DNA from: Stentor roeselii
Lineage: Eukaryota > Ciliophora > Heterotrichea > Heterotrichida > Stentoridae
Assembly (NCBI GenBank): GCA_006503475.1
Contig: RSEH01000217.1
Location: forward strand, 1 to 64,000
DNA: 64,000 nt
Reading direction: 5' to 3'
Shown here: piece by piece, positions 1 to 64,000 of the stretch
How positions within the stretch are numbered: the first letter of the stretch is position 1
Layout: each line of letters opens with the position of its first letter
Position numbers and translations under genes: made by a program
The notes under the pieces: model-generated
What the model was told of the DNA's origin: nothing
What the model saw: only the letters and a program-made list of their open reading frames with translations
Databases searched by the model: none

Positions 1-2141
1 TGAATAGGTAGAATTGGATCGGTTTTGTAGCCTGATTTGCATTGACAAACTCCGTTGATTGGATCAGCAGAGATTGCGAGACATTTGGTACAATTTGAAG
101 AACTTGTACACTCAGTGCAATCAGAGCTGCAAGGAATACAATCCCCATTAAATTTCCAATACCCAATCATACAATCGCATCCTGAAACATTACTTATAAT
201 TGAATTTGAATTTTTACATTCAATACACTGCTGGTCATTGCTACAGGATATGCAATCTTGATGACATGCTAAGCATGTCGATTCAACTTGGTAGAAGCCT
301 GTTTGACAAGCACACTTCTTATTTTCCAGAAGTATTAAAGGGTTTGAGCAGGAAGTACAAGAAATCGAATCGTTGCAGCTTAAACATTCTGGAAGACATG
401 AAAGGCATTCACCGGTTATTGAGTCTAGCAAGCCAGTTAGGTAAGTTCCTTGATCACAAAAACATCCGGCAGTTGCTGGTTTTGCTGATTTTGCCTTGCA
501 GGATAGGCAGATGTCTGAATCATTGCATGTAGAGCAGTGAGAATTGCAAGCTAAGCATGCTGTACCATTATAGAAGTATCCAGACTGGCAACCACAAGAA
601 CCATTTATAAATTCCATCAACGGATCATTACATGAATTACATGTGTTCGTATCAGTGCAGTTAGAGCAACCAGATGAGCATGGATTACATGTTCCATCAA
701 TTGAATCTAAAGAACCTGACAGGTACCTTCCTTGGCTGCATAAGCATCCAATATTGCCTGGAACTGCAAATTCAGCCTTACATGTCAAGCAACTATCTGA
801 ATTACTGCAACTCACACAATGAGAATGGCAGGGAATACAATAATCTCCATTTATGAGTAATGTACTAAAGTAGAACCCTAAAGCACAAGTACATCCTCCT
901 GATTGATTCGGACTCGCATTGGCCGACTTGCAGTTCAAGCAAGTCACAGTCGAACTCTGAGAACTAAAACTGCAGATCTGACATTCATCATTACAAGCGA
1001 TGCAAGAATCCTGATTATTCAAAGCTGTGGCATTATAATACCCAGGATCACACATGCACTTCCCGTTGACAACTTCCGCATTCGAGGCCACACAAGAAGT
1101 GCACAGTCCTGATTTATCACAACTGGAGCAGCTGCTGTCACAAGAAACGCAACTAACTCCAATCAAGGACTTTCCAGGTTCAGTGCACTCACAATTCGCG
1201 CCGTTAAGAACTGAGCCTGTTGGACATTGACAAGAAATGGTTCCTGTGAACCCCAATTCGCAGATTTTGAGTTCACAATTGCAGGTTAAACATGAACTAT
1301 CAAAACAGCCAACGTTTTCATTCCTGCATGTTGAAGGACAATCAGCTTCAGATTGTCCATAAGCGAAAATATCATCTGAGTTTGGAAGACATCCAGAAGA
1401 AGCTTTGACAGGGTCGAAGATGTAAAAATTGCAAGAACCGCAAGTTGGAGTTAGACATTTGTTGTCTGAACTTCTGATAAAGTTTGAAATAGGAGTTTGG
1501 ATGTAAGAATGGTAGTAGTACCAGAGAATTGCCTTTTGTGCATCACCTAAAGGACAGCTGCCTAAATAAGGCTGGAAAGCTGCGCTTTCCAGGTATGAAG
1601 AACCTAGCACGAGGGTTATTACAATGTCAGTGTTCAGATAAACCTTAAGAGTTTCTAAGCTAATGCTGAGAGAGATCATCTGCCATTTAGCTAAATAAAT
1701 AATACAGACGTGAAGTAAGTCTATGCTTGAGGATTGGGTGGTAACTACTCCTGAAATACTTACTTCAAGTGTTATCACTTTTTCTATACTAGTTCTCTTC
1801 AAATAAATGAAATTATTGGAGTCAAGGTATCTTGAATATATGATTCCAACTTTATTTTCTACAGTGAAGCTCCATATTAGCATAATAAAGTCACTCTGGA
1901 CTGGATCATGGGATGTGTCAAGGTCGTTTGGGTAAAGCTTTATTGATGAAGAAGTGGCGAAGTAGGCACCACGATCTGTTTGGATCGTGTCAGATGAATC
2001 GGATGATGAAGTCAAACCATTTAAAGCCACTTTTTGGCTATTTCCCATTTTGTCCAGGTAAATTTGCCCGAAGGTATAACCAAAATGGAATAAAACCTCT
2101 GCTAGGGCCAAATAACTGATCCAATAAAACCATTTCATCAT
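1..2141 (-). CDS. Giant Cys-rich LamG/furin-like membrane protein, paralogue, 3' end outside window
   Basis: The reverse strand is open from the ATG at 2141 to the window edge (about 713 codons). The product begins MMKWFYWISYLALAEVLFHF and matches almost residue for residue the start of the protein encoded at 7607-13612, so the start was chosen by that alignment. A hydrophobic leader is followed by a lectin/LamG-like region (about residues 45-230), then by Cys-rich furin-like modules of the type CxxC...CxxC...CxC. At the left edge the DNA is nearly identical to the other gene around 10913, so this is a recent local duplicate. By family it is probably a secreted or surface-anchored type of receptor common in ciliates; ligand unknown. 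The C-terminal membrane part lies outside the window. Confidence is high for the coding call, low for any specific function. Confidence 0.85.
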   Translation of the reverse strand, partial: MMKWFYWISYLALAEVLFHFGYTFGQIYLDKMGNSQKVALNGLTSSSDSSDTIQTDRGAYFATSSSIKLYPNDLDTSHDPVQSDFIMLIWSFTVENKVGIIYSRYLDSNNFIYLKRTSIEKVITLEVSISGVVTTQSSSIDLLHVCIIYLAKWQMISLSISLETLKVYLNTDIVITLVLGSSYLESAAFQPYLGSCPLGDAQKAILWYYYHSYIQTPISNFIRSSDNKCLTPTCGSCNFYIFDPVKASSGCLPNSDDIFAYGQSEADCPSTCRNENVGCFDSSCLTCNCELKICELGFTGTISCQCPTGSVLNGANCECTEPGKSLIGVSCVSCDSSCSSCDKSGLCTSCVASNAEVVNGKCMCDPGYYNATALNNQDSCIACNDECQICSFSSQSSTVTCLNCKSANASPNQSGGCTCALGFYFSTLLINGDYCIPCHSHCVSCSNSDSCLTCKAEFAVPGNIGCLCSQGRYLSGSLDSIDGTCNPCSSGCSNCTDTNTCNSCNDPLMEFINGSCGCQSGYFYNGTACLACNSHCSTCNDSDICLSCKAKSAKPATAGCFCDQGTYLTGLLDSITGECLSCLPECLSCNDSISCTSCSNPLILLENKKCACQTGFYQVESTCLACHQDCISCSNDQQCIECKNSNSIISNVSGCDCMIGYWKFNGDCIPCSSDCTECTSSSNCTKCLAISADPINGVCQCKSGYKTDPILPI

Positions 2142-3045
2142 ATTTATTAGGATTTCTCGATACTAAGAAAATGGTTCTACTGTAAAGGTTTGATTAAACA
2201 AACATGAAACTTAGGGCTTTATGATAATCAAATAAACTTCTTCATTCTACTATTTTGATATTTGTGGTTTGAGTCTAAATCTTTGGATAGCTTTTAATAA
2301 TTAGGTAGTCTCTAGTTTTTGAGATAATTTTTTCTCAACAAGCCTGACTCTAATAAAAAACTGTACAAGTCTAAATTCTATCGCACATTTTTAATATGCG
2401 AATCACTTTAAAGTAATCAATCCAGTTCTATTTGAATAAGTTAAAAATATATCTAAACTCATCTACAGTGATTCTTAGATTATAGAGAGAAATCACAGTT
2501 ATTTTAAAGACTAATTGGATTACCCCTTTATATAAATTATAATTATATTTAAGTTTTTATGCGAAGCATATGATGAAGAAAATACAAATTGAGAAGTTTT
2601 GTTAAGGATTATCCACAGTTAAATAAAACTAATAAGCATTGATCTATATTTTATATAGTTTGAATTCACTGTTAGTTCGACTCTCTTTAAATTTTTTAGT
2701 CATAACTTTTAGAAAGGTATCGAATTTAGAGCTTTATCCAATTGAATTTCTGATAAATAAGCACATTACTCAGACAAAAAGAAATTTGAAATAATTTTAA
2801 TTAATTTATCTCACATCGAAATATTTTACTGATTATAGAAAGTTAATTGGTAATATTCTTAAACAACGAAATCTGATTTATCTTAATTTATCAACGAATA
2901 AACTTTCTTTCTCAATTCTTTTTCATAAAATTTTAAAAATTTTGAAGACAATTTGGATATATTCTTATAATACTTATAAATTATCGTTCTACAGCTCGAG
3001 AATAACAAATATTCGATAAGTTTTTTAATCGAATTATTAAAGAAA
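2142..3045. other. AT-rich intergenic region, no gene seen
   Basis: About 900 bp of very AT-rich sequence between the 5' end of the Cys-rich gene and the next family copy. All frames are broken by frequent stops. I see no RNA gene, inverted repeat or tandem array. It may hold the promoter of the leftward Cys-rich gene. Confidence 0.6.
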
Positions 3046-3904
3046 TTAATGCCTAATTTGAATTAAAACTAATCCTGTAAAATCATAAAAAGTCAATTCT
3101 CTGAGTTCCTTCCACTTTTCGAAACAATCGCTAACATGATTTTCATAATCACAGCATCTGAATCCCAGTTTTTCTATCATGGTCGAAATATTGTTTCCAA
3201 AGAACTTTTCCAAAAAATGCATAAAGCTTTCTGCCCTAATCATTTTATTTTCAAATAGACTTCTGTAAAAACTATTATTTTTGTTATTTTTTTCAATTTT
3301 CGGAGGTAATTCTTTAAGTCTATCCTGGTTTGTAATTGTGTGCTCGTCAAATATATCTGCAATAACCTCTAAAGGGTCATCTGATGAAAATTTGAAGGCA
3401 TTTTTTCCTTTTTTCTTTTGAGATATGAGAATATTTATAGATTTTAAGTATATTCTTATTAGTTTCAACTTGAAATAAGCAGGCTTAGGATATGACCGAG
3501 GGCATGAGCTAGATAATTTTCTTCTATTTTTTTAACTTTATTATCAGGATTATCCTTAAATTTCTTAAGAATATTACTTTTTTTGAGCCTCTGCATTTCT
3601 TCATAGTTATTTTGGTTTGATTTTATATCATTACTAGAGAAATCGACGTCCATAGTTGTCGATTCTTTTGAAAGTTTCGTTGAATGTGCCCTTTGCTTGA
3701 ATGGCTCAAGTAATTTTCGAAAGAAAATTCATTGATAAGACTTTCGATTGACTCGCAGTGATGTTGCATTCTTCCAAAAAAACCCTTGACTTGATTTACC
3801 AAATTTAGGAGTTTTGGTTTTATACTGTTTCCTTCATTAGAATAATCATTCAATTCAACTTTGTTTCCTTGATCACAATTATCTATAACTTTTTCTTTAA
3901 ACAT
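3046..3904 (-). pseudogene. Frame-disrupted copy of the CC-H-C small protein family
   Basis: Three overlapping reverse-strand frames (3904-3623, 3653-3465, 3468-3046) together give one product similar to the intact proteins at 5837-6715 and 14969-15832. Shared parts are an N-terminal helix with VKGFFGRMQ, a middle block PKPAYFKLKLIRIYLK and a C-terminal block GFRCCDYENHVSDCFEKWKE. Two one-base shifts are needed: one near 3709 and one in an A-run near 3525, just before the PKPAYFKLK block. Both lie near homopolymer runs, so they may be assembly errors rather than decay. No function is known for the family. It sits in a cluster where these genes alternate with giant Cys-rich genes. Confidence 0.6.
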
Positions 3905-5836
3905 AGAAGTATAAATGGATTAAATTTTTGAATATTTGCTACTTTTAAGTAAATTTTAGTACTTGAAGACAATTAATTACAGCTTCAGGCAGGTCTAATT
4001 TTTCTTTAATTTGAATCAGATAATTTTACTTAAGAGTTGCTAATAATAAGAACTTTATCACAGAATATGATCCAGACGATGCTCTAGAATATTTTAATCT
4101 TACATACAATTATGATAGCCATCGTTTAGCTTAAGCATATAGAATCCTACTTATATTCAATAACATTTTGAAATATTTTAAACTTAATTACAAAAATAAG
4201 CTTTCCCATTATACATTCTGAGTTTGAACATTTAAAATCTATGTCTGCACCTTTTATAATGCTTAAAACCCTGATTTTCAGTAATTTTATGAGGTTCCTA
4301 ATTATAAAATCAAAGCTAATAAAAAATTTTCCTTTTTATTTCTTATTAAAAATTCTTTCCACCTTAAATAATAAAATTACCAAATATATATCTGATGTCA
4401 AACTAGAACATTTACAATCAAAGTTTTATTATTACTTAATCTTTAATATTCTATCGAAAAAAGGTCAATTCATCAATCTATATTATACAAAATAATTTCA
4501 ATCTTATTTACCTCGTTTGTATCTCTCAAATATTATAGATTTAATATAAACTAAATCAATATTCCGTAAATAGCTTAAAGCAAAATCTGGCATGATCTTA
4601 GTTTTTGCAGAAAGTTTATTTTGATTATAATGATTCTATAAATTATTTGAATATAGAAAATTGTCAGCTTCTAAAATCTATATGAATGTATATCAATAAT
4701 TATTGAGCTTCTAAATTCATTCCAGATCCATCAAAGATAGATCTATTCTATTCAAATGGCTTAATTATTCAGTTAATAATTTTTACTTTGAAAGTTAGTA
4801 TTTCAATAATTTCAGAAAAAAAAACAATTTCTTTGAACTTCTAGGATAATCACATTTAAAGTGGCATAAGATCATTATAATATAGTGATACAAAATAACC
4901 ACTTTTGATTTGCCTATGTTATCGAATTAACCTAATAGACTAAGAATAATTTAAGTTACTCTAAATAAAGATGAGTTTTTAATATTTTAGAAATGAATGA
5001 AAAATTTTGAATAATTTGTTTGTGATTTTGTACTTATCATTTCAAAAGATGAATATTAAAAAGCACTTACTCAATTATTAATCGAATCTTCATAAGCTTA
5101 TAAAAAATCTGCAATAAATAAATTCTTGAAACTTCCTTTTTATGATTCAAGTCAGTTGATATTCTTAAACTTTTCGTAATCCTAGATAGGAGAATAGATT
5201 TTAAACTAATTTACAATTAATTGCATAAATTCATTATATCTTTGAAAAAGTAACTAAAATTATAATTTAAAGGCATAGTCACATAAACTCTGAACAAAAT
5301 AGTTTCTGAAATGGCTCACAACCGAATCAATATAAGAAAAATTATCAAAGGAAATATTTGAGACGGGGGAATAATACAATGATTTGATAAATTTGATGTA
5401 TATCTAGAGTCCAACCAATAAAGCTAAAAAATTCTGCACAATAACTTTGAAATTTGATTCCTTTGTGTTTAGATTCTAAGTAATTTCCATGCTGAATAGG
5501 ATTGTTTTTATCAAACTTAAAATTGATTTTGAATTGATTGGCATGTCGAAGTATATCAAATTTATATAATAAGTGCTTTCTTATATCAAATAATTGAAGT
5601 AATTTGATGATTTTTATTGAATTTGATTTATATTTTTTTAGAAAATCAAAGCAACTTCTTTTTAAATTCTTATAATTTAAACAGGATTAGATTCACATAC
5701 TATTATTCAAACTTAAAGTTATATAATGAAAAACTCTTAATAATATTAACTATCTCAGAAAATCAAGTCTCAAATCATCAACAATACAAACATAAATAAA
5801 AGAAAATTAAAAATAAAAAAGGCCAACTCATTCAAA
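3905..5836. other. AT-rich intergenic region, no gene supported
   Basis: Nearly 2 kb of AT-rich DNA. Short frames exist at 4241-4495 and 5617-5799 on the forward strand, but their products are dominated by Ile, Leu, Lys, Asn and Tyr, resemble nothing, and have no partner elsewhere in the window. I see no array of tiny introns, no tRNA-like fold and no tandem repeat. It may contain remains of older duplicates that can no longer be recognised. Confidence 0.55.
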
Positions 5837-6715
5837 CTAATCATTTATTTTATCTAATCCTGTTAAATCTCTAAAAATAAAATTCCTTAATTCAATCCAC
5901 TTTTTCTTACATTCTTCATCATGTTTCTCCTCAAAACAGCAACCAAATCCCAATCTTTTAATAAGTTGACTTATTTCGCCACAAAAATATTTTTCAATAA
6001 ACAATTCGAAATTTTTTATCAAAACATCATTTTTAGCGAAAATACTTCTGAACAAGCCATTGTTCTTATTAGCTCCTTTGAGTTTCTTTCTAATATCTGG
6101 TAATATTTGAAGATTATTCAAAGTATGTTCATCAAAGCCATAAGATAAAAAATTATCAGGGTCTTGGATAGATTCTGGAAAAATTAAAGATATTTTTTTG
6201 TTTTTCATAAAATTTCTAATTTCTTTTCCATATAATCTTAATATTTTTAACTTGACATAAGCAGGTTTAGGTGAAGTTCTGATTTTTGGATTTTTTAGGA
6301 TTCTTCTCTTGACCTTTATAAGTATGGTGTGATCATCAATGAACTTCTGAAAGATACTTGTTTTGTTCATCGAGTTAGTCTTTTCGATGCTTGTTTCTAT
6401 ATTTGTAGATAATTGGCTGTAATTTGAATTATTATTTACTGGCTCAATATTCATTGAAATATACTCAATATTGGGAGTGTTTTGATATATTTGGTCGTTT
6501 GCAGGCTCTATCGGTTTTTCTGAACTAAAGTTTTCAGATTTTTTTAAAAAATTTTGCATCTTCAAGAAAATATTCTTGCAATTCGAAACAAATCTAGTGA
6601 AAGTTAATTTTAGACCTTTAGAACTGTTTTCAGCAGGACTATTAACCACCAGACCTTCTCTGTCTGAGGTGTCTATATTCTTATTAATCATTTTATTTAA
6701 ATATGGAATAGACAT
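5837..6715 (-). CDS. Uncharacterised CC-H-C family protein, intact copy
   Basis: A 292-residue product with no family I recognise. The N-terminal 130 residues are polar and variable, with a helix around residue 45 (NIFLKMQNFLKK) matched in the paralogues. A basic stretch VKRRILKNPK precedes the conserved block SPKPAYVKLKILRLYGKEI, then a region with DEHTLNN, and finally the C-terminal signature RLGFGCCFEEKHDEECKKKW followed by ELRNFIFRDLTGL. The CC-x5-H-x4-C spacing suggests a metal site, but that is inference. No signal peptide or membrane helix is seen, so it is probably soluble. It is one of three copies (3046-3904, 14969-15832) in this cluster. Confidence 0.75.
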   Translation of the reverse strand: MSIPYLNKMINKNIDTSDREGLVVNSPAENSSKGLKLTFTRFVSNCKNIFLKMQNFLKKSENFSSEKPIEPANDQIYQNTPNIEYISMNIEPVNNNSNYSQLSTNIETSIEKTNSMNKTSIFQKFIDDHTILIKVKRRILKNPKIRTSPKPAYVKLKILRLYGKEIRNFMKNKKISLIFPESIQDPDNFLSYGFDEHTLNNLQILPDIRKKLKGANKNNGLFRSIFAKNDVLIKNFELFIEKYFCGEISQLIKRLGFGCCFEEKHDEECKKKWIELRNFIFRDLTGLDKIND

Positions 6716-7606
6716 GTTCTCTAATCTTTTTCAAAAATGAAGATTTAGTTTGTTGATATTGAATGAATTTCGCTTTTATTAGATAATCATTTGATCTATT
6801 TTTGGTTAATTTGTTTGATATTAAAAGTTTTAATGAAAGTATTGAATGAGTTTTACTGAATGATTTAATGATTAAATTCAAGAATGAAATTGATTAGAGT
6901 ATTTGACTTTCTTAAATGGTTTGAAATCTTTTTTATTAGGATTGAATTTGGACTTAGATTTAAATTTATTCAGCCTATGGGATTTTAGAAGGATCTTAAT
7001 TAATCCAATGATTTAAGCAGCAATCACTTGAAAAATTTATTTTATATTTATTGATTATCTAATAGTGAATGAAAATCACTTTAATTTTGAACCTTATTTT
7101 ATTCCTGCAAATTAATAAATCTACTTGATTTAAAAAAAAATGAATTCTTTTGTTAAGACTATTACCTTTTCTACAGCTATTAGTCGAAAAATGAATAATC
7201 TTTGTGATTATATTAAATTTGGCTTTTCAAACTAAGAGAAACCAAAAAATTTATACTAAATTATAAATAACTACCTAATAGACAAAGTATTTTGCCTAAA
7301 TCAAAATAAAAATCAGTCTATTTCAATCAAAAATTATCATTCTGGATTCCGACTAAAAAATTTAATTGATGTTCTGAATCCTGAATGATCCTATCCTTCT
7401 CATTGAATCATCTCTATTAAATTTGATTAAAAATTATTAAAATTATTTAAGAAAACAATTTAAAATCAAATCATTCCTTTATGAACTAGATTCAACTACT
7501 CTAAGTATAAGCATTTTCTTACACTTACCTAATCCTATAAAAAACTGAATTAAATTTAATTAAAAACTGATAATTTTAGCTACAGAGGTTTATCTATCAT
7601 TTATTT
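6716..7606. other. AT-rich intergenic region, no gene seen
   Basis: About 890 bp with frequent stops in all frames, between the small family gene and the 3' end of the giant Cys-rich gene. A 62-codon reverse frame at 6881-6693 overlaps the start of the neighbour and has no coding character. Nothing else can be supported. Confidence 0.55.
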
Positions 7607-10600
7607 TTAAGACTTTTTTCCTGATCTTTGTTCACAAGTGACAGTTGTTTCCTTGATATGTAATGCAAAAATCTTAGCTTTTTTCTTTTCATCAAGAATA
7701 GCTTTCACTTTATCCCTCACTTTTTTCACAGTATTTCTGACACAAAAAATAATATTCAAGACCCATGCGATAAAAATCAAATAGATGCAAGCATCAGCGC
7801 TTCTTTCTGTCATTCCATCAGCACTAATGCAGCAATAACAAATGACTGAATAATAAGCCAGAATGATTATTTCTTTAAAAAAATGGTAAATATTCAAAAA
7901 GACGTCCTTGAAGCACTTCATTACAAGCACATAAGAAATGACCTGAATATTAAATACCAGAAGAACCATGATCACTGAAGTTATCATTTGAAAAAAGCCA
8001 TTTGTTGAAGCAACACAAACAATCACAATCAGAATTCTTCTTAAAAAATAGATCAAATAAAAAAGCCAGAATGAAAAATTGTCTTCTTTGAACTCGATAA
8101 AAAAGATTCCAAACATTTTATCGAAAGTTTGTTTTTCATCTTCATTTATAATTCGACTTCTTTTGTGAATAAGCTTCAAGAAAATGAAAAGTAAAATTAC
8201 TTGAATGGTCTAAATACTGAATACAATAATAAGAACGCAGATAGTTAAATCAATTATTTGAACGTAATTTTCAACTTGATTAAAAATAATTCCGACTCTG
8301 ACACAGGTTAAAAACTCTAAAAATGATTGCATCCAGAACCTTAAAAACACTGTAAACTTGAATAGTGAAAATAAAGGCGATATTTTTTGCTTGATCTTTT
8401 CTATTTTCATCAAAAGAGCAAAGAATAGGAACAAAATTGATGAAACTGCAAGTGATTGCAAGTAAGGCTCAGTGTTTAATAAAAACAAGTTGCTTTTATA
8501 CCCGAATGACTTGTGAGCCGAGTTTAAACTCATTCCCAAGTAAGGCTGATAAAAATATTTAACGATCTTCGGAGCACTTTTTTGGATTCTGATTCCAAGT
8601 AAAAACTCTCTGAGGTACGGGTGTAGCGGAATATCAAAGAAATAAACACAGTACAAAAGTTCAGCTGTGTTAAGAAAGTCCACAAAAGACGATGCGTCAT
8701 AGTTGATAATACTTAGTCCAAGCGAAATAGAAGCACCAGCAACTGCTGCTTTAGTACTAAGTTCATTCATCTTCTCAGCCCGTTTATTAATCCTATTGTT
8801 TTTCTCCTGGTCTTTCGTTATTTTGATGTCCTTCTGAAGCCTCTGTGTACCCAACAGTGCCTTATCTTCCGACCAGATATTTTCAGTGAAAACAACAGTA
8901 AGATTAGCACCTTCCTTCAAAGTAACCTTATAAACAACTATTTTAAATCTGTCCATTTCTAATCTTTTCACTTCAAAATCGATTTTTTTCTCATCTAAAT
9001 ACAACTGGATTTGAGTTGATTTCAAGTCAGTCTGAAGAGGCTCGTCGAACCACAAAACAGGTTCAAAGTCTTGGCTGACTGTTAGATTAGCGTAAAAGAT
9101 CCTTTGTTTGCAAGATATGTCTAAATAGTAACCTTTTGAGCAAGTACATGAGTGGTTTGGCATAAGCTCACTTTTCGCATCACAATCGAGACAGTAAGAG
9201 CTGTTAAAACATTTAGTACATGGAACTGGACAGGGTTGGCAAGTCTTTGATGCAGGTTCGAAAAAACAGGATGTTTCGCAAGGAATGCATCGACCGTTGA
9301 TGGCTTCGTATGGAGGAAAACATTCGTAGCAAGATTCAGAGTCATAGTCAAAACAGTAGAGACAGTTTAAATCTTTGCATAGATTACAAGTTTGATTATT
9401 TCTGCAGGCTTCACAAGAAGATAAGCAACTTTCACAAGACATTGAAAAATCAGAAAAAAATTGTTTTTTTTCACATTGGTCGATTTCATCACCAGCTACA
9501 AGACATGGTTGGCAAGCAGAGCAGTCTTTTTTAGAAAGAAACAACAAAGGACTCAGTTCCGATCTAAAAAGCTGAAAGTTAAAAAGAAACCCTTGATAAG
9601 CTTTGCTAAAATTAAACCCAGAGCCAAGAAAAAACAATCCATCGCTAGAGTCAATAAAAGGCTCTGTTAAAACTGAAAACTGTTCAATAAACTCTTTATT
9701 TTTCCACACATTTACTTGTCTCCCTAATTTAAACTGCTCTGAAATCCAGATATGTTGCCAAGTGTCCTGTTCTATTATAGCAGATGTGCTTAAACTCGTA
9801 TTTTTCAAGTTAATTTCCAAAAGATTCTGAATGAGTTTGACTGTCAGAAGTTCTTGAGTGACGTTTTCAGTCCTTGCTAACAAAACTGATGAGATAGTCT
9901 CTGGCCGAATCCAAAAAGAGAGACTATACTCGATGTTGAATAGTTTAAACCCAGTTTCATTAATTTCCAAAAAACTTCCACCTGAAAAGTAAACTCCTCT
10001 GTCATAAACAATCACAGGGTCAGTCGCTTCAGACTTTTGAACCTCAAAGGTTTTTTTATAAGCTGAAATATTTGAACAAGAGTCAAAAAAACTCTCCCCA
10101 ACGTCTCTAAACAGAAAACTAAGACTAAGGTCTTCAGAGCCCTTCTTCAAACAAACTCCTGAACTTGGAACTAATCCAAGAGGGCAGATGTCGACACAGT
10201 TATTTAAAAGAAGCAGATCATTACAAGTATTGCAGTCATAGGATGTCGCACCAGAGCAAGTCAAGCAAGAACTGTGACACTCTTCACATAAAGGTGGAAA
10301 AGTATGAGAATCGATACAAGAAGTACATGAATCAGTTTGGTTGCAAGTTTCGCAGATACTCAAACAAGGATCACATATTTCGGTGACTTGATTCAAGTAA
10401 AACCCGCTGATGCACTGACATTTACTCTTGACCAGCTCTGAATTCGAGTCACATGAAAGACAGTTCAAGTTTGAATCACAAGATAAGCATAAAGCAGGGC
10501 AAGAAGAACAAACGCCGAGGCCTGTCAATGCGAATCCGATTTCACAGGAGGCGCAGTCATTAGAAGTAGTGCATGAAAGACAGTTAGATGAGCAAGGCAT

Positions 10601-13600
10601 ACAACTTGCACTGTTAATTCCATATGCTTTATAATATTTTGAATTACAAGAGCAAGTCTTGAATAAATTCGGGGTTGAATTTGGATAGGTGCACGATTGA
10701 CAATTTCCTGATAACCCGTCGCATGATAAGCACTCGAAACTACATGATTTGCAAGAGTCAGCAAGTGATAAGGATCCGGATTGGAAAAACCCTGACTTAC
10801 ACTTGCATCTTGATGATTGATCTAATTCTGAATTTGTTGTGATGCAACTTGTACATGAAGAATTGTTGGAACAGTCTGAACATTCAGAAAGACATAAAAA
10901 GCATGAGTTTATATGAATAGGTAAAATTGGATCGGTTTTGTAGCCTGATTTGCATTGACAAACTCCGTTGATTGGATCAGCAGAGATTGCCAGACATTTG
11001 GTACAATATGAAGAACTTGTACATTCAGTGCATTCAGAGCTACAAGCAACACAATAACTATTATTTTTCCAATATCCAGCATTACAATCACATCCAGAAA
11101 CCGAGTTTATAACTGCATTTGAACTTTTACAGTCAATACACATTAAAGAATTGTTACAAGTATTGCAATCTTGATGACAACTGAAGCATGTTCCTGCATC
11201 AAGATAATATCCTGTTTGACAAACACACTTTCCATCCTTAACAAATTTTAAAGGGTCCGAACAGGCAGTGCAAGAAATCCCATCTGAGCAGCTTGAACAT
11301 TCCGCAAGACAAGAACTGCATTCACCAGTGATTAAGTCGAGAGAGCCTACCAGATAAGTTCCTTGAGGGCAGGAACATCCGATATTAGCTTTAATTGATG
11401 ATGTTACCTTGCAGGAGGAGCAGATATCAGCACTTGTACATGATGAGCAGTGAGAATTACATGATGAACAGGTTGAACCATTATAGAAGTACCCAGACCG
11501 ACAAACACAAACACCATTTTGAATGATCATCGATGTATCATAACATAAACTACAAGTATTTCCATCAGTGCAACTAGCACAACCAGAAGTGCATGACTGA
11601 CACATTCCATCAACAGAATCAAAACTTCCGACCAGGTAAGTTCCACTTTTACAAAAGCATCCAACCCCTGCAATATCCGCTGAAGCAACCTTACAAGAAC
11701 TACATTTATCAGGACCAGCACAATCACTGCAATGCGAATGACAAGCATAACAAATTCCAGAACTATTAAAATACCCAGCTTTACACAAACACATTCCATT
11801 CTGAACAAATTTCAAAGAATCCGAGCAGGTCAAACACGAGACCCCATCAGAGCAACTTGAACAATCAGAAAGACACGATTTACATTCTCCAGAAACAGAA
11901 TCAAGTGATCCAAGAAGATATTTTCCCGGACTACACAAACATCCGACTTGAGATTGAACAGCAGAGGTGGCCTTGCAACTTAAACAGGTATCAGAACTAT
12001 TGCAGGTTAAACAGTGAGAATGACAAGAAGCGCATGACCCTCCATTTGAATAAAAGCCACTTTGACATACACAGACTCCATTTTGAGCAGTTTTTAAAAC
12101 ATCTGAACAAGAAGTGCAAAAAGTCTCATTTGAACAACTTGAACACCCTGAAGGGCAAGACTTGCATTCGCCTGATGTTGAGTCTAAAGAACCTGATAAG
12201 TAACTTCCTTGGTTGCAGAAGCATCCGATTTCTCCTGCAACTGCTGAAAGTGCCTTGCATGATAAACAGGTATTGGCAGAAGTGCAATTTACACAGTGAG
12301 AATGACAGGCATTGCAAGAATCGACTTCTGTTAATGATTTTGTTGAGTAAAAACCTGATAAACAACTACATCCTCCTGAAAGATTCGGACTTGCATTGGA
12401 AGATTTGCAGGTCAAACAAGTAACAGTCTGAGAACTGAAATTGCATGTTTTGCATTCAACGTTGCAAGAAATGCAGGAAGATGAAGTAGTCAAGGCTGAG
12501 GTGTTGTAATACCCTGAGTTACACTCGCATTTGCCGTTGATAACTGTCGCGTTAGAAGCCACACAAGCAGTGCACTGTTCTAAACTATTACAAGTCAAAC
12601 AGCTGCTGTCACAATTCAAACATTTAACTCCAACCAAAGACTTTCCAGCTTCACTGCATTGACAAGTCGCTCCGTTAAGAACAGTGCCTGTCGGGCATTG
12701 ACAAGAAATAGATCCTGCAGAATCTAAAGAACAGATATTCAGTCCACAGCTACAGGAAAGACAAGAAGTTTCAAAACAGCCGAGATTTTGATTTGTGCAT
12801 GTTGAAGGACATGCTTCTTCACTTTTTCCATAAGCGAAAATATTTTCAGAATCAGGAAGGCACCCGGAGGTCTTTTTTATCGGGTCGTAGATGTTAAAAT
12901 TGCAAGAATCGCATGTTGGAGTTAAACAATCGCCATTTGAAGAACTGATAAAATTGGATATTGGGGTTTGGGTATAATTGTGGTAGTAATACCAGAGAAT
13001 TGCAATGTTTGCATTACCTGAAGGACTTTTGCCTAAATAAGGCTGAAAGGGATCAATTTCACTGTAGGCAGAAGTTAAAATGTGGGTTATGACTATGTCG
13101 GTGTTAAGGTAGACCTTCAGAGTACTCATGCTGATGCTTAAAGAGATCATCTGCCATTTAGCTAAATGAATAATACATGTATGGAGAGAAGAGGAACTGG
13201 AATCTTCAGTTATGACTACTCCTGAAATACTTACTTGAAGTCTGATACATTGACTTGAACTGTCTCTTATCAAATTAATGAAATTTTGGGAATTCAGGTA
13301 TCTTGAGTAAATTATTCCATCTTGATTTGTTATTGTAAAACTCCAGATTATCATTATGAAGTCAGTCTGGACTGGATCGTAAGAAGTGTAAAGCTCGTTT
13401 GGGTAGAGCTTAATTGAGGAAGAAGATGAAAAGTAGGCACCTCGATCTGTTTGAATCGTGTCTGATGATTCTGATGATGAGGTGTCGCCATTCAAGGCCA
13501 CTTTCTGGCTGTTTCCTAGTTTGTCGAGGTAGATTTGACCGAATGTGTAACCAAAATGGAATAAAACCTCTGATAGAGCACATGAGATTATCCAAGAGAA

Positions 13601-13612
13601 AAATTTGATCAT
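7607..13612 (-). CDS. Giant Cys-rich LamG/furin-like multipass membrane protein
   Basis: After removal of one 15-nt intron (8210-8224) the gene encodes 1996 residues. Order: signal-like leader; LamG/lectin-like domain (about 45-225); some 18 tandem Cys-rich furin-like modules (about 235-1130; for example CHSHCLTCNSSDTCLSC); a second LamG-like domain (about 1140-1325, with SFWIRPETISSVLLA); more Cys modules (to about 1485); a beta-rich juxtamembrane region; and a C-terminal block of several membrane helices continuing across the intron (FKFTVFLRFW; RRILIVIVCVASTNGF). The second exon alone would look like a separate 190-residue protein, but the intron joins it in frame. Such proteins are common in ciliates and probably act as surface receptors or adhesion molecules; that role is inference. 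The truncated gene at 1-2141 is its close duplicate. Confidence 0.88.
8210..8224 (-). other. 15-nt spliceosomal intron in the giant Cys-rich gene
   Basis: On the reverse strand the intron reads GTATTCAGTATTTAG. It contains the only stop between two large membrane-helix-coding frames, and removing it joins them in phase 0 (...CVLII / TIQVILLL...). Length and GTA...TAG ends match the 15-nt intron class described for heterotrich ciliates. Confidence 0.85.
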
Positions 13613-14968
13613 TTTTTATTAACATTTTCTTATCCTTATATCAAATTGTTCTCGAAGCTAAAAAGGATTAGTCGTAAAATCTTGGATTCTAAACAGTTAT
13701 TCATATACATATAAATTTTGTTTTGTTTGATTGTTTTTGAGAATATAAGAGAAAAATTTTTGATGTTTATTTAAATCCTTGAATAAAAATTTATTTCTTT
13801 AAGTTTTTCTTTAGATAATTCATTTAATTACATAGGTAAATCATTTAATTGAATGAAGCTACTACATATATCTGAATCGTTGATATTCAGAATTTTACTA
13901 TGTGTTTTGAATTTTTGCAAAAATAAGATGAAAATTTTAAAATGTATAAAGGATTATATTTCAATTGTGAAAGTTTGATTGGTATCAAATATTTTAGAGA
14001 GTAAGTTAATTTCTTAAGAGTAAGAAGTGTCAAGGTTGTTTTTTTTATGTCTATTTTTTTAATAATTGTATAAACACCGTAATTTTTCTTTCATCTGTGC
14101 AGATGAAATAGAAATACTATTTAGGTTCATTTTCAAGGAAATTTTATTTTCAAGAAATTAAATTTCTTGTTTGTATACTGTTAACACATTTCGGTGTGAT
14201 GCTTAACTGATTCAATTAATTATTTTGTTCGTTAAGTTCAACTATTTTAACAGGAGCATTTAAATTTCAAAAAACAATTAAAGTATATGTTCAAATATAG
14301 ACATTTCAATATGAAAGTATAATATATATAAAACAATATGAATAGGAAATAATATATCTATCGATTCGATATAAATTCAATCAATGCAAAATACTATATT
14401 AGATCAATATCAGCTGAAATTTAGCCTACACCAGTTAATAATAAGCCTATTCCCATAACATTGTATATGAATAAGTTAATATGAATACTTTAGTTTACTA
14501 AGGAAAAGGTAATATTCATATAGGTACAAAACTTTTTAGTCACGATTCAACTGATAGAGACATAAAAACATTGAAAATCCGTAGACCAAATTATAAAAAT
14601 GTAGACCTCTTAAATATTCCAATATTATTCATTCTGATTTAATTATACTAAAACCTTGCAGTTATTTTAAATTATTAGAAAAAATATTAGAACCACGTAT
14701 AAACCTTATAATCGTCAAGATTATCAAATTCTAATCAAAAATCATTTTAACACACATCTTTAAAGTATTAAAATCTATCGAATCCAATCTAAATAATTTC
14801 CTTGTCTTCTATATTTCAGATTCTTCAAATCATTCAAAAATCCACTGAAAAATCTTTTGAAATCGACACTAATTCCATTAATTACTCAAATTCAAACTTC
14901 ATTACTTTAAACCAATTAAATTTACTTAAACCTAACATCAAAGTTATCTAGAATAAATATCTTCATCT
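13613..14968. other. AT-rich intergenic region, no gene seen
   Basis: About 1.36 kb between the start of the giant gene and the end of the third family copy. Stops are frequent in all frames and no frame reaches 60 codons. I see no tandem repeat and no intron-unit tiling. The 5' flank of the giant gene presumably carries its promoter. Confidence 0.55.
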
Positions 14969-15832
14969 TTAAATTTCTCTATTCGTGATTTTTTTGAAAG
15001 TCCAATCCCTAAGTTCTCTCCATTTCAAGAAACACTCATGTGCATGTACTTGACTACCACAACATTTGAACCCAAATCTCTTCATAAGTTTATTAATGTC
15101 ATTTCTAAAGAACTCTCTGATAAAAAGTCTGAAATTTTCAATTCGAATTTGATTATCTTTAAACAAAAGCTGATACCATTCATTAGTTTTACTTCCATCT
15201 TTCATCTCTTTAGGAATTTCCAAGAATTCCTCCTGATGTTCAAGTAAATGATCAGCAAATCGATAATCATACAAAAAACCAATCCCTGAAGACTCAGTAG
15301 TCTGAACACGAGTTTTTTTCTTAGACCTGAGTATAAATTTGATGTTTTTCGCATAAAGTCTCATGAATTTAAGTTTAAAATAAGCTGGCTTCGGTGTTCG
15401 TCTTGGCTCAGAACTTTGAGAATTTCTTCTTTTTATTTTAATAAGTTTTTCTGAGTCATCAGTAAACCTGAGAAGAGCTCCACCTTTTCTGACTTTAGGA
15501 AGAAGTGAAGTTGTTTCGATGTCCATGTCGAAGGAATCATCTTTTGGCATGTTTTTTGGTCTTACTAGTTCGATTATCGTGATTTGGTCTTTTGGTTCTT
15601 CTGGAATTTGCTCTTTTAGTATTGCTTCGAAAGGACGGAGGGAAGGAGGGTTGATGGACTTTAGTTTCGTTTCGATTGACTCGAATTTGTCTTGCATTTT
15701 AGTGAAAAATGATTTCATTGAATGGACTATGTCGATTAGACCTTTTTGGATTTCTTGGTCTTGGGTTAGGGAGTTTTGATTTAATGATGATTGCTTGGGC
15801 TTTGAAGTGTCTATATTTTTAAGTCTTTCCAT
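14969..15832 (-). CDS. Uncharacterised CC-H-C family protein, third copy
   Basis: A 287-residue product, paralogous to 5837-6715 and 3046-3904. It starts MERLKNIDTSKPKQSS and contains the N-terminal helix MKSFFTKMQDKFESIETKL, a basic segment IKIKRRNSQSSEPR, the conserved TPKPAYFKLKFMRLYAKNI, and the C-terminal signature RFGFKCCGSQVHAHECFLKW with ELRDWTF. Serine/basic patches in the middle could be phosphorylation sites. No known domain is recognised. The three copies are conserved mainly in the C-terminal 140 residues, which suggests that this half carries the function. Confidence 0.78.
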   Translation of the reverse strand: MERLKNIDTSKPKQSSLNQNSLTQDQEIQKGLIDIVHSMKSFFTKMQDKFESIETKLKSINPPSLRPFEAILKEQIPEEPKDQITIIELVRPKNMPKDDSFDMDIETTSLLPKVRKGGALLRFTDDSEKLIKIKRRNSQSSEPRRTPKPAYFKLKFMRLYAKNIKFILRSKKKTRVQTTESSGIGFLYDYRFADHLLEHQEEFLEIPKEMKDGSKTNEWYQLLFKDNQIRIENFRLFIREFFRNDINKLMKRFGFKCCGSQVHAHECFLKWRELRDWTFKKITNREI

Positions 15833-16567
15833 TTTGTTTATAGAAAATGGATGGATTGATAGGATTTAGATTTTTTAATTTTGAAGATTTTTTGGGGGTA
15901 TGAAAGTGTTGATAGAAGTTCTTTGTTTGTGAATTATTTATGATTAAATCTATCCTGAGCCTGTTAAATTATAAAAGTTTCCTTATGAGATCTATTGTGA
16001 GTTTAAATATTCTATAAATTTTTGTAGCTCTTTTAAATATAGATCCATCATATAATTACTAGTTCTATTAAGATTTATATTCTAGTTCTTTCTGTAGTAT
16101 GTAAAATTACTGAATAGACTTGAAACTTAATCAACTCAAAGATAGCATTAATAAGTATAGTACTTTAGATCTTGTTAGATATATCGTCAAAGATTATTGA
16201 ATTTTTTTAATTGTAATTAGTCTACATCTAAACCATAAACTAAATTTCCTAAAACATTAGTCCTATTGATATAAGAAAGTCAGAAGACACTCAAATTCAA
16301 ACAAACTCAAACTAATTGAGTGAATTTAATTATAGACATCAAGTTGTTTAGTATATCGTGGTTTACATGATCGTAATAATATTTGTCCTCTTAACTATAA
16401 TTTAATCATAGAAACTAAACTTTTTAACCTAAAGAACTTCTACTAATCTCCAAAACATTAAACACCTAAATCTAAAAAACATTCAATCCAAACAAATCAA
16501 TCCCCAACCAAAAATCTCTAAACCACCTCTTAACCCAAACCCTTCTAGAAGTCCAACCTTCCCATAA
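15833..16567. other. AT-rich intergenic region between divergent genes
   Basis: About 735 bp between two divergently transcribed genes. Very AT-rich at the left, rich in C and A (AAACC, CCAA) in the last 100 bp before the start at 16568. No gene or RNA fold seen. Confidence 0.5.
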
Positions 16568-18469
16568 ATGTCCTGCGCATATCAAAACTGCAAACAAAAA
16601 CCAATCAAAACCTGCAAAGACTGTGTAAAAATACATTCATTTTGCATATCTCACGCAATGACCCACATCAGAGAAACCGGTCACAAAATGGGAGAACTGA
16701 CATCCGCGATTTCCAATCGAGACGAAATCAAGTCACTAATAGAAAAAATCATAAAAACAACTCGAGACATAATCCTCGAAATAAGCAGCTCTTCAGACGA
16801 ATGCATAAAAATCCTGAAACAAATGAACCTAGGTCCAAACTGTTCAAAACTCGAAATAGATAATTCGAGATTTAGAGAAATTTCAGATAATACCAAAAAT
16901 ATTTTCTTTGAAATGATCACCAATGCTCAAAATTTAGCTGAAGAATTTAAATTAGAAGAAGCTAAAAACAGTCGATTTTTCACAAGTATTGGGCAGACGA
17001 TTTCAAGAGAAACAATAAGTAAAAGTAAATAGTAAGAGGGAAATCAAGCAACCCTGTAGCTCTATCTTTAGATTTGAATCAATTGAAATCGTGGATAGAC
17101 AACTCTTTTAAATGCAACATTGATGTGAGCAAGATCACGACTGCTACTTTAACGAAAGACAATAGATATTTGATGGTTTGTAATTTTCGAGAAGACTGTA
17201 AAGAAGAGAAGGCAAATTATATGAAGCTGATGGTTTTTTATAGGAAGTTGGTTTGTTTAAAAAGGTTGGGATTATTAGATTGTGAGAGAAAAATAGGTTT
17301 GAGATATGAAGGGGGTTTGATTTACTCAGGAAGTAAAGAAGTTCAAGGTAGATTTGATAAGATTGTTAAGGAGAAACAGGTAGAACTCATGAAGGTTAAT
17401 TTAAAAAGATAGTAAAAAAAAGAAGCCCGTTTTTTTAAAAAGGTGAAAAAAATGAAGATCGTGAAGAAAATTCAGGAAGTTTGATATTTTTAGTTTGTGA
17501 AATTTTCTCAGGTTTTTTTTATTCAGTTTGTGAAATAAATCAAGGTAAGTCTAAAAAAGTTTGTGAAAAATATTGAAGGTTATCAATGTTTAGCTTGTTT
17601 TCAACATTCAGCTGAAAGTGAATTCAATAAAGGTAAAGAAGATGCAAGAAGGTTGAAATAAAAAGAATGTTAGATTCAGGTAGGTCTCTGCTAATCAGGC
17701 TGTAGTTTTTATGAAGATGGTTAGAAATAAAAGGTTTGGAGCATTTAGGTGAAGGAGAAAAAGGTAAAAATGATTAAGCTAGTGGGAAATACTCAGGTTA
17801 AAGACATCTAGGTATGGGTTAAGCAGTGAGTATTGATAATTCAGGTATACTTTAAGAAGGAGATAGTAAATTCGAGAAAGGTAATCAAGATTAAGGAAGC
17901 AAGACCTATTTAGGTCTTTTTTATGCAGGTAAATTTGAAAAGAATGTGAAAATTATTAGTTTGTGAATCAAAATAAGGTACGTTCAACAAAGGGGGTAAA
18001 GTTAAAAAGATAGTATCACTAAATCAGACAGTGAATTTAAAAAGGTACCTGAAAATCAGATCGTGAATTAAAATCAGGTATCTTCAAATCAGCATGTAAA
18101 ATCTTTGAAGTTGCTTATGAAAAACTCAGATCTTTAGAGAGTAGATAAAATTAGACGGTCTTTTTTATGAAGCTAGTAACTTCGAGATAGATCGTTGGCT
18201 TTAAACAGAAAGTAACTTCAAAAAGGTATTTTTTATTAGAATGTTTGATTTGTTTAGTCTGTATCTTCTATCAAGTTGGTTTAATTTATCAAGGTAAAGA
18301 TTACAAGAATGTATTTTACAGAAAGCTCGTATTGTTTAAAAAGAATGTATTGTTAAAAAGTCAGTAAATTTTATCAGTGCATATCGTCGACCTCACTGAT
18401 ATGAAGTACTTGGGATATGTCTCACAATTCAATGATCGAGCAGGCGAATATCTTAAGCTTTTAAATTAG
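16568..18469 (+). CDS. B-box-like zinc-binding protein whose 3' half is a tiling of tiny introns
   Basis: Predicted product 284 residues. Exon 1 (16568-17018) encodes a Cys/His cluster MSCAYQNC...CKDC...CISHAMTH, like a minimal B-box, then a coiled coil. A 14-nt intron (17019-17032, GTAAAAGTAAATAG) switches frame into exon 2 (17033-17179), ending DNRYLMV. From 17180 to 18377 the sequence is tiled by 70 GT/GC...AG units of 14-16 nt that leave 43 micro-exons (165 nt). The last exon (18378-18469) encodes HIVDLTDMKYLGYVSQFNDR and ends at TAG. Joining all pieces gives no internal stop, and all introns are phase 1. Exon lengths are 451+147+165+92 = 855 nt. The function of the protein is not recognised. 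Apparent frames such as 17074-17412 read through intron units. That the cell really splices this is inference and needs cDNA. Confidence 0.75.
17180..18377 (+). repeat. Array of 70 tiny intron-like units (49 of 15 nt, 19 of 14 nt, 2 of 16 nt)
   Basis: Every base is assigned either to a unit beginning GT (68) or GC (2) and ending AG, or to a micro-exon. Examples: 17461-17475 GTGAAGAAAATTCAG, then GAA, then 17479-17493 GTTTGATATTTTTAG, then TTT, then 17497-17511 GTGAAATTTTCTCAG abutting 17512-17526 GTTTTTTTTATTCAG. Units total 1033 nt and micro-exons 165 nt (39 of 3 nt, three of 6 nt at 17227, 17612 and 17860, one of 30 nt at 18111-18140). There are 26 direct AG|GT or AG|GC contacts. The units are not copies of one another; they share only ends, length and an A-rich stretch before the final AG. 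The 16-nt units are 17563-17578 and 17633-17648. The spacing makes much of the region look like a degenerate 33-bp tandem repeat (15+15+3). Confidence 0.85.
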
Positions 18470-18654
18470 ATTAGGATTTAAATACTTGCTCATTCAAGCA
18501 TCTATTATTTTTTTCTTCTAGTTTATTGAGAAGCTAAAATCATTCATTTTATCATAATAGGTTTATTCTTGGTTAAATAATTTCTGAGTAATTGAAAATT
18601 GAGAAAAAATTTGATCTAAATACGACACTACTTAAGATAAAAATAAAACCCCAA

Positions 18655-21600
18655 TTACCTAAATTTCCTAAGATTCTCAATAGAGGCAATAATTCTATTT
18701 TCAGATTCCATAATTTTCAAATCAATCGTTTCCAAGATATCATTTTTCAGATTTTTCATCTCTTTTTCGATATCTTTTTTATATTCTTGCTGACTCTCCT
18801 GAATTTTTTGCATAATCTGAGTTTCAACCACATTCAAGTGTTTTTTCATGTCATTTTTGATATCTGCAACATCATCTACTAACTCAAAAAACTCATTTTT
18901 CGTGATTTTTCCCTGGCCCTTCTTTTTATTACCTTCATTTAAAATCCCAATCAAGTACTTCCCTGAATCATTTTTATTTCTTCTCCAAATAAACATACTC
19001 TCTACTTCAAACAGAGTTTGAGCCATTTCCATCAAATCGATTTCAGAAGCGTTTACTTGGAAACGGTCAAAAGAATCTCCTAGAATAGATATTAATAGAT
19101 TTAGCATAACTATAACATTGATCACTGTAGCAATGAAGAATGAGATGTAGTTCATGTCAAATGTGCTTTCATGAGATGCTGATCCAAGGTTAAGGTCATA
19201 GGGATACATCCAGATCTCACTAATACTAATATCTTTATAAATCGAGCAAATAATACCAAAGCTCAAAGTAGAGTAAAAGAAAATCAAAATAAACGGTAAA
19301 ATATCATGAATCGAGTTCAAAATCAACCTAACATAATACCTGGTTATCTGAAAACAACGAAAACCTGTCAACCCTCTCATCAAAATAAGAGCTACCAACG
19401 CGTAAGTCAATCCCAAGTTCCCAGACTCAGAAAATTGATAAGACAACCAAACAATACAAACAATGATCTGCGTAAAGTCAATAGAATTCCAACAAAACAC
19501 CATAGAAAGAGTGTTTTTAATTAAAAGGCTGAAACTTATCACTTTGCCCAAAGAAAAGCACACAACAAAGAAAATTTCCTGAAAAATGATGAAAAGTTTC
19601 AATGAAAAAGAATCTTCCAAATTAAACCCAATCAAAGATGATGAGTAAAAAGTGAAGAAAAAGATAATTGATGAATAACTTCCCATTGTATGTACAAATT
19701 CTGACTTTTTCTGTAAAAGACCGCAAAGGGCTAAAAGGGTTGACAAGGAATTGATTGTGTAAAATGCTGGAGAACTAGAGGTGTAGAAATTAATTGAAAA
19801 AATAATGACTAGGAAAAATTCTATAAATAGTTTCGTGAATTTTTTTGAAGTTAGTGATATGAAGATTTGAATAATGAAGGAATTTCCGGCTAGGAATTGA
19901 GTTAAAATTAATATTCCTAAATTTTTTTTGGATAGGAAAGAATAACAATATGTAAAGCGAGTTGAATTGATTTTCCTATTAGATAAGCCACATTCCTCAT
20001 AGTATCAGATCTGAAAAAACACAGAACTATCATGAGCCAAAGACTTCCCATTCCAATCATCAAATAATAGACATATTCCCACTTAGCCCAGAAAGCAGGG
20101 AAAAAAAAGCAGATAAAAATTCCAAAAAAAATCCAATTAAAAACAATCTTCACCTTTTTCCCATTATCAGGAGCAAAGCAAACTGAAATACAAAAATAAA
20201 TAACACAACTATAAGGTTGAAAATCATCCAAAAAAATCAAAGCTAAAGTCAAAACCCTTATTCCCAAACAAGCATGTTTTTTATCAACATTCCCAAAATA
20301 CTGAAACAAGTTCATCGAAGTAAACTGCAAAATTTCAAACAAGGCTAAAATTCCATTAACAAAAGTAAAAGCACTCAAAATAAAAATGTTAAAACGATCC
20401 ACAAAGACCAACAAAACCACTAAAGGAATATTAAGCCACATCAAGGTACTTTGAAAAAATACCAAAAGCCAATTTTCATCCCATTTGTACTGTAAATACG
20501 ATTTTATTACTTTCGTTCGAAATAAAGCCAAATTTTCAGTTTCCGCCAAGGCTTGAATGACTTTCAAACTTTTCTCACTTCCTGTTAAAGACGGTAACTT
20601 GACTTGTGAATTCAAAATCTGTGATTTGATGAAATTCTCTGAATCAAGCATGTTGTCAAATGAAGTGTAGGCCTTGCTTATTACTTCACTTTCAATGCAG
20701 GAAAGCATTTTAAACTGAGGGACTTTTTCGATGTTTACTTGAAGGGACTTTTCTTGAGTGTTTATTAGTCTTTCGAGAAGGTCTATTACGAGACTTGAGG
20801 AGAAAGATATGTATTCGGGTAAATCGTTTTGGATTATTTCGAACATGTATGAATATTCTGGGTTACTTAGGTGATTTATTATTTCATTCAAAAATAATGT
20901 CGCGCATTGAATTGACTTGATGCGAAGTGCGAAAACTAGAATTGAGACCTGTTCTTGTTGATAGTTACATAAACTATGATAATATCTATGAACAATAAGT
21001 TCAAACCCCTTTCGTTCAAAAAAGTAAGAAACCGCTTCTACCAGATCTTCACTAATCAAATGATAAACAAGGTACTTCTGCTCAACATTATATTCTTTAT
21101 AAATAATTTCATGCAGTAAGCAATGTCCAAGTTCATTTTTAATTTCTAAATCAAAAGGCACTTTCGAGCTATTCAAAAATTTTCCATAATCTTTTCCAAG
21201 TTTCCTCTCAATTTTCTCTTCCGAAAGCTTTAAAATTAATTTGCTAGTTGTTTTTTCCTCATCCTTTCTATTTTCCTCTCCCCAAACCGCATAAATCAAA
21301 GGAGTCAATCCAAGTAAATTCTTCCTAACAACAATATCCTCCGGTCTAACCTTCGAAATATCTTCAATTCCTTCATTTTCACTGAAAACTTTCTCTTTCT
21401 CCTGATCACAAAAGTCCAGAATCTTTTGAGTCTCTCCTCGAAAAGCCAATAAATGAAACTTGTTACTTTCAAGTTCATTTTTTAAAAAGTCTTCAGCGAT
21501 TTCTTTGCGTTTTTTCCATTCTGTTGTTTTTTCCCAGAAGTCTTTGAAGATAGGTTGATTTTTAAGGGTTTCTTGAAGTTTTTTTATTGGTTTTTTTTTC

Positions 21601-21765
21601 GATTGGGTGAAGTTGGTCGTATTGTTGAAGAAGGTTGTCGGTTTCTATGCCTAAGTTTAAGTCATCGTGTTGGATTTGGTTTAGTTTTAGGGATTTTTGT
21701 GATGATTTGAGAAGTTCGTTAGTTTCAGTGTTTTCTATCATTGGGGTCATTTCTACTTCTTGCAT
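18655..21765 (-). CDS. Ankyrin/TRP-like cation channel, frame shifted twice at A-runs
   Basis: Three consecutive reverse-strand frames make one channel. Part 1 (21765 to about 21592) begins MQEVEMTPMIENTE. Part 2, up to 19917, carries ankyrin-like segments (NLLGLTPLIYAV; NELGHCLLHEI) and the first membrane helices. Part 3, down to 18655, has the pore-side helices, ending with VIVMLNLLISILGDSFDRF, typical of the last helix of TRP/polycystin-type channels, and a coiled-coil tail. The joins are at an A9 run near 21592-21599 (one A too many) and an A8 run near 19921-19928 (one A too few); across both joins the alternate frame continues sensibly. No GT...AG intron of suitable length fits. The simplest reading is homopolymer errors in the assembly; a true broken gene is possible. 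The protein should be a plasma or ciliary membrane cation channel. Confidence 0.72.
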
Positions 21766-21971
21766 TTATATTAGAAATTAGGGATTTTTAAAGGTTTAAG
21801 AGATTTAATTGATTCGGTAAAGTTTTGATGAAAAAGTAAGATTTTTGTATTGGAACAGTGAAATTTAGTAAAACTTAAAAAAGTTAAAATTTTTAAGTTT
21901 AGAAAAGATTTTTATTAATAGTTGAAATATTCTTATCAAAATCTTGAATTTTACAGGTAAATTTCTTTAAA

Positions 21972-22817
21972 TTAACTGAAAATACTTCTCAATGAGCTAA
22001 AAACGTACTTGGGTGAATAATCAAATTTGTTAATCTCGTTGAAACTAGTAACTCCAGTTAAGACTAAAGCGGTGTCAATCCCTGAACTGATTCCAAAAAG
22101 CACATCAGACTCCATGCTGTCTCCGATCATCACAGTCCTGTTGACATCGATTTCATTCTCTTCTTGTATCAGAGAAAATAAGTCAATCATCGGCTTTCCT
22201 AAGATTCTAGCTTGGACTCCAGTTGCAGTTTCCATAAACTTTATCCAGCATCCTGAAGCAGGAAAAATCAGTTTTTCAGATATCGAACATCTGTCTCTAT
22301 GAAGTCCGATCAAAGAAGCACCGTTCTGAACACATGCGGAAAGGTAAAGAGATGAAAAATAATTAAATCCTTCATCGTAGGCGACTATTGCAACTTCGAT
22401 GTTCTCTTCTATTTCGAAATTTCGAAGGTCTTCAAAGGTATTTATTGAAAAATCGAAATCAGGAGGGTAAATTACTTGGTATCCTGAATCTTGTATCAGT
22501 CGACGAAGACTTCTGGGCCCTATTATTGAAACTTTTTGACAACAAGGATGATGCTTTTTTAAGTACTTTATTAGAAGATATCCTGCACTGTATAATTTTG
22601 CCTTTGGAACTTGTAGTGATTCTGCTGAGAAGCGAGCTTCTAGGTTTTCAAAAGTCATATTCGCATTATTCGTCACAAAGAAAATATCTTTATCATGTGC
22701 TTCCAAGATCTTTAAAGTCTCCACACTTCCATCAACAAAACCTTTCTGATTCCACAAAACTCCATCAAGATCAATACAAAAATGATCATAATCCCTCAAA
22801 AAGTCAATCTTATCCAT
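21972..22817 (-). CDS. HAD-family phosphatase, phosphoglycolate/4-nitrophenyl phosphatase type, copy 1
   Basis: 281 residues. Motif I is FCIDLDGVLW (residues 12-21) with the nucleophile and acid/base aspartates; motif II FVTNNA follows at about 47-52, and the C-terminal motif GDSMESDVLFG binds magnesium. The cap region lies between. Size and motifs fit the eukaryotic PGP/PDXP group, which dephosphorylates small metabolites such as 2-phosphoglycolate or pyridoxal phosphate in the cytosol. Copy 2 lies 207 bp upstream in the same orientation (23025-23876), so they arose by tandem duplication. Exact substrate cannot be told from sequence. Confidence 0.88.
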   Translation of the reverse strand: MDKIDFLRDYDHFCIDLDGVLWNQKGFVDGSVETLKILEAHDKDIFFVTNNANMTFENLEARFSAESLQVPKAKLYSAGYLLIKYLKKHHPCCQKVSIIGPRSLRRLIQDSGYQVIYPPDFDFSINTFEDLRNFEIEENIEVAIVAYDEGFNYFSSLYLSACVQNGASLIGLHRDRCSISEKLIFPASGCWIKFMETATGVQARILGKPMIDLFSLIQEENEIDVNRTVMIGDSMESDVLFGISSGIDTALVLTGVTSFNEINKFDYSPKYVFSSLRSIFS

Positions 22818-23024
22818 AATAATAAACTAAATCTAATAAAAACCAACCCATAAATCACCTACTTAAAATTTCATGTATAAATCAATTACTCGAAAACAAA
22901 AACCAAATCAACTAGTCTCTCTAGACAACATTTCCAAATAAATCACTTCTTCACATCTTCACTCCTCAAACCATTAAATCCCTTCAATCCTAAAAATTCC
23001 AAAAAAATCCTAATTTACTTACTA

Positions 23025-23876
23025 CTACCCAACAACCTTCGCCAAGTTCTCTAAAACATAATTCGGTCTAAATTCAAACCCGTGCAGATTTTCCTCTTTA
23101 GTAACTCCAGAAAGTACCAAACAAGTATCAATCCCGGAGTTAATCCCAAACAAAACATCCGATTCCATGCTATCCCCAATCATCAAAGTCCTTTCGGGGT
23201 CTAAATTCCTCTCTTCTCTAATAATATCAAACAAGAACCTCAAAGGTTTTCCAATAAAATTCGCTTTTTTATTCGAAGCAGTTTCAATGAACGAGATCGA
23301 GCATCCAGAAGCCGGAATCATTGAAGTTCCAAAGATAAAAAACCTGTCTTTATTCAACCCGATGAGACTTGCTCCATTCTGAATGCAAGCCGAGCAGTAA
23401 AGAGCAGAATAATAATCAAAGTTCACATCATAAGCGACGACCACAGCGTCTACATTTGCCTCGACTTCGATTTTTGTGAGGCTTTTTAAGTCTGAAATTG
23501 GATTTTCAAGCTCTGAAGGATAGACTACCTGATACCCGGCGTCTTTCAGGTACTTTCGAAGTCCTGGCATTCCCATTACTACGATTTTTTGGCAGGATGG
23601 GTGATTTATTTGAAGGTATTTCAAAATCGCGTAACCTGTTGTGTAGAGGTTCTCTGTTGATGATGTTATCGACATTGAAGAAAAACGCTGTTGAAGCTCT
23701 TCTCGAGTCAATGCTGCGTTGTTTGTCACGAAATAGACTTGCTTGTTTTGGGACTTTAAATATGCCACTGCCTCGGAACTACCTTCTATTGCGTTGTGAC
23801 CGTTCCACATCACACCGTCAAGGTCGATGAGAAAATTGTCGTATTTTTCTAGGAGGTTTATTTGAGAAGAGGACAT
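23025..23876 (-). CDS. HAD-family phosphatase, phosphoglycolate/4-nitrophenyl phosphatase type, copy 2
   Basis: 283 residues with FLIDLDGVMWNG near the N terminus, FVTNNAALTREEL, and GDSMESDVLFGINSGIDT near the C terminus, so all catalytic and magnesium-binding residues of the HAD fold are present. It is clearly paralogous to 21972-22817, conserved over the whole length but well diverged, so the duplication is not recent. Probably a soluble small-metabolite phosphatase of the PGP/PDXP group. Confidence 0.88.
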   Translation of the reverse strand: MSSSQINLLEKYDNFLIDLDGVMWNGHNAIEGSSEAVAYLKSQNKQVYFVTNNAALTREELQQRFSSMSITSSTENLYTTGYAILKYLQINHPSCQKIVVMGMPGLRKYLKDAGYQVVYPSELENPISDLKSLTKIEVEANVDAVVVAYDVNFDYYSALYCSACIQNGASLIGLNKDRFFIFGTSMIPASGCSISFIETASNKKANFIGKPLRFLFDIIREERNLDPERTLMIGDSMESDVLFGINSGIDTCLVLSGVTKEENLHGFEFRPNYVLENLAKVVG

Positions 23877-23961
23877 TTATAGAAAATTGGTTTGATTTCA
23901 AATGATTTTTTTTTTGGATTTGAAGATGGTGAAAATTTCGAGAATTTTTAGGGTTGAGGAG

Positions 23962-24075
23962 AAAATATTGAAGAATTATTAGGAATTTAAAGAAATAAGT
24001 AGAAAAATCTTGAATAATTATCAGTTCTTTAAAGAAATAAGTAAAAAAATCTTGAATAATTATCAGGTCTTTAAA
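23962..24075. repeat. Short tandem repeat, about 42-bp period
   Basis: The words ATCTTGAATAATTATCAG and TTTAAAGAAATAAGTA recur with a spacing of 42 bp (for example 24007 and 24049), with a more diverged copy before. About 2.7 copies between the divergent HAD and TPR genes. Function unknown. Confidence 0.6.
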
Positions 24076-24131
24076 AAGATATTTTCTAAGAACTCTTCAT
24101 TAAATCTTGAATCCAGCTATAAAGAATGTAA

Positions 24132-25076
24132 ATGATAAACTATGACGAATCAGTTATAAGCTACAACAAACAAGCCATGAACGCCTTGAAACACGACCAA
24201 AAGTCCGCAGCTTTCAATCTTCTAAAACAAGCTCAGCATCTACTTAAAACAAAGCAAGTTCAAAATCAAAGCAAGTTAAAAAGTCTTACTTTTAACAACC
24301 TCGGATGTTTTTACAAGCGTTGTGGTGACCTTCACCAATCCTTATCTTTTTTCAACAGAGCTTTAAACGAGAACCCTGAAGATATTCTTACAAAATCAGG
24401 AGTTCTTCTAAACCTTTGCAATATTCATTCACTTCTCATTAACCACCCTAAAGCCCTGTCTTTTTCACTTCAAGCCTTGGAACTACTTCAGTCATCAAAA
24501 GAAGACAGCGAAACTTACAACTTTACCCTTTTAAAAGCATATCAAAGCATTGCTGATGAGCAAGAAAACTTAAGTCAATATGAAATCGCGAAGAATTTCT
24601 TGAAAAAAGCTTTAAATCTTGCACTTAAAAAATTTTCTCATACTGACTACCCGAAAATCATTAGGGAAAAAATTGAAGTTTTGATTGGAAAACTCAGTCT
24701 TTGTAATGAACAGAATTTTTTTAGCTCTAGAAAAAGGGTCAGGACCAGAAATCATGTTTCACTTACACCCAGCCCTATCATTGGAATTCAAAAAGAAGAG
24801 AAAAAAAAATTTTTTCAGTTGAATTTTACGATGAGGAAAAGTGAAAAACAACCGAAATTACCTTTGCTTAAAGAACGTGCGGAAAATTTTAAAATTGTTA
24901 AAAAGTCTTTTGGGAAGTTTTTTGAAGGTAAGACGAATAGTAGAGAAAGGGTTAAGACTACTCTTCCATCATCAAGATCCAAGAAAAAAGAAAAAAATCT
25001 CAAGATTCATTCAAAAACTCCAGAAATTTTTCCAGTCCCATTCAAATCGAAGCTCTCTCTAGTAAATACAAAATAA
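24132..25076 (+). CDS. TPR-repeat protein with basic C-terminal tail
   Basis: 314 residues. The first 200 hold about four helical tetratricopeptide-like repeats (LNNLGCFYKRCGDLHQSLSF type, actually NNLGCFYKRCGDLHQSLSFF at about residue 57; AYQSIADEQENLSQYEIAKN at about 136). The remaining 110 residues are Lys/Arg/Ser-rich and probably disordered. It resembles in plan the TPR protein at 27475-28470 (repeats plus tail), though without a visible IQ motif. TPR arrays serve as protein-binding scaffolds; the partner is unknown. The ATG at 24132 is the first in frame. Confidence 0.75.
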   Translation: MINYDESVISYNKQAMNALKHDQKSAAFNLLKQAQHLLKTKQVQNQSKLKSLTFNNLGCFYKRCGDLHQSLSFFNRALNENPEDILTKSGVLLNLCNIHSLLINHPKALSFSLQALELLQSSKEDSETYNFTLLKAYQSIADEQENLSQYEIAKNFLKKALNLALKKFSHTDYPKIIREKIEVLIGKLSLCNEQNFFSSRKRVRTRNHVSLTPSPIIGIQKEEKKKFFQLNFTMRKSEKQPKLPLLKERAENFKIVKKSFGKFFEGKTNSRERVKTTLPSSRSKKKEKNLKIHSKTPEIFPVPFKSKLSLVNTK

Positions 25077-25142
25077 CAGCCCATTTCTTACTCCTATATC
25101 ATTAATGCACCAAATCACTAATTCCAAGCCCTAACTCAATAA

Positions 25143-25955
25143 ATGTCTGAAATAGTATACCTAAGCGTAGGTGGTAAAAAGTACGTAACAAGCCGAGACA
25201 CCCTATGCAAAGACCAATCAAGTATGTTATCAGCGATGTTCAGCGGTCGTCACAACCTGTCCCAAGACTCATCAGGGTGTTACTTCATCGACCGTGACGG
25301 TAAGTTATTCAAGTACATATTAAACTTCCTTCGAAACCTAGAACTAAACCTTCCATCAAACCAGCCTCATCTAGTAGCAGAGCTTCTTCTCGAAGCCGAG
25401 TATTTCCAACTACAAACTTTAGTCTCATTCCTCAAAGCCCTTCAAAGTAAAAACGAGATGCCCATCGTCACCTTCAAAGAATTCCTACTCTACGCAAATT
25501 CCTCCCGTCCAATCCAAGCACCTTTTCTAAACATGTCAGGAATCATTCTAAAATATCTCGACTTAACCGGTGCTAATTTGCAAGGTTGTGATTTTTCAAA
25601 CACATCAATATTCGAAGTCAACTTTTCATCTGCTAATTTGAGTTGTTGCGTTTTTGACTGCAGTAAAGTCCATAATTCTATCTTTATTGATGCGGTTTTA
25701 AGGAAAGCTAGTTGTGTCTCGGCGAATTTCTCTGGAAATGATATGAAAAGAGCGGTTTGTGTTGAAGCTGATTTTACTAAAGCAAAACTTGGAGGAGCCG
25801 ATATGAGAAATTGTGACTTGCAATCAGCGAATTTGCAAGATGCGAATTTGTTAGTCGCGAATATGGAAGGGTGTAACTTGTTGATGGCGAATGTTAAAGG
25901 CGCGAACTTTGAAGGCGCGAATACGAAATCAGCGAAAGGCGTACCTTTGCATTGA
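25143..25955 (+). CDS. KCTD9-like BTB plus pentapeptide-repeat protein
   Basis: 270 residues. Residues 4-100 form a T1-type BTB domain (IVYLSVGGKKYVTSRDTLCK ... FIDRDGKLFKYILNFLRN), followed from about residue 138 to 265 by pentapeptide repeats of the A(N/D)Lxx type (LTGANLQGCDFSN, ANLQDANLLVANMEGCNLLM). This order is that of KCTD9, a Cullin-3 adaptor of ubiquitin ligases. The N-terminal domain that precedes BTB in animal KCTD9 is missing. It lies 66 bp after the TPR gene in the same direction. Adaptor role is inferred from the family. Confidence 0.85.
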   Translation: MSEIVYLSVGGKKYVTSRDTLCKDQSSMLSAMFSGRHNLSQDSSGCYFIDRDGKLFKYILNFLRNLELNLPSNQPHLVAELLLEAEYFQLQTLVSFLKALQSKNEMPIVTFKEFLLYANSSRPIQAPFLNMSGIILKYLDLTGANLQGCDFSNTSIFEVNFSSANLSCCVFDCSKVHNSIFIDAVLRKASCVSANFSGNDMKRAVCVEADFTKAKLGGADMRNCDLQSANLQDANLLVANMEGCNLLMANVKGANFEGANTKSAKGVPLH

Positions 25956-26928
25956 TTGGGGTGGAAAAGTTGGAGTTGATTTTAAAGAATTATTTAAAAT
26001 TGACTTTTTTTGGGTTTTATTTAAGTGATGTTTATTTTAAGGTTGGGTTTTTTTATGGGTTTTGAAGGTGAAGAGGAAATGTCTTGGAAATGGTGAGTTT
26101 TTTTTAGGTTTTATGGAAAATCACAGTGGATAGTATTTCAAGTTAATAGACCTTGAGGAGATAAAAAAGCATTTAAAACAATTAACTTATAATTGAACCT
26201 TTAATGGAAAAAACTGAAAGTTGAGAATATTAAAAATTTAGAGAAAAACTTGAAATATCGGAATTTGAGGACCTGGCTAGCATTTGAAGACCTTTATGAT
26301 TTATTATTCTGAAAGTCTTCTAAACTCACCAAAATTCTGATTTTCTCAGCTTGGAAGAAGCCGACAATCAAGAAATTCTCTTATTTTCAAGAAACTCACA
26401 GAAATGACTGAAAAAGCAGAAAACCTGATAAGTCAGCTTAAGTAAAAACTACTAAATCCAACATCTACCAGGTCTAAATAACTGAGGTGTAGTGCTTACA
26501 TGAACATTCAGAATCACTTCTAAGAAGATCATTTAAATTCGAGCCATGCGAATTAAACCAATACAGCCACTCCCCATGCAAGTCCTGCGAATCCCTTCGG
26601 CAAACTGCCATTTACTTCAGTAGATCCAACCTGCATCAATGCTGAATGTTTTAAAACTCGCAGGTGGCTCAGGTCGATTAGATATTCTAAAAAAATAAGA
26701 AAATTAGCGATTTTAAGCAGCAGAAGACAGCACTTTAAAGAAACTCATCAGTGGCAGTCGGTTTTAACTGAAATTCGTCAAAACTGAAGGAAAATCAGAC
26801 AGCTTTACAAGAAAACGAAAAACAAGAACTTTAAAGATAACTTAACAGTTGTTTTAACTCATCAGCGAAATTATTCAAATAATTCACTCATTGGAGCCTT
26901 TGAAATGAGGATTAACTAATAGATTGAT
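25956..26928. other. Gene-free stretch with frame-switching coding-like segments
   Basis: No long frame, yet from about 26220 to 26915 the forward strand carries short segments with strong coding flavour in changing frames: ENIKNLEKNLKYRNLRTWLA (from 26226), SLEEADNQEILLFSRNSQK (from 26348), LTEMTEKAENLISQLK (ending 26442), a Cys/His-rich stretch FEPCELNQYSHSPCKSCE (about 26538-26591) and MLNVLKLAGGSGRLDILKK (from 26639). Each later change of frame has the same sense, as after loss of one base. Stops occur between them. It may be a decayed zinc-finger gene, a gene with introns I cannot resolve, or repeated sequence errors. 25956-26200 is G/T-rich and non-coding. Confidence 0.4.
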
Positions 26929-27429
26929 ATGGACATCACTGTTAAAGAGTCCCAAGAAGGTACTTTCGGGATTTTCGAAGATATCGACTTGGCTTTAAGA
27001 CTAAGAAGCCACTTCAGAATATACCCAAAAGCCGTAGGTACTTTGCCTTATTCCATGCAAAACAAAATCCTAGGACCTCCATTTATCCTAAACATCTTCC
27101 AACTGCGTTATCTAAACGACATCGGTCAAATTTCAGGAACTTTTCCATGCGCAGACGAAAAATACATGGTTTTCAAGCATTTCACTGATAACCACTTCAC
27201 ACTTCTAGACGGTAGCAAGTTCGGGGTGGACTACCTGGCCTACCCAGGAGACCCTCTTTACAGCCACAGTACCAAAATGTTAAAAATAAGCCAAACCCTT
27301 TCAACTCTTTCCCTAATCCAGCTCTGCCGAATATCAAACGACACAAAAAAATCCCTCTTAATATGTTTCAAGTCATCCTCATCACTCACGATAAAAAACA
27401 TCAAATGGACCACAACAGGATCCCGGTAA
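26929..27429 (+). CDS. SEN34: tRNA-splicing endonuclease subunit, Sen34 type
   Basis: 166 residues. The N-terminal part (IFEDIDLALRLRSHFRIYPK, then GTLP...KILGPPFIL) matches the Sen34 N-domain; the C-terminal nuclease domain contains the signature LLDGSKFGVDYLAYPGDPLY followed by SHS, giving Tyr102/105 and His113, and a Lys pair at 141-142, the expected Tyr-His-Lys catalytic set. The protein is shorter than yeast or human Sen34, lacking the linker between domains. It should act in the nuclear tRNA endonuclease complex, cutting the 3' splice site of pre-tRNAs. It begins 14 nt after an in-frame stop region, and the ATG at 26929 fits the conserved N terminus. Confidence 0.82.
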   Translation: MDITVKESQEGTFGIFEDIDLALRLRSHFRIYPKAVGTLPYSMQNKILGPPFILNIFQLRYLNDIGQISGTFPCADEKYMVFKHFTDNHFTLLDGSKFGVDYLAYPGDPLYSHSTKMLKISQTLSTLSLIQLCRISNDTKKSLLICFKSSSSLTIKNIKWTTTGSR

Positions 27430-27474
27430 TCTCCAAACAGTGAAAAATCAATTCCAAGGGTAGACTAACCTACA

Positions 27475-28470
27475 TTATTCGAAAATTTCTTTAAACTTTT
27501 TAATGCTCATCAAAGCACGAACAGGTCTCACGCCTTGTCCAACAAGAGAATTTTCAAAGTTTTTCTTAACAAGTTGAATTTTTCTCTTCTCCTTTTCATA
27601 CTTTTCAATAGCGAATTGCGCTTCAACCGCTGCACGACTAAGTCGAGTTTGAATGATGACCTCAACCAGATGTCTTCTAGTCCAATGTCCTCTCCAAACC
27701 TTTTGAATGAAAACCGCAGCTCGATGTTCGATTTTTCTTAAAATTTCCACATCAATACTTTTAACTTTCACTGAAACTGAACTATTTCTACTCGTCAAGC
27801 TGCTTGACCTTCTTCTAGAAGAAGCTGAAGCCGTTGAAGACTCTTTCAGTCGTGTCAAGTTCAGTCCGAGTTTCGGTCGAGAAGCGAGAAGGTCATTTAT
27901 TGAGTTTTTTATTTGAACTGTTAAAGAATGGCTTCTTCCGAGATGGCTTAAAGCGAATCGGTAGCCTTTTAAGTAACATTCTTCAGCTTGTTGATGTTCT
28001 TTTAAAAACTCGTACTCGACAGCGATGTTGTAAAAGGCAATGACGGTGCTTTCAAGGTACTCTTGTGAACAGATTGAAGCTCTTTTTAAAAGACCTAAAC
28101 TCTTCAAAGCATGTCTTAAAGCTGATTCGTGTTGATTTGATGAGGATAAAACACTTGACAAGTGAAGGTGAAGAGAAATTTGGGTAAGACCTGTGCTTTG
28201 AAGGCTTAAAGCTTCTTCATAATAACGAATCGCTTCGGAAAGGTTTCCTGATAGTTTGTGAAAATGACCTAAAGTTGTCAAAGTTCGGGTTTGAAGAGAG
28301 AGTCTTTTTTCATTTGAGGAATGAAGAGACTTGCACATCAGAAGAGCTTGGGTTAGGTGGTAATGAACGTTTTTTAAAGAGTTGCTGGAAATTAATTCTG
28401 AACAGCGCTGAAGGTGACTTTCGATGTTGGCTTCTAGGTACTTTTGGGTGAAGTCTTTGGATAATTTCAT
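27475..28470 (-). CDS. TPR protein with C-terminal IQ motif
   Basis: The frame is open upstream to 28557, but that part overlaps the next gene, so I take the ATG at 28470 (MKLSKDFTQKYLEANIESHL), giving 331 residues. About five TPR-like helical repeats fill residues 10-200 (TLGHFHKLSGNLSEAIRYYE). A Ser/Arg-rich linker leads to an IQ motif, AAVFIQKVWRGHWTRRHL, which usually binds calmodulin. Similar TPR+IQ proteins occur in ciliary and basal-body proteomes of ciliates, but localisation here is inference. Confidence 0.78.
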   Translation of the reverse strand: MKLSKDFTQKYLEANIESHLQRCSELISSNSLKNVHYHLTQALLMCKSLHSSNEKRLSLQTRTLTTLGHFHKLSGNLSEAIRYYEEALSLQSTGLTQISLHLHLSSVLSSSNQHESALRHALKSLGLLKRASICSQEYLESTVIAFYNIAVEYEFLKEHQQAEECYLKGYRFALSHLGRSHSLTVQIKNSINDLLASRPKLGLNLTRLKESSTASASSRRRSSSLTSRNSSVSVKVKSIDVEILRKIEHRAAVFIQKVWRGHWTRRHLVEVIIQTRLSRAAVEAQFAIEKYEKEKRKIQLVKKNFENSLVGQGVRPVRALMSIKKFKEIFE

Positions 28471-28490
28471 ATTTTCATATGTTAGGAAAA

Positions 28491-29363
28491 TTAGATTGAA
28501 GGTTCGATACCGAAATTTAATAAATCTTCTGTTGAAGTTTGAAGTAGAACTAGACAATTACCTCCTGTTATTGGAATGTTACTTGGTGATAGAGAAGCTT
28601 TGAATAAAGGAATTTTTTTGGCTTTTTCTTGTGGAAAGAGAAAATCATAGCAAAAATAAGATTTTTTTCTTGGTCTTGATGTGTACAACAACCTTGTTTC
28701 TATTAAAAGTGCAAAAAAATCTAAAAATTCTTCTGAACTCGTAAAGCCCCATTTGAAGTAACTGTTTAAAAACATGACTAAATGAAACATTGACTTGAAA
28801 TAACATAAAAAAAAAACCAAATTTTTACAACTGTTTAAAATTTTCACTTGTTTCTTTTTTTCAATGTTTTCTGAGTCCTTGATCAGAGAACTCGCCTGGA
28901 AAAAAGAGTCAAGAATGCAGATGTAAGTCGCTTGGTAATAAAAAAACGCTAGAAAATCCCCTAATTCTCTATAAAAGTACAAAAGTGCCCCAGTTCCATA
29001 AGAAAAAAAAAATACCAAAAAGACCATCTTAAATCTCGTCATCATTTCTTCAACCTTTAAAAATCCAAGCCCAATGCAAGAGAAGTAAAAAATTCCAAAA
29101 GAACTCACAAAATAAACAATTTCAATCAAAACTTCACAAATCTTTCCAAAAACAAACAAAAAGATGAACTTTTCACTCAAAATGCATAAAAACAGGTTTA
29201 AAGCTGGAAGGATTTTAAGAAGTAGAAAACCGTGAAGGGTGAGATGAAGGACAACTGATTGTTTTTTATTTATGATGAAAACAAGGGCTGTCCACCAAAG
29301 CGAAACAAGGACCCATAAGAAGGAAAAAAGGGTTTTTGTGAGGTGTAGGTCAATACATTCCAT
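28491..29363 (-). CDS. Polytopic membrane protein, unrecognised
   Basis: 290 residues with about seven hydrophobic helices in the first 230 residues (for example TLFSFLWVLVSLWWTALVFI, EIVYFVSSFGIFYFSCIGLG, MVFLVFFFSYGTGALLYFYR), and a polar tail of about 60 residues. The N terminus starts near the first helix. The overall plan recalls small multi-pass eukaryotic proteins such as the TMEM or GPCR-like groups, but no signature residues are visible to me. It is 20 bp upstream of the TPR-IQ gene and 47 bp from the tubulin ligase-like gene, all on the reverse strand. Confidence 0.7.
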   Translation of the reverse strand: MECIDLHLTKTLFSFLWVLVSLWWTALVFIINKKQSVVLHLTLHGFLLLKILPALNLFLCILSEKFIFLFVFGKICEVLIEIVYFVSSFGIFYFSCIGLGFLKVEEMMTRFKMVFLVFFFSYGTGALLYFYRELGDFLAFFYYQATYICILDSFFQASSLIKDSENIEKKKQVKILNSCKNLVFFLCYFKSMFHLVMFLNSYFKWGFTSSEEFLDFFALLIETRLLYTSRPRKKSYFCYDFLFPQEKAKKIPLFKASLSPSNIPITGGNCLVLLQTSTEDLLNFGIEPSI

Positions 29364-29410
29364 TTATCATCAGATAAAGTAAAAATTGAATATTTCTAAA
29401 AAATTACTAC

Positions 29411-31150
29411 TTAACCATCTACAAACTCATGAAAAATCAACTCAAATCTATTTTCTCCGTTAAGGTCAATGAAATCTCCGAGAGGTGGAGAAAAAACAGG
29501 ATCTAATGCGATTTTAAAAGCGTTTTCAAGCATCGCAGGGATTAACTTCGAGAGATACGGCGAAGAAAGTTCAAGACAAGGATTTGTATTAACTTCAATA
29601 AGCCAAGGTTTAAACGCCCTGTCAACCATGAAGTCATATCCAAAGATTTCCATACAATTCGCTCTTTTATTACAATCAATTCTACAAAAACTTGCAAGAA
29701 GAGTATCTCTGACCATTTCCTTGATTTCTGGAAGAACATCATTAAAAAAGTTAGGTTTTTTATCAGGAAATCTTCTATCAAGGTACTTTTGAAATTCATG
29801 ATAACTCATTTTATTGCCGTTTTCGTATTTTCCGTAGTCTTTTGAGTTCTTTTGAATAGCGTCGTTAGTTAAATGAACGTATAAGTTAGAACAGTCCTTC
29901 ACATTAAACTCGTGACTTGCCGTGCGTAAATATCCATCAAGGTAAAAATAACCTTGCATGACTCCATTGATGACAGTCACTAGTGAGTAACACCTAATAT
30001 CAAACTTTCTTTTTGATATCAACAAAGGACTTTCAATGTACTTTTGAATAATCACTGTATGCTCACTAGATTCAATCAACTTTGAAACCTCTTCAATTGT
30101 CTTACAAACAGAAATTCCTTGTCCTCTATTTGTAAATTCACCTGGTTTTACTATCCAGATGTTTTGAAAGGCAGGGTGTTGTTCTTTGTACTTCTCGAAT
30201 TCCTCGAATTTCAATAAAAAGGACTGGAATTCAATATCGGACTTTTGAGAAATATGGAAAGTTAAAGGAACTTTACTGAAAACATCGATGTTTTTAATAG
30301 TGTAGAAATCTTTCATTGTAAAAAAAAGACTTTTTTTATTGGAAATTTGGTTGTTGAATTCAAGTTTGTTATGCATTTTCAGTGACTCTGAAAAGATTTT
30401 TTCTGGTTTTAATGGACAGAAACTTTTAGAGTCTGTTATTAACTTCATGCCTGTTGGAAGGTCTTTTCCGGGAATGGAAAAAAATGGGTCTTTTTCTTGT
30501 GGCTTGTTGAGAAGACTTGGAAGACTTGCGAGATATGCTTTGTCCTTCCATTGAGTCCAGACGAAATTCGCTTTTTCTTTGTCTTCTGTTAAGTTCCACC
30601 AGTTTCGGCTTAAAATCGTTTTTTTTACTAGTGATGAGTTGTTTCCTCGACCGATAAAAACTGAGTAGTTCACGAAATACGAAGAATTTGGCTCGATTCC
30701 GTTTGAGGAGTTTAGGATTTTTTTCCACAGCTTTGAATCTTCGAGCTTGCTACGACCGAATGGTTTGGGTTTTTGAAGAGAGAGTTGCTTTGGAGATAAG
30801 AACTTTAGCACTGAGGTTGGACTTCCTGAAGTAAAAAGTTTATGTGATAAATTTTTCCTAAATTTCGAAGGAGAAACGTTGGGTCTAGAAGTCTTAAATA
30901 CAGACACCTGCGCAGTTTTTTTATTTTTTTTCATTGAAATTTTCGCTTCAGGACTATTCACATATCTAATCGGTGAGAATTGAAGAGATTTTTCAAAGTT
31001 CGAATCTCTCCGACTGAAAACTTTTTTCTTTGTTTTTTGAAGTTCACTACTTTCATTTGGAAGTCGAAGTTCAGGTGAAAAAAACCTGATTTTCCCTTTC
31101 AAGTTTTTTTGAGCGATTCTTTTCGTGCTAGCCAAGTAATTTTTTTCCAT
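29411..31150 (-). CDS. Tubulin tyrosine ligase-like (TTLL) enzyme
   Basis: 579 residues. A basic, Ser-rich N-terminal 190 residues is followed by the TTL ATP-grasp domain: WIVKPGEFTNRGQGISVCK (ATP-binding Lys and Gly loop), KFDIRCYSLVT, YLRTASHEFNV, HLTNDAIQKNSKDYGKYENG and the magnesium-binding end WLIEVNTNPCLELSSPYL. All core motifs are intact. TTLL enzymes add tyrosine, glutamate or glycine to tubulin tails in cilia and cortical microtubules; motif details do not let me pick glutamylase or glycylase. A second member lies at 60865-63006. Confidence 0.88.
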   Translation of the reverse strand: MEKNYLASTKRIAQKNLKGKIRFFSPELRLPNESSELQKTKKKVFSRRDSNFEKSLQFSPIRYVNSPEAKISMKKNKKTAQVSVFKTSRPNVSPSKFRKNLSHKLFTSGSPTSVLKFLSPKQLSLQKPKPFGRSKLEDSKLWKKILNSSNGIEPNSSYFVNYSVFIGRGNNSSLVKKTILSRNWWNLTEDKEKANFVWTQWKDKAYLASLPSLLNKPQEKDPFFSIPGKDLPTGMKLITDSKSFCPLKPEKIFSESLKMHNKLEFNNQISNKKSLFFTMKDFYTIKNIDVFSKVPLTFHISQKSDIEFQSFLLKFEEFEKYKEQHPAFQNIWIVKPGEFTNRGQGISVCKTIEEVSKLIESSEHTVIIQKYIESPLLISKRKFDIRCYSLVTVINGVMQGYFYLDGYLRTASHEFNVKDCSNLYVHLTNDAIQKNSKDYGKYENGNKMSYHEFQKYLDRRFPDKKPNFFNDVLPEIKEMVRDTLLASFCRIDCNKRANCMEIFGYDFMVDRAFKPWLIEVNTNPCLELSSPYLSKLIPAMLENAFKIALDPVFSPPLGDFIDLNGENRFELIFHEFVDG

Positions 31151-31241
31151 AGTTTAAATGATTTGCATGATTGAATTTAAAGCTTTTAAAAAAAATCATT
31201 AAAAATAGAAGAATTTTATCAGCTAAAAAACATCTTTACTG

Positions 31242-32021
31242 TTAAACCTCGATATTCCTTAAACATACCTCAGCAATCACTATTGTTGCATCGTTATTCT
31301 TCCCTTTTAAGTTGTTACCAGTCTTCACTCCGAAGGGTTTTTCAGCTTTTTCATCCATGAAGACAGATTGAGCCTTCTCAGTGATCATCTCAGCAACGAT
31401 TTCTAAGTCAGGAATTTCATGAAGTAACATGAAAGGCTTTATGGTTTTTAGAACACTCTCCATGGTCAAGTTGTGTGAAACTCCATCGGAAAAGAGTAAA
31501 ATTACGTCCTTATCCTTCACCTCTAAAGTCTTAACTTGAGCATCACTCGGTTCTATTCCTCCAATTCCCAAATCAAAAGGAAAATCAAATTTTTCCCCAA
31601 ACTCTTCACATTCCTTAACAATCTTCACATCATTTCCCTCCTTCCTAAGTAAAACAAGTCCAGAGTCTCCGACCCACCCAGTAAAAACCAAATTTTTTTC
31701 AGGGTGTATCAAAGCAAGAATACAAGTAGAACTTCCAGGAGTGTTAGTCATGGCATTAGCAGCAGACAATATATGAAGAGGGTCATAATTATTCCCTTCA
31801 GGTAAAGAATTCTGAGCTTTTACAATATTTGAAGCAAGTTCCCAAGCGTGAAGCCCTGGGTCAATGCCTTGAGTTCTCCATTTGCTTTGACCGTCACAAA
31901 GTGTTATAAGTCTTGGAGTGAGAGAATAAGCGTCTTCAGGCTTTCCACTGTGTTCTAGCTCTGGAGAGGTCCACCCTGCGGTTTTAAAAGTATTCGTAAG
32001 GGAAAAAAACCTGCGGATCAT
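31242..32021 (-). CDS. PPTC7-like PP2C phosphatase
   Basis: 259 residues. Motifs of the PPM fold are visible: LITLCDGQSKW (first metal aspartate, usually VADGVGGW), GSSTCILALIHPE, WVGDSGLVLLRKEGN, and LLFSDGVSHNLT with the third aspartate. The order and the WRTQGIDPGLHAWEL segment after motif 1 resemble the PPTC7 group, whose members act in mitochondria. The GVGG loop of relatives is changed to GQSK here, which may alter metal or substrate binding. Its ATG is only 19 bp from the ATG of the divergent gene at 32041, so both must share a very small promoter. Confidence 0.8.
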   Translation of the reverse strand: MIRRFFSLTNTFKTAGWTSPELEHSGKPEDAYSLTPRLITLCDGQSKWRTQGIDPGLHAWELASNIVKAQNSLPEGNNYDPLHILSAANAMTNTPGSSTCILALIHPEKNLVFTGWVGDSGLVLLRKEGNDVKIVKECEEFGEKFDFPFDLGIGGIEPSDAQVKTLEVKDKDVILLFSDGVSHNLTMESVLKTIKPFMLLHEIPDLEIVAEMITEKAQSVFMDEKAEKPFGVKTGNNLKGKNNDATIVIAEVCLRNIEV

Positions 32022-32040
32022 TTAAAGTATTATAATTCAC

Positions 32041-32415
32041 ATGCAAAATAATGATTTTATGTATCAGACTGACTTTGAAAGTGGAAAAGATATTAAAAGA
32101 GTTGAACTTAGTCCGAAAAGAGTTGATATTTGCTTGAAATATGAAAAAAATCATAGTAATTCGGTTAGGGTTCCTAAGATGATCACGCATAAGAGGAAAA
32201 TTTCTGATGGGGAATTTAGGAAAAAGGAGAAACACTTGCCGACTATTTTTAGAAATCCTGTTATTCCGGTTACTTCGGTTTCTCAGAGCCATAGGCAGAA
32301 TATTATAAGGAAAAGACTTCAGAAACACTGTCATTCACTTTACCAACCTACGCTTTACCCTCGTAATTTGAAATACTCGTTAATACTTGACAATTTTTAT
32401 CTAAGTTCTACCTAA
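32041..32415 (+). CDS. Small basic protein, unrecognised
   Basis: 124 residues, rich in Lys, Arg, Ser and Asn, with no recognisable domain (MQNNDFMYQTDFESGKDIKR at the start; KRLQKHCHSLYQPTLYP near the end). Support for it is positional: it starts with ATG 19 bp from the divergent PPTC7-like gene and its TAA overlaps the stop of the convergent transposase-like gene, and its codon use resembles neighbours. A chance frame cannot be excluded. Confidence 0.55.
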   Translation: MQNNDFMYQTDFESGKDIKRVELSPKRVDICLKYEKNHSNSVRVPKMITHKRKISDGEFRKKEKHLPTIFRNPVIPVTSVSQSHRQNIIRKRLQKHCHSLYQPTLYPRNLKYSLILDNFYLSST

Positions 32416-33569
32416 TTAACCTCATTTTCCCCTTTTCTCTTCTGATACTCATTCAAAATTCCAGAAAGTTCATTCAAAACCGTAGCAATTTCATTTTTCT
32501 TACAATCCCTCTTAAACTGTCTCATCCAGCAAAAAGTATGCAAATAATGCTGAAAGTTGACAAACCTTCGATGTTTCTTAATCCAATACTTGGCCCAGCA
32601 CCAAGAAATTTCAATATTTTGGGTATGAATTTCTCTACTTTTCGGATTAACAAAAAACCTAGAATGATCAACAGTATAATGTGGAAATCCAAGTTCAGCA
32701 AGATGATTATAAGCATTCCACTGATCAGAAATAACAGTAGTTCCCGTTTCACATATTTTCTGAATAATCGGCAATAAAACCGCAGCAGTTCTTTTGCTGA
32801 CAAGTTCCATATAAACAAGTTTTCTTTCTCTTTCATAAAGTCCAAATACCCATTTATCAGTCCCCACTTGACATGGTTTATCTTTCGAGCTTCTAAAGCA
32901 GGACTCATCAATTTCGACGACTCCTCGAAAGCGAGGAAGATTTTTCACAAAATGCTCTGAAACGATTTCTCTTAATTTTTCAGTGATTGGCTTGATTACC
33001 TTGCGTTCCACGTTGATCATGGTGAGGATGTTTGTATTGGGTTGGTTCATTGCCCATAAAAAAAGGGTTAAAACGATTTTTCCAACTGTTATGTCAGGAT
33101 GGTCCCAAAGAGTTCCTTCGGTCACTGGACAACGAAATCCGCATTCACAGTAGAAAAAAAAATGCTTTAAAAATGGTTTTAATTCACATTTTTTTCCACA
33201 TTTGCAGAAGTGAACTGAACTTAAAAAACGCTTTTGGAATAAAAAACTCATTGCGAGTTCTGGGTCGTAGACTATGTTTAAAATGTTTAGAGGAAGGTTT
33301 AGGTTCTCGATGTAGGTTAGAAGACCTGAGTCACGGATGTGAAGCTTTGGAAGGATTGGCGATTTCATGTAAAGTTTTTGCTTTATTAGAGTAAGGGATT
33401 TTAGTAACTCGCTTTTCTTGTGGTGCAGGTCCTCATTCAGTTCTTTGATGACCTTGTATTGTTGCCGTAATTTAGAGTTTTCAATAGATAAATACATAGA
33501 AGATGACAACAAGTCGACACAAGTTTCACAAGAAAGTATCCGAGATTCATGATCTTTACAACTGTACAT
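32412..33569 (-). CDS. ISXO2/Merlin (IS1595-type) transposase-like protein, apparently intact
   Basis: 385 residues. An N-terminal coiled segment and Cys-rich region (CKCGKKC...CECGFRCP) forms the zinc ribbon usual for this family; the DDE nuclease shows VVEIDESCF (first Asp), TVISDQWNAYNHL (second Asp) and HTQNIEISWCWAKYW (Glu), so the triad is complete. I see no terminal inverted repeats: the 3' end overlaps the stop of the neighbour gene by 4 nt, leaving no room for one, and the 5' side carries a motif shared with the H4 gene. This suggests a domesticated gene rather than a live element. Related proteins in ciliates have been linked to genome rearrangement families, but a role here is not shown. 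Confidence 0.85.
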   Translation of the reverse strand: MYSCKDHESRILSCETCVDLLSSSMYLSIENSKLRQQYKVIKELNEDLHHKKSELLKSLTLIKQKLYMKSPILPKLHIRDSGLLTYIENLNLPLNILNIVYDPELAMSFLFQKRFLSSVHFCKCGKKCELKPFLKHFFFYCECGFRCPVTEGTLWDHPDITVGKIVLTLFLWAMNQPNTNILTMINVERKVIKPITEKLREIVSEHFVKNLPRFRGVVEIDESCFRSSKDKPCQVGTDKWVFGLYERERKLVYMELVSKRTAAVLLPIIQKICETGTTVISDQWNAYNHLAELGFPHYTVDHSRFFVNPKSREIHTQNIEISWCWAKYWIKKHRRFVNFQHYLHTFCWMRQFKRDCKKNEIATVLNELSGILNEYQKRKGENEVN

Positions 33570-33581
33570 TTATAGCCCCCT
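33570..33581 (-). promoter_or_regulatory. AGGGGGCTATAA motif touching the start codon
   Basis: In the sense of the transposase-like gene the 12 bases directly before ATG are AGGGGGCTATAA. Exactly the same 12 bases precede the ATG of H4 (43962-43973). It combines a G-run with a TATA-like word and could be a core promoter or translation leader element. Confidence 0.5.
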
Positions 33582-33714
33582 CAAAAAAACAAATATATAA
33601 AACCATTGGCTATACTAAACTTTATAAACCTAAATCCACACCTCACAATTCAATAAAAAACCTCTAAAACCCTATCCATCTCAATCCCTCTAAAATTAAA
33701 TTCATTAAATATCA

Positions 33715-36162
33715 CTAAACTTCCCCCTTCCAAGCCTTAGAATAACTTTTCCCTTCAAAATTCCAGGCATTTTTCATCATCAAATCAAAATACCTATCAT
33801 CATCAATACTCGCAGAGACATGTGCATAATACTCTAAAAACTCATCAAAATTAACATTTCCATCTCTTTTTCCATTTCCAAAAATCGAATGATGCATTTC
33901 AAAAGTATCTAAAAATTCACACAACACCTCATCTTCCGTTTTCCTTCCAAGTCTAACCTCAGGGTGCATAGAGGCATTATAAACTCCTCTCAAATCATCA
34001 ATCCCAACAACTCCATCTCCACTTTTATCCAATTTCTTAAAAGCCGCTAAAACCAAAGCTTTTCTATTTTCATTCAACTGTCCCCTAACCCTATGAATAA
34101 ACTCTTCATAATCCACAACTCCAGTACAATCCGCATCAAAATACTGAAAAAGTCTAGAAAGTTCTTCATCATTAAAATCAATCCGAAATTCTTTAACAGC
34201 TTTTTTAAATTCTTCAAATTCTAAAGTTTTATTTTGATTATCATCCATAATTCGAAATATTCTTGCAAGTCCAATAATCCCTCGAGCACCTCGACTAAGT
34301 AATTTTTCTTTGAATTTATTAAAAAGTTCTCCAGGTTGAAGTGCAGAATTTCTGATTCTTTCAAGTTTTCCTCCTGCCCAAGAAGCGGATCCTGCAGGTG
34401 GAATATTTTGATCACGGAAGTCGACATGTTTGGGTCTTAAATGAGTTGAATAGTCGACAGGTTCATTTGAAGTCCCAAAAGGTGCATTTTCAGCAACAGA
34501 GCCTCCGAACTGACTACGATGATGGTCAACAAGCCACTGTGCCTTATGGTTCGGGTTAAACGTTGAAGATGAAAAAGCCCCTGCCCAAGGGACCTGCTGT
34601 TTTAAAGGCTCTTGCAATCTCCAGGCGCTGTTCATCATGACCTCAAAATAAGCGTCATCATCGATACTTGACGAGACATTCGCATAGTACTCAAAAAACT
34701 CTTCTTTCGTCACTTTGCGTGAACCTTCAAAGTTAGAGGCAAGGCCATGGTGCATTTCAAAAGTGTCTAAAAATTCATTTAAAACTGCTTCTTCAGTCTT
34801 ACGACCTGATCGCACGTCAGGGTGCTTCGAAGCTGAGTAGACTCCTCGTAAGTCGTCAATGTCAAGGACGTTGTTATGGTCTTTGTCAAGTCTTGACCAT
34901 GCTTGTTCCACAAGTTTTCTTCGGAAAGAGTTGATTGGTCCTCGAATTGCTCGAAGAAGCTCGTCGTAGTCAATGCAGTTACTTCGGTCTCGGTCGATTT
35001 CAGTGAAAATTGAACGAACTTCTAATTCGCTTAGGTCTAAACGAAAGTCTCGACAGGCTTTAAAGAATTCAGAAAGGGATAAAGTATGGGAACCGTCGTC
35101 GTCCATTATTTGAAATTGCTTTGAAAGACCTAGAATGCCACGTGCACCACGACTTGAAAGCTTATTTTTTAACTTTTCTAAAGGATTTGAAAGGTCTGCA
35201 CCAATTGAAGCGATTCTTTCAGGTTTTAAGGACTTTTGGCTTTCAAGTGACTCGTAAAGTCGCCAGGTCGATGTCAGGAGTTGGTCGAAGTAAAGGTCGT
35301 TTTGAATTGTGAAGGATAGAAAGGAGTAGTAAGAAAGGAACTCTTCTAAAGGTACTTCTTTTGATGGTCTTTTCTGGTATATTGAATGGTGTAAGTCAAA
35401 AGTTTGAACGAATTCATTTAACACCTCGTCTTGAGTTCTTTTTGATAGTTTTATGTCAGGATGACCAACAGCGCAGTAAAGCTGTTCAATGACTGAAGCG
35501 GTTACCTCGTTGCTCTCATTTCGAATCTTTTCATAAGCTTTGACCGCCAAGTCCTTTCGGCTTTGAGAAAGGTTTTCCTTGACAAGAGTTAAAAATCTTT
35601 CACTTTGAACCAGTCCAGTTCCTTCTTCATCTAAAAAGTTAAACAAGAAGTCACAGTCCGAGTCAGAAATGTTCAGTCGAAACTCTTTGAAGACCCTTCC
35701 AAAGGCAGTGGAAGAGACTTCAGGGTCTTGTATCCAAAAGGCTTTAAAGAAGTTAATAACTCCACTAAGACCTCGAAGTCTTAACTTGTCTTGAAGTAAC
35801 TCGATCAAGTCATCAACTCGTTGTTGGTGAATTGGAAAAGCTGAAGGCTTCGCTTGTAACTGTCTGCTTATTCTTGAGTCTTCTCCGAAGAGAGAACTGG
35901 AGAATTCTTTGTAGTCAAGAGAACCGCTTTGGTCTTTGTCGTAAGATGTGAAAAGACCCTCGAGTTCTGAAATGTCGTCAACTACGATTCCAATTTTTTC
36001 TACTGCTCGAAGCCACTCGGAAAGAGAAACTGTTCCAGAGTTGTTCAGGTCGAAGTACTTGAAGTACCGGATTAAAAGAGTCTCTTCACTTGTATGGACT
36101 GTTGATTTTTGTGATAGTTTTTCTTTTAAGATTTTTTCAAACTGCTCTTTGAAATTCGCCAT
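33715..36162 (-). CDS. Calcyphosine-like multi-EF-hand protein
   Basis: 815 residues built of an N-terminal EF-hand pair plus three related modules of about 220-260 residues, each with several EF-hands. Canonical loops include DLNNSGTVSLSEW, DKDQSGSLDYKEF, DDDGSHTLSLSEF, DRDRSNCIDYDEL, DKDHNNVLDIDDL, DDNQNKTLEFEEF and DKSGDGVVGIDDL. The repeated phrase GARGI(L/I)GL and the DLRGVYNASMHPEVRLGRKT segment mark calcyphosine/CAPSL-type units, found in ciliary and cortical calcium-binding proteins. Some loops lack a full ligand set. Likely soluble; probably a calcium-responsive part of cilium or contractile cortex (inference). Confidence 0.86.
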   Translation of the reverse strand: MANFKEQFEKILKEKLSQKSTVHTSEETLLIRYFKYFDLNNSGTVSLSEWLRAVEKIGIVVDDISELEGLFTSYDKDQSGSLDYKEFSSSLFGEDSRISRQLQAKPSAFPIHQQRVDDLIELLQDKLRLRGLSGVINFFKAFWIQDPEVSSTAFGRVFKEFRLNISDSDCDFLFNFLDEEGTGLVQSERFLTLVKENLSQSRKDLAVKAYEKIRNESNEVTASVIEQLYCAVGHPDIKLSKRTQDEVLNEFVQTFDLHHSIYQKRPSKEVPLEEFLSYYSFLSFTIQNDLYFDQLLTSTWRLYESLESQKSLKPERIASIGADLSNPLEKLKNKLSSRGARGILGLSKQFQIMDDDGSHTLSLSEFFKACRDFRLDLSELEVRSIFTEIDRDRSNCIDYDELLRAIRGPINSFRRKLVEQAWSRLDKDHNNVLDIDDLRGVYSASKHPDVRSGRKTEEAVLNEFLDTFEMHHGLASNFEGSRKVTKEEFFEYYANVSSSIDDDAYFEVMMNSAWRLQEPLKQQVPWAGAFSSSTFNPNHKAQWLVDHHRSQFGGSVAENAPFGTSNEPVDYSTHLRPKHVDFRDQNIPPAGSASWAGGKLERIRNSALQPGELFNKFKEKLLSRGARGIIGLARIFRIMDDNQNKTLEFEEFKKAVKEFRIDFNDEELSRLFQYFDADCTGVVDYEEFIHRVRGQLNENRKALVLAAFKKLDKSGDGVVGIDDLRGVYNASMHPEVRLGRKTEDEVLCEFLDTFEMHHSIFGNGKRDGNVNFDEFLEYYAHVSASIDDDRYFDLMMKNAWNFEGKSYSKAWKGEV

Positions 36163-36355
36163 TATTACCGCTTTTTCTTCGAAATGAGAAAAAAGGGTTT
36201 TTTGAGATTTTTAAGAAGAGGATTTTTTTAAGAAGGGATTTTTGGAAATGTTGGGAAATTTGAAGGATTTTTGAAGAAAGTTGATTTATTTCGAAAAAAA
36301 GTTGATTTTTTTGAGATGTGAGTTGATAGTGTTTAATTATTTAATTGGGGGGATA

Positions 36356-36793
36356 ATGAGTAAAAGATCACTTGTGAGAAGGCCTTGCTCAGCCTATCGC
36401 ACTTATATCAACAGTAGGAAGCAAGAACTGGTTCATAGAACTGGACTTCCTTTGAAGGACATCATCGAGCTTATCACTGAAGAGTGGAGTCTCATGACTG
36501 ATGAACAGAAGTCCCCCTTTGTTGATGCCTTCGAGCAGGAAAAGGCTTATTACGACACCATCAAGGAAGATATTGAAGAAATCGATGTGGATAGCTTCAT
36601 GGAAACCATCAAAGAAGCTAGGAAACAAAAGACTGTCAAGGATGAATTCAAAGAAGATGATGTTTTGTCCATTGTTAATCATCGCAACAAGTGGAAAAAA
36701 ACTTGGACTAAGCAAAAAAAGGAAAAAGTCAGGATTCAGAAGGTGTTTAATGAGCTTCAGGCAAAAAAGATTAAAAGACTGAAGTTAAATTAA
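36356..36793 (+). CDS. HMG-box protein
   Basis: 145 residues from the ATG at 36356 (MSKRSLVRRPCSAYRTYINS); the frame is open further upstream but has no other ATG and no coding character there. Residues 8-65 form one HMG-box (RRPCSAYRTYINSRKQEL ... EEWSLMTDEQKSPFVDAFEQ ... EKAYY), followed by an acidic stretch and a basic Lys-rich tail (NKWKKTWTKQKKEKVRIQKV). It should be a small nuclear DNA-bending or chromatin protein. A run of six G and ATA lies directly before the start (36347-36355), similar to the H4 leader. Confidence 0.82.
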   Translation: MSKRSLVRRPCSAYRTYINSRKQELVHRTGLPLKDIIELITEEWSLMTDEQKSPFVDAFEQEKAYYDTIKEDIEEIDVDSFMETIKEARKQKTVKDEFKEDDVLSIVNHRNKWKKTWTKQKKEKVRIQKVFNELQAKKIKRLKLN

Positions 36794-36974
36794 TATTTTT
36801 TATAGCTTTTGCAACATGAGAGAGATTATTTAAAACAGATGAAAAGTGGTCGTTACTCAAATTTTTCTTAAAGAAAGTCATTATTTCCTAGAAATCACTG
36901 AAAGTATTAAGAAAAGAGTCCAAGTTATCAAATCTTGATATTTTATGAAGAATGAGTTAACATCATCTTTTGAT
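36794..36974. other. Short AT-rich spacer
   Basis: Non-coding spacer between the HMG-box gene and the tandem repeat; nothing recognised. Confidence 0.5.
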
Positions 36975-37368
36975 CTAACACCCAGTTGATTATTCCATCT
37001 TTTGATTAAACAGCCAGTTATTCATCTCATCTTAAGATTTAACACCCAATAAACCATCTCTTCTTGAGACGTAACACCCTAACACCCTAGCATCTTTTCA
37101 TCTTACACCCAGTTTATTATTCCATCTTTTGATTAAACAGCCAATTATTCATCTCATCTTAAGATTTAACACCCAATAAACCATCTCTTCTTGAGACGTA
37201 ACACCCTAACACCCTAGCATCTTTTCATCTTACACCCAGTTTATTATTCCATCTTTTGATTAAACAGCCAGTTATTCATCTCATCTTAAGATTTAACACC
37301 CAATAAACCATCTCTTCTTGAGACGTAACACCCTAACACCCTAGCATCTTTTCATCTAACACCCAATT
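36975..37368. repeat. 127-bp tandem repeat containing telomere-like words
   Basis: About 3.1 copies of a 127-bp unit. The word GTAACACCCTAACACCCTAG lies at 37071, 37198 and 37325, exactly 127 bp apart. Each contains the 8-bp period ACACCCTA twice, which is a permutation of CCCTAACA, the telomere repeat reported for heterotrich ciliates. Other parts of the unit repeat a diverged form (AACACCCA, TACACCCAG). Copies 2 and 3 are almost identical. Confidence 0.9.
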
Positions 37369-37555
37369 ATCATTTCCTCTTTGTTCTAGCACCCAGTTAA
37401 TGAATCTTTACTAACACCCAGTTAATTTTCTTTCATCTAACACCCAGACAATCATTTCTCATCTACACCCAGACAATCATCTCTTCTTTCATCTAACACC
37501 CTGTTAATCATCTTATCTTTTGATCTAACACCCTTACACCCAGTTAATCATGGTG
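37369..37555. repeat. Degenerate AACACCCAG-rich repeats before a large gene
   Basis: At least eight imperfect copies of a 20-35-bp phrase such as CTAACACCCAGTTAATCATC. They continue the 127-bp array in diverged form and stop 15 bp before the ATG at 37571, so they occupy the promoter position of that gene. Confidence 0.75.
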
Positions 37556-37570
37556 TAAAATAATCGTTAA

Positions 37571-40500
37571 ATGGGAGGCTGCACAGTTAAATCAACTCAT
37601 ACTCATACTCATCTGGAAGCTGAGGTGAAGGTGACTATTCCAACATGTCACTACTTCTGCAGGAAAAAGAAAAACCTCTTTCATATCTCGACTGACAAGG
37701 TTGAGAAATACAGCTTTAAAGGGAAACTCAAGTGTCACTCCGACTCTGGAACAGGACTCACGAAAGACGGAGGAATCCTCCTGGCTGGAGGAACCGACTC
37801 TTCGGGATCACTGACGACGAGAGTTTTTGTCATCACCCCTGAAAAGTTCTCTGGACACGAATTGACCCCGATACCCAAACCTGTCAAGGAAGGCCATTTG
37901 TTTGAGTACAACGGCTACTATTACTTTATTGGAGGAACTTGTGAGGCTGAGTCTGTCGATGCTCTTAGTGGTGTTGAAGGCTCGCCAGTCTTCCGTTACA
38001 GCAAGAAAGAGAAAGGATGGGAAGTTTTCAGCCACAATAAAAATCCGAAGGCTGGTATAGAAAAAGCATTGAACCGTAACATCACAGACAAAGAAGAACA
38101 CGAAGAAATCCTATTAGACTCATCCCGGTTTTCCCTAAAAGACCTAATCTCTCCAGGAGTCTTTTACTTCAACGACAAAGCCTACCTAGTAGGAGGTCAA
38201 ATCTTAGTAGAAAACCAATTCAAGCCAACAAACAAGATCCACTCAATCAACTTAAAAAGCGAATCATTCGAATTCACAGAAGAGTCTTTAGAGCTTCCAG
38301 TGAAACTAATCAATCCAGTCTGCACATCAGGAAGTTCACACGCGATAGTCACAGGAGGTTTACTAGAGAATCACGGGCACAACACTGAAATCTTTGTAAT
38401 AAACTTCAACTCAGGTACCGTTAAAAAGTTTGAATCAAAGTTAGACTCTGAACTAAAAGAGAACTATCCTCCTACTTACACTGAAAAAGAAGTGATTTTC
38501 TTTGGATTCCCAAAACTTTGGGTAAAACCTAAAGATCAAGATAAAGCTTTTAGTTTTACTTTTAAGAAAAAAGAACAGGGGACTAAAGGAGCTGGGTATA
38601 AGACTCAAGATGTTAAAGTTGAAAAACATGGTTCTGGAAAAGCACCTGTTAAGGTTAATATTGATTTGAGTTTAAGGAATAGTTCTGAGAAACCGAAGAG
38701 GAAAGGACATGGAAAGCATAAAAAATCGAAGAGTTCTAGTTCTAGCTCTGGAAAGGGCGTTAAGGGGAAGATCACACTTCCGGTTGTCAATGCTGAGGCT
38801 AAGGTTAAAACGCATTCTAAGAAAAAGAAGTCTTCTTCATCTGGATATGATATTAAAACTAAAAATATCACTGCGAATGTGGATGGAGGTGTTAATGTTA
38901 AAATCAAAAAAGGTTCGTCTAGCTCGTCAAGTTCTGGAAAAGGGAAGGGGAAAGGGAAGGGGAAAGTCAAGGTCGAAGGCCCAAAAATAAAAATTGGAGG
39001 CAAAGGTTCGTCTTCATCCAGTTCATCAAAAAATAAAGTCAAAGGCAAGGCAAACATAAAAGTCCCAGGTGCTAAAGTCGATCTTCCGAATTTGGACGTT
39101 AAAGTAAAAGGCTCAGGCAAAAAGTCCCGTAGCTCAAGTTCATCAAAAAAAGTCAAAGGCAAGGCAAACATCAAAGTTGAAGTTCCGAAGGTAAAAGTTG
39201 AAGTTCCCACGGCCACTCTTGATGCAAAAGTGAAAATAGGGGGAAAAAAATCGAGTTCTTCTTCAAGTTCGTCTTCAGGAAAGAAAAAGATGAAGGCGAA
39301 GGTTGATCTACCAAAAGCAAATATAAATGTCGGAATAGGAAAAGGAAAAGGAAAGAAATCTTCAAGTAGCTCTTCTAAAAATGCCAAGGCTAAAGTTGTC
39401 CCACCCAAAATTGGAGCGAAATTTGAGCCTCCTAAAGCTGAAGTTAAATTAAACATTGGAGGGAAAAAGAAGTCGAAATCATCTTCGAGTAGTTCTTCTG
39501 GAAAAGCCAAAGTAAAGATGAATGCTCCTAAGATTCAGGCTAATATTGGACCTCCTAAGGGAAAAATTGATGCGAAAATAAACCTTCCGGCAAAGAAAAA
39601 GTCAGGCTCGTCGTCTTCAAGTAGCTCATCTGGAAAAGGTAAAGTGAAGTTTGGTGTACCTAAAATAGAAGCAAAAATCGATACTGCTAAACCAAAGGCT
39701 GAAGTAAAAATAGAACCTGTTAATGAGAAAGCTCGTGTTAACTTCACAATAAAAAATAAAAAGAAATCTGGCTCATCATCAAGCAGTTCTTCTTCAAACA
39801 AAGGTAAAATTAAAGTACCTAATGCAAAGATTACTGCGAATATTGAACCTCAGAAAATTCCAGCGAAATTTGAACCTCCAAAAGTCAATGCAAAAATAAA
39901 GGTTGGTGGAAAAGGTTCAAGTTCGAGCAGTAGTTCATCGTCAGGGAAGAAGAATCTCAAGATTTCAGGTCCTAAGGTTGATGTCAAATTGGATGCTCCT
40001 AAGGCTAAGATAGAAACTCCCAAACTAGATGCAAAGTTAAAGATTGGAGGCAAGAAAAAATCTAGCTCATCTTCAAGCAGTAGTTCATCTAAAAAAGCTA
40101 AAATGGCTCCTCCAAAAATAACAGCAAAAATTGAACAACCTAAAGCTCAAGTAAAAGTAGAACCTCCGAAAATCGAAGCGAAGGTAAACATTGGAGGAGC
40201 TAAGAAAAAATCGAGCTCGTCTTCAAGCAGTAGCTCTTCTAAGAAAGGGAAAATCGCTCCTCCTAAAATTCAAGCAAAAGTTGAGCCACCAAAGGGAAAA
40301 ATCGAAGTTCCAAAAGCTGATTTGAAATTAAATATCGGAGGAGGCAAGAAAAAATCAAGCTCGTCTTCAAGCAGCTCATCTAGCAAAGGTAAAGCAAAAA
40401 TTGCTCCGCCTAAATTAGGTGTTAAAGTTGAGCCACCTAAAGGAAAAATCGAAACTCCTTCAGCTAAAGCAGATATCAAATTAAATATAGGAGGAGGAAA

Positions 40501-43500
40501 GAAAAAATCAAGTTCATCATCTTCTTCCTCAAACAAGGGAAAACCTGGAGCTAAGGGAGGAATCAACATCAACGTTGGAGGAAAAGCTGGAATTAATGTA
40601 AAAGGCCCTGGTAAACCTGGAGTTGATGCAAATATTGGTGGAAAGGCTGGAATCGACATAAAAACTGGAGGAAAAGTAGGACTCGACATTAAAGGTGGAG
40701 CCAAAGGTAAAAAAAGCAGTTCATCGTCCTCATCTTCATCTTCAAGTGGGAAAAAAAAGGCTGGGTTAAATATTAAAGTCGGAGGAAATGCCGGAGGCAA
40801 AGCAGGACTTGATGTGAAAGCTGGAGGCAAACCAGCAGTTGATGTTAATATCGGCGGAAAGGCAGGAGTTGATGTAAAAGGTCCAGGAAAAGCTGGACTC
40901 GATGTGAAAGCTGGAGGAAAAGTAGGACTCGACATTAAAGGTGGAGCCAAAGGCAAAAAAAGTAGCTCATCATCGTCATCTTCATCATCGAGCGGTAAAA
41001 AAAAGGCTGGGTTAAATATTAAAGTCGGAGGAACTGGAGGAGGCAAAGCAGGACTTGATGTGAAAGCTGGAGGCAAACCAGCAGTCGATGTAAATATCGG
41101 TGGAAAAGCAGGTGTTGATGTAAAAGGTCCAGGAAAAGTAGGACTCGACATAAAAGGTGGAGTGAAAGGCAAAAAAAGCAGTTCATCATCTTCATCTTCT
41201 AGTGGGAAAAAAAAGGCTGGGTTGAATATTAAAGTCGGAGGAACTGGAGGAGGGAAAGCAGGACTTGATGTGAAAGCTGGAGGCAAACCAGCAGTTGACG
41301 TTAATATCGGCGGAAAAGCAGGTGTTGATGTAAAAGGTCCAGGAAAAGTAGGACTCGACATAAAAGGTGGAGCCAAAGTCAAAAAAAGTAGTTCATCGTC
41401 CTCATCATCATCATCTAGCGGCAAAAAAAAGCTTGGCTTAAACGTTAAAGTCGGAGGAAATGCCGGAGGCAAAGCAGGACTTGATGTGAAAGCTGGAGGT
41501 AAACCAGGAGTCGACGTAAATATCGGTGGAAAGGCAGGAGTTGATCTTAAAGGCCCAGGAAAGCCAGGAGTCGATGTGAAAGCTGGAGGAAAAGTAGGAC
41601 TCGACATAAAAGGTGGAGCAAAAGGCAAAAAAAGTAGTTCATCATCGTCATCTTCATCATCAAGCGGTAAAAAAAAGGCTGGATTGAATATTAAAGTCGG
41701 AGGAACTGGAGGAGGCAAAGCAGGACTTGATGTGAAAGCTGGAGGCAAACCAGCAGTCGATGTAAATATCGGTGGAAAGGCAGGAGTCGATGTAAAAGCT
41801 GGAGGAAAAGTAGGACTAGACGTGAAAGGTGGAGCCAAAGGTAAAAAAAGCAGTTCTTCGTCTTCATCATCTAGCGGCAAAAAAAAGGCTGGCTTAAACG
41901 TTAAAGTTGGAGCAGGAGGCGCTGGAAAAGCAGGACTTGACGTGAAAGCTGGAGGTAAACCAGCAGTAGATGTTAATCTCGGTGGAAAGGCAGGAGTTGA
42001 TGTAAAAGGTGCAGGAAAAGCTGGACTCGATGTTAAAGCTGGAGGAAAAGTAGGACTCGACATAAAAGGTGGAGCGAAAGGCAAAAAAAGTAGTTCATCG
42101 TCCTCATCTTCATCATCAAGCGGCAAAAAAAAGGCTGGGTTAAATATTAAAGTTGGAGGAAATGCCGGAGGCAAAGCAGGACTTGATGTGAAAGCTGGAG
42201 GCAAACCAGCAGTCGATGTAAATATCGGTGGAAAGGGAGGAGTTGATGTTAAAGGCCCAGGAAAGCCAGGAGTCGATGTGAAAGCTGGAGGAAAAGTAGG
42301 ACTCGACATTAAAGGTGGAGCGAAAGGCAAAAAAAGCAGTTCTTCATCATCTTCATCTTCATCATCAAGCGGTAAAAAAAAGGCTGCCTTAAACGTTAAA
42401 GTCGGAGGAACTGGTGGAGGCAAAGCAGGACTTGATGTAAAAGCTGGAGGCAAAGCAGGACTTGACGTGAAAGCTGGAGGAAAACCAGCAGTCGACGTCA
42501 ATCTCGGTGGAAAGGCAGGAGTCGATGCAAAAGCTTCAGGAAAAGCTGGACTCGACGTCAAAGCTGGAGGAAAAGTAGGACTCGACATTAAAGGTGGAGC
42601 AAAAGGCAAAAAAAGCAGTTCATCTTCCTCATCTTCATCTTCATCATCAAGCGGTAAAAAAAAGGCTGCCTTAAACATTAAAGTTGGAGCAGGAGGCAAA
42701 GCAGGACTTGATGTAAAAGCTGGAGGCAAAGCAGGACTTGATGTAAAAGCTGGAGGCAAACCAGCAGTCGATGTTAATCTCGGTGGAAAGGCAGGAGTCG
42801 ATGTAAAAGCCTCAGGAAAAGCTGGACTCGATGTGAAAGCTGGAGGAAAAGTAGGACTTGATATAAAAGGTGGAGCCAAAGGTAAAAAAGGTAGTTCATC
42901 ATCATCATCTTCATCATCTAGCGGCAAAAGAAAAGCTGGGTTGAACGTTAAAGTCGGAGGAGCCGGCGGAGGGAAAGCAGGAGTTGATGTAAAAGCTGGA
43001 GGCAAAGCAGGAGTTGATGTAAAAGCTGGAGGCAAAGCAGGAGTCGACTTAAATCTTGGTGGAAAAGCAGGAGTCGATGCAAAAGCCTCAGGAAAAGCTG
43101 GACTCGATGTGAAAGCTGGAGGAAAAGCTGGCCTTGATGTGAAAGCTGGAGGAAATGCTGGACTCAACGTGAAAGGTGGAGCGAAAGGTAAAAAAGGAAG
43201 TTCATCATCATCTTCTTCTTCATCATCTTCATCATCATCAAGCAGTAAACGAAAAGCTGCATTGAATGTAAAAGCTGGTGGAAATGCAAAAATCGATGCA
43301 AAGGCTGGAATAGATGTAAAAGCTGGAGGAAAGGCAGGAGTAGATGTAAAAGGTGCAGGAAAGGCAGGAGTAGATCTAAAAGGTGCAGGAAAAGCCGGAG
43401 TTGACTTGAAAGGTTCAGGAAAGGCCGGAGTTGAGGTCAAAGGTGGTGGAGTAGATATCAAAGCAGGACTTAATGTAAAATCTGGAGACGCCAAAGGAAA

Positions 43501-43576
43501 AGCTTCAGCAAAGGCGAAAGGCAAGAAAGGATCAAGTTCAAGTTCAAGTTCTAGTTCAAGTTCAAGTTCAAGTTAA
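37571..43576 (+). CDS. Kelch-like head with giant Ser/Lys/Gly repeat tail, 2001 residues
   Basis: The N terminus MGGCTVKS is a good site for myristoylation and palmitoylation. Residues about 30-330 contain kelch-like beta-propeller blades (GILLAGGTDSSGSLTT, YYYFIGGTCEAE, AYLVGGQILVENQF). From about 370 to the end there are only low-complexity repeats: runs of 4-18 Ser flanked by GKKK, about 25 times, separated first by beta-like phrases (APKIQAKVEPPKGKIEVPKA) and from about residue 1000 by near-identical GGKAGLDVKAGGKPAVDVN units. No acidic balance, so the tail is very basic. AHNAK-like alternation of V, D and K is visible. It may be a membrane-tethered structural, adhesive or condensate-forming protein; this is inference. 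An antisense frame of 1084 codons is a by-product of the repeat. Confidence 0.85.
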   Translation: MGGCTVKSTHTHTHLEAEVKVTIPTCHYFCRKKKNLFHISTDKVEKYSFKGKLKCHSDSGTGLTKDGGILLAGGTDSSGSLTTRVFVITPEKFSGHELTPIPKPVKEGHLFEYNGYYYFIGGTCEAESVDALSGVEGSPVFRYSKKEKGWEVFSHNKNPKAGIEKALNRNITDKEEHEEILLDSSRFSLKDLISPGVFYFNDKAYLVGGQILVENQFKPTNKIHSINLKSESFEFTEESLELPVKLINPVCTSGSSHAIVTGGLLENHGHNTEIFVINFNSGTVKKFESKLDSELKENYPPTYTEKEVIFFGFPKLWVKPKDQDKAFSFTFKKKEQGTKGAGYKTQDVKVEKHGSGKAPVKVNIDLSLRNSSEKPKRKGHGKHKKSKSSSSSSGKGVKGKITLPVVNAEAKVKTHSKKKKSSSSGYDIKTKNITANVDGGVNVKIKKGSSSSSSSGKGKGKGKGKVKVEGPKIKIGGKGSSSSSSSKNKVKGKANIKVPGAKVDLPNLDVKVKGSGKKSRSSSSSKKVKGKANIKVEVPKVKVEVPTATLDAKVKIGGKKSSSSSSSSSGKKKMKAKVDLPKANINVGIGKGKGKKSSSSSSKNAKAKVVPPKIGAKFEPPKAEVKLNIGGKKKSKSSSSSSSGKAKVKMNAPKIQANIGPPKGKIDAKINLPAKKKSGSSSSSSSSGKGKVKFGVPKIEAKIDTAKPKAEVKIEPVNEKARVNFTIKNKKKSGSSSSSSSSNKGKIKVPNAKITANIEPQKIPAKFEPPKVNAKIKVGGKGSSSSSSSSSGKKNLKISGPKVDVKLDAPKAKIETPKLDAKLKIGGKKKSSSSSSSSSSKKAKMAPPKITAKIEQPKAQVKVEPPKIEAKVNIGGAKKKSSSSSSSSSSKKGKIAPPKIQAKVEPPKGKIEVPKADLKLNIGGGKKKSSSSSSSSSSKGKAKIAPPKLGVKVEPPKGKIETPSAKADIKLNIGGGKKKSSSSSSSSNKGKPGAKGGININVGGKAGINVKGPGKPGVDANIGGKAGIDIKTGGKVGLDIKGGAKGKKSSSSSSSSSSSGKKKAGLNIKVGGNAGGKAGLDVKAGGKPAVDVNIGGKAGVDVKGPGKAGLDVKAGGKVGLDIKGGAKGKKSSSSSSSSSSSGKKKAGLNIKVGGTGGGKAGLDVKAGGKPAVDVNIGGKAGVDVKGPGKVGLDIKGGVKGKKSSSSSSSSSGKKKAGLNIKVGGTGGGKAGLDVKAGGKPAVDVNIGGKAGVDVKGPGKVGLDIKGGAKVKKSSSSSSSSSSSGKKKLGLNVKVGGNAGGKAGLDVKAGGKPGVDVNIGGKAGVDLKGPGKPGVDVKAGGKVGLDIKGGAKGKKSSSSSSSSSSSGKKKAGLNIKVGGTGGGKAGLDVKAGGKPAVDVNIGGKAGVDVKAGGKVGLDVKGGAKGKKSSSSSSSSSGKKKAGLNVKVGAGGAGKAGLDVKAGGKPAVDVNLGGKAGVDVKGAGKAGLDVKAGGKVGLDIKGGAKGKKSSSSSSSSSSSGKKKAGLNIKVGGNAGGKAGLDVKAGGKPAVDVNIGGKGGVDVKGPGKPGVDVKAGGKVGLDIKGGAKGKKSSSSSSSSSSSSGKKKAALNVKVGGTGGGKAGLDVKAGGKAGLDVKAGGKPAVDVNLGGKAGVDAKASGKAGLDVKAGGKVGLDIKGGAKGKKSSSSSSSSSSSSSGKKKAALNIKVGAGGKAGLDVKAGGKAGLDVKAGGKPAVDVNLGGKAGVDVKASGKAGLDVKAGGKVGLDIKGGAKGKKGSSSSSSSSSSGKRKAGLNVKVGGAGGGKAGVDVKAGGKAGVDVKAGGKAGVDLNLGGKAGVDAKASGKAGLDVKAGGKAGLDVKAGGNAGLNVKGGAKGKKGSSSSSSSSSSSSSSSSKRKAALNVKAGGNAKIDAKAGIDVKAGGKAGVDVKGAGKAGVDLKGAGKAGVDLKGSGKAGVEVKGGGVDIKAGLNVKSGDAKGKASAKAKGKKGSSSSSSSSSSSSSS

Positions 43577-43625
43577 ACTAATTTAGTGATAAAAAAACTC
43601 TATTTTAATTTCTATTAAAAATTAA

Positions 43626-43961
43626 TTACCCCCCAAATCCATAAAGGGTTCTTCCCTGTCGCTTCAAGGCATAAACCACATCCAGGGCAGTGACAGTCTT
43701 TCTCCGGGCATGTTCAGTATAAGTAACAGAGTCCCTAACAACATTCTCTAAAAAGGCTTTAAGCACATTTCTAGTCTCATCATAGATAAGACCACTAAGC
43801 CTTTTAACCCCTCCTCTTCTGGCAAGTCTCCTGATGGCAGGCTTGGTGATTCCTTGAATGTTCTCCCTTGCAACATGCCTTCTCTTTTTCGCACCGACTT
43901 TTCCAAGGCCCTTGCCTTTGCCCTTGCCGATTTTGGCTTTTCCTTTTCCATCCGCTTTCAT
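43626..43961 (-). CDS. H4: Histone H4 with divergent N-terminal tail
   Basis: 111 residues against 103 for usual H4. The fold from [20 protein letters not shown] to the end [12 protein letters not shown] is nearly canonical (substitutions include [20 protein letters not shown]). The tail is unusual: [20 protein letters not shown] replaces the normal SGRGKGGKG start, and [11 protein letters not shown] replaces GAKRHRKVLRD, so the KRHRK basic patch around Lys16 and Lys20 is altered. Intronless. It forms the nucleosome core with H3. This could be a variant or the only H4 of a divergent lineage. The start is preceded directly by AGGGGGCTATAA. Confidence 0.93.
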
Positions 43962-43973
43962 TTATAGCCCCCT
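43962..43973 (-). promoter_or_regulatory. AGGGGGCTATAA motif touching the H4 start codon
   Basis: Sense-strand AGGGGGCTATAA directly before ATG, identical to the 12 bases before the transposase-like gene (33570-33581). Twelve identical bases in the same position is unlikely by chance and suggests shared regulation. Confidence 0.5.
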
Positions 43974-43992
43974 AAAATAACTAAATTAACAA

Positions 43993-44529
43993 CTATTCCT
44001 CATCTTTCATATTCTGATCTTCTAAAATCGCAGAAGCTTGAACTTTGCTCACGAATCGTCCTTTGACTCTGATTCGCTGATCAGCAACTTTTTTTCGGCA
44101 CATGTAAGAAATTTTTTTCTTGAAGTTTCTTCTTTTACGCTTTTCTAAAAACTTTTGAACTTTCTGACGACGCTCTTCTTGGCTCAATGTACCGATTTTC
44201 GCTCTTGAATATACGAAGGTTGGTTTTGATGGGGGTGAAGCTGTTTGTGCCTCACCCTCCCCTGCGGGCATGACGCAATCAAAGGGAAGCGTCATCCATT
44301 GTTTCATCTCTTCCGGCATGCTTTGAAGGGCTTGATCAAAGTACTGCATAAAACTTGAAGGGTCAAAGGACTCAAATTCTGGCATCATTGGAAACCCTGA
44401 AAAGTCTTTTCCCAGCATGTCTGAACCGAAATTGTCAAGACCTGGAAGCATGAAACCTGGAAAGTCATTTGGAATGAAGTTTGACTCCGAAGTGTCGAAG
44501 TGCTCTTGAAGAAAGTTCGGGTTAAACAT
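43993..44529 (-). CDS. CCT-domain protein
   Basis: 178 residues. The N-terminal 100 are acidic and hydrophobic (FNPNFLQEHFDTSESNFIPN), like an activation region. Residues about 120-165 match the CCT motif of CONSTANS/TOC1-type plant and protist regulators: RRQKVQKFLEKRKRRNFKKK followed by ISYMCRKKVADQRIRVKGRF. The CCT motif is a nuclear targeting and NF-Y/DNA-contact module. No B-box or GATA finger is attached. Likely a small transcription regulator. It lies 31 bp upstream of H4 on the same strand. Confidence 0.83.
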   Translation of the reverse strand: MFNPNFLQEHFDTSESNFIPNDFPGFMLPGLDNFGSDMLGKDFSGFPMMPEFESFDPSSFMQYFDQALQSMPEEMKQWMTLPFDCVMPAGEGEAQTASPPSKPTFVYSRAKIGTLSQEERRQKVQKFLEKRKRRNFKKKISYMCRKKVADQRIRVKGRFVSKVQASAILEDQNMKDEE

Positions 44530-44937
44530 TTATTTTCGGATTGAATTTAACTTTTCTTCCATGAGACTTGCGATGATCACTCAGTCAGGAAGTCAGGATG
44601 ATTTTTTTTGTGATTTGGAGTTAGTTGGTTTGGGTTTTAGCTGAATTTTCATTCTTGTTTAGAGATATGCAGTTTTCAACAGTAGTTAAACCACTTGATA
44701 ATAGTTGAAGTGAATTAGAGATTATTCGGGGTGTGAATTTATTAATATAAATTTAACCCAAGGATTTGAGATTCAGTCTTTTCGAAAGAATAAAAGTTGA
44801 TTTCTAAACAATAAAAGGGTAACTATCTTTATGAGTGAATTTAAACGTTATTCTACTTTAAATAACATATTTTCTTAGAAACCTTATCTTTGAATCTCAA
44901 TTTAAACAACCCTAACTTATAACAATCCATATAACTT
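44530..44937. other. Intergenic region, nothing recognised
   Basis: About 400 bp between two reverse-strand genes; G/T-rich near 44540-44640, then AT-rich. It should hold the promoter of the CCT gene. No open frame or repeat of note. Confidence 0.5.
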
Positions 44938-46722
44938 TTAACTGTTCATTTCCAAGGGAATTTCCATCACTTTTTCTCTTTCGCTATCTAAAAAAAACAG
45001 TTTTCCCTGAATCACCACAGAACTTGCTGGGTTATTCGAAATAAAACTCACTTCTAAATTTTCGACTTTCGTCAAAGAAGTACTTGTTTCAGGGTTAAAA
45101 TGCCAGATCCCTAGTCTCCTTTTATCATTTTCCCCAATAAATTTCCCTCCAACAATGAAAATCTCTTCTTTGTAGCTAGTTACTCCGAATTTTAAAATTT
45201 TTTCTGGAAGTCTGGGTTGAATGATAGTCCATTTATCGCCATCGAATACTTCAATCAAGTCATTTACTTCTAAGGGCAGTCCTCCAAACACAAAAGTCTT
45301 TCCCTGAAAAACCAAACATTCAGGTGAAGATCTCGGTTTATTCAGTGAAGGTCCCGCTTTCCATTCATTTTCATTTAAAATTTCAACTGTATCAGTCGAA
45401 AACGATTCACTTGCCAAAACTCCCCCGACCAAAGCAGGACAATTGTTGATAAAAGTGAAGCCTGCAAACTTTCGACAAACAGGCAACGAAGGTAATGATT
45501 GTTTTTGCTTTGTGAAAATATCAAATTTTTTTACATCTGATGAATATCCTGGATTAATCAGAACTGTTGACCAGTCCACTGCAAGAATAGAAAGACCAGG
45601 GACCCAGTCTGGAATTACGAGTTTTATCGTATTTTGCATGTTTTTTGAGTAAAATGTTGACTTTTCTGTGGAGTTTAGTAGGAAGAAAATGTTTTTTCCG
45701 TTATTTTCAAGAGATTTTGATGATTTTATTAGGCTTTGTTGATTCTTTTTTAGGATTTCACTTGAAATTAGAGAATCTTGGTTTGATGAAGTTGAAAAAA
45801 TCGATGATTTTTCCATGTTTTTGGTCATAGATGAGGATTTTTGTGATGTTTTAGAGTTTTTTGTTAATTTTGATATCAGGTCTTCCTTTTCTTTGTTTAA
45901 AATTTCGAGTTCATTTTGAGTTTCTTCTTCAATTTGTTTTATCTTTTTTTGAGCTGATTCTAAAGCTTGCTGCTTTTTATTCTCAAAGAAATTTTCGATT
46001 TCTTCAATAAAAAAACAAGAAAAATGAAATTTTTCATCATTTTCTAAAGTTTCTGAATAATTTTCCAAAAAACTACTTTTCGAGAATTCAAAATCGTTTT
46101 GAAATCCAAGATTTTTTTGTTTTTTTCCTGTTTTTAACTCAAAATCTTCATTTTGATTGTTACTTTTTATTTCTTGATTCGAATGATTTTCTGGTTCTGG
46201 GTTGAATTCAGCAGCTGAAACTTTAAGTTCCAATGATTTTTCCTGAAAAGAAGAAAAATTTTGTTTTCTGGGAATGAAATGGTCTATCTGTGTATCGCCT
46301 CCAAAATATATATCTTTCGAAATATCAAAAGAAGTTTTCATCTGATTTTCCTCAGTTTTAATCTGAAATTCTTGAGAGTTTTGCTCTTCATAGGTCGGGA
46401 AAAAGGGGGCATAATTATAATAAGATGAATAACAAGGCACAGGATAAGAGATTGTCTGATCATTATAAACCCTTCCTGAAAATTCCCCAACATTTTCAAA
46501 GTTTTCTTCATTATCTAAACACTCTTCAGGATAATACTCCTGAGAAAAGGTCTGTCTATCAAAAATCTCTTGAAAATCTTCTTTTTTCTTCAAATTGTTG
46601 AAACATTGACCACCCCAAACCTTGTTAAACTTCATTCGAGTCCTTGAAAAATCCGTCAAGATATTAAAATCCGGAGTATCAAAATCGTATCTAACAGGAT
46701 AATTAGAACTTTTTGACTCCAT
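44938..46722 (-). CDS. Kelch-repeat protein with coiled coil, copy 1
   Basis: 594 residues. The first 220 are polar and aromatic-rich; residues about 245-290 are a coiled coil (KKQQALESAQKKIKQIEEET). From about 340 the C-terminal half forms kelch-like blades (NNCPALVGGVLASESFSTDT, GKTFVFGGLPLEVNDLIEVF, KEEIFIVGGKFIGENDKRRL). It is paralogous in order and blade sequence to the adjacent 46755-48416. Such propellers bind proteins; the target is unknown. Confidence 0.8.
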   Translation of the reverse strand: MESKSSNYPVRYDFDTPDFNILTDFSRTRMKFNKVWGGQCFNNLKKKEDFQEIFDRQTFSQEYYPEECLDNEENFENVGEFSGRVYNDQTISYPVPCYSSYYNYAPFFPTYEEQNSQEFQIKTEENQMKTSFDISKDIYFGGDTQIDHFIPRKQNFSSFQEKSLELKVSAAEFNPEPENHSNQEIKSNNQNEDFELKTGKKQKNLGFQNDFEFSKSSFLENYSETLENDEKFHFSCFFIEEIENFFENKKQQALESAQKKIKQIEEETQNELEILNKEKEDLISKLTKNSKTSQKSSSMTKNMEKSSIFSTSSNQDSLISSEILKKNQQSLIKSSKSLENNGKNIFFLLNSTEKSTFYSKNMQNTIKLVIPDWVPGLSILAVDWSTVLINPGYSSDVKKFDIFTKQKQSLPSLPVCRKFAGFTFINNCPALVGGVLASESFSTDTVEILNENEWKAGPSLNKPRSSPECLVFQGKTFVFGGLPLEVNDLIEVFDGDKWTIIQPRLPEKILKFGVTSYKEEIFIVGGKFIGENDKRRLGIWHFNPETSTSLTKVENLEVSFISNNPASSVVIQGKLFFLDSEREKVMEIPLEMNS

Positions 46723-46754
46723 TTCCCAGTATTTATATCTATTCTAATCTAAAA

Positions 46755-48416
46755 TCAAAGGTTAGGCAAATTCTGTCTGCTGATGTGTCCAGTTTCATAG
46801 TCAATCAAATACAAAGTTCCTTCTTTCCAAACCGCATTCATGCAATCTCCAGCCAAGAAATTAAATGAAATAAACCCGTTGTACTTAAGAGTATTCCTCA
46901 CAGGGTCAACGGCGATGATCGTATTAACCTTTTGTTTATTTTCATTATTAATCCCTCCCAAAACAATAATCGTATCTGCTGCAGGAATAATTGCAAACTG
47001 CGACAAAGACACAGGAAGGTTAATACTTAAAGCAGTCCAAGTCGATCCATCGAATTTTTCGATAATTTTATTAACATTAGGTGGATTCCCTCCGAATATA
47101 AAAGTTTTTCCTTTAAAAACTGTAGACAACCCGTGAGACCTTGGGTTTACAAGCATTGAAAACTTTTTAGAGGTGTTAAGACCGTCGATTAGATCAACTT
47201 CTCGACTTAAGCTGTTGGAATTCGGGTCTAGTCCTCCCATGACTGCTGGGAAGTTGTTTATGTAGCCGAAGGTGCAAAATCTTCGATTTGAATTCAGTCT
47301 TGATATTATTTTTAAATCTCGAGATATGAGGTGCATTGAGGAAACTTCTTGAGTTACGGAGTTGTAGATTAATACTTGGTCTGGAGCATGGAATAACCGA
47401 GATGAACCATTTGGTAATACTGGAAGTTCGATTTTTTGGGAAGTGGAAAGATCGAGGGAGATATATGTACTGTTTTTGAATGAGTTTATTAGAACTTTAC
47501 TGTCGTTGGGGATTGTCGTGTTTGGTTTTAAGGGAGGTTTTTCTTTTGATGGGGTTGATGAAAAACGGTCGGATTCGACTGAGGCATCTTCTTGGATATC
47601 TACAGGCTGTGATTTCATCGATTCAGTCTCAAAATTTTCATCCAAACCTTCAGCCATCATAATCTGTTCAATTACAAATTTTTCAGTTTTATTCAACTCT
47701 TCCAAATCCCTTCTATATTCCTCATCAATAGCTTTTTTTTTCTCTTCACTTTTTTTCATCAATTCTCGTCTAAGCCTATTAAAATATTGACTAACAGGTT
47801 CAGAATTGATCTTCACAATATTTTTATTCCCCCCTTTATTACTTTTCTTCCCCTTTTGCTTAGCAGGCACAATATGTGTAGAATTATTTCCAGTTTTCGC
47901 TTTTTTACTTTCAACAACAGGAAGTACAGGGTGTTTCTCCGGGTTTAAACCAGAGTCATACCCTCGACTAGGCACTTTTATCATTGTTTGATTAATATTT
48001 TTTGTCTCATTCTCTTGAGGTGCTGAATTCGTGAAAGTCGCTTGTCGAGGTTCGGGTTGTCTTAAGATCTGAGCAGGTTGATTATTCGGAACTATTTGAT
48101 TAGAATTGTTTGTAAGTCCTGGGTTCATCTGTTGTGAAGGTGTTCGTTGTTTGTAAGGTTCAGGGTTAGGTGTTATTTGAATCACATTACTTGGATTTGG
48201 CCTTATGTCATTATTTGCTGTGTTCATCGTGTAAGGTCTTGTTGGCAAGTTGTTAATAGGAGGAGGGTAGTTCTGATTGAAATTCTGAGGAATACGATTG
48301 TTAGGGTTCATTGGAATACCTTGCATTAACCCGATGTTTAAAGGATCGCTTTGGTTCGAGTTAACACCTGAACCTTGCTGGTAGTATCGACTGCTTGGGG
48401 GCAGGTTCCAGTCCAT
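46755..48416 (-). CDS. Kelch-repeat protein with Pro/Asn-rich head, copy 2
   Basis: 553 residues. The first 180 residues are Asn/Pro/Gln-rich (MQGIPMNPNNRIPQNFNQNY) and likely disordered; a short coiled coil follows (LRRELMKKSEEKKKAIDEEY), then an acidic linker and C-terminal kelch-like blades (NFPAVMGGLDPNSNSLSREV, GKTFIFGGNPPNVNKIIEKF, DTIIVLGGINNENKQKVNTI). Same plan as the neighbour 44938-46722, separated by 32 bp, so a tandem duplication with a strongly diverged head. Confidence 0.8.
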   Translation of the reverse strand: MDWNLPPSSRYYQQGSGVNSNQSDPLNIGLMQGIPMNPNNRIPQNFNQNYPPPINNLPTRPYTMNTANNDIRPNPSNVIQITPNPEPYKQRTPSQQMNPGLTNNSNQIVPNNQPAQILRQPEPRQATFTNSAPQENETKNINQTMIKVPSRGYDSGLNPEKHPVLPVVESKKAKTGNNSTHIVPAKQKGKKSNKGGNKNIVKINSEPVSQYFNRLRRELMKKSEEKKKAIDEEYRRDLEELNKTEKFVIEQIMMAEGLDENFETESMKSQPVDIQEDASVESDRFSSTPSKEKPPLKPNTTIPNDSKVLINSFKNSTYISLDLSTSQKIELPVLPNGSSRLFHAPDQVLIYNSVTQEVSSMHLISRDLKIISRLNSNRRFCTFGYINNFPAVMGGLDPNSNSLSREVDLIDGLNTSKKFSMLVNPRSHGLSTVFKGKTFIFGGNPPNVNKIIEKFDGSTWTALSINLPVSLSQFAIIPAADTIIVLGGINNENKQKVNTIIAVDPVRNTLKYNGFISFNFLAGDCMNAVWKEGTLYLIDYETGHISRQNLPNL

Positions 48417-48533
48417 ATTAATTATCTAATCGCCTTCTAGTCCCCTGCCTTCAAATGAATACGTCTTTCTCTTGTCTAAAATAATCAAAAGTTCTTCTAA
48501 CTTCGCGAAAGTCTCTTCTTGTCTGTTTAATTT

Positions 48534-50540
48534 TTACTCTTTTTTCAAAAGCATTACTTCTTCGAAAAAATCTGAAACTTCTGAGATTTTTTCTTTTATT
48601 TCATGAACGTTTTGCTCGATTTTTAATGCGAGAGATGAATAATCGTCGTCTTCGAATAGGACTTCTTCGTTTGATGATTTTGGAAGAGGGGTTTCGTCGA
48701 TTTTATGCTCGAAAATTTCTTTTATGGGAAGGTTTAACTCGAAAAGGTTGACTTTTGTGATTTTTTGAAGTTCTTCTAATCGTTTTTTCGCGTTTTTTAA
48801 GTTTCTATTGCGTTCTTTTAGGTAGTGATACCTTTTTGAAGCGACTTCTTCGACTTCTTCTTTGATTTCTTGGAACCTTTCAATTACTGATAGGAAATCT
48901 TGACCGTCGACTTTGAACATTTGGGAGTTTTCTTCGGTTTCTAGAGATGATTTTCGGTCAGATTTGAATAGAAGTTCGATTTCACCGAAATAGGAACCTT
49001 TGACGTAAGAAAAAAGGACGATGTCGTATTTGTTTTTGACTAAAACTCGCCCGCTGAGTAAGAAAAATACGTCCCTCGGAGGAGATCCATAAGAATAAAG
49101 TTCATTCCCCATATGAATCACAACATGTTGCAACAAAGGCATAAGTTCTGAAATAAAAGCCGGTGGTTTAACTTTAAAAAACGTGATATCCCTAAGCAAG
49201 TCTCTATAAATATGATTATAAACCTTGATATAAAGTTTAGACGGCAGTTCTTTCAGAAAGTTATTCATATCAGACCAAACAAATACATTATTCCGATAAT
49301 TGAACCTAACACAAGCCTTAACCTGCTTCAACAAAGCAGGGTCAAGTTTAACATTTTGTGCAAATTCCGTCAAATACTCTTCTTTTCTCTTAATAAAATT
49401 CTCCTTCGAGTTCATATTATAAAAAATCACTGAAAGGTTGCTAATCGTGTAAGAATAAAAAGAAACTCCAAAAATAAGCCAAACAAGGCACAAAACTCTT
49501 TCATTTGTCAGAACCGGTGTAATATCTCCATATCCAATAGTATCAAGCACAGTAAGTCCCCAATAAAGTGAAAAAAGATACAAGTCACTTTTTTCCTTAT
49601 CTTGTAATTTATTCCTCACCACCCAGGACTTCGGAGAAAAACCATCAAACCTGTCGATCATGTACCAAGCGCAACTTGTAAGGTGCAATAAACAAAAAGT
49701 AAAAGCAACGAATTTTATCCCTCTAGACAAAGTAGTACTGATGTTTAATCTTTCAGTTGTTTCATTATACCATTTTATAAACTTCGCTGTTTTCGCTACT
49801 TTCACTAGACGAAAAATTCTGACAAGTCTTGCCATTCTAGGAAGTTTCGCCATTTTGATGAACTTACTCTCGTCTGATACTGTGCCAGAGCTAAAAAGAG
49901 AGATTAAAGAAAAAGGGAAACAAGCAAGAATGTCGATTAACATCCAGCCAGTCGCGTATTTTTTTATGATTTTCGCTCGGTTTACTACCAGGTCGTATTT
50001 TTCATAATAAGCGATGAAGAAATTCAAGAAAAAGTCAATAATGAAGATAATGTCTAGAATCATCTCGATTATCAGCCAGTCTTCAGTCAAGTCTTCATAA
50101 AATGCGAGAAGATACGGCATGAAAGTCGCTGTATAAACCACGCCAACCAGGACTACAATAGTCCAGATTACCACAAAAGTTGAATCAGGAAGAAGGATTC
50201 CGAAAGGTGCTTGACTTCCAGCTTTTAAATGCTTTGTTGTTGGAGATTCTTCTATTTCATTACCTGATATCTTGTTTGATGTGAAACGAGTCGTCAGGCC
50301 TTGTCTTAAATGAAGAAGCTTCAAAGCGTCTGACCTGTCTTCAATGTTTCGACGTTGGTCTTCTTTTTGAATGAGTCGCTGAATGTTTTCTCGAATGTTT
50401 TCTTCTTCATCAGATGATCCACCTGCTGGAACACTTCGAGAAGTCATGTCTAAATCACTTTCATCTTCTCTTGAACGATTTGATAATAATGATCGACGAC
50501 TGTTTAGTTCTTTTCCTGTTGGGTAAACTTTTCTTGACAT
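48534..50540 (-). CDS. Voltage-gated K+ channel with cyclic-nucleotide-binding domain
   Basis: 668 residues. Six membrane segments lie between about 120 and 370: S1 FVVIWTIVVLVGVVYTATF, S2-S3 LDIIFIIDFFLNFFIAYYEK, S4 LPRMARLVRIFRLVKVAKTA with regularly spaced Arg/Lys, and the pore LTVLDTIGYGDITPV with the K+ filter GYGD at 336-339. A C-linker and a cyclic-nucleotide-binding fold follow (about 440-560; VFFLLSGRVLVKNKYDIVLF, GSYFGEIELLF), then a coiled coil. This is the EAG/HCN/CNG superfamily, abundant in ciliates. The PRAA-type phosphate cassette is not evident (SDRKSSLETEEN), so nucleotide binding may be lost. Confidence 0.9.
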   Translation of the reverse strand: MSRKVYPTGKELNSRRSLLSNRSREDESDLDMTSRSVPAGGSSDEEENIRENIQRLIQKEDQRRNIEDRSDALKLLHLRQGLTTRFTSNKISGNEIEESPTTKHLKAGSQAPFGILLPDSTFVVIWTIVVLVGVVYTATFMPYLLAFYEDLTEDWLIIEMILDIIFIIDFFLNFFIAYYEKYDLVVNRAKIIKKYATGWMLIDILACFPFSLISLFSSGTVSDESKFIKMAKLPRMARLVRIFRLVKVAKTAKFIKWYNETTERLNISTTLSRGIKFVAFTFCLLHLTSCAWYMIDRFDGFSPKSWVVRNKLQDKEKSDLYLFSLYWGLTVLDTIGYGDITPVLTNERVLCLVWLIFGVSFYSYTISNLSVIFYNMNSKENFIKRKEEYLTEFAQNVKLDPALLKQVKACVRFNYRNNVFVWSDMNNFLKELPSKLYIKVYNHIYRDLLRDITFFKVKPPAFISELMPLLQHVVIHMGNELYSYGSPPRDVFFLLSGRVLVKNKYDIVLFSYVKGSYFGEIELLFKSDRKSSLETEENSQMFKVDGQDFLSVIERFQEIKEEVEEVASKRYHYLKERNRNLKNAKKRLEELQKITKVNLFELNLPIKEIFEHKIDETPLPKSSNEEVLFEDDDYSSLALKIEQNVHEIKEKISEVSDFFEEVMLLKKE

Positions 50541-50560
50541 TTAATAAAATTTAAAGAATT

Positions 50561-53182
50561 TTAGGTTATTTGTGGAGATTTTAAGGATAAGGAGTAAAAT
50601 GTTGAATCGTTTAACTTGTTTGCCGACTCTTGGAAGAGATTTTGAAGAAATTCTGAGGTTCTTGAGAGTTTTAAGTGGATTTGTATTAGGTGAGTTAGAA
50701 TGTCTGCTGAGAGGTGAGATGGGGTTATTTTTGACTCGAGTTTGAAGAGGGTTAAGTCGAGTTCTGAGGAGGGGGATAGCTTGGACTTTATCAGAAGAGC
50801 GGAGAGGGTGACTGAGAGATCTTGTGAAGTTTTTGGTGATTTTTCGATTGGGTAAGCTCGGGTGTTTTCAATAATTTCATCTACAAGGAGATTAATTATT
50901 CTTTTGAACAAATTTTGATTTTTCATAATAGGACATGTAATACCTTCAACAATTTGAACTAACAACTTCTGATTTTTTGAATTTAATGTTAAAAAGTTCT
51001 CTAATTTCGAAAAGAAAGCCTCATTTTCTTCATAATCATGAGAAAAAATCAACCATAAGTTGATTTTTTTCATTAAATCCCTGAACTCAAGGTTAGGTTG
51101 TAAATCAAAATACTCAGAAACATTAAGTGTTTTGGGAATTTCATCTAAAAACATGGAAACTGCAAGTAAAATTTCATTATTATTCACTTTTTTGTTTTCT
51201 ATAACATATTTAAGCTTCCTTGCTTGAGAATTATTGATCAACCCATACTGACAAAGAAAAACTATCAGGTTTATAAATTCCTCAGTATTTATATCTTTTT
51301 CACAAAAGTTATAATTGCAATTCAATAAAGTTTCTTTTAGATCAAAACTTAAACCTTTTAGAAATATTTGTTCGAGTAAGCTATTCTTACTTACCATGAG
51401 GCATTTATAAGTAATAGTTTTATTATATTTCATGATTAAATTTTTAGCAATATCGAAGACTCTGAAAGAAGGCTCTGATATTTTAATCCCAAGACAATGA
51501 GAGATGCATGTTAAATTATAATAAGGCAGAAAACTAAGAATAAACATCATAGGCTCTAAATAATTCTGATCATGAACCTTCGTAATCGTATGAATAAACT
51601 CATCTAAAGAAATTCTTAATTTTTTGTGGCCTAATAAGGAAGACCATTTATCTCCTAAGTTTTTATCAAAAGTATAATAATACATAACTTGATTCAAAAA
51701 GAATTCGTTTACTATTTTACCTTCAGCGACAAAATATTTTAATAAATCAATTATATGACTCATAATTTTCACCCAAATCTTAGTATTTACCAGCAGTTCT
51801 TTAAACTCAAAAAGTATTGTTTTAAAATCACGATATGTTTCGAAATTGAAGACTCGATCCTTAATCTGTTGTTCTAAATTATTGAAAAATTCTTCTGCAT
51901 AATTAGAAGTTTCAGGTAGATTTGAACTACAAATCAGTAAATATAACTTAATATAAGTAGTAAGTGAAAAGTTTTTAAATGAAGTATAATTTTTTAAATT
52001 ATCTGCCGCATAATTCTCCATATGTTTATCTATAGGTGATAGAATTATTGATATTTGGAATTTTTCTAAAAGTTTTTCAGGTTCTTTTTTGAAATTATCG
52101 AGTAGAAATGGTTTCAAATTCCATAAAATTTTTTTATTCAGATCTTTCAGTATATTTAAACTCAGGAAAAAATCAGTGTTTAAGATTTTTTTTGTTTCAT
52201 TTAAATATAAAAATTTTTCTGTTGTTTTCCAAAGGGTTTCATAGCTTGGGCTGAAATCAGGATATTTTAAGCGAAACTTATAGGTAACTAAAATAAATTT
52301 ATTTATATTTTCAACCCAAAAATAAGAATCATTGTCAATTTTATCCAATAAAAAATTAGAAAACTCTATAAATATCTGAGGATCCATATTCGGGTTTTCA
52401 GCATAAACTTTTAAAATATCTAAAATTTTAAACCCGCTAAAAAACTGAATGTTTTTCAAGGCGATTCTCTTTAAATTTTCCATAAACTCTTCATCTACAT
52501 GAAAACAAGCGTTTGATTGACTGCACAATAAAAAAGCTGTAGGAATAATTCTTTCCTGTTCAATAGACTGAGTACCTTTTTCAGAGATTTTCTTCAAAAT
52601 AAGTTCCCCAAAAAATCTTCCTCTAAAATAAGGAAAACTTAAAATCCCTTTCAAAATATCAAAATAAGCCTTAGATGTTAAAATCTTCTCAGAATCAATG
52701 AGATTTGTTAATTTTTTCATGAATTCTTTATTGAGTCTTTTATTCATAGCTGCTATTTGAAAAGCTTTGATAAAATTTTCAGGGTCATTTAAAGGGTCAA
52801 CATTATCCGAGATTTGATCAATCCAGGTATATTGTCTAGAAACATTTAAAATTTTTACTCGATTTTTCGTCGAAACTTTACAAATAATATTCAAGAGATT
52901 CAATTGAGCGGTGATAGGCAAAGTTTCATATTTCAAATTAATCTCCTTTAAAATTGATGTAATTTCATTTGTTTCTAAATGTTGAGATTGAGAAGAATCT
53001 TCAAGGCTATCTAAGGTAGAAAGAAACAAAATAATTTGATCAGAGGTCAATTTGGTTGTTAAATAAACATTTGCTAGTTTTCTAATGTCTCTACTCGTGT
53101 TCAAGATCGTTTCAATATCGGTATTGAACCTTCTGAATCTGATGGTTTTCATCATGGTAGAGGTTCTGGCGAGCAAAAACAT
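50561..53182 (-). CDS. Large helical-repeat protein with probable mitochondrial presequence
   Basis: I take the ATG at 53182, which gives 873 residues starting MFLLARTSTMMKTIRFRRFN, an Arg-rich amphipathic N terminus typical of mitochondrial import. The rest is all helical with short repeated pairs and many Leu, Ile, Lys and Asn, similar in look to the FASTK/OPR/heptatricopeptide RNA-binding repeat proteins of mitochondria, but I cannot assign a family. The start is 8 bp from the start of the divergent gene at 53191. Confidence 0.72.
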   Translation of the reverse strand: MFLLARTSTMMKTIRFRRFNTDIETILNTSRDIRKLANVYLTTKLTSDQIILFLSTLDSLEDSSQSQHLETNEITSILKEINLKYETLPITAQLNLLNIICKVSTKNRVKILNVSRQYTWIDQISDNVDPLNDPENFIKAFQIAAMNKRLNKEFMKKLTNLIDSEKILTSKAYFDILKGILSFPYFRGRFFGELILKKISEKGTQSIEQERIIPTAFLLCSQSNACFHVDEEFMENLKRIALKNIQFFSGFKILDILKVYAENPNMDPQIFIEFSNFLLDKIDNDSYFWVENINKFILVTYKFRLKYPDFSPSYETLWKTTEKFLYLNETKKILNTDFFLSLNILKDLNKKILWNLKPFLLDNFKKEPEKLLEKFQISIILSPIDKHMENYAADNLKNYTSFKNFSLTTYIKLYLLICSSNLPETSNYAEEFFNNLEQQIKDRVFNFETYRDFKTILFEFKELLVNTKIWVKIMSHIIDLLKYFVAEGKIVNEFFLNQVMYYYTFDKNLGDKWSSLLGHKKLRISLDEFIHTITKVHDQNYLEPMMFILSFLPYYNLTCISHCLGIKISEPSFRVFDIAKNLIMKYNKTITYKCLMVSKNSLLEQIFLKGLSFDLKETLLNCNYNFCEKDINTEEFINLIVFLCQYGLINNSQARKLKYVIENKKVNNNEILLAVSMFLDEIPKTLNVSEYFDLQPNLEFRDLMKKINLWLIFSHDYEENEAFFSKLENFLTLNSKNQKLLVQIVEGITCPIMKNQNLFKRIINLLVDEIIENTRAYPIEKSPKTSQDLSVTLSALLIKSKLSPSSELDLTLFKLESKITPSHLSADILTHLIQIHLKLSRTSEFLQNLFQESANKLNDSTFYSLSLKSPQIT

Positions 53183-53190
53183 TATAAACA

Positions 53191-53985
53191 ATGATTTATA
53201 AAGACCCTAAAAATTTCTTAAAAAAACACTTCGCTCAATTCGACCTGGAAAAAAATGAAGACAGACTGAGACTAAGAAGGACACTCAAGGAAAATCTGTA
53301 TAAATCTTCAGGATATGAAAGAATTGAAAAGGAATACATTTTGCATTACTTGAAAAAAACTTATGGAAGCCCAATCAACCCCATTTCTTTCAGTATCTCA
53401 AATTCACAGTCACCGAAAAAGCATCTTTTTAAAGATTTTTATTTGGATAGCTTGTCAACGTCGAGAGAAACTCAGGGAATTGAAAGTAACTCAGCTGAAA
53501 AAGGGAGAAATGGGAAAAGTTTCTTGAAAAATTCTTTTGTTAGGCTGAAAAAAGAACCGGACCAGGTTTCTCCTTTGAGCAAACGTTTTTTAAGGGAAAA
53601 AATTGAAATTTTACCATCTGGGAAAAAAAGTACCTCACCTGGAGAGGAAAGAATAGAAAATGATGGAAATTCACAAATTTTGGGGTATAGGAAAAAATTT
53701 ATTAAAGGTAGGGAACAGAAGGGAAAATTTTCCCTACCTAATAAAATCGAGAGTTTTACTCCAAGAATAGAAAGATACTCGAAAAAACATCTTCTTAAGG
53801 CTCACTCGAAAGATAATGTTTCGAAGTACCCTAGTCCAGCCAGCAGAAACAAGTCTTCCCGACACGACATCCCATCTACCTTAAAAATCGACGAGTCAAA
53901 AAGAATCTCCGTATTAATCCGTGCAGTAAACAGCGAAAAGTCCAAAAAATTCCAAGATTTTAAACTTTTTAAGTTATTTCCATAG
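53191..53985 (+). CDS. Basic, Ser/Lys-rich protein, unrecognised
   Basis: 264 residues. A short predicted helical N-terminal region (FLKKHFAQFDLEKNEDRLRL, then YILHYLKKTYG) is followed by about 200 polar residues rich in Ser, Lys, Arg and Pro, probably disordered and phosphorylated. No domain is recognised. The ATG at 53191 lies 8 bp from that of the divergent helical-repeat gene, so the pair shares an extremely short promoter. Confidence 0.65.
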   Translation: MIYKDPKNFLKKHFAQFDLEKNEDRLRLRRTLKENLYKSSGYERIEKEYILHYLKKTYGSPINPISFSISNSQSPKKHLFKDFYLDSLSTSRETQGIESNSAEKGRNGKSFLKNSFVRLKKEPDQVSPLSKRFLREKIEILPSGKKSTSPGEERIENDGNSQILGYRKKFIKGREQKGKFSLPNKIESFTPRIERYSKKHLLKAHSKDNVSKYPSPASRNKSSRHDIPSTLKIDESKRISVLIRAVNSEKSKKFQDFKLFKLFP

Positions 53986-54012
53986 TCCCTTCCTCCATCA
54001 AAACTTATCTAA

Positions 54013-55014
54013 CTAGTTCTGTTTAACTGCATAAGCCCTAACAACTCCATCAGTGAACCCTCCATACAAAATATCTCCATTGCTGCTCCAAGCAAGAGAC
54101 AAGGCAGCAGGTGACTTGACTTTAGTCTTTCCATCTTTCGCAAAAACTTCAGGACTGAAGTCATTGATGAGTGCTTTCGAGTCCAAGTCCCAGACCTTGA
54201 TCCCTGCATCAGTAGCAGCTGCGAGCCAGTACCTTGTCGGTGAAAAAGCCAAAGCATTGATAGAGCTCTGAGTATCAAGTTGATAAAGCAAGCTACTTTC
54301 CTTAATCTGCCAAATTAAAGCCATCGAGTCTTTCCCTCCACTAGCACAGAAGTTCCCATCAGGCGAGACATTCAAACTATTGACACATCCAGTATGTCCT
54401 TGAAGGTTCGCCTTATGTTTAAACGTCTGCTGGTCCCAAAGTTTCACAGTATTATCCCAACCTGCAGAAACAATAAGCGGGTCCTTCGCGTTTGGAGTGA
54501 ACCTGACACAAGTCACCCAATCACTGTGAGAGTTCTGAGGCTCAAAGTCGTATTTGCACTCAGCCAGGGTGTTCCAAAGCTTTATCGTCTTGTCTCGTGA
54601 CCCGCTTATGATTTGACGGTTATCTGGAGACATCGTCACACTCAACACGTCTTTTGTGTGGCCCACGAAACGGTAGGTTGTACGACCTGCTCGCAAGTCC
54701 CATAGACGCATTGTTTTGTCCCAGGAACTGGTTAGTGCGAAGTTGTTGTCTGAGGAAAGAGTCACGTCTGATATGAAGTGAGAGTGACCGGTTAAACGTC
54801 GGAAGGTCTTCCCTTCTACTGAGGATATCTGACCTTGGTCCACTGATGTTGACGTCTTCCAGATGAGAAGTGAGCGGTCACGAGAGACTGATACTAACAG
54901 GTCGGGGTGGTCTTGGCTTCCAGCCGATAATGCTGTCACCCAACCTCCGTGACCTCGAAGTTCTCCGACTGGCTGCAGACATTCATCTGAACTCATTTTT
55001 GGGATTATTACCAT
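54013..55014 (-). CDS. RACK1: RACK1, ribosome-associated WD40 protein
   Basis: 333 residues with seven WD blades; characteristic parts are GELRGHGGWVTALSAGSQDH, SRDRSLLIWK, FVGHTKDVLSVTMSPDNRQI, SGSRDKTIKLWNTLAEC and HSDWVTCVRFTPNAKDPLIV, as in RACK1/Asc1 of other eukaryotes. It binds the 40S head and links translation to signalling. The start may be the first ATG (MVIIPKMSSDE) or the second at MSSDE; the second fits the family length better. Long intronless frame, as expected for a highly expressed gene. Confidence 0.94.
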   Translation of the reverse strand: MVIIPKMSSDECLQPVGELRGHGGWVTALSAGSQDHPDLLVSVSRDRSLLIWKTSTSVDQGQISSVEGKTFRRLTGHSHFISDVTLSSDNNFALTSSWDKTMRLWDLRAGRTTYRFVGHTKDVLSVTMSPDNRQIISGSRDKTIKLWNTLAECKYDFEPQNSHSDWVTCVRFTPNAKDPLIVSAGWDNTVKLWDQQTFKHKANLQGHTGCVNSLNVSPDGNFCASGGKDSMALIWQIKESSLLYQLDTQSSINALAFSPTRYWLAAATDAGIKVWDLDSKALINDFSPEVFAKDGKTKVKSPAALSLAWSSNGDILYGGFTDGVVRAYAVKQN

Positions 55015-55375
55015 TTTGATGGCTGGGTTGTAAGCTTGTCTTGGGATTCAGAGATCGGCCAGATATTCAGAGATCGGGCTTTTTAAGAGGGATGGTTTAG
55101 GGGTTTGGAATTTTAAGATTTTTTGGAATGGAGGAGTTGGAGGGAAATTTTAGGGATTTGGGATTTGGTGGTTTTTTGGAGTTTGAGCAGGTTTGGGGTT
55201 GAATGTTTTTGCAGGTTTGGGTGAGGAATATCCTAGAGACCTAGTCAATCATATTCATTGACTTTTGTATAAATTATTGAAAGTAAATGCTTTAGATTTC
55301 AATAGCTTTTACCTGGATATTAAAGAAATCACTCATCGTAGTTTCCAATCATCTAATTCGAATTCCCTTATAAAA
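55015..55375. other. Intergenic region between divergent genes
   Basis: About 360 bp. The left part is G/T-rich with a short direct repeat of CAGAGATCGG (about 55048 and 55069). From 55265 the frame of the next gene is already open without ATG, so an unseen first exon could lie here. Confidence 0.45.
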
Positions 55376-56911
55376 ATGAAGTTTTCAAGTCTAGCAGGTC
55401 AATATCGTCTCTCAAAACAATCCGAACAGTACAATTATTTCCTTTCACTATCTCCAAGCCTATCATCAATTTTAAGTCACTCAGGAACTCTTCAAGAGAT
55501 CCAAAACTCAAATCCTAATCTTGAATCAGCGTAACTCAAAAATAGGATCACATCAGATTATCTGTCATGCTTGCTTTCCCTGATACTCCAGTCGCCAGAT
55601 GATTACGCAAGTCCAGAGGAGGCTTTTAAGTTTCCATTCATCGCCTCCCAGTTCTTTTCCAGTAAGTTTTCAAAACTATCAGAAAAACTCCTCCAAGACC
55701 AAAAAAATTTCTCTTTTCTTTTAAATTTCTTAGAAACCCCAGAACCTTTACCTGTTCTATCCGGTTACTTCAGCAAGACTTGCGAAGTTTTATTAGAAAA
55801 TTTCCCAGAAACTTTCCTCATCCAATTTATAAAAAGCAAAGGGCACTTAAAACTCATTCATCATCTAAAAAACTCATCACTTTCTGACTTTCTCTCCAAG
55901 ATTTTATTAAAAATTTCCAGATTTTCAGAGTTGGAAGAACATTTCCAAGAAACTTTGAATGAAATTTCATTAAAACTTGAAGAAGCTGATGAAGTCTGTT
56001 GTTTTAATATTATTGGAATATTAAAAAAACTTGGAAATTTTAATAACTTTGAAATTTCTGGGTTTTGGGTGGGACTGATGAGGAAAAATCTTGCCTTTGA
56101 AAAGATTTGTGTGGCTTTTAAGAGGTTTTTGATGGGAAAAAACGATTTTTTCAAGAGGGTTTTGGAAGGGATTAGAAGTGGAAAAAAGATTTTGAGACCT
56201 GCTTGTTTGAGGATATTTTTGGATGTTTTGATGATTTTGGAGAAGGAAGAAGAAATGGAATGGGTTTTGAATGGGTTTTGTAAAGAGTTTCAGTCTTTTG
56301 TGCAGGTGGTGAAAGATTTCAGCATGGGGCAGGAAGTGTTAACGACTTTAGAGATTTTTAAATGTGTTTTAAACACTAATAAAGAAGAAATTGCGCTGAA
56401 AATCGCTGAAGCTGGGGTATTTGAATGGATTTTAATGAGTTTGGAAAAATTTCCATTTTGCACATTTTTACACAATTTATTTTCAAGTATTTTTTCAAGT
56501 GTTTTCAATTCAAACATGCAGAAAGTGAAAGATTTCACGTTTAAAGACCTAAATATCCTGGATTTCATTATAAAAAACACTGAAAACCCTCTCATCCGAT
56601 GGAAAAAGTGTGAAACACGAAAAGGTTTCGTTCCGCACTTGTTTTTCCTAGCGAACCTTCTAGAGTCTCTAAAAAAAACTGACTTTTTCCTTCATCAGAC
56701 GTTGAAATCTAACCAAAACTGGAAAAAATTTACTAGATCGACTCTTCAAACTCAAAATTGCATCGAAAGCAGGTCCTTAGGCGGAAATTTCTTTGATAAT
56801 TTCTTCGAAAAAAGCGATGATGAAGACCCTTCGGCGATTCTATCAAGTCAGGAGTTCAACGATGTGGAGTTTTGGCGAGTTCCGTTATCAGGTCAATTAG
56901 AAGAAATATAA
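55376..56911 (+). CDS. SAPS-domain protein (PP6 regulatory subunit type)
   Basis: 506 residues with one 15-nt intron at 55531-55545 (GTAACTCAAAAATAG), which contains the stop that would end the first exon; removal joins ...NLESA to ITSDYLSCLLSLILQSPDDY. The signature of the SAPS family follows: EEAFKFPFIASQFFSSKFSK, then NFLETPEPLPVLSGYFSKTC, then FLIQFIKSKGHLKLIHHL. SAPS proteins bind PP6/Sit4-type phosphatase catalytic subunits. The C terminus is short compared with animal PPP6R proteins. I chose the first in-frame ATG (55376); the frame is open 37 codons further upstream, so an additional 5' exon is possible. Confidence 0.75.
55531..55545 (+). other. 15-nt intron in the SAPS gene
   Basis: GTAACTCAAAAATAG interrupts a codon in phase 2 and holds the only in-frame stop between the two halves of the gene. 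Together with 8210-8224 it defines the ordinary intron form here: GTA...TAG, 15 nt. Confidence 0.85.
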
Positions 56912-56960
56912 ATAGTTATCATTAAATATTATCATTAAGAGTTACCATTAAATATTATCA

Positions 56961-57296
56961 TTAAAGAGAACTGAAGTCCCCCAGTTCAAAGTCAGTAGTT
57001 TCGCTATAATTAGCTTCCTTCAGTTCTTTTCTCTTCTCTCCAGTCCCAGAGTATCCCAGTACCCGAAACCGCATAATCGCTCCCTCAACTTGAATCAAAC
57101 ATCTCGGAAACAAGCTGACATCAAACATATAAAACTCACAAGAATCATAACCTTGAGGAAAGGCACACTTGAGTCAGTTATGTTTTTAATTAAAAGTTAC
57201 CTTTCGATTACAACAGAAAAAGACTAGTTTTGTGTGATTCACTTGAAAAGGCAGAATTTTTCCAAAGCAAACTGGGCACTCTAATTTTTTTTTCAT
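56961..57296 (-). CDS. Small zinc-ribbon protein, two exons
   Basis: Too short and too split for simple frame searches. Exon 1 (57296-57201) encodes MKKKLECPVCFGKILPFQVN and ends HTKLVFFCCNRK; exon 2 (57167-56961) encodes CAFPQGYDSCEFYMFDVSLF and continues to TAA at 56961. CPVC...CC..KC gives four or five Cys spaced as in a zinc ribbon. Total 100 residues. The intron (57168-57200) is 33 nt, GTAAC...TCAAG, phase 0; it is the only GT...AG choice. Divergent from 57324-57812 with 27 bp between the starts. Function unknown; similar small Cys proteins are conserved in eukaryotes. Confidence 0.65.
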
Positions 57297-57323
57297 TATT
57301 TGTACTTCACCTTGATTATATTA

Positions 57324-57812
57324 ATGAATAAGAACCGAGGCTCCTCTCCAAGAAAGTTCAGCAATTTTCGCTTTAGACTTCCAGTCAAAATCACTTCAAA
57401 AGTCTCTTTAAACAACTTGGTTCTCGCCCCTGTTTCTGCCCCTCGAAGCAATTTCATGATAGAATCTTTTTGTTTGTCGAAAAAACATTCAAAGACTGGT
57501 ATTAAGTCAACAAAAAAGCAATTTTTAAGTAGTTCTTTGAATTTCAAGGGAATTTTAGAAGATTCTAGCAAAAATAATGACTTGTTTTATGATAATGATA
57601 CTTTTTTGATTTCTAGTCTTGTTTCTCAGCCGAAAGTTTCTTATTTTTCTGGAAGTTCTTCGAGGAATCGAAAGGTTTTTAATGGAAGAACAGGTGAAGA
57701 AGGGGAAAAGAATAGAAAAAATATTAAAAAGCTTTCGATTGGATGTGATCCGTATTCATCTATTCAAGAAGTGAAAGAAATAGTTACTCCATTAATAATT
57801 CGTTCTAAATAA
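57324..57812 (+). CDS. Small basic protein, unrecognised
   Basis: 162 residues from the ATG at 57324 (MNKNRGSSPRKFSNFRFRLP). Basic and Ser-rich with phrases such as KKHSKTGIKSTKKQFLSSSL; no domain recognised and probably disordered. It is fixed between the divergent zinc-ribbon gene and the convergent BRX1 gene, ending 7 bp before the BRX1 stop. A reverse frame inside it (57571-57296) is taken as a shadow. Confidence 0.6.
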   Translation: MNKNRGSSPRKFSNFRFRLPVKITSKVSLNNLVLAPVSAPRSNFMIESFCLSKKHSKTGIKSTKKQFLSSSLNFKGILEDSSKNNDLFYDNDTFLISSLVSQPKVSYFSGSSSRNRKVFNGRTGEEGEKNRKNIKKLSIGCDPYSSIQEVKEIVTPLIIRSK

Positions 57813-57819
57813 TCAACTA

Positions 57820-58566
57820 TTAATCTCCATACAAATCGTATATATTGACTTCGTCGGGGTTTCCATTTGATTTTAACACTTTTCGCTTTTTTCTTGATTT
57901 GCTGTAGTCTTCTCTTTCTATCTCAGCTCTTCTTGGCGGTACAAAATTCCCATTTTTATAAAGAGTCTCTCCACTGACAAGTCCATCTAAAACCTTAACA
58001 ATAGTCAAAACAAACCTAGGTCCAATCTCAACAAGACTCGGTTCTTTCTTGGCCGTGAGTTTAACTTCAAAGTTTCTAAAAAAGACCTGTCCAAAACTAT
58101 GAGAAAAAGAAAAAACATGATCAAAAAACGGCATAGCCTTGGGATGCGCTTCAGGAATAGCAAAAGTTTGAGCAAGCATCTGTTGAATGACTTCCAAATG
58201 TTTACTTCCTTTAAAACTCGCATCAAAAGACAAAAGCGGTCGACTTCCTCGAAGACAATTCCCTGAAAGTCTCATTTCTTCTCCTGAATGAAGATTTTGA
58301 ATGAGAAATTTGATTGAAGGGCCGTTGGGGAAATGCGCGATCCAAAGATAAGCGATTCTTCTTCGACCTTCAAGATAAATCACGTTGTTGCATGAATGGA
58401 CTTCTGCAAGGTCATGGATTGCTTGGTAATGATCTTTTCGGTCGATTTTTCCTTCTTTTTTCGTGTGGGGAAGAAGCCGAATCAGGTCCTTTAGTACTTG
58501 CTTGTGGTGGGTGTTGACTCCACGAGAGCAGAGGACTAGAGTTCTGTTCGGTTTTAATTCAGCCAT
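57820..58566 (-). CDS. BRX1: Ribosome biogenesis protein BRX1 (Brix domain)
   Basis: 248 residues. The Brix domain runs from about residue 9 to 200: RTLVLCSRGVNTHHKQVLKD, LRGSRPLLSFDASF, HVFSFSHSFGQVFFRNFEVK and EIGPRFVLTIVKVLDG are all hallmarks of BRX1, an assembly factor of the 60S subunit in the nucleolus. The N-terminal extension present in yeast is almost absent. The C terminus is basic and ends in an acidic YDLYGD. Confidence 0.93.
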   Translation of the reverse strand: MAELKPNRTLVLCSRGVNTHHKQVLKDLIRLLPHTKKEGKIDRKDHYQAIHDLAEVHSCNNVIYLEGRRRIAYLWIAHFPNGPSIKFLIQNLHSGEEMRLSGNCLRGSRPLLSFDASFKGSKHLEVIQQMLAQTFAIPEAHPKAMPFFDHVFSFSHSFGQVFFRNFEVKLTAKKEPSLVEIGPRFVLTIVKVLDGLVSGETLYKNGNFVPPRRAEIEREDYSKSRKKRKVLKSNGNPDEVNIYDLYGD

Positions 58567-58584
58567 AGATATTAATGAAAACAG

Positions 58585-60864
58585 TTAAGTAGAGGCTCTG
58601 AATGGCTTTAAGAGCTCTAGTCTTACTTGTTTAAGTAAATGGTCTTTTTGGGCAAGTCGATCCTCAAGTTCCTTCAAATGTTCCATATGCTCCTTACTCA
58701 AAACCGCCTTAAGATAAACAATCATATCAACAAGTTCTTTCAAGCTTTCACTGAAATTTGCTTCTAAATTCGAGACCTGTTGAAGCAAAGCATTAAGAAA
58801 TTCAAAATCAGGGCGAGACCTCGACAAAGACGACTTCAAAGAAGTCTCAAGGTAAAAGATTCTATCTTCCTTAATGCGAAGTTCTCTTTCTAACTGCGAG
58901 ACCTGGAGCCTGATTTCATTTAACCCTTCACAGTCACGAATATAATGCTCATGAAGCTGCTTTTTATTAATAAAACTAGCTTCAAGTTTACCCGACCAGC
59001 TTTTTAAACTCGTTGCAATTTTTGAAGCTAAAACAGAAGAATTTTCACTTAAAAACTTTTTACAAATCAATAACTCTTCAAATATTCCTCGATGAGCAAG
59101 TTTAACTGACTGAAAAAACTCGTTTTTCATTTGTTTCAAAGAAATTTTTACCATTTCTTTAACTTGCCCTGTTTTTTTCCTTTCCAGTTGCAAGGTTTGA
59201 AGAGTATTTTCAAGTTCAACACGAGTTTTTATCTTTTCCTCTTGAACCTTGCGATTTTCAGTTAAAAGCTCTTCGACACGTTCTTCAGCTTTTAATAAAT
59301 CTTGCTGAACATTTGAAAGTTTTTCATTACAAGAGGCGTCCAGGGTGTTATTTTTTTTTTTAAAGTCTTCAAACTGCTGGTCAAAAAAAGTTTTATTTAA
59401 ATGAAGCTGCTGTTGGACTTCGAAGTACTCAGCTTTAAGTATTTTGTATTTTTCATTCAAGACCTCAAAGTCACTGGAAGATTTATTTTCATATAATTTC
59501 TGAACTTCACATTCAAGAGCTAAAACATCTGACTTATGTTGAGAAACTTCTTCATTATAAATCTTTTTAAATTCTTCTTGCTTTTTTTGAAACTCTTCTT
59601 CTAACTGCAGGTATTTTTCAGAGAGTTTCTGGTATGAAGACTGAAGAAGAGAGTTTTGCTCTGTCAGGTCTGAGAGTGTTAAAGTTAAAGAAGAGACTTT
59701 TTCATTACTTGACCCGAGTTTTTTAATGATTTCTTCGAGTTTTCCTTTATATTCCACTTCGATTTGGTCGAGTTGAGAAAGAATGTCTTCTGCGGTTTTT
59801 GATACTTTTTCAGAGGACTCTTGTTGAAGTTGCTGAATTTTTGACTCGTATTGAGCCACCAGCTCTGTTTTGGACTGAGTGAGTGATTTGATGGTTTGAC
59901 TTGAAGATGACTTTGCATGGGTAAGTGCGTCTTGCTGTTGTTTTAAAGAGTTTTGACTGAAGGTCAACTCGCTTTTTAAAGAATTCGTCAAAGCCTGGAT
60001 TTCTTTTATAAAAAAATCTTTTTCATCAATTATTTCAAGCTTTTCTTTCAGGTTTTGATTAAGATTTTTTAAAGTTTCTTCTTGTTTTTTTCGGATTTCT
60101 TCAGTTTTTTCTAGTTTTTCTTGGATTTCTAGAAATTTTTCTTTGTATTTTCGAGTTTTTTCTTTAGTTTTAGAGAAGTTTATATTTGGAGTTTCCCTGA
60201 TCTTCAAGCGGTTTCTTTCCATTTGGACACTTTCAAGTTCTGCACAAAGTCCCTGGTTCCTAACTTCAAGTTCTCTTACTTTCCCCGCAAGTAAATTTTT
60301 ATCCTTTTTCACTTTTTCCAGTTCCAACCTATTCTTATTTAAACTTTCCTGCAAACCCTGTGAATTTCTACAAAACGTTTCAAGTTCCACATCCATCTTC
60401 TTAATTTTTTCTCTTTTTTCCTCATCACAATTTTCCATCTCTTTAAAATTTTCTCTTAAAGAAAAATTCACTTTTTTAAGTTCTTTATTTTCCTGTTCAC
60501 AAAGTCTTAAAAGTTCTTTAACCCTTGCAAGTTCAACAGAAGTATCACAAGACCCAGAATAATTCCTTTTATGTGAGCTTCGAGGAGGTGTGCGGTAATT
60601 TTCTTTCTGCAGAATAGCTTTCAAATTCTGATTTTCTATTTCAAGTACTTGAATTTTACTGAGACTTTCAACTATTTGACTATCATTTACTTTACAAGGT
60701 CTTTGAATGTAGTCATTTCTTTCAGTGACACTATACCGGTCACTTGGTAGTTCTTTTGCAATACCTTGCATTGAGTTTTTTAAATGTTGGATACGTTTCT
60801 GGTAATTTTCACGAGCTTCTTTCAAGATCTGCTGAAGTTCTGAGTCTGGCTGAAGTTCGTTCAT
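58585..60864 (-). CDS. Long coiled-coil protein, 759 residues
   Basis: Starts MNELQPDSELQQILKEAREN and is almost entirely coiled coil from residue 100 to the end (KEKFLEIQEKLEKTEEIRKK, LDQIEVEYKGKLEEIIKKLG), with high Glu, Lys, Gln, Leu and Ser. No further domain. Such proteins are typical of basal bodies, centrosomal scaffolds and cortical fibres; no orthologue can be named. Its start codon directly abuts that of the divergent TTLL gene (CAT at 60862-60864, ATG at 60865-60867). Confidence 0.8.
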   Translation of the reverse strand: MNELQPDSELQQILKEARENYQKRIQHLKNSMQGIAKELPSDRYSVTERNDYIQRPCKVNDSQIVESLSKIQVLEIENQNLKAILQKENYRTPPRSSHKRNYSGSCDTSVELARVKELLRLCEQENKELKKVNFSLRENFKEMENCDEEKREKIKKMDVELETFCRNSQGLQESLNKNRLELEKVKKDKNLLAGKVRELEVRNQGLCAELESVQMERNRLKIRETPNINFSKTKEKTRKYKEKFLEIQEKLEKTEEIRKKQEETLKNLNQNLKEKLEIIDEKDFFIKEIQALTNSLKSELTFSQNSLKQQQDALTHAKSSSSQTIKSLTQSKTELVAQYESKIQQLQQESSEKVSKTAEDILSQLDQIEVEYKGKLEEIIKKLGSSNEKVSSLTLTLSDLTEQNSLLQSSYQKLSEKYLQLEEEFQKKQEEFKKIYNEEVSQHKSDVLALECEVQKLYENKSSSDFEVLNEKYKILKAEYFEVQQQLHLNKTFFDQQFEDFKKKNNTLDASCNEKLSNVQQDLLKAEERVEELLTENRKVQEEKIKTRVELENTLQTLQLERKKTGQVKEMVKISLKQMKNEFFQSVKLAHRGIFEELLICKKFLSENSSVLASKIATSLKSWSGKLEASFINKKQLHEHYIRDCEGLNEIRLQVSQLERELRIKEDRIFYLETSLKSSLSRSRPDFEFLNALLQQVSNLEANFSESLKELVDMIVYLKAVLSKEHMEHLKELEDRLAQKDHLLKQVRLELLKPFRAST

Positions 60865-63006
60865 ATGAAAAATATGAATACTCCTAACTTGACTATTCGG
60901 AAGTACTCCCCTTTCGTTAAAAACACCTCGCCAAGGCCAGTAAATGAAATCGGGCTTCCTGGAGGACTCGCTTCAGAAAAGCAAAGCAGTCAATTCGAGG
61001 AACTTTTATGGAAACTTGGAGAACCTGAAGACCTTCGACCGCCGATCGTTGAACTTGAAGGAATAACTGAAAATCAGATGATAAAAGAAGGTATTCCTAT
61101 CAGTACTTATTTGAAAGGCTTTCCGAATACTTGTCAACTTTCTTATAAAACTTTTAAAACTGAAGCGAGACTTGTCAGGTCGATACTTGAAAATTCAGGG
61201 TTTTTTTATACTGATTCTCATAATTGGAATGTTTTGTGGTCGGGTGTTGCGCCTCCGGATTATTTGTATGAAAGTCTTAACCCGTTTCAGAAAATTAATC
61301 ATTTTCCGGCGAGTAATGAACTTACCAGGAAGGACAGAATGTGTATCAATTTGAAGATGATGAGTGAAAAACATGGAAAAAAACACTTTGATTTTGTTCC
61401 TGATACTTTTGTACTTCCTGAAGAGTTTTCGCAGTTTTATTCGGATTTTTCTGGGAGTAAGAATAGGTGGATTGTGAAACCTTCTTGCTCGTCCCAGGGA
61501 AGAGGGATTTTTTTGTTGGATAATATTCAAGATGTGCCTTTGGATGAGGCTTGTATTATTTCTAGGTATATTAAGGATCCGTATCTTTTGAATGGACTTA
61601 AATTTGATTTGAGGATTTATGTGTTGGTTACAAGTTTCCAACCATTAAGAATTTACGTCTACAAAGAAGGACTAGCCCGATTTGCAAGTGAAAAATACGT
61701 AAACGACTTAACCGAAAACAAATTCATCCACTTAACAAACTACAGCGTGAACAAGAAAAACCAAAAGTTCATCCAAAACACCGACGCAAACTGTGATGGA
61801 GTCGGTCACAAATGGAGTTTAAAAGCTTTAATGAAAGTTTTAACAGACAAAGGAGAAGACATTGAATCCCTATGGTTAAAAATTTACGACATCATCATAA
61901 AAAGCATCATAAGCATCGAAGGGCCCGTCTTAGAAGGAATGAAAAGATTAGGTCTTGGAAACAACTGCTTTGACTTGTTCGGCTTCGACATTTTAATAGA
62001 CTCTTCATTGAAACCTTGGCTTTTAGAAGTAAATCTCAGTCCTTCCTTAGCCACTGACTCGCCTCTTGACTTCTACATCAAGTCAAGTTTAATCACAGAC
62101 TCACTCAACCTCGTCGGAATTTTCATGAAGCAGTCTCGCAAGTCACATGTGAAAAACCTGGGAAAAATCATGCAAAAAATGAAAAATTCTCCATATATGC
62201 CTGCAAAAATAGCGAAAAATCAGTTTTCTAAGCAAAAAACTGTTGAATTACTTAGGGAGTCTGTTGAAGAACTGAATAGAAAACAGAACTTTTTATGTAT
62301 TTTTCCTTGCAAACATGGAGAAAAATATGATCAATTCTCAGAAATTTCTAGAAATTTGAATCGGACACTTCGGGCTTTTTTGTTTGATAAAAACTTTGAA
62401 ATATCTCAATTGACGGCGAAAACGAAAAAAGTGCCGACGAAGAAGATTTTTCAAAATAGCTTTGAACTTCAACTTAATGCGAAAGCGGTCGCTAAGGCAA
62501 CTTTGAATGGAGATGACTTGTTGCAAGAGTATCTGAATAGGTGCTTGAAGTGGCTGAAGCAGACGAATGACTCGAATTATCCTGAAAATTTGAAAAGTAG
62601 GATGGAAAGGTTTTTTAATCATTATTCTTGGAAAACTCTTGATACTACTGAGAAGTCCCTCTCAAAAAAATTAATGAACCGTATCCAAGAAATGACTTTC
62701 CGAAAAAGTGAGCGACCAAGTAAATCCCTTCCTCGAAAATTAACACCCAACCAATTTTCATCTTCATCTCTAGTCGATTACTCAGACGAGGAAATTTCCA
62801 ATCTTCTCACAAACAGCAACAAAGAATTATCCTACGACTTGATTTCAATCCTAACCGAAGGCGAAGGTCTTTTATCAATGGTGAGTCGATACGCGAAGTT
62901 AAAAGACATAAAAAGAACGAAAAGTCCATTTCTCGAGAAAGAAAAGCGAATCCACAGCTTTCCACAACGTCCAAAGACTTCAAACAGACTGAAATATGTA
63001 AATTAA
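60865..63006 (+). CDS. TTLL polyglutamylase-type enzyme
   Basis: 713 residues. After about 100 variable residues comes the TTL domain: SHNWNVLWSGVAPPDYLY, NRWIVKPSCSSQGRGIFLLD, KFDLRIYVLVTSFQPLRIYV, YKEGLARFASEKYVNDLTEN, KFIHLTNYSVNKKNQKF and the metal-binding FGFDILIDSSLKPWLLEVNL. The SFxPLRIYVYxEGLARFA and HLTNYSVNK phrases fit the TTLL4/5 glutamylase branch. A basic C-terminal tail of about 260 residues may bind microtubules. It probably adds glutamate to tubulin in cilia and cortical microtubules. The stop TAA overlaps the stop of the convergent gene. Confidence 0.9.
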   Translation: MKNMNTPNLTIRKYSPFVKNTSPRPVNEIGLPGGLASEKQSSQFEELLWKLGEPEDLRPPIVELEGITENQMIKEGIPISTYLKGFPNTCQLSYKTFKTEARLVRSILENSGFFYTDSHNWNVLWSGVAPPDYLYESLNPFQKINHFPASNELTRKDRMCINLKMMSEKHGKKHFDFVPDTFVLPEEFSQFYSDFSGSKNRWIVKPSCSSQGRGIFLLDNIQDVPLDEACIISRYIKDPYLLNGLKFDLRIYVLVTSFQPLRIYVYKEGLARFASEKYVNDLTENKFIHLTNYSVNKKNQKFIQNTDANCDGVGHKWSLKALMKVLTDKGEDIESLWLKIYDIIIKSIISIEGPVLEGMKRLGLGNNCFDLFGFDILIDSSLKPWLLEVNLSPSLATDSPLDFYIKSSLITDSLNLVGIFMKQSRKSHVKNLGKIMQKMKNSPYMPAKIAKNQFSKQKTVELLRESVEELNRKQNFLCIFPCKHGEKYDQFSEISRNLNRTLRAFLFDKNFEISQLTAKTKKVPTKKIFQNSFELQLNAKAVAKATLNGDDLLQEYLNRCLKWLKQTNDSNYPENLKSRMERFFNHYSWKTLDTTEKSLSKKLMNRIQEMTFRKSERPSKSLPRKLTPNQFSSSSLVDYSDEEISNLLTNSNKELSYDLISILTEGEGLLSMVSRYAKLKDIKRTKSPFLEKEKRIHSFPQRPKTSNRLKYVN

Positions 63007-64000
63007 TTCTTACCTCTCTCTCTTCTTCCCGCTTTCAAAAACTCGCCATTGTCAAAAGCAAGGTTTCCCCTTAAGTAGACCTTGTGAATGACTCCAAAAA
63101 GTTCCTTTCCATCAAAAATCGACATTTCCTTGTAATACTCAGGTCCTTTCGCTACAGTCCTGCAATAAGGCGTCCAAACTACGAGGTCTGCAAATTTTCC
63201 TTTGCTGATACTTCCTCGTTTGCTTAAACCTAAAATTTTCGCAGGACTTACTGAAAACCATTTGCTTAGTCTTACAAGGTAATGCTCTAGTTGCTCGCTT
63301 TTACTTATTGGAATGTTTATTGTACTCCAAACTGATTGTAAAGTAAATCCGAGACTGCAAAGACCGCCTAAAGCGTTTTGGAAACTTTGGGTTTCTAGTG
63401 CTTTGTGGCTTTTTGTTATGAAGGAGTGTTGGGAACTTATTGAGGTTATTCCTCGCATTTTTAGAAGGTCTAGAAGGAGGTTGAAGTTTGAACTGTTTCG
63501 GATTGGAGGAGAGGATTTGAATCTTGTGTCGTGAGATCCAATGTTAGAGTTATTGAAAAACAAATGAGGTGCTGGTATTTCACATGAAATTTGCTTAAAA
63601 GTTTCAGACCTCTGCCGAATTTTATTAATAGCAGAAGCCGAAGAAATTCCCTGAAAATGAATCTTAGCAGAATTCGGAATTTTCGACAAGATATATTCAA
63701 CCCCTTCAGTTTCCCATGACTCAGGACAATTAGCCAAATAAAACGTGTAATCAGTTTTCACCGAAGGTTTAGGTCCCGCATTAATTGCAAGCATAGGTGG
63801 TCTCCGTCGATTATTCTCATTCTTTTTTTCATCACTTTTCAAAGAAAACTGAGTATTTCCAGAGAACTGATAAGTATTTTTTTCCGCCATGCAAATAACT
63901 TCAATATTTTTCGAGTTTTCAGCAACTCTTTCATTTAAATCATGAAAAATATCTTTAGATGATTTTTTTTTGTGACTTTTAAGTGACTTAGAGCTGCTAT
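63003..64000 (-). CDS. Amidohydrolase-like protein (allantoinase/dihydropyrimidinase fold), 5' end outside window
   Basis: The frame stays open from the stop at 63003 through the ATG at 63890 to the right edge, so the true start lies beyond. The visible part is the C-terminal two thirds of an allantoinase-like barrel: KIHFQGISSASAINKIRQ, FKSSPPIRNSSNFNLLLDLL, SISSQHSF, FQNALGGLCSLGFTLQSVWS, and the end domain SISKGKFADLVVW. Usual metal ligands are not seen: the HxxHVSS histidine pair and the Asp of SDHSP appear as HFQGISS and SQHSF. It may therefore be a non-catalytic relative. The HxH motif that starts the barrel is not in the window. Confidence 0.72.
   Translation of the reverse strand, partial: SSSKSLKSHKKKSSKDIFHDLNERVAENSKNIEVICMAEKNTYQFSGNTQFSLKSDEKKNENNRRRPPMLAINAGPKPSVKTDYTFYLANCPESWETEGVEYILSKIPNSAKIHFQGISSASAINKIRQRSETFKQISCEIPAPHLFFNNSNIGSHDTRFKSSPPIRNSSNFNLLLDLLKMRGITSISSQHSFITKSHKALETQSFQNALGGLCSLGFTLQSVWSTINIPISKSEQLEHYLVRLSKWFSVSPAKILGLSKRGSISKGKFADLVVWTPYCRTVAKGPEYYKEMSIFDGKELFGVIHKVYLRGNLAFDNGEFLKAGRRERGKN

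Follow-up and report, generated by a model that had tools for sequence, protein, structure and literature searches.

In the heterotrich ciliates Stentor coeruleus (PMC9505925) and Blepharisma (PMC9942806), introns are tiny: in the parts of these reports used here they run GT...AG, are A+T-rich and mainly 15 nt long, and have the branch A at position 10. The same part of the S. coeruleus report gives 8806 annotated introns, 92.8% of them 15 nt and the rest 16 nt, with no 14-nt intron in the annotation as described there (PMC9505925). The branch A is placed at position 10 in nearly all 15-nt introns and at position 11 in 16-nt introns, with exceptions reported, and the GUA start is described as stringently conserved. 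According to this account, 18% of the genes contain introns, mostly one, and for genes with more than eight introns the authors are unsure that all are spliced (PMC9505925). The array described below shares the common form and differs from these accounts in that 70 introns are predicted together, 14-nt units are frequent, the exons between them are codon-sized or of zero length, and the third base of the donor is looser. The preliminary description knew of no account of an intron in nearly every codon, and our search agrees: no comparable array was found in the titles and abstracts of open-licence full-text literature, a scope outside which bioRxiv and supplements fall.

The introns of schistosome micro-exon genes are of ordinary length. 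The runs of symmetric micro-exons in those genes resemble the array, where 43/43 are multiples of 3; in the account drawn on here they measure up to 36 bp, whereas those of the array are mostly one codon (PMC8293314). Single-nucleotide and 3-nt exons of Arabidopsis APC11 show that minute exons can be spliced, with one minute exon per gene in the cases described there and 39 exons of 3 nt here (PMC4674806). In recursive splicing with zero-nucleotide exons, as outlined for Drosophila, an AG is followed by a GT and removal of one segment exposes the next donor; those ratchet points sit within long introns, whereas the array has 26 such junctions between complete introns of 14–16 nt (PMC8605326). 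Fungal stwintrons (spliceosomal twin introns) resemble the predicted array in being composite intervening sequences that are spliced out in successive reactions. In a stwintron, a splice signal of one intron is split by another intron, whereas the introns of the array lie side by side, each complete (PMC8469720, PMC9024468).

The gene considered here lies in a window of Stentor roeselii DNA, by which we mean the whole 64-kb stretch that was analysed. Its predicted parts are listed in Table 1, where A10 denotes an A at position 10 counted from the donor. Intron 1 has three overlapping candidates of 14–17 nt, and either alternative to the one listed, of 14 or 17 nt, would connect the two reading frames as well. 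With the 14-nt first intron, the spliced coding sequence is 855 nt and encodes 284 residues.

Table 1. Predicted parts of the array gene and related features in the window
Feature	Position	Strand	Description
Exon 1	16568..17018	+	Start MSCAYQNCKQKPIKTCKDC...; open reading frame
Intron 1 (predicted)	17019..17032	+	GTAAAAGTAAATAG (14 nt, with A10); excision fuses exons 1 and 2 in frame
Exon 2	17033..17179	+	End ...DNRYLMV plus base 1 of the next codon
Tiny-intron array (predicted)	17180..18377	+	70 introns, 43 micro-exons, 26 directly abutting intron–intron junctions
TAG closing the unspliced frame	17410..17412	+	77 codons into the array
Longer array exon	18111..18140	+	The sole one, 30 nt; mostly encodes AYEKLRSLE
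Last exon	18378..18469	+	Encodes (M)HIVDLTDMKYLGYVSQFNDRAGEYLKLLN plus stop
Probable ordinary tiny intron	55531..55545	+	GTAACTCAAAAATAG, A10
Probable ordinary tiny intron	8210..8224	-	GTATTCAGTATTTAG, A10
Peptide YSDVDWGNYTHR...			Expected from the spliced form, at odds with read-through of the array

We parsed the array by dynamic programming, seeking the greatest coverage by units that start with GT or GC, end with AG and measure 14–16 nt; the parse is blind to frame, spacer length and branch point. This unconstrained parse returns exactly the numbers first reported for the locus: 70 units (68 GT, 2 GC), separated by 43 spacers that add up to 165 nt. The units cover 86% of the 1198 nt (17180–18377). 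Nineteen units measure 14 nt, 49 measure 15 nt and two measure 16 nt, so that 51/70 are 15 or 16 nt long; the spacers comprise 39 of 3 nt, three of 6 nt and one of 30 nt. The acceptor AG of one unit abuts the donor of the next at 26 junctions, and the 44 insertion points hold one (23 points), two (17), three (3) or four (1) units. The same parse applied to 300 dinucleotide-preserving shuffles gives a mean of 23.6 units and a maximum of 31, and chance tiling by a permissive parser is rejected. When only GT starts are allowed, 68 units are obtained versus 20.4 ± 2.9 (maximum 28) in 300 dinucleotide shuffles. Counting GT...AG pairs by distance, independently of any parse, gives 47 pairs at 15 nt versus 9.3 expected and 19 at 14 nt versus 9.5. 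Among the top 12 listed per strand of the non-array 1198-nt windows taken in 300-nt steps, the best contain 18 units on the plus strand and 22 on the minus strand. In a greedy scan of both strands, no second chain of at least three GT-A10-AG units with gaps of at most 30 nt is found elsewhere in the 64 kb.

The preliminary description also stated that the stretch divides without remainder into units and micro-exons. This property is empty on its own, because spacers may take any length. Its informative part holds, in that each of the 43 spacers of non-zero length is a multiple of 3, against 33% on average and 70% at most in the shuffles. The limit of 14–16 nt is an input of the parse. When 13–17 nt is allowed, one 17-nt unit is added within the 30-nt exon, leaving spacers of 2 and 11 nt; when 11–21 nt is allowed, 11- and 12-nt units are also taken, some of them replacing 15-nt ones, and the spacers are not all multiples of 3. 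The 14–16-nt parse thus depends in part on the size class already known.

The branch A, to which the parse is blind, is found at position 10 in 63/70 units (42/49 of the 15-nt, 19/19 of the 14-nt and 2/2 of the 16-nt units) and is missing there in seven, while the parsed shuffles have A10 in 39% of units on average and 62.5% at most. Taking all 90 GTs of the array, in or out of the parse (the last 25 bases omitted), the frequency of A is 0.78 at position 10 and 0.32–0.45 at positions 3–9 and 11–12. Both 16-nt units have T at position 11 and A at position 10 (n = 2). The donor is GTA in 32/70 units, and the acceptors are AAG (40), CAG (17) and TAG (13); both ends are looser than in the published accounts. 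The array contains 61 GT-A10-AG candidates of 14–16 nt, all of which are units of the parse, leaving no decoys; simulated arrays with random interiors contain 2.5 ± 1.5 decoys (P = 0.08 for zero). Within the units, GT is depleted (12 versus 29 simulated, P = 0.002), though the simulation drew interior bases one at a time, so that part of the shortage may be ordinary dinucleotide bias; AG is not depleted (37 versus 39 simulated).

All 44 insertion points fall after base 1 of a codon (phase 1). Were the phases independent and random, the probability of 44/44 in one phase would be 3e-21, a figure to be qualified, since units that arose by duplication would not have independent phases. Removal of the units joins exon 2 to the last exon in frame through 56 codons without a stop, as first claimed and as reproduced here; 0.8% of 20,000 base shuffles are stop-free. 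Codon usage in the 56 joined codons is gene-like, with a score of 0.442, and the scores of the other two frames are 0.12 and −0.60. Windows of 56 codons from ORFs have a median of 0.28 and a 95th percentile of 0.54, placing 0.442 between the 75th and 95th percentiles, where the score was trained on 24 of the window's ORFs, 12,553 codons in all, and the comparison windows come from those same ORFs. None of 3000 stop-free shuffles scores as high as 0.442.

The three features of which the parse makes no use, namely the branch A, the phase and the codons, support splicing. Judging from them and from the lack of decoys, we strongly infer from the sequence that the reading as spliced tiny introns, one of those first proposed, is right: the array very likely consists of 70 spliceosomal introns of the heterotrich type within one protein-coding gene. 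Counting against this reading are the loose donors and acceptors, the 14-nt units, the seven units that lack A10, the placing of A at 10 and not 11 in the 16-nt units, the low number of units (21/70) that bring a stop when singly retained and the 77-codon unspliced frame described below. Only slightly less confidently, the 70 complete introns at 44 insertion points over 56 consecutive codons are likely to be spliced codon by codon with a fixed donor-to-branch ruler, essentially no exon and 26 zero-length-exon junctions, as a saturated array, uniform in phase, that selection has preserved over a long time. Each unit would be self-contained, with its donor GT, its branch A at base 10 and an AG ending 4–6 bases after it, and the spliceosome would recognise each unit through the fixed ruler from the donor, that is, by intron definition. 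With exons of 3 nt, exon definition is impossible. The units would be removed one by one (we infer both the removal and its order), and where two units abut (AG/GT), in-order, reverse or joint removal would lead to an identical product.

Since the phase is 1 throughout and the micro-exons are multiples of 3, skipping of a micro-exon would keep the frame. A retained 14- or 16-nt unit would shift it, and retention of a single unit brings in an in-frame stop for only 21/70 units. Such properties, together with the symmetry of every micro-exon, would suit an array that serves as a device, either producing protein variants by skipping of codon-sized exons, in the manner of schistosome micro-exon genes, or metering expression through about 70 splicing events. 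This special case of the spliced reading is unlikely in our view, since to skip a single 3-nt exon the spliceosome would have to take out about 33 nt as one intron, beyond the published length range. We consider it most likely, at about even odds, that the array is of no benefit and only leaves expression strongly dependent on splicing.

The frame of exon 2 might instead be read into the array without splicing, for 77 codons to the TAG at 17410, which would give a 276-residue protein and leave the remainder as an untranslated relic. The 77 open codons are unusual for that frame (P = 0.0042 among 5000 unit-resampled arrays), but this P value applies to one chosen frame, and over all frames the longest open stretch of the array reaches 76, near the 90th percentile (74) of the simulation. 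Read-through also leaves the branch A, the phase, the codon usage of the spacers and about 1 kb of units past the stop unexplained, and we regard it as improbable as the main account. For the C-terminal half of the read-through protein, Pfam gives nothing at E 10; the spliced form likewise has no match above the cut-off. Since the unspliced frame is open for 77 codons into the array, the 276-residue product (17180–17412 unspliced) may possibly coexist with the spliced form as an intron-retaining isoform.

Removal at the level of DNA or translation, which the preliminary description had left as an option, is less favoured than splicing because neither predicts a branch A. In the DNA version, the units would be internal eliminated sequences cut out during development of the somatic nucleus, and the window would be germline DNA. 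Ciliates are indeed described, in the portion of the Blepharisma report consulted, as excising short DNA segments from genes (PMC9942806). DNA excision, however, does not predict the ruler of donor, branch A and acceptor in the units, and probable ordinary introns of the same form occur in neighbouring genes, so that we consider this account very improbable.

The least probable account of all is a decayed or out-of-frame coding repeat of V-x-x-K-K pentapeptides (GTN NNN NNN AAR AAG) that mimics the pattern: short-period repeats do give up to 23 GT-A10-AG units per 400 nt, equal to the array by that measure, and intact GT and AG cannot be counted against the mimic as the parse requires both, but no frame is open through the array, the spacers remain multiples of 3 although the unit lengths mix 14, 15 and 16 nt, and the unit interiors are nearly unrelated while the mimics that were read are plain repeats. 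A scan of contig collections for a four-unit pattern returned two viral and 44 bacterial stretches (46, all scored). Eight of the 46 were read; none is an intron array, and these coding or low-complexity repeats were rejected as such, seven being open-frame repeats (four of them VAAKK-like) and one (L035) apparently non-coding. Short-period repeats in bacterial and viral contigs, those of the VAAKK type among them, copy the 15-nt GT...A10...AG pattern and are a trap for scans for intron arrays.

As for the origin of the spliced array, our guess leans somewhat towards stepwise growth by small tandem duplications of an intron or an intron plus a codon, as opposed to invasion of existing codons by introns. 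Duplication that supplies splice sites is a possible growth route, although the duplication signal of the array is weak. Duplicates would have been kept as silent or nearly silent after splicing and would then have diverged, leaving GT, A10, AG and the codons. The single phase and the spacing of 0, 3 or 6 nt favour duplication of an intron or an intron plus a codon. Tandem repeats in a simple register are rejected: no lag correlation is found between unit interiors (15 lags, lowest P = 0.07), the signal from TRF is weak (a score of 88 with P = 0.03, and P = 0.08 for the sum of scores), and self-identity over 40 nt peaks at 27, which is no excess over the median of 27.5 in permuted arrays. Near-identical unit pairs number 13 versus 2.7 by column shuffling; with neighbour dependence modelled, the comparison is 13 versus 6.1 (P = 0.03, identity at 8 of 9 positions), and for pairs similar at 7 of 9 positions P is 0.16. 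So faint a signal leaves two readings, old duplications or entry of the introns into a pre-existing coding sequence, and a duplication origin is poorly supported.

The predicted protein comprises, in order, a Cys/His-rich N-terminus, a coiled coil, the part from exon 2 and the array-encoded part. By eye, the N-terminus appears B-box-like and the coiled coil is probable; both would be encoded by exon 1. No Pfam family reaches its cut-off on the predicted protein. Below the cut-off, the best match to the spliced C-terminal half is PF21889 (E 0.014, 16.1 bits versus 27), which extends across the array, followed by PF07748 (E 0.062) and PF13341 (E 0.12); exon 1 matches DUF7583 (E 0.0028, 18.2 bits versus 27). 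A PDB homology search gave no match up to E 1, and a phage homology search gave none. In viral contigs, four stretches matched a peptide pattern and none was confirmed as a homologue. BLASTP of two parts of the predicted protein against each other detected no internal repeats, and Rfam detected no structured RNA in 16000–19000 up to E 1. A segment that runs from exon 2 into the first codons of the array can be aligned (tblastn E 1.0) with a kelch-like protein encoded in the window. Permutation gives P = 0.0044 for the hand-chosen segment and 0.026 for the first 360 residues of that protein; a further two kelch-like proteins yield 0.43 and 0.59. This alignment over the predicted splice junction, one of three and chosen post hoc, is a lead only and not evidence.

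Elsewhere in the window, the two ordinary 15-nt introns mentioned in the preliminary description are probably the two listed in Table 1. They belong to 11 candidates for ordinary introns, three of which (these two and the 14-nt intron 1) are judged clear; all three start with GTA, end with TAG and have A10. The other eight comprise the two alternatives to intron 1, five candidates without A10 and one with A10 (53791–53805, minus strand), which is antisense to a long ORF. The 21 long ORFs, called under the standard code, stop with TAA (13), TAG (6) or TGA (2), and no in-frame TGA is found in ORFs of up to 2001 aa, again as called under that code. In Blepharisma, UGA is stated to encode tryptophan in the portion of the report used (PMC9942806). 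No tRNA genes were found in the window. Judged by its codes and probable introns alone, the DNA would more likely come from Stentor than from Blepharisma.

Several coding features were observed on the way. The ORFs at 5837–6730 and 14969–15865, both on the minus strand, encode members of one protein family (31% identity over 280 aligned positions, E 5e-40), of which 3046–3531 (minus strand) is by eye probably a third; for the protein from 14969–15865, Pfam gives nothing up to E 0.001. At 32412–33569 (minus strand) lies an ORF for a protein with a DDE transposase domain of the ISXO2-like/IS1595 kind (Pfam E 3.8e-15). The 2001-residue ORF at 37571–43576 (plus strand) has a kelch-like N-terminus (Pfam below cut-off) and long repeats of the KAGLDVKAGGK type with poly-Ser blocks, and just upstream of it, at 36963–37533, repeats whose periods range from about 23 to 127 nt form a minisatellite-like array. 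Two neighbouring genes for HAD-type hydrolases, perhaps tandem duplicates, are found at 21972–22826 and 23025–23876 (minus strand).

Tiny introns are known, and the codon-spaced array, as read here, would be an extreme variant of this known intron class. The array gene, or similar genes, could be among the S. coeruleus genes with more than eight introns. Our results suggest that gene models would cut such a gene short if they allow only introns of 15–16 nt and exons of ordinary size. If the array is spliced as predicted, the spliceosome copes with single-codon exons or no exon at all, with 70 introns in 1.2 kb, and the array offers no alternative GT-A10-AG site of 14–16 nt. If RNA sequencing confirms this, the gene would be an extreme test of splicing precision. 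It would provide a natural substrate for studying the limits of intron definition, the splicing of adjoining 15-nt introns and intron multiplication, and relatives with and without the 56 codons would tell gain by duplication from invasion by introns.
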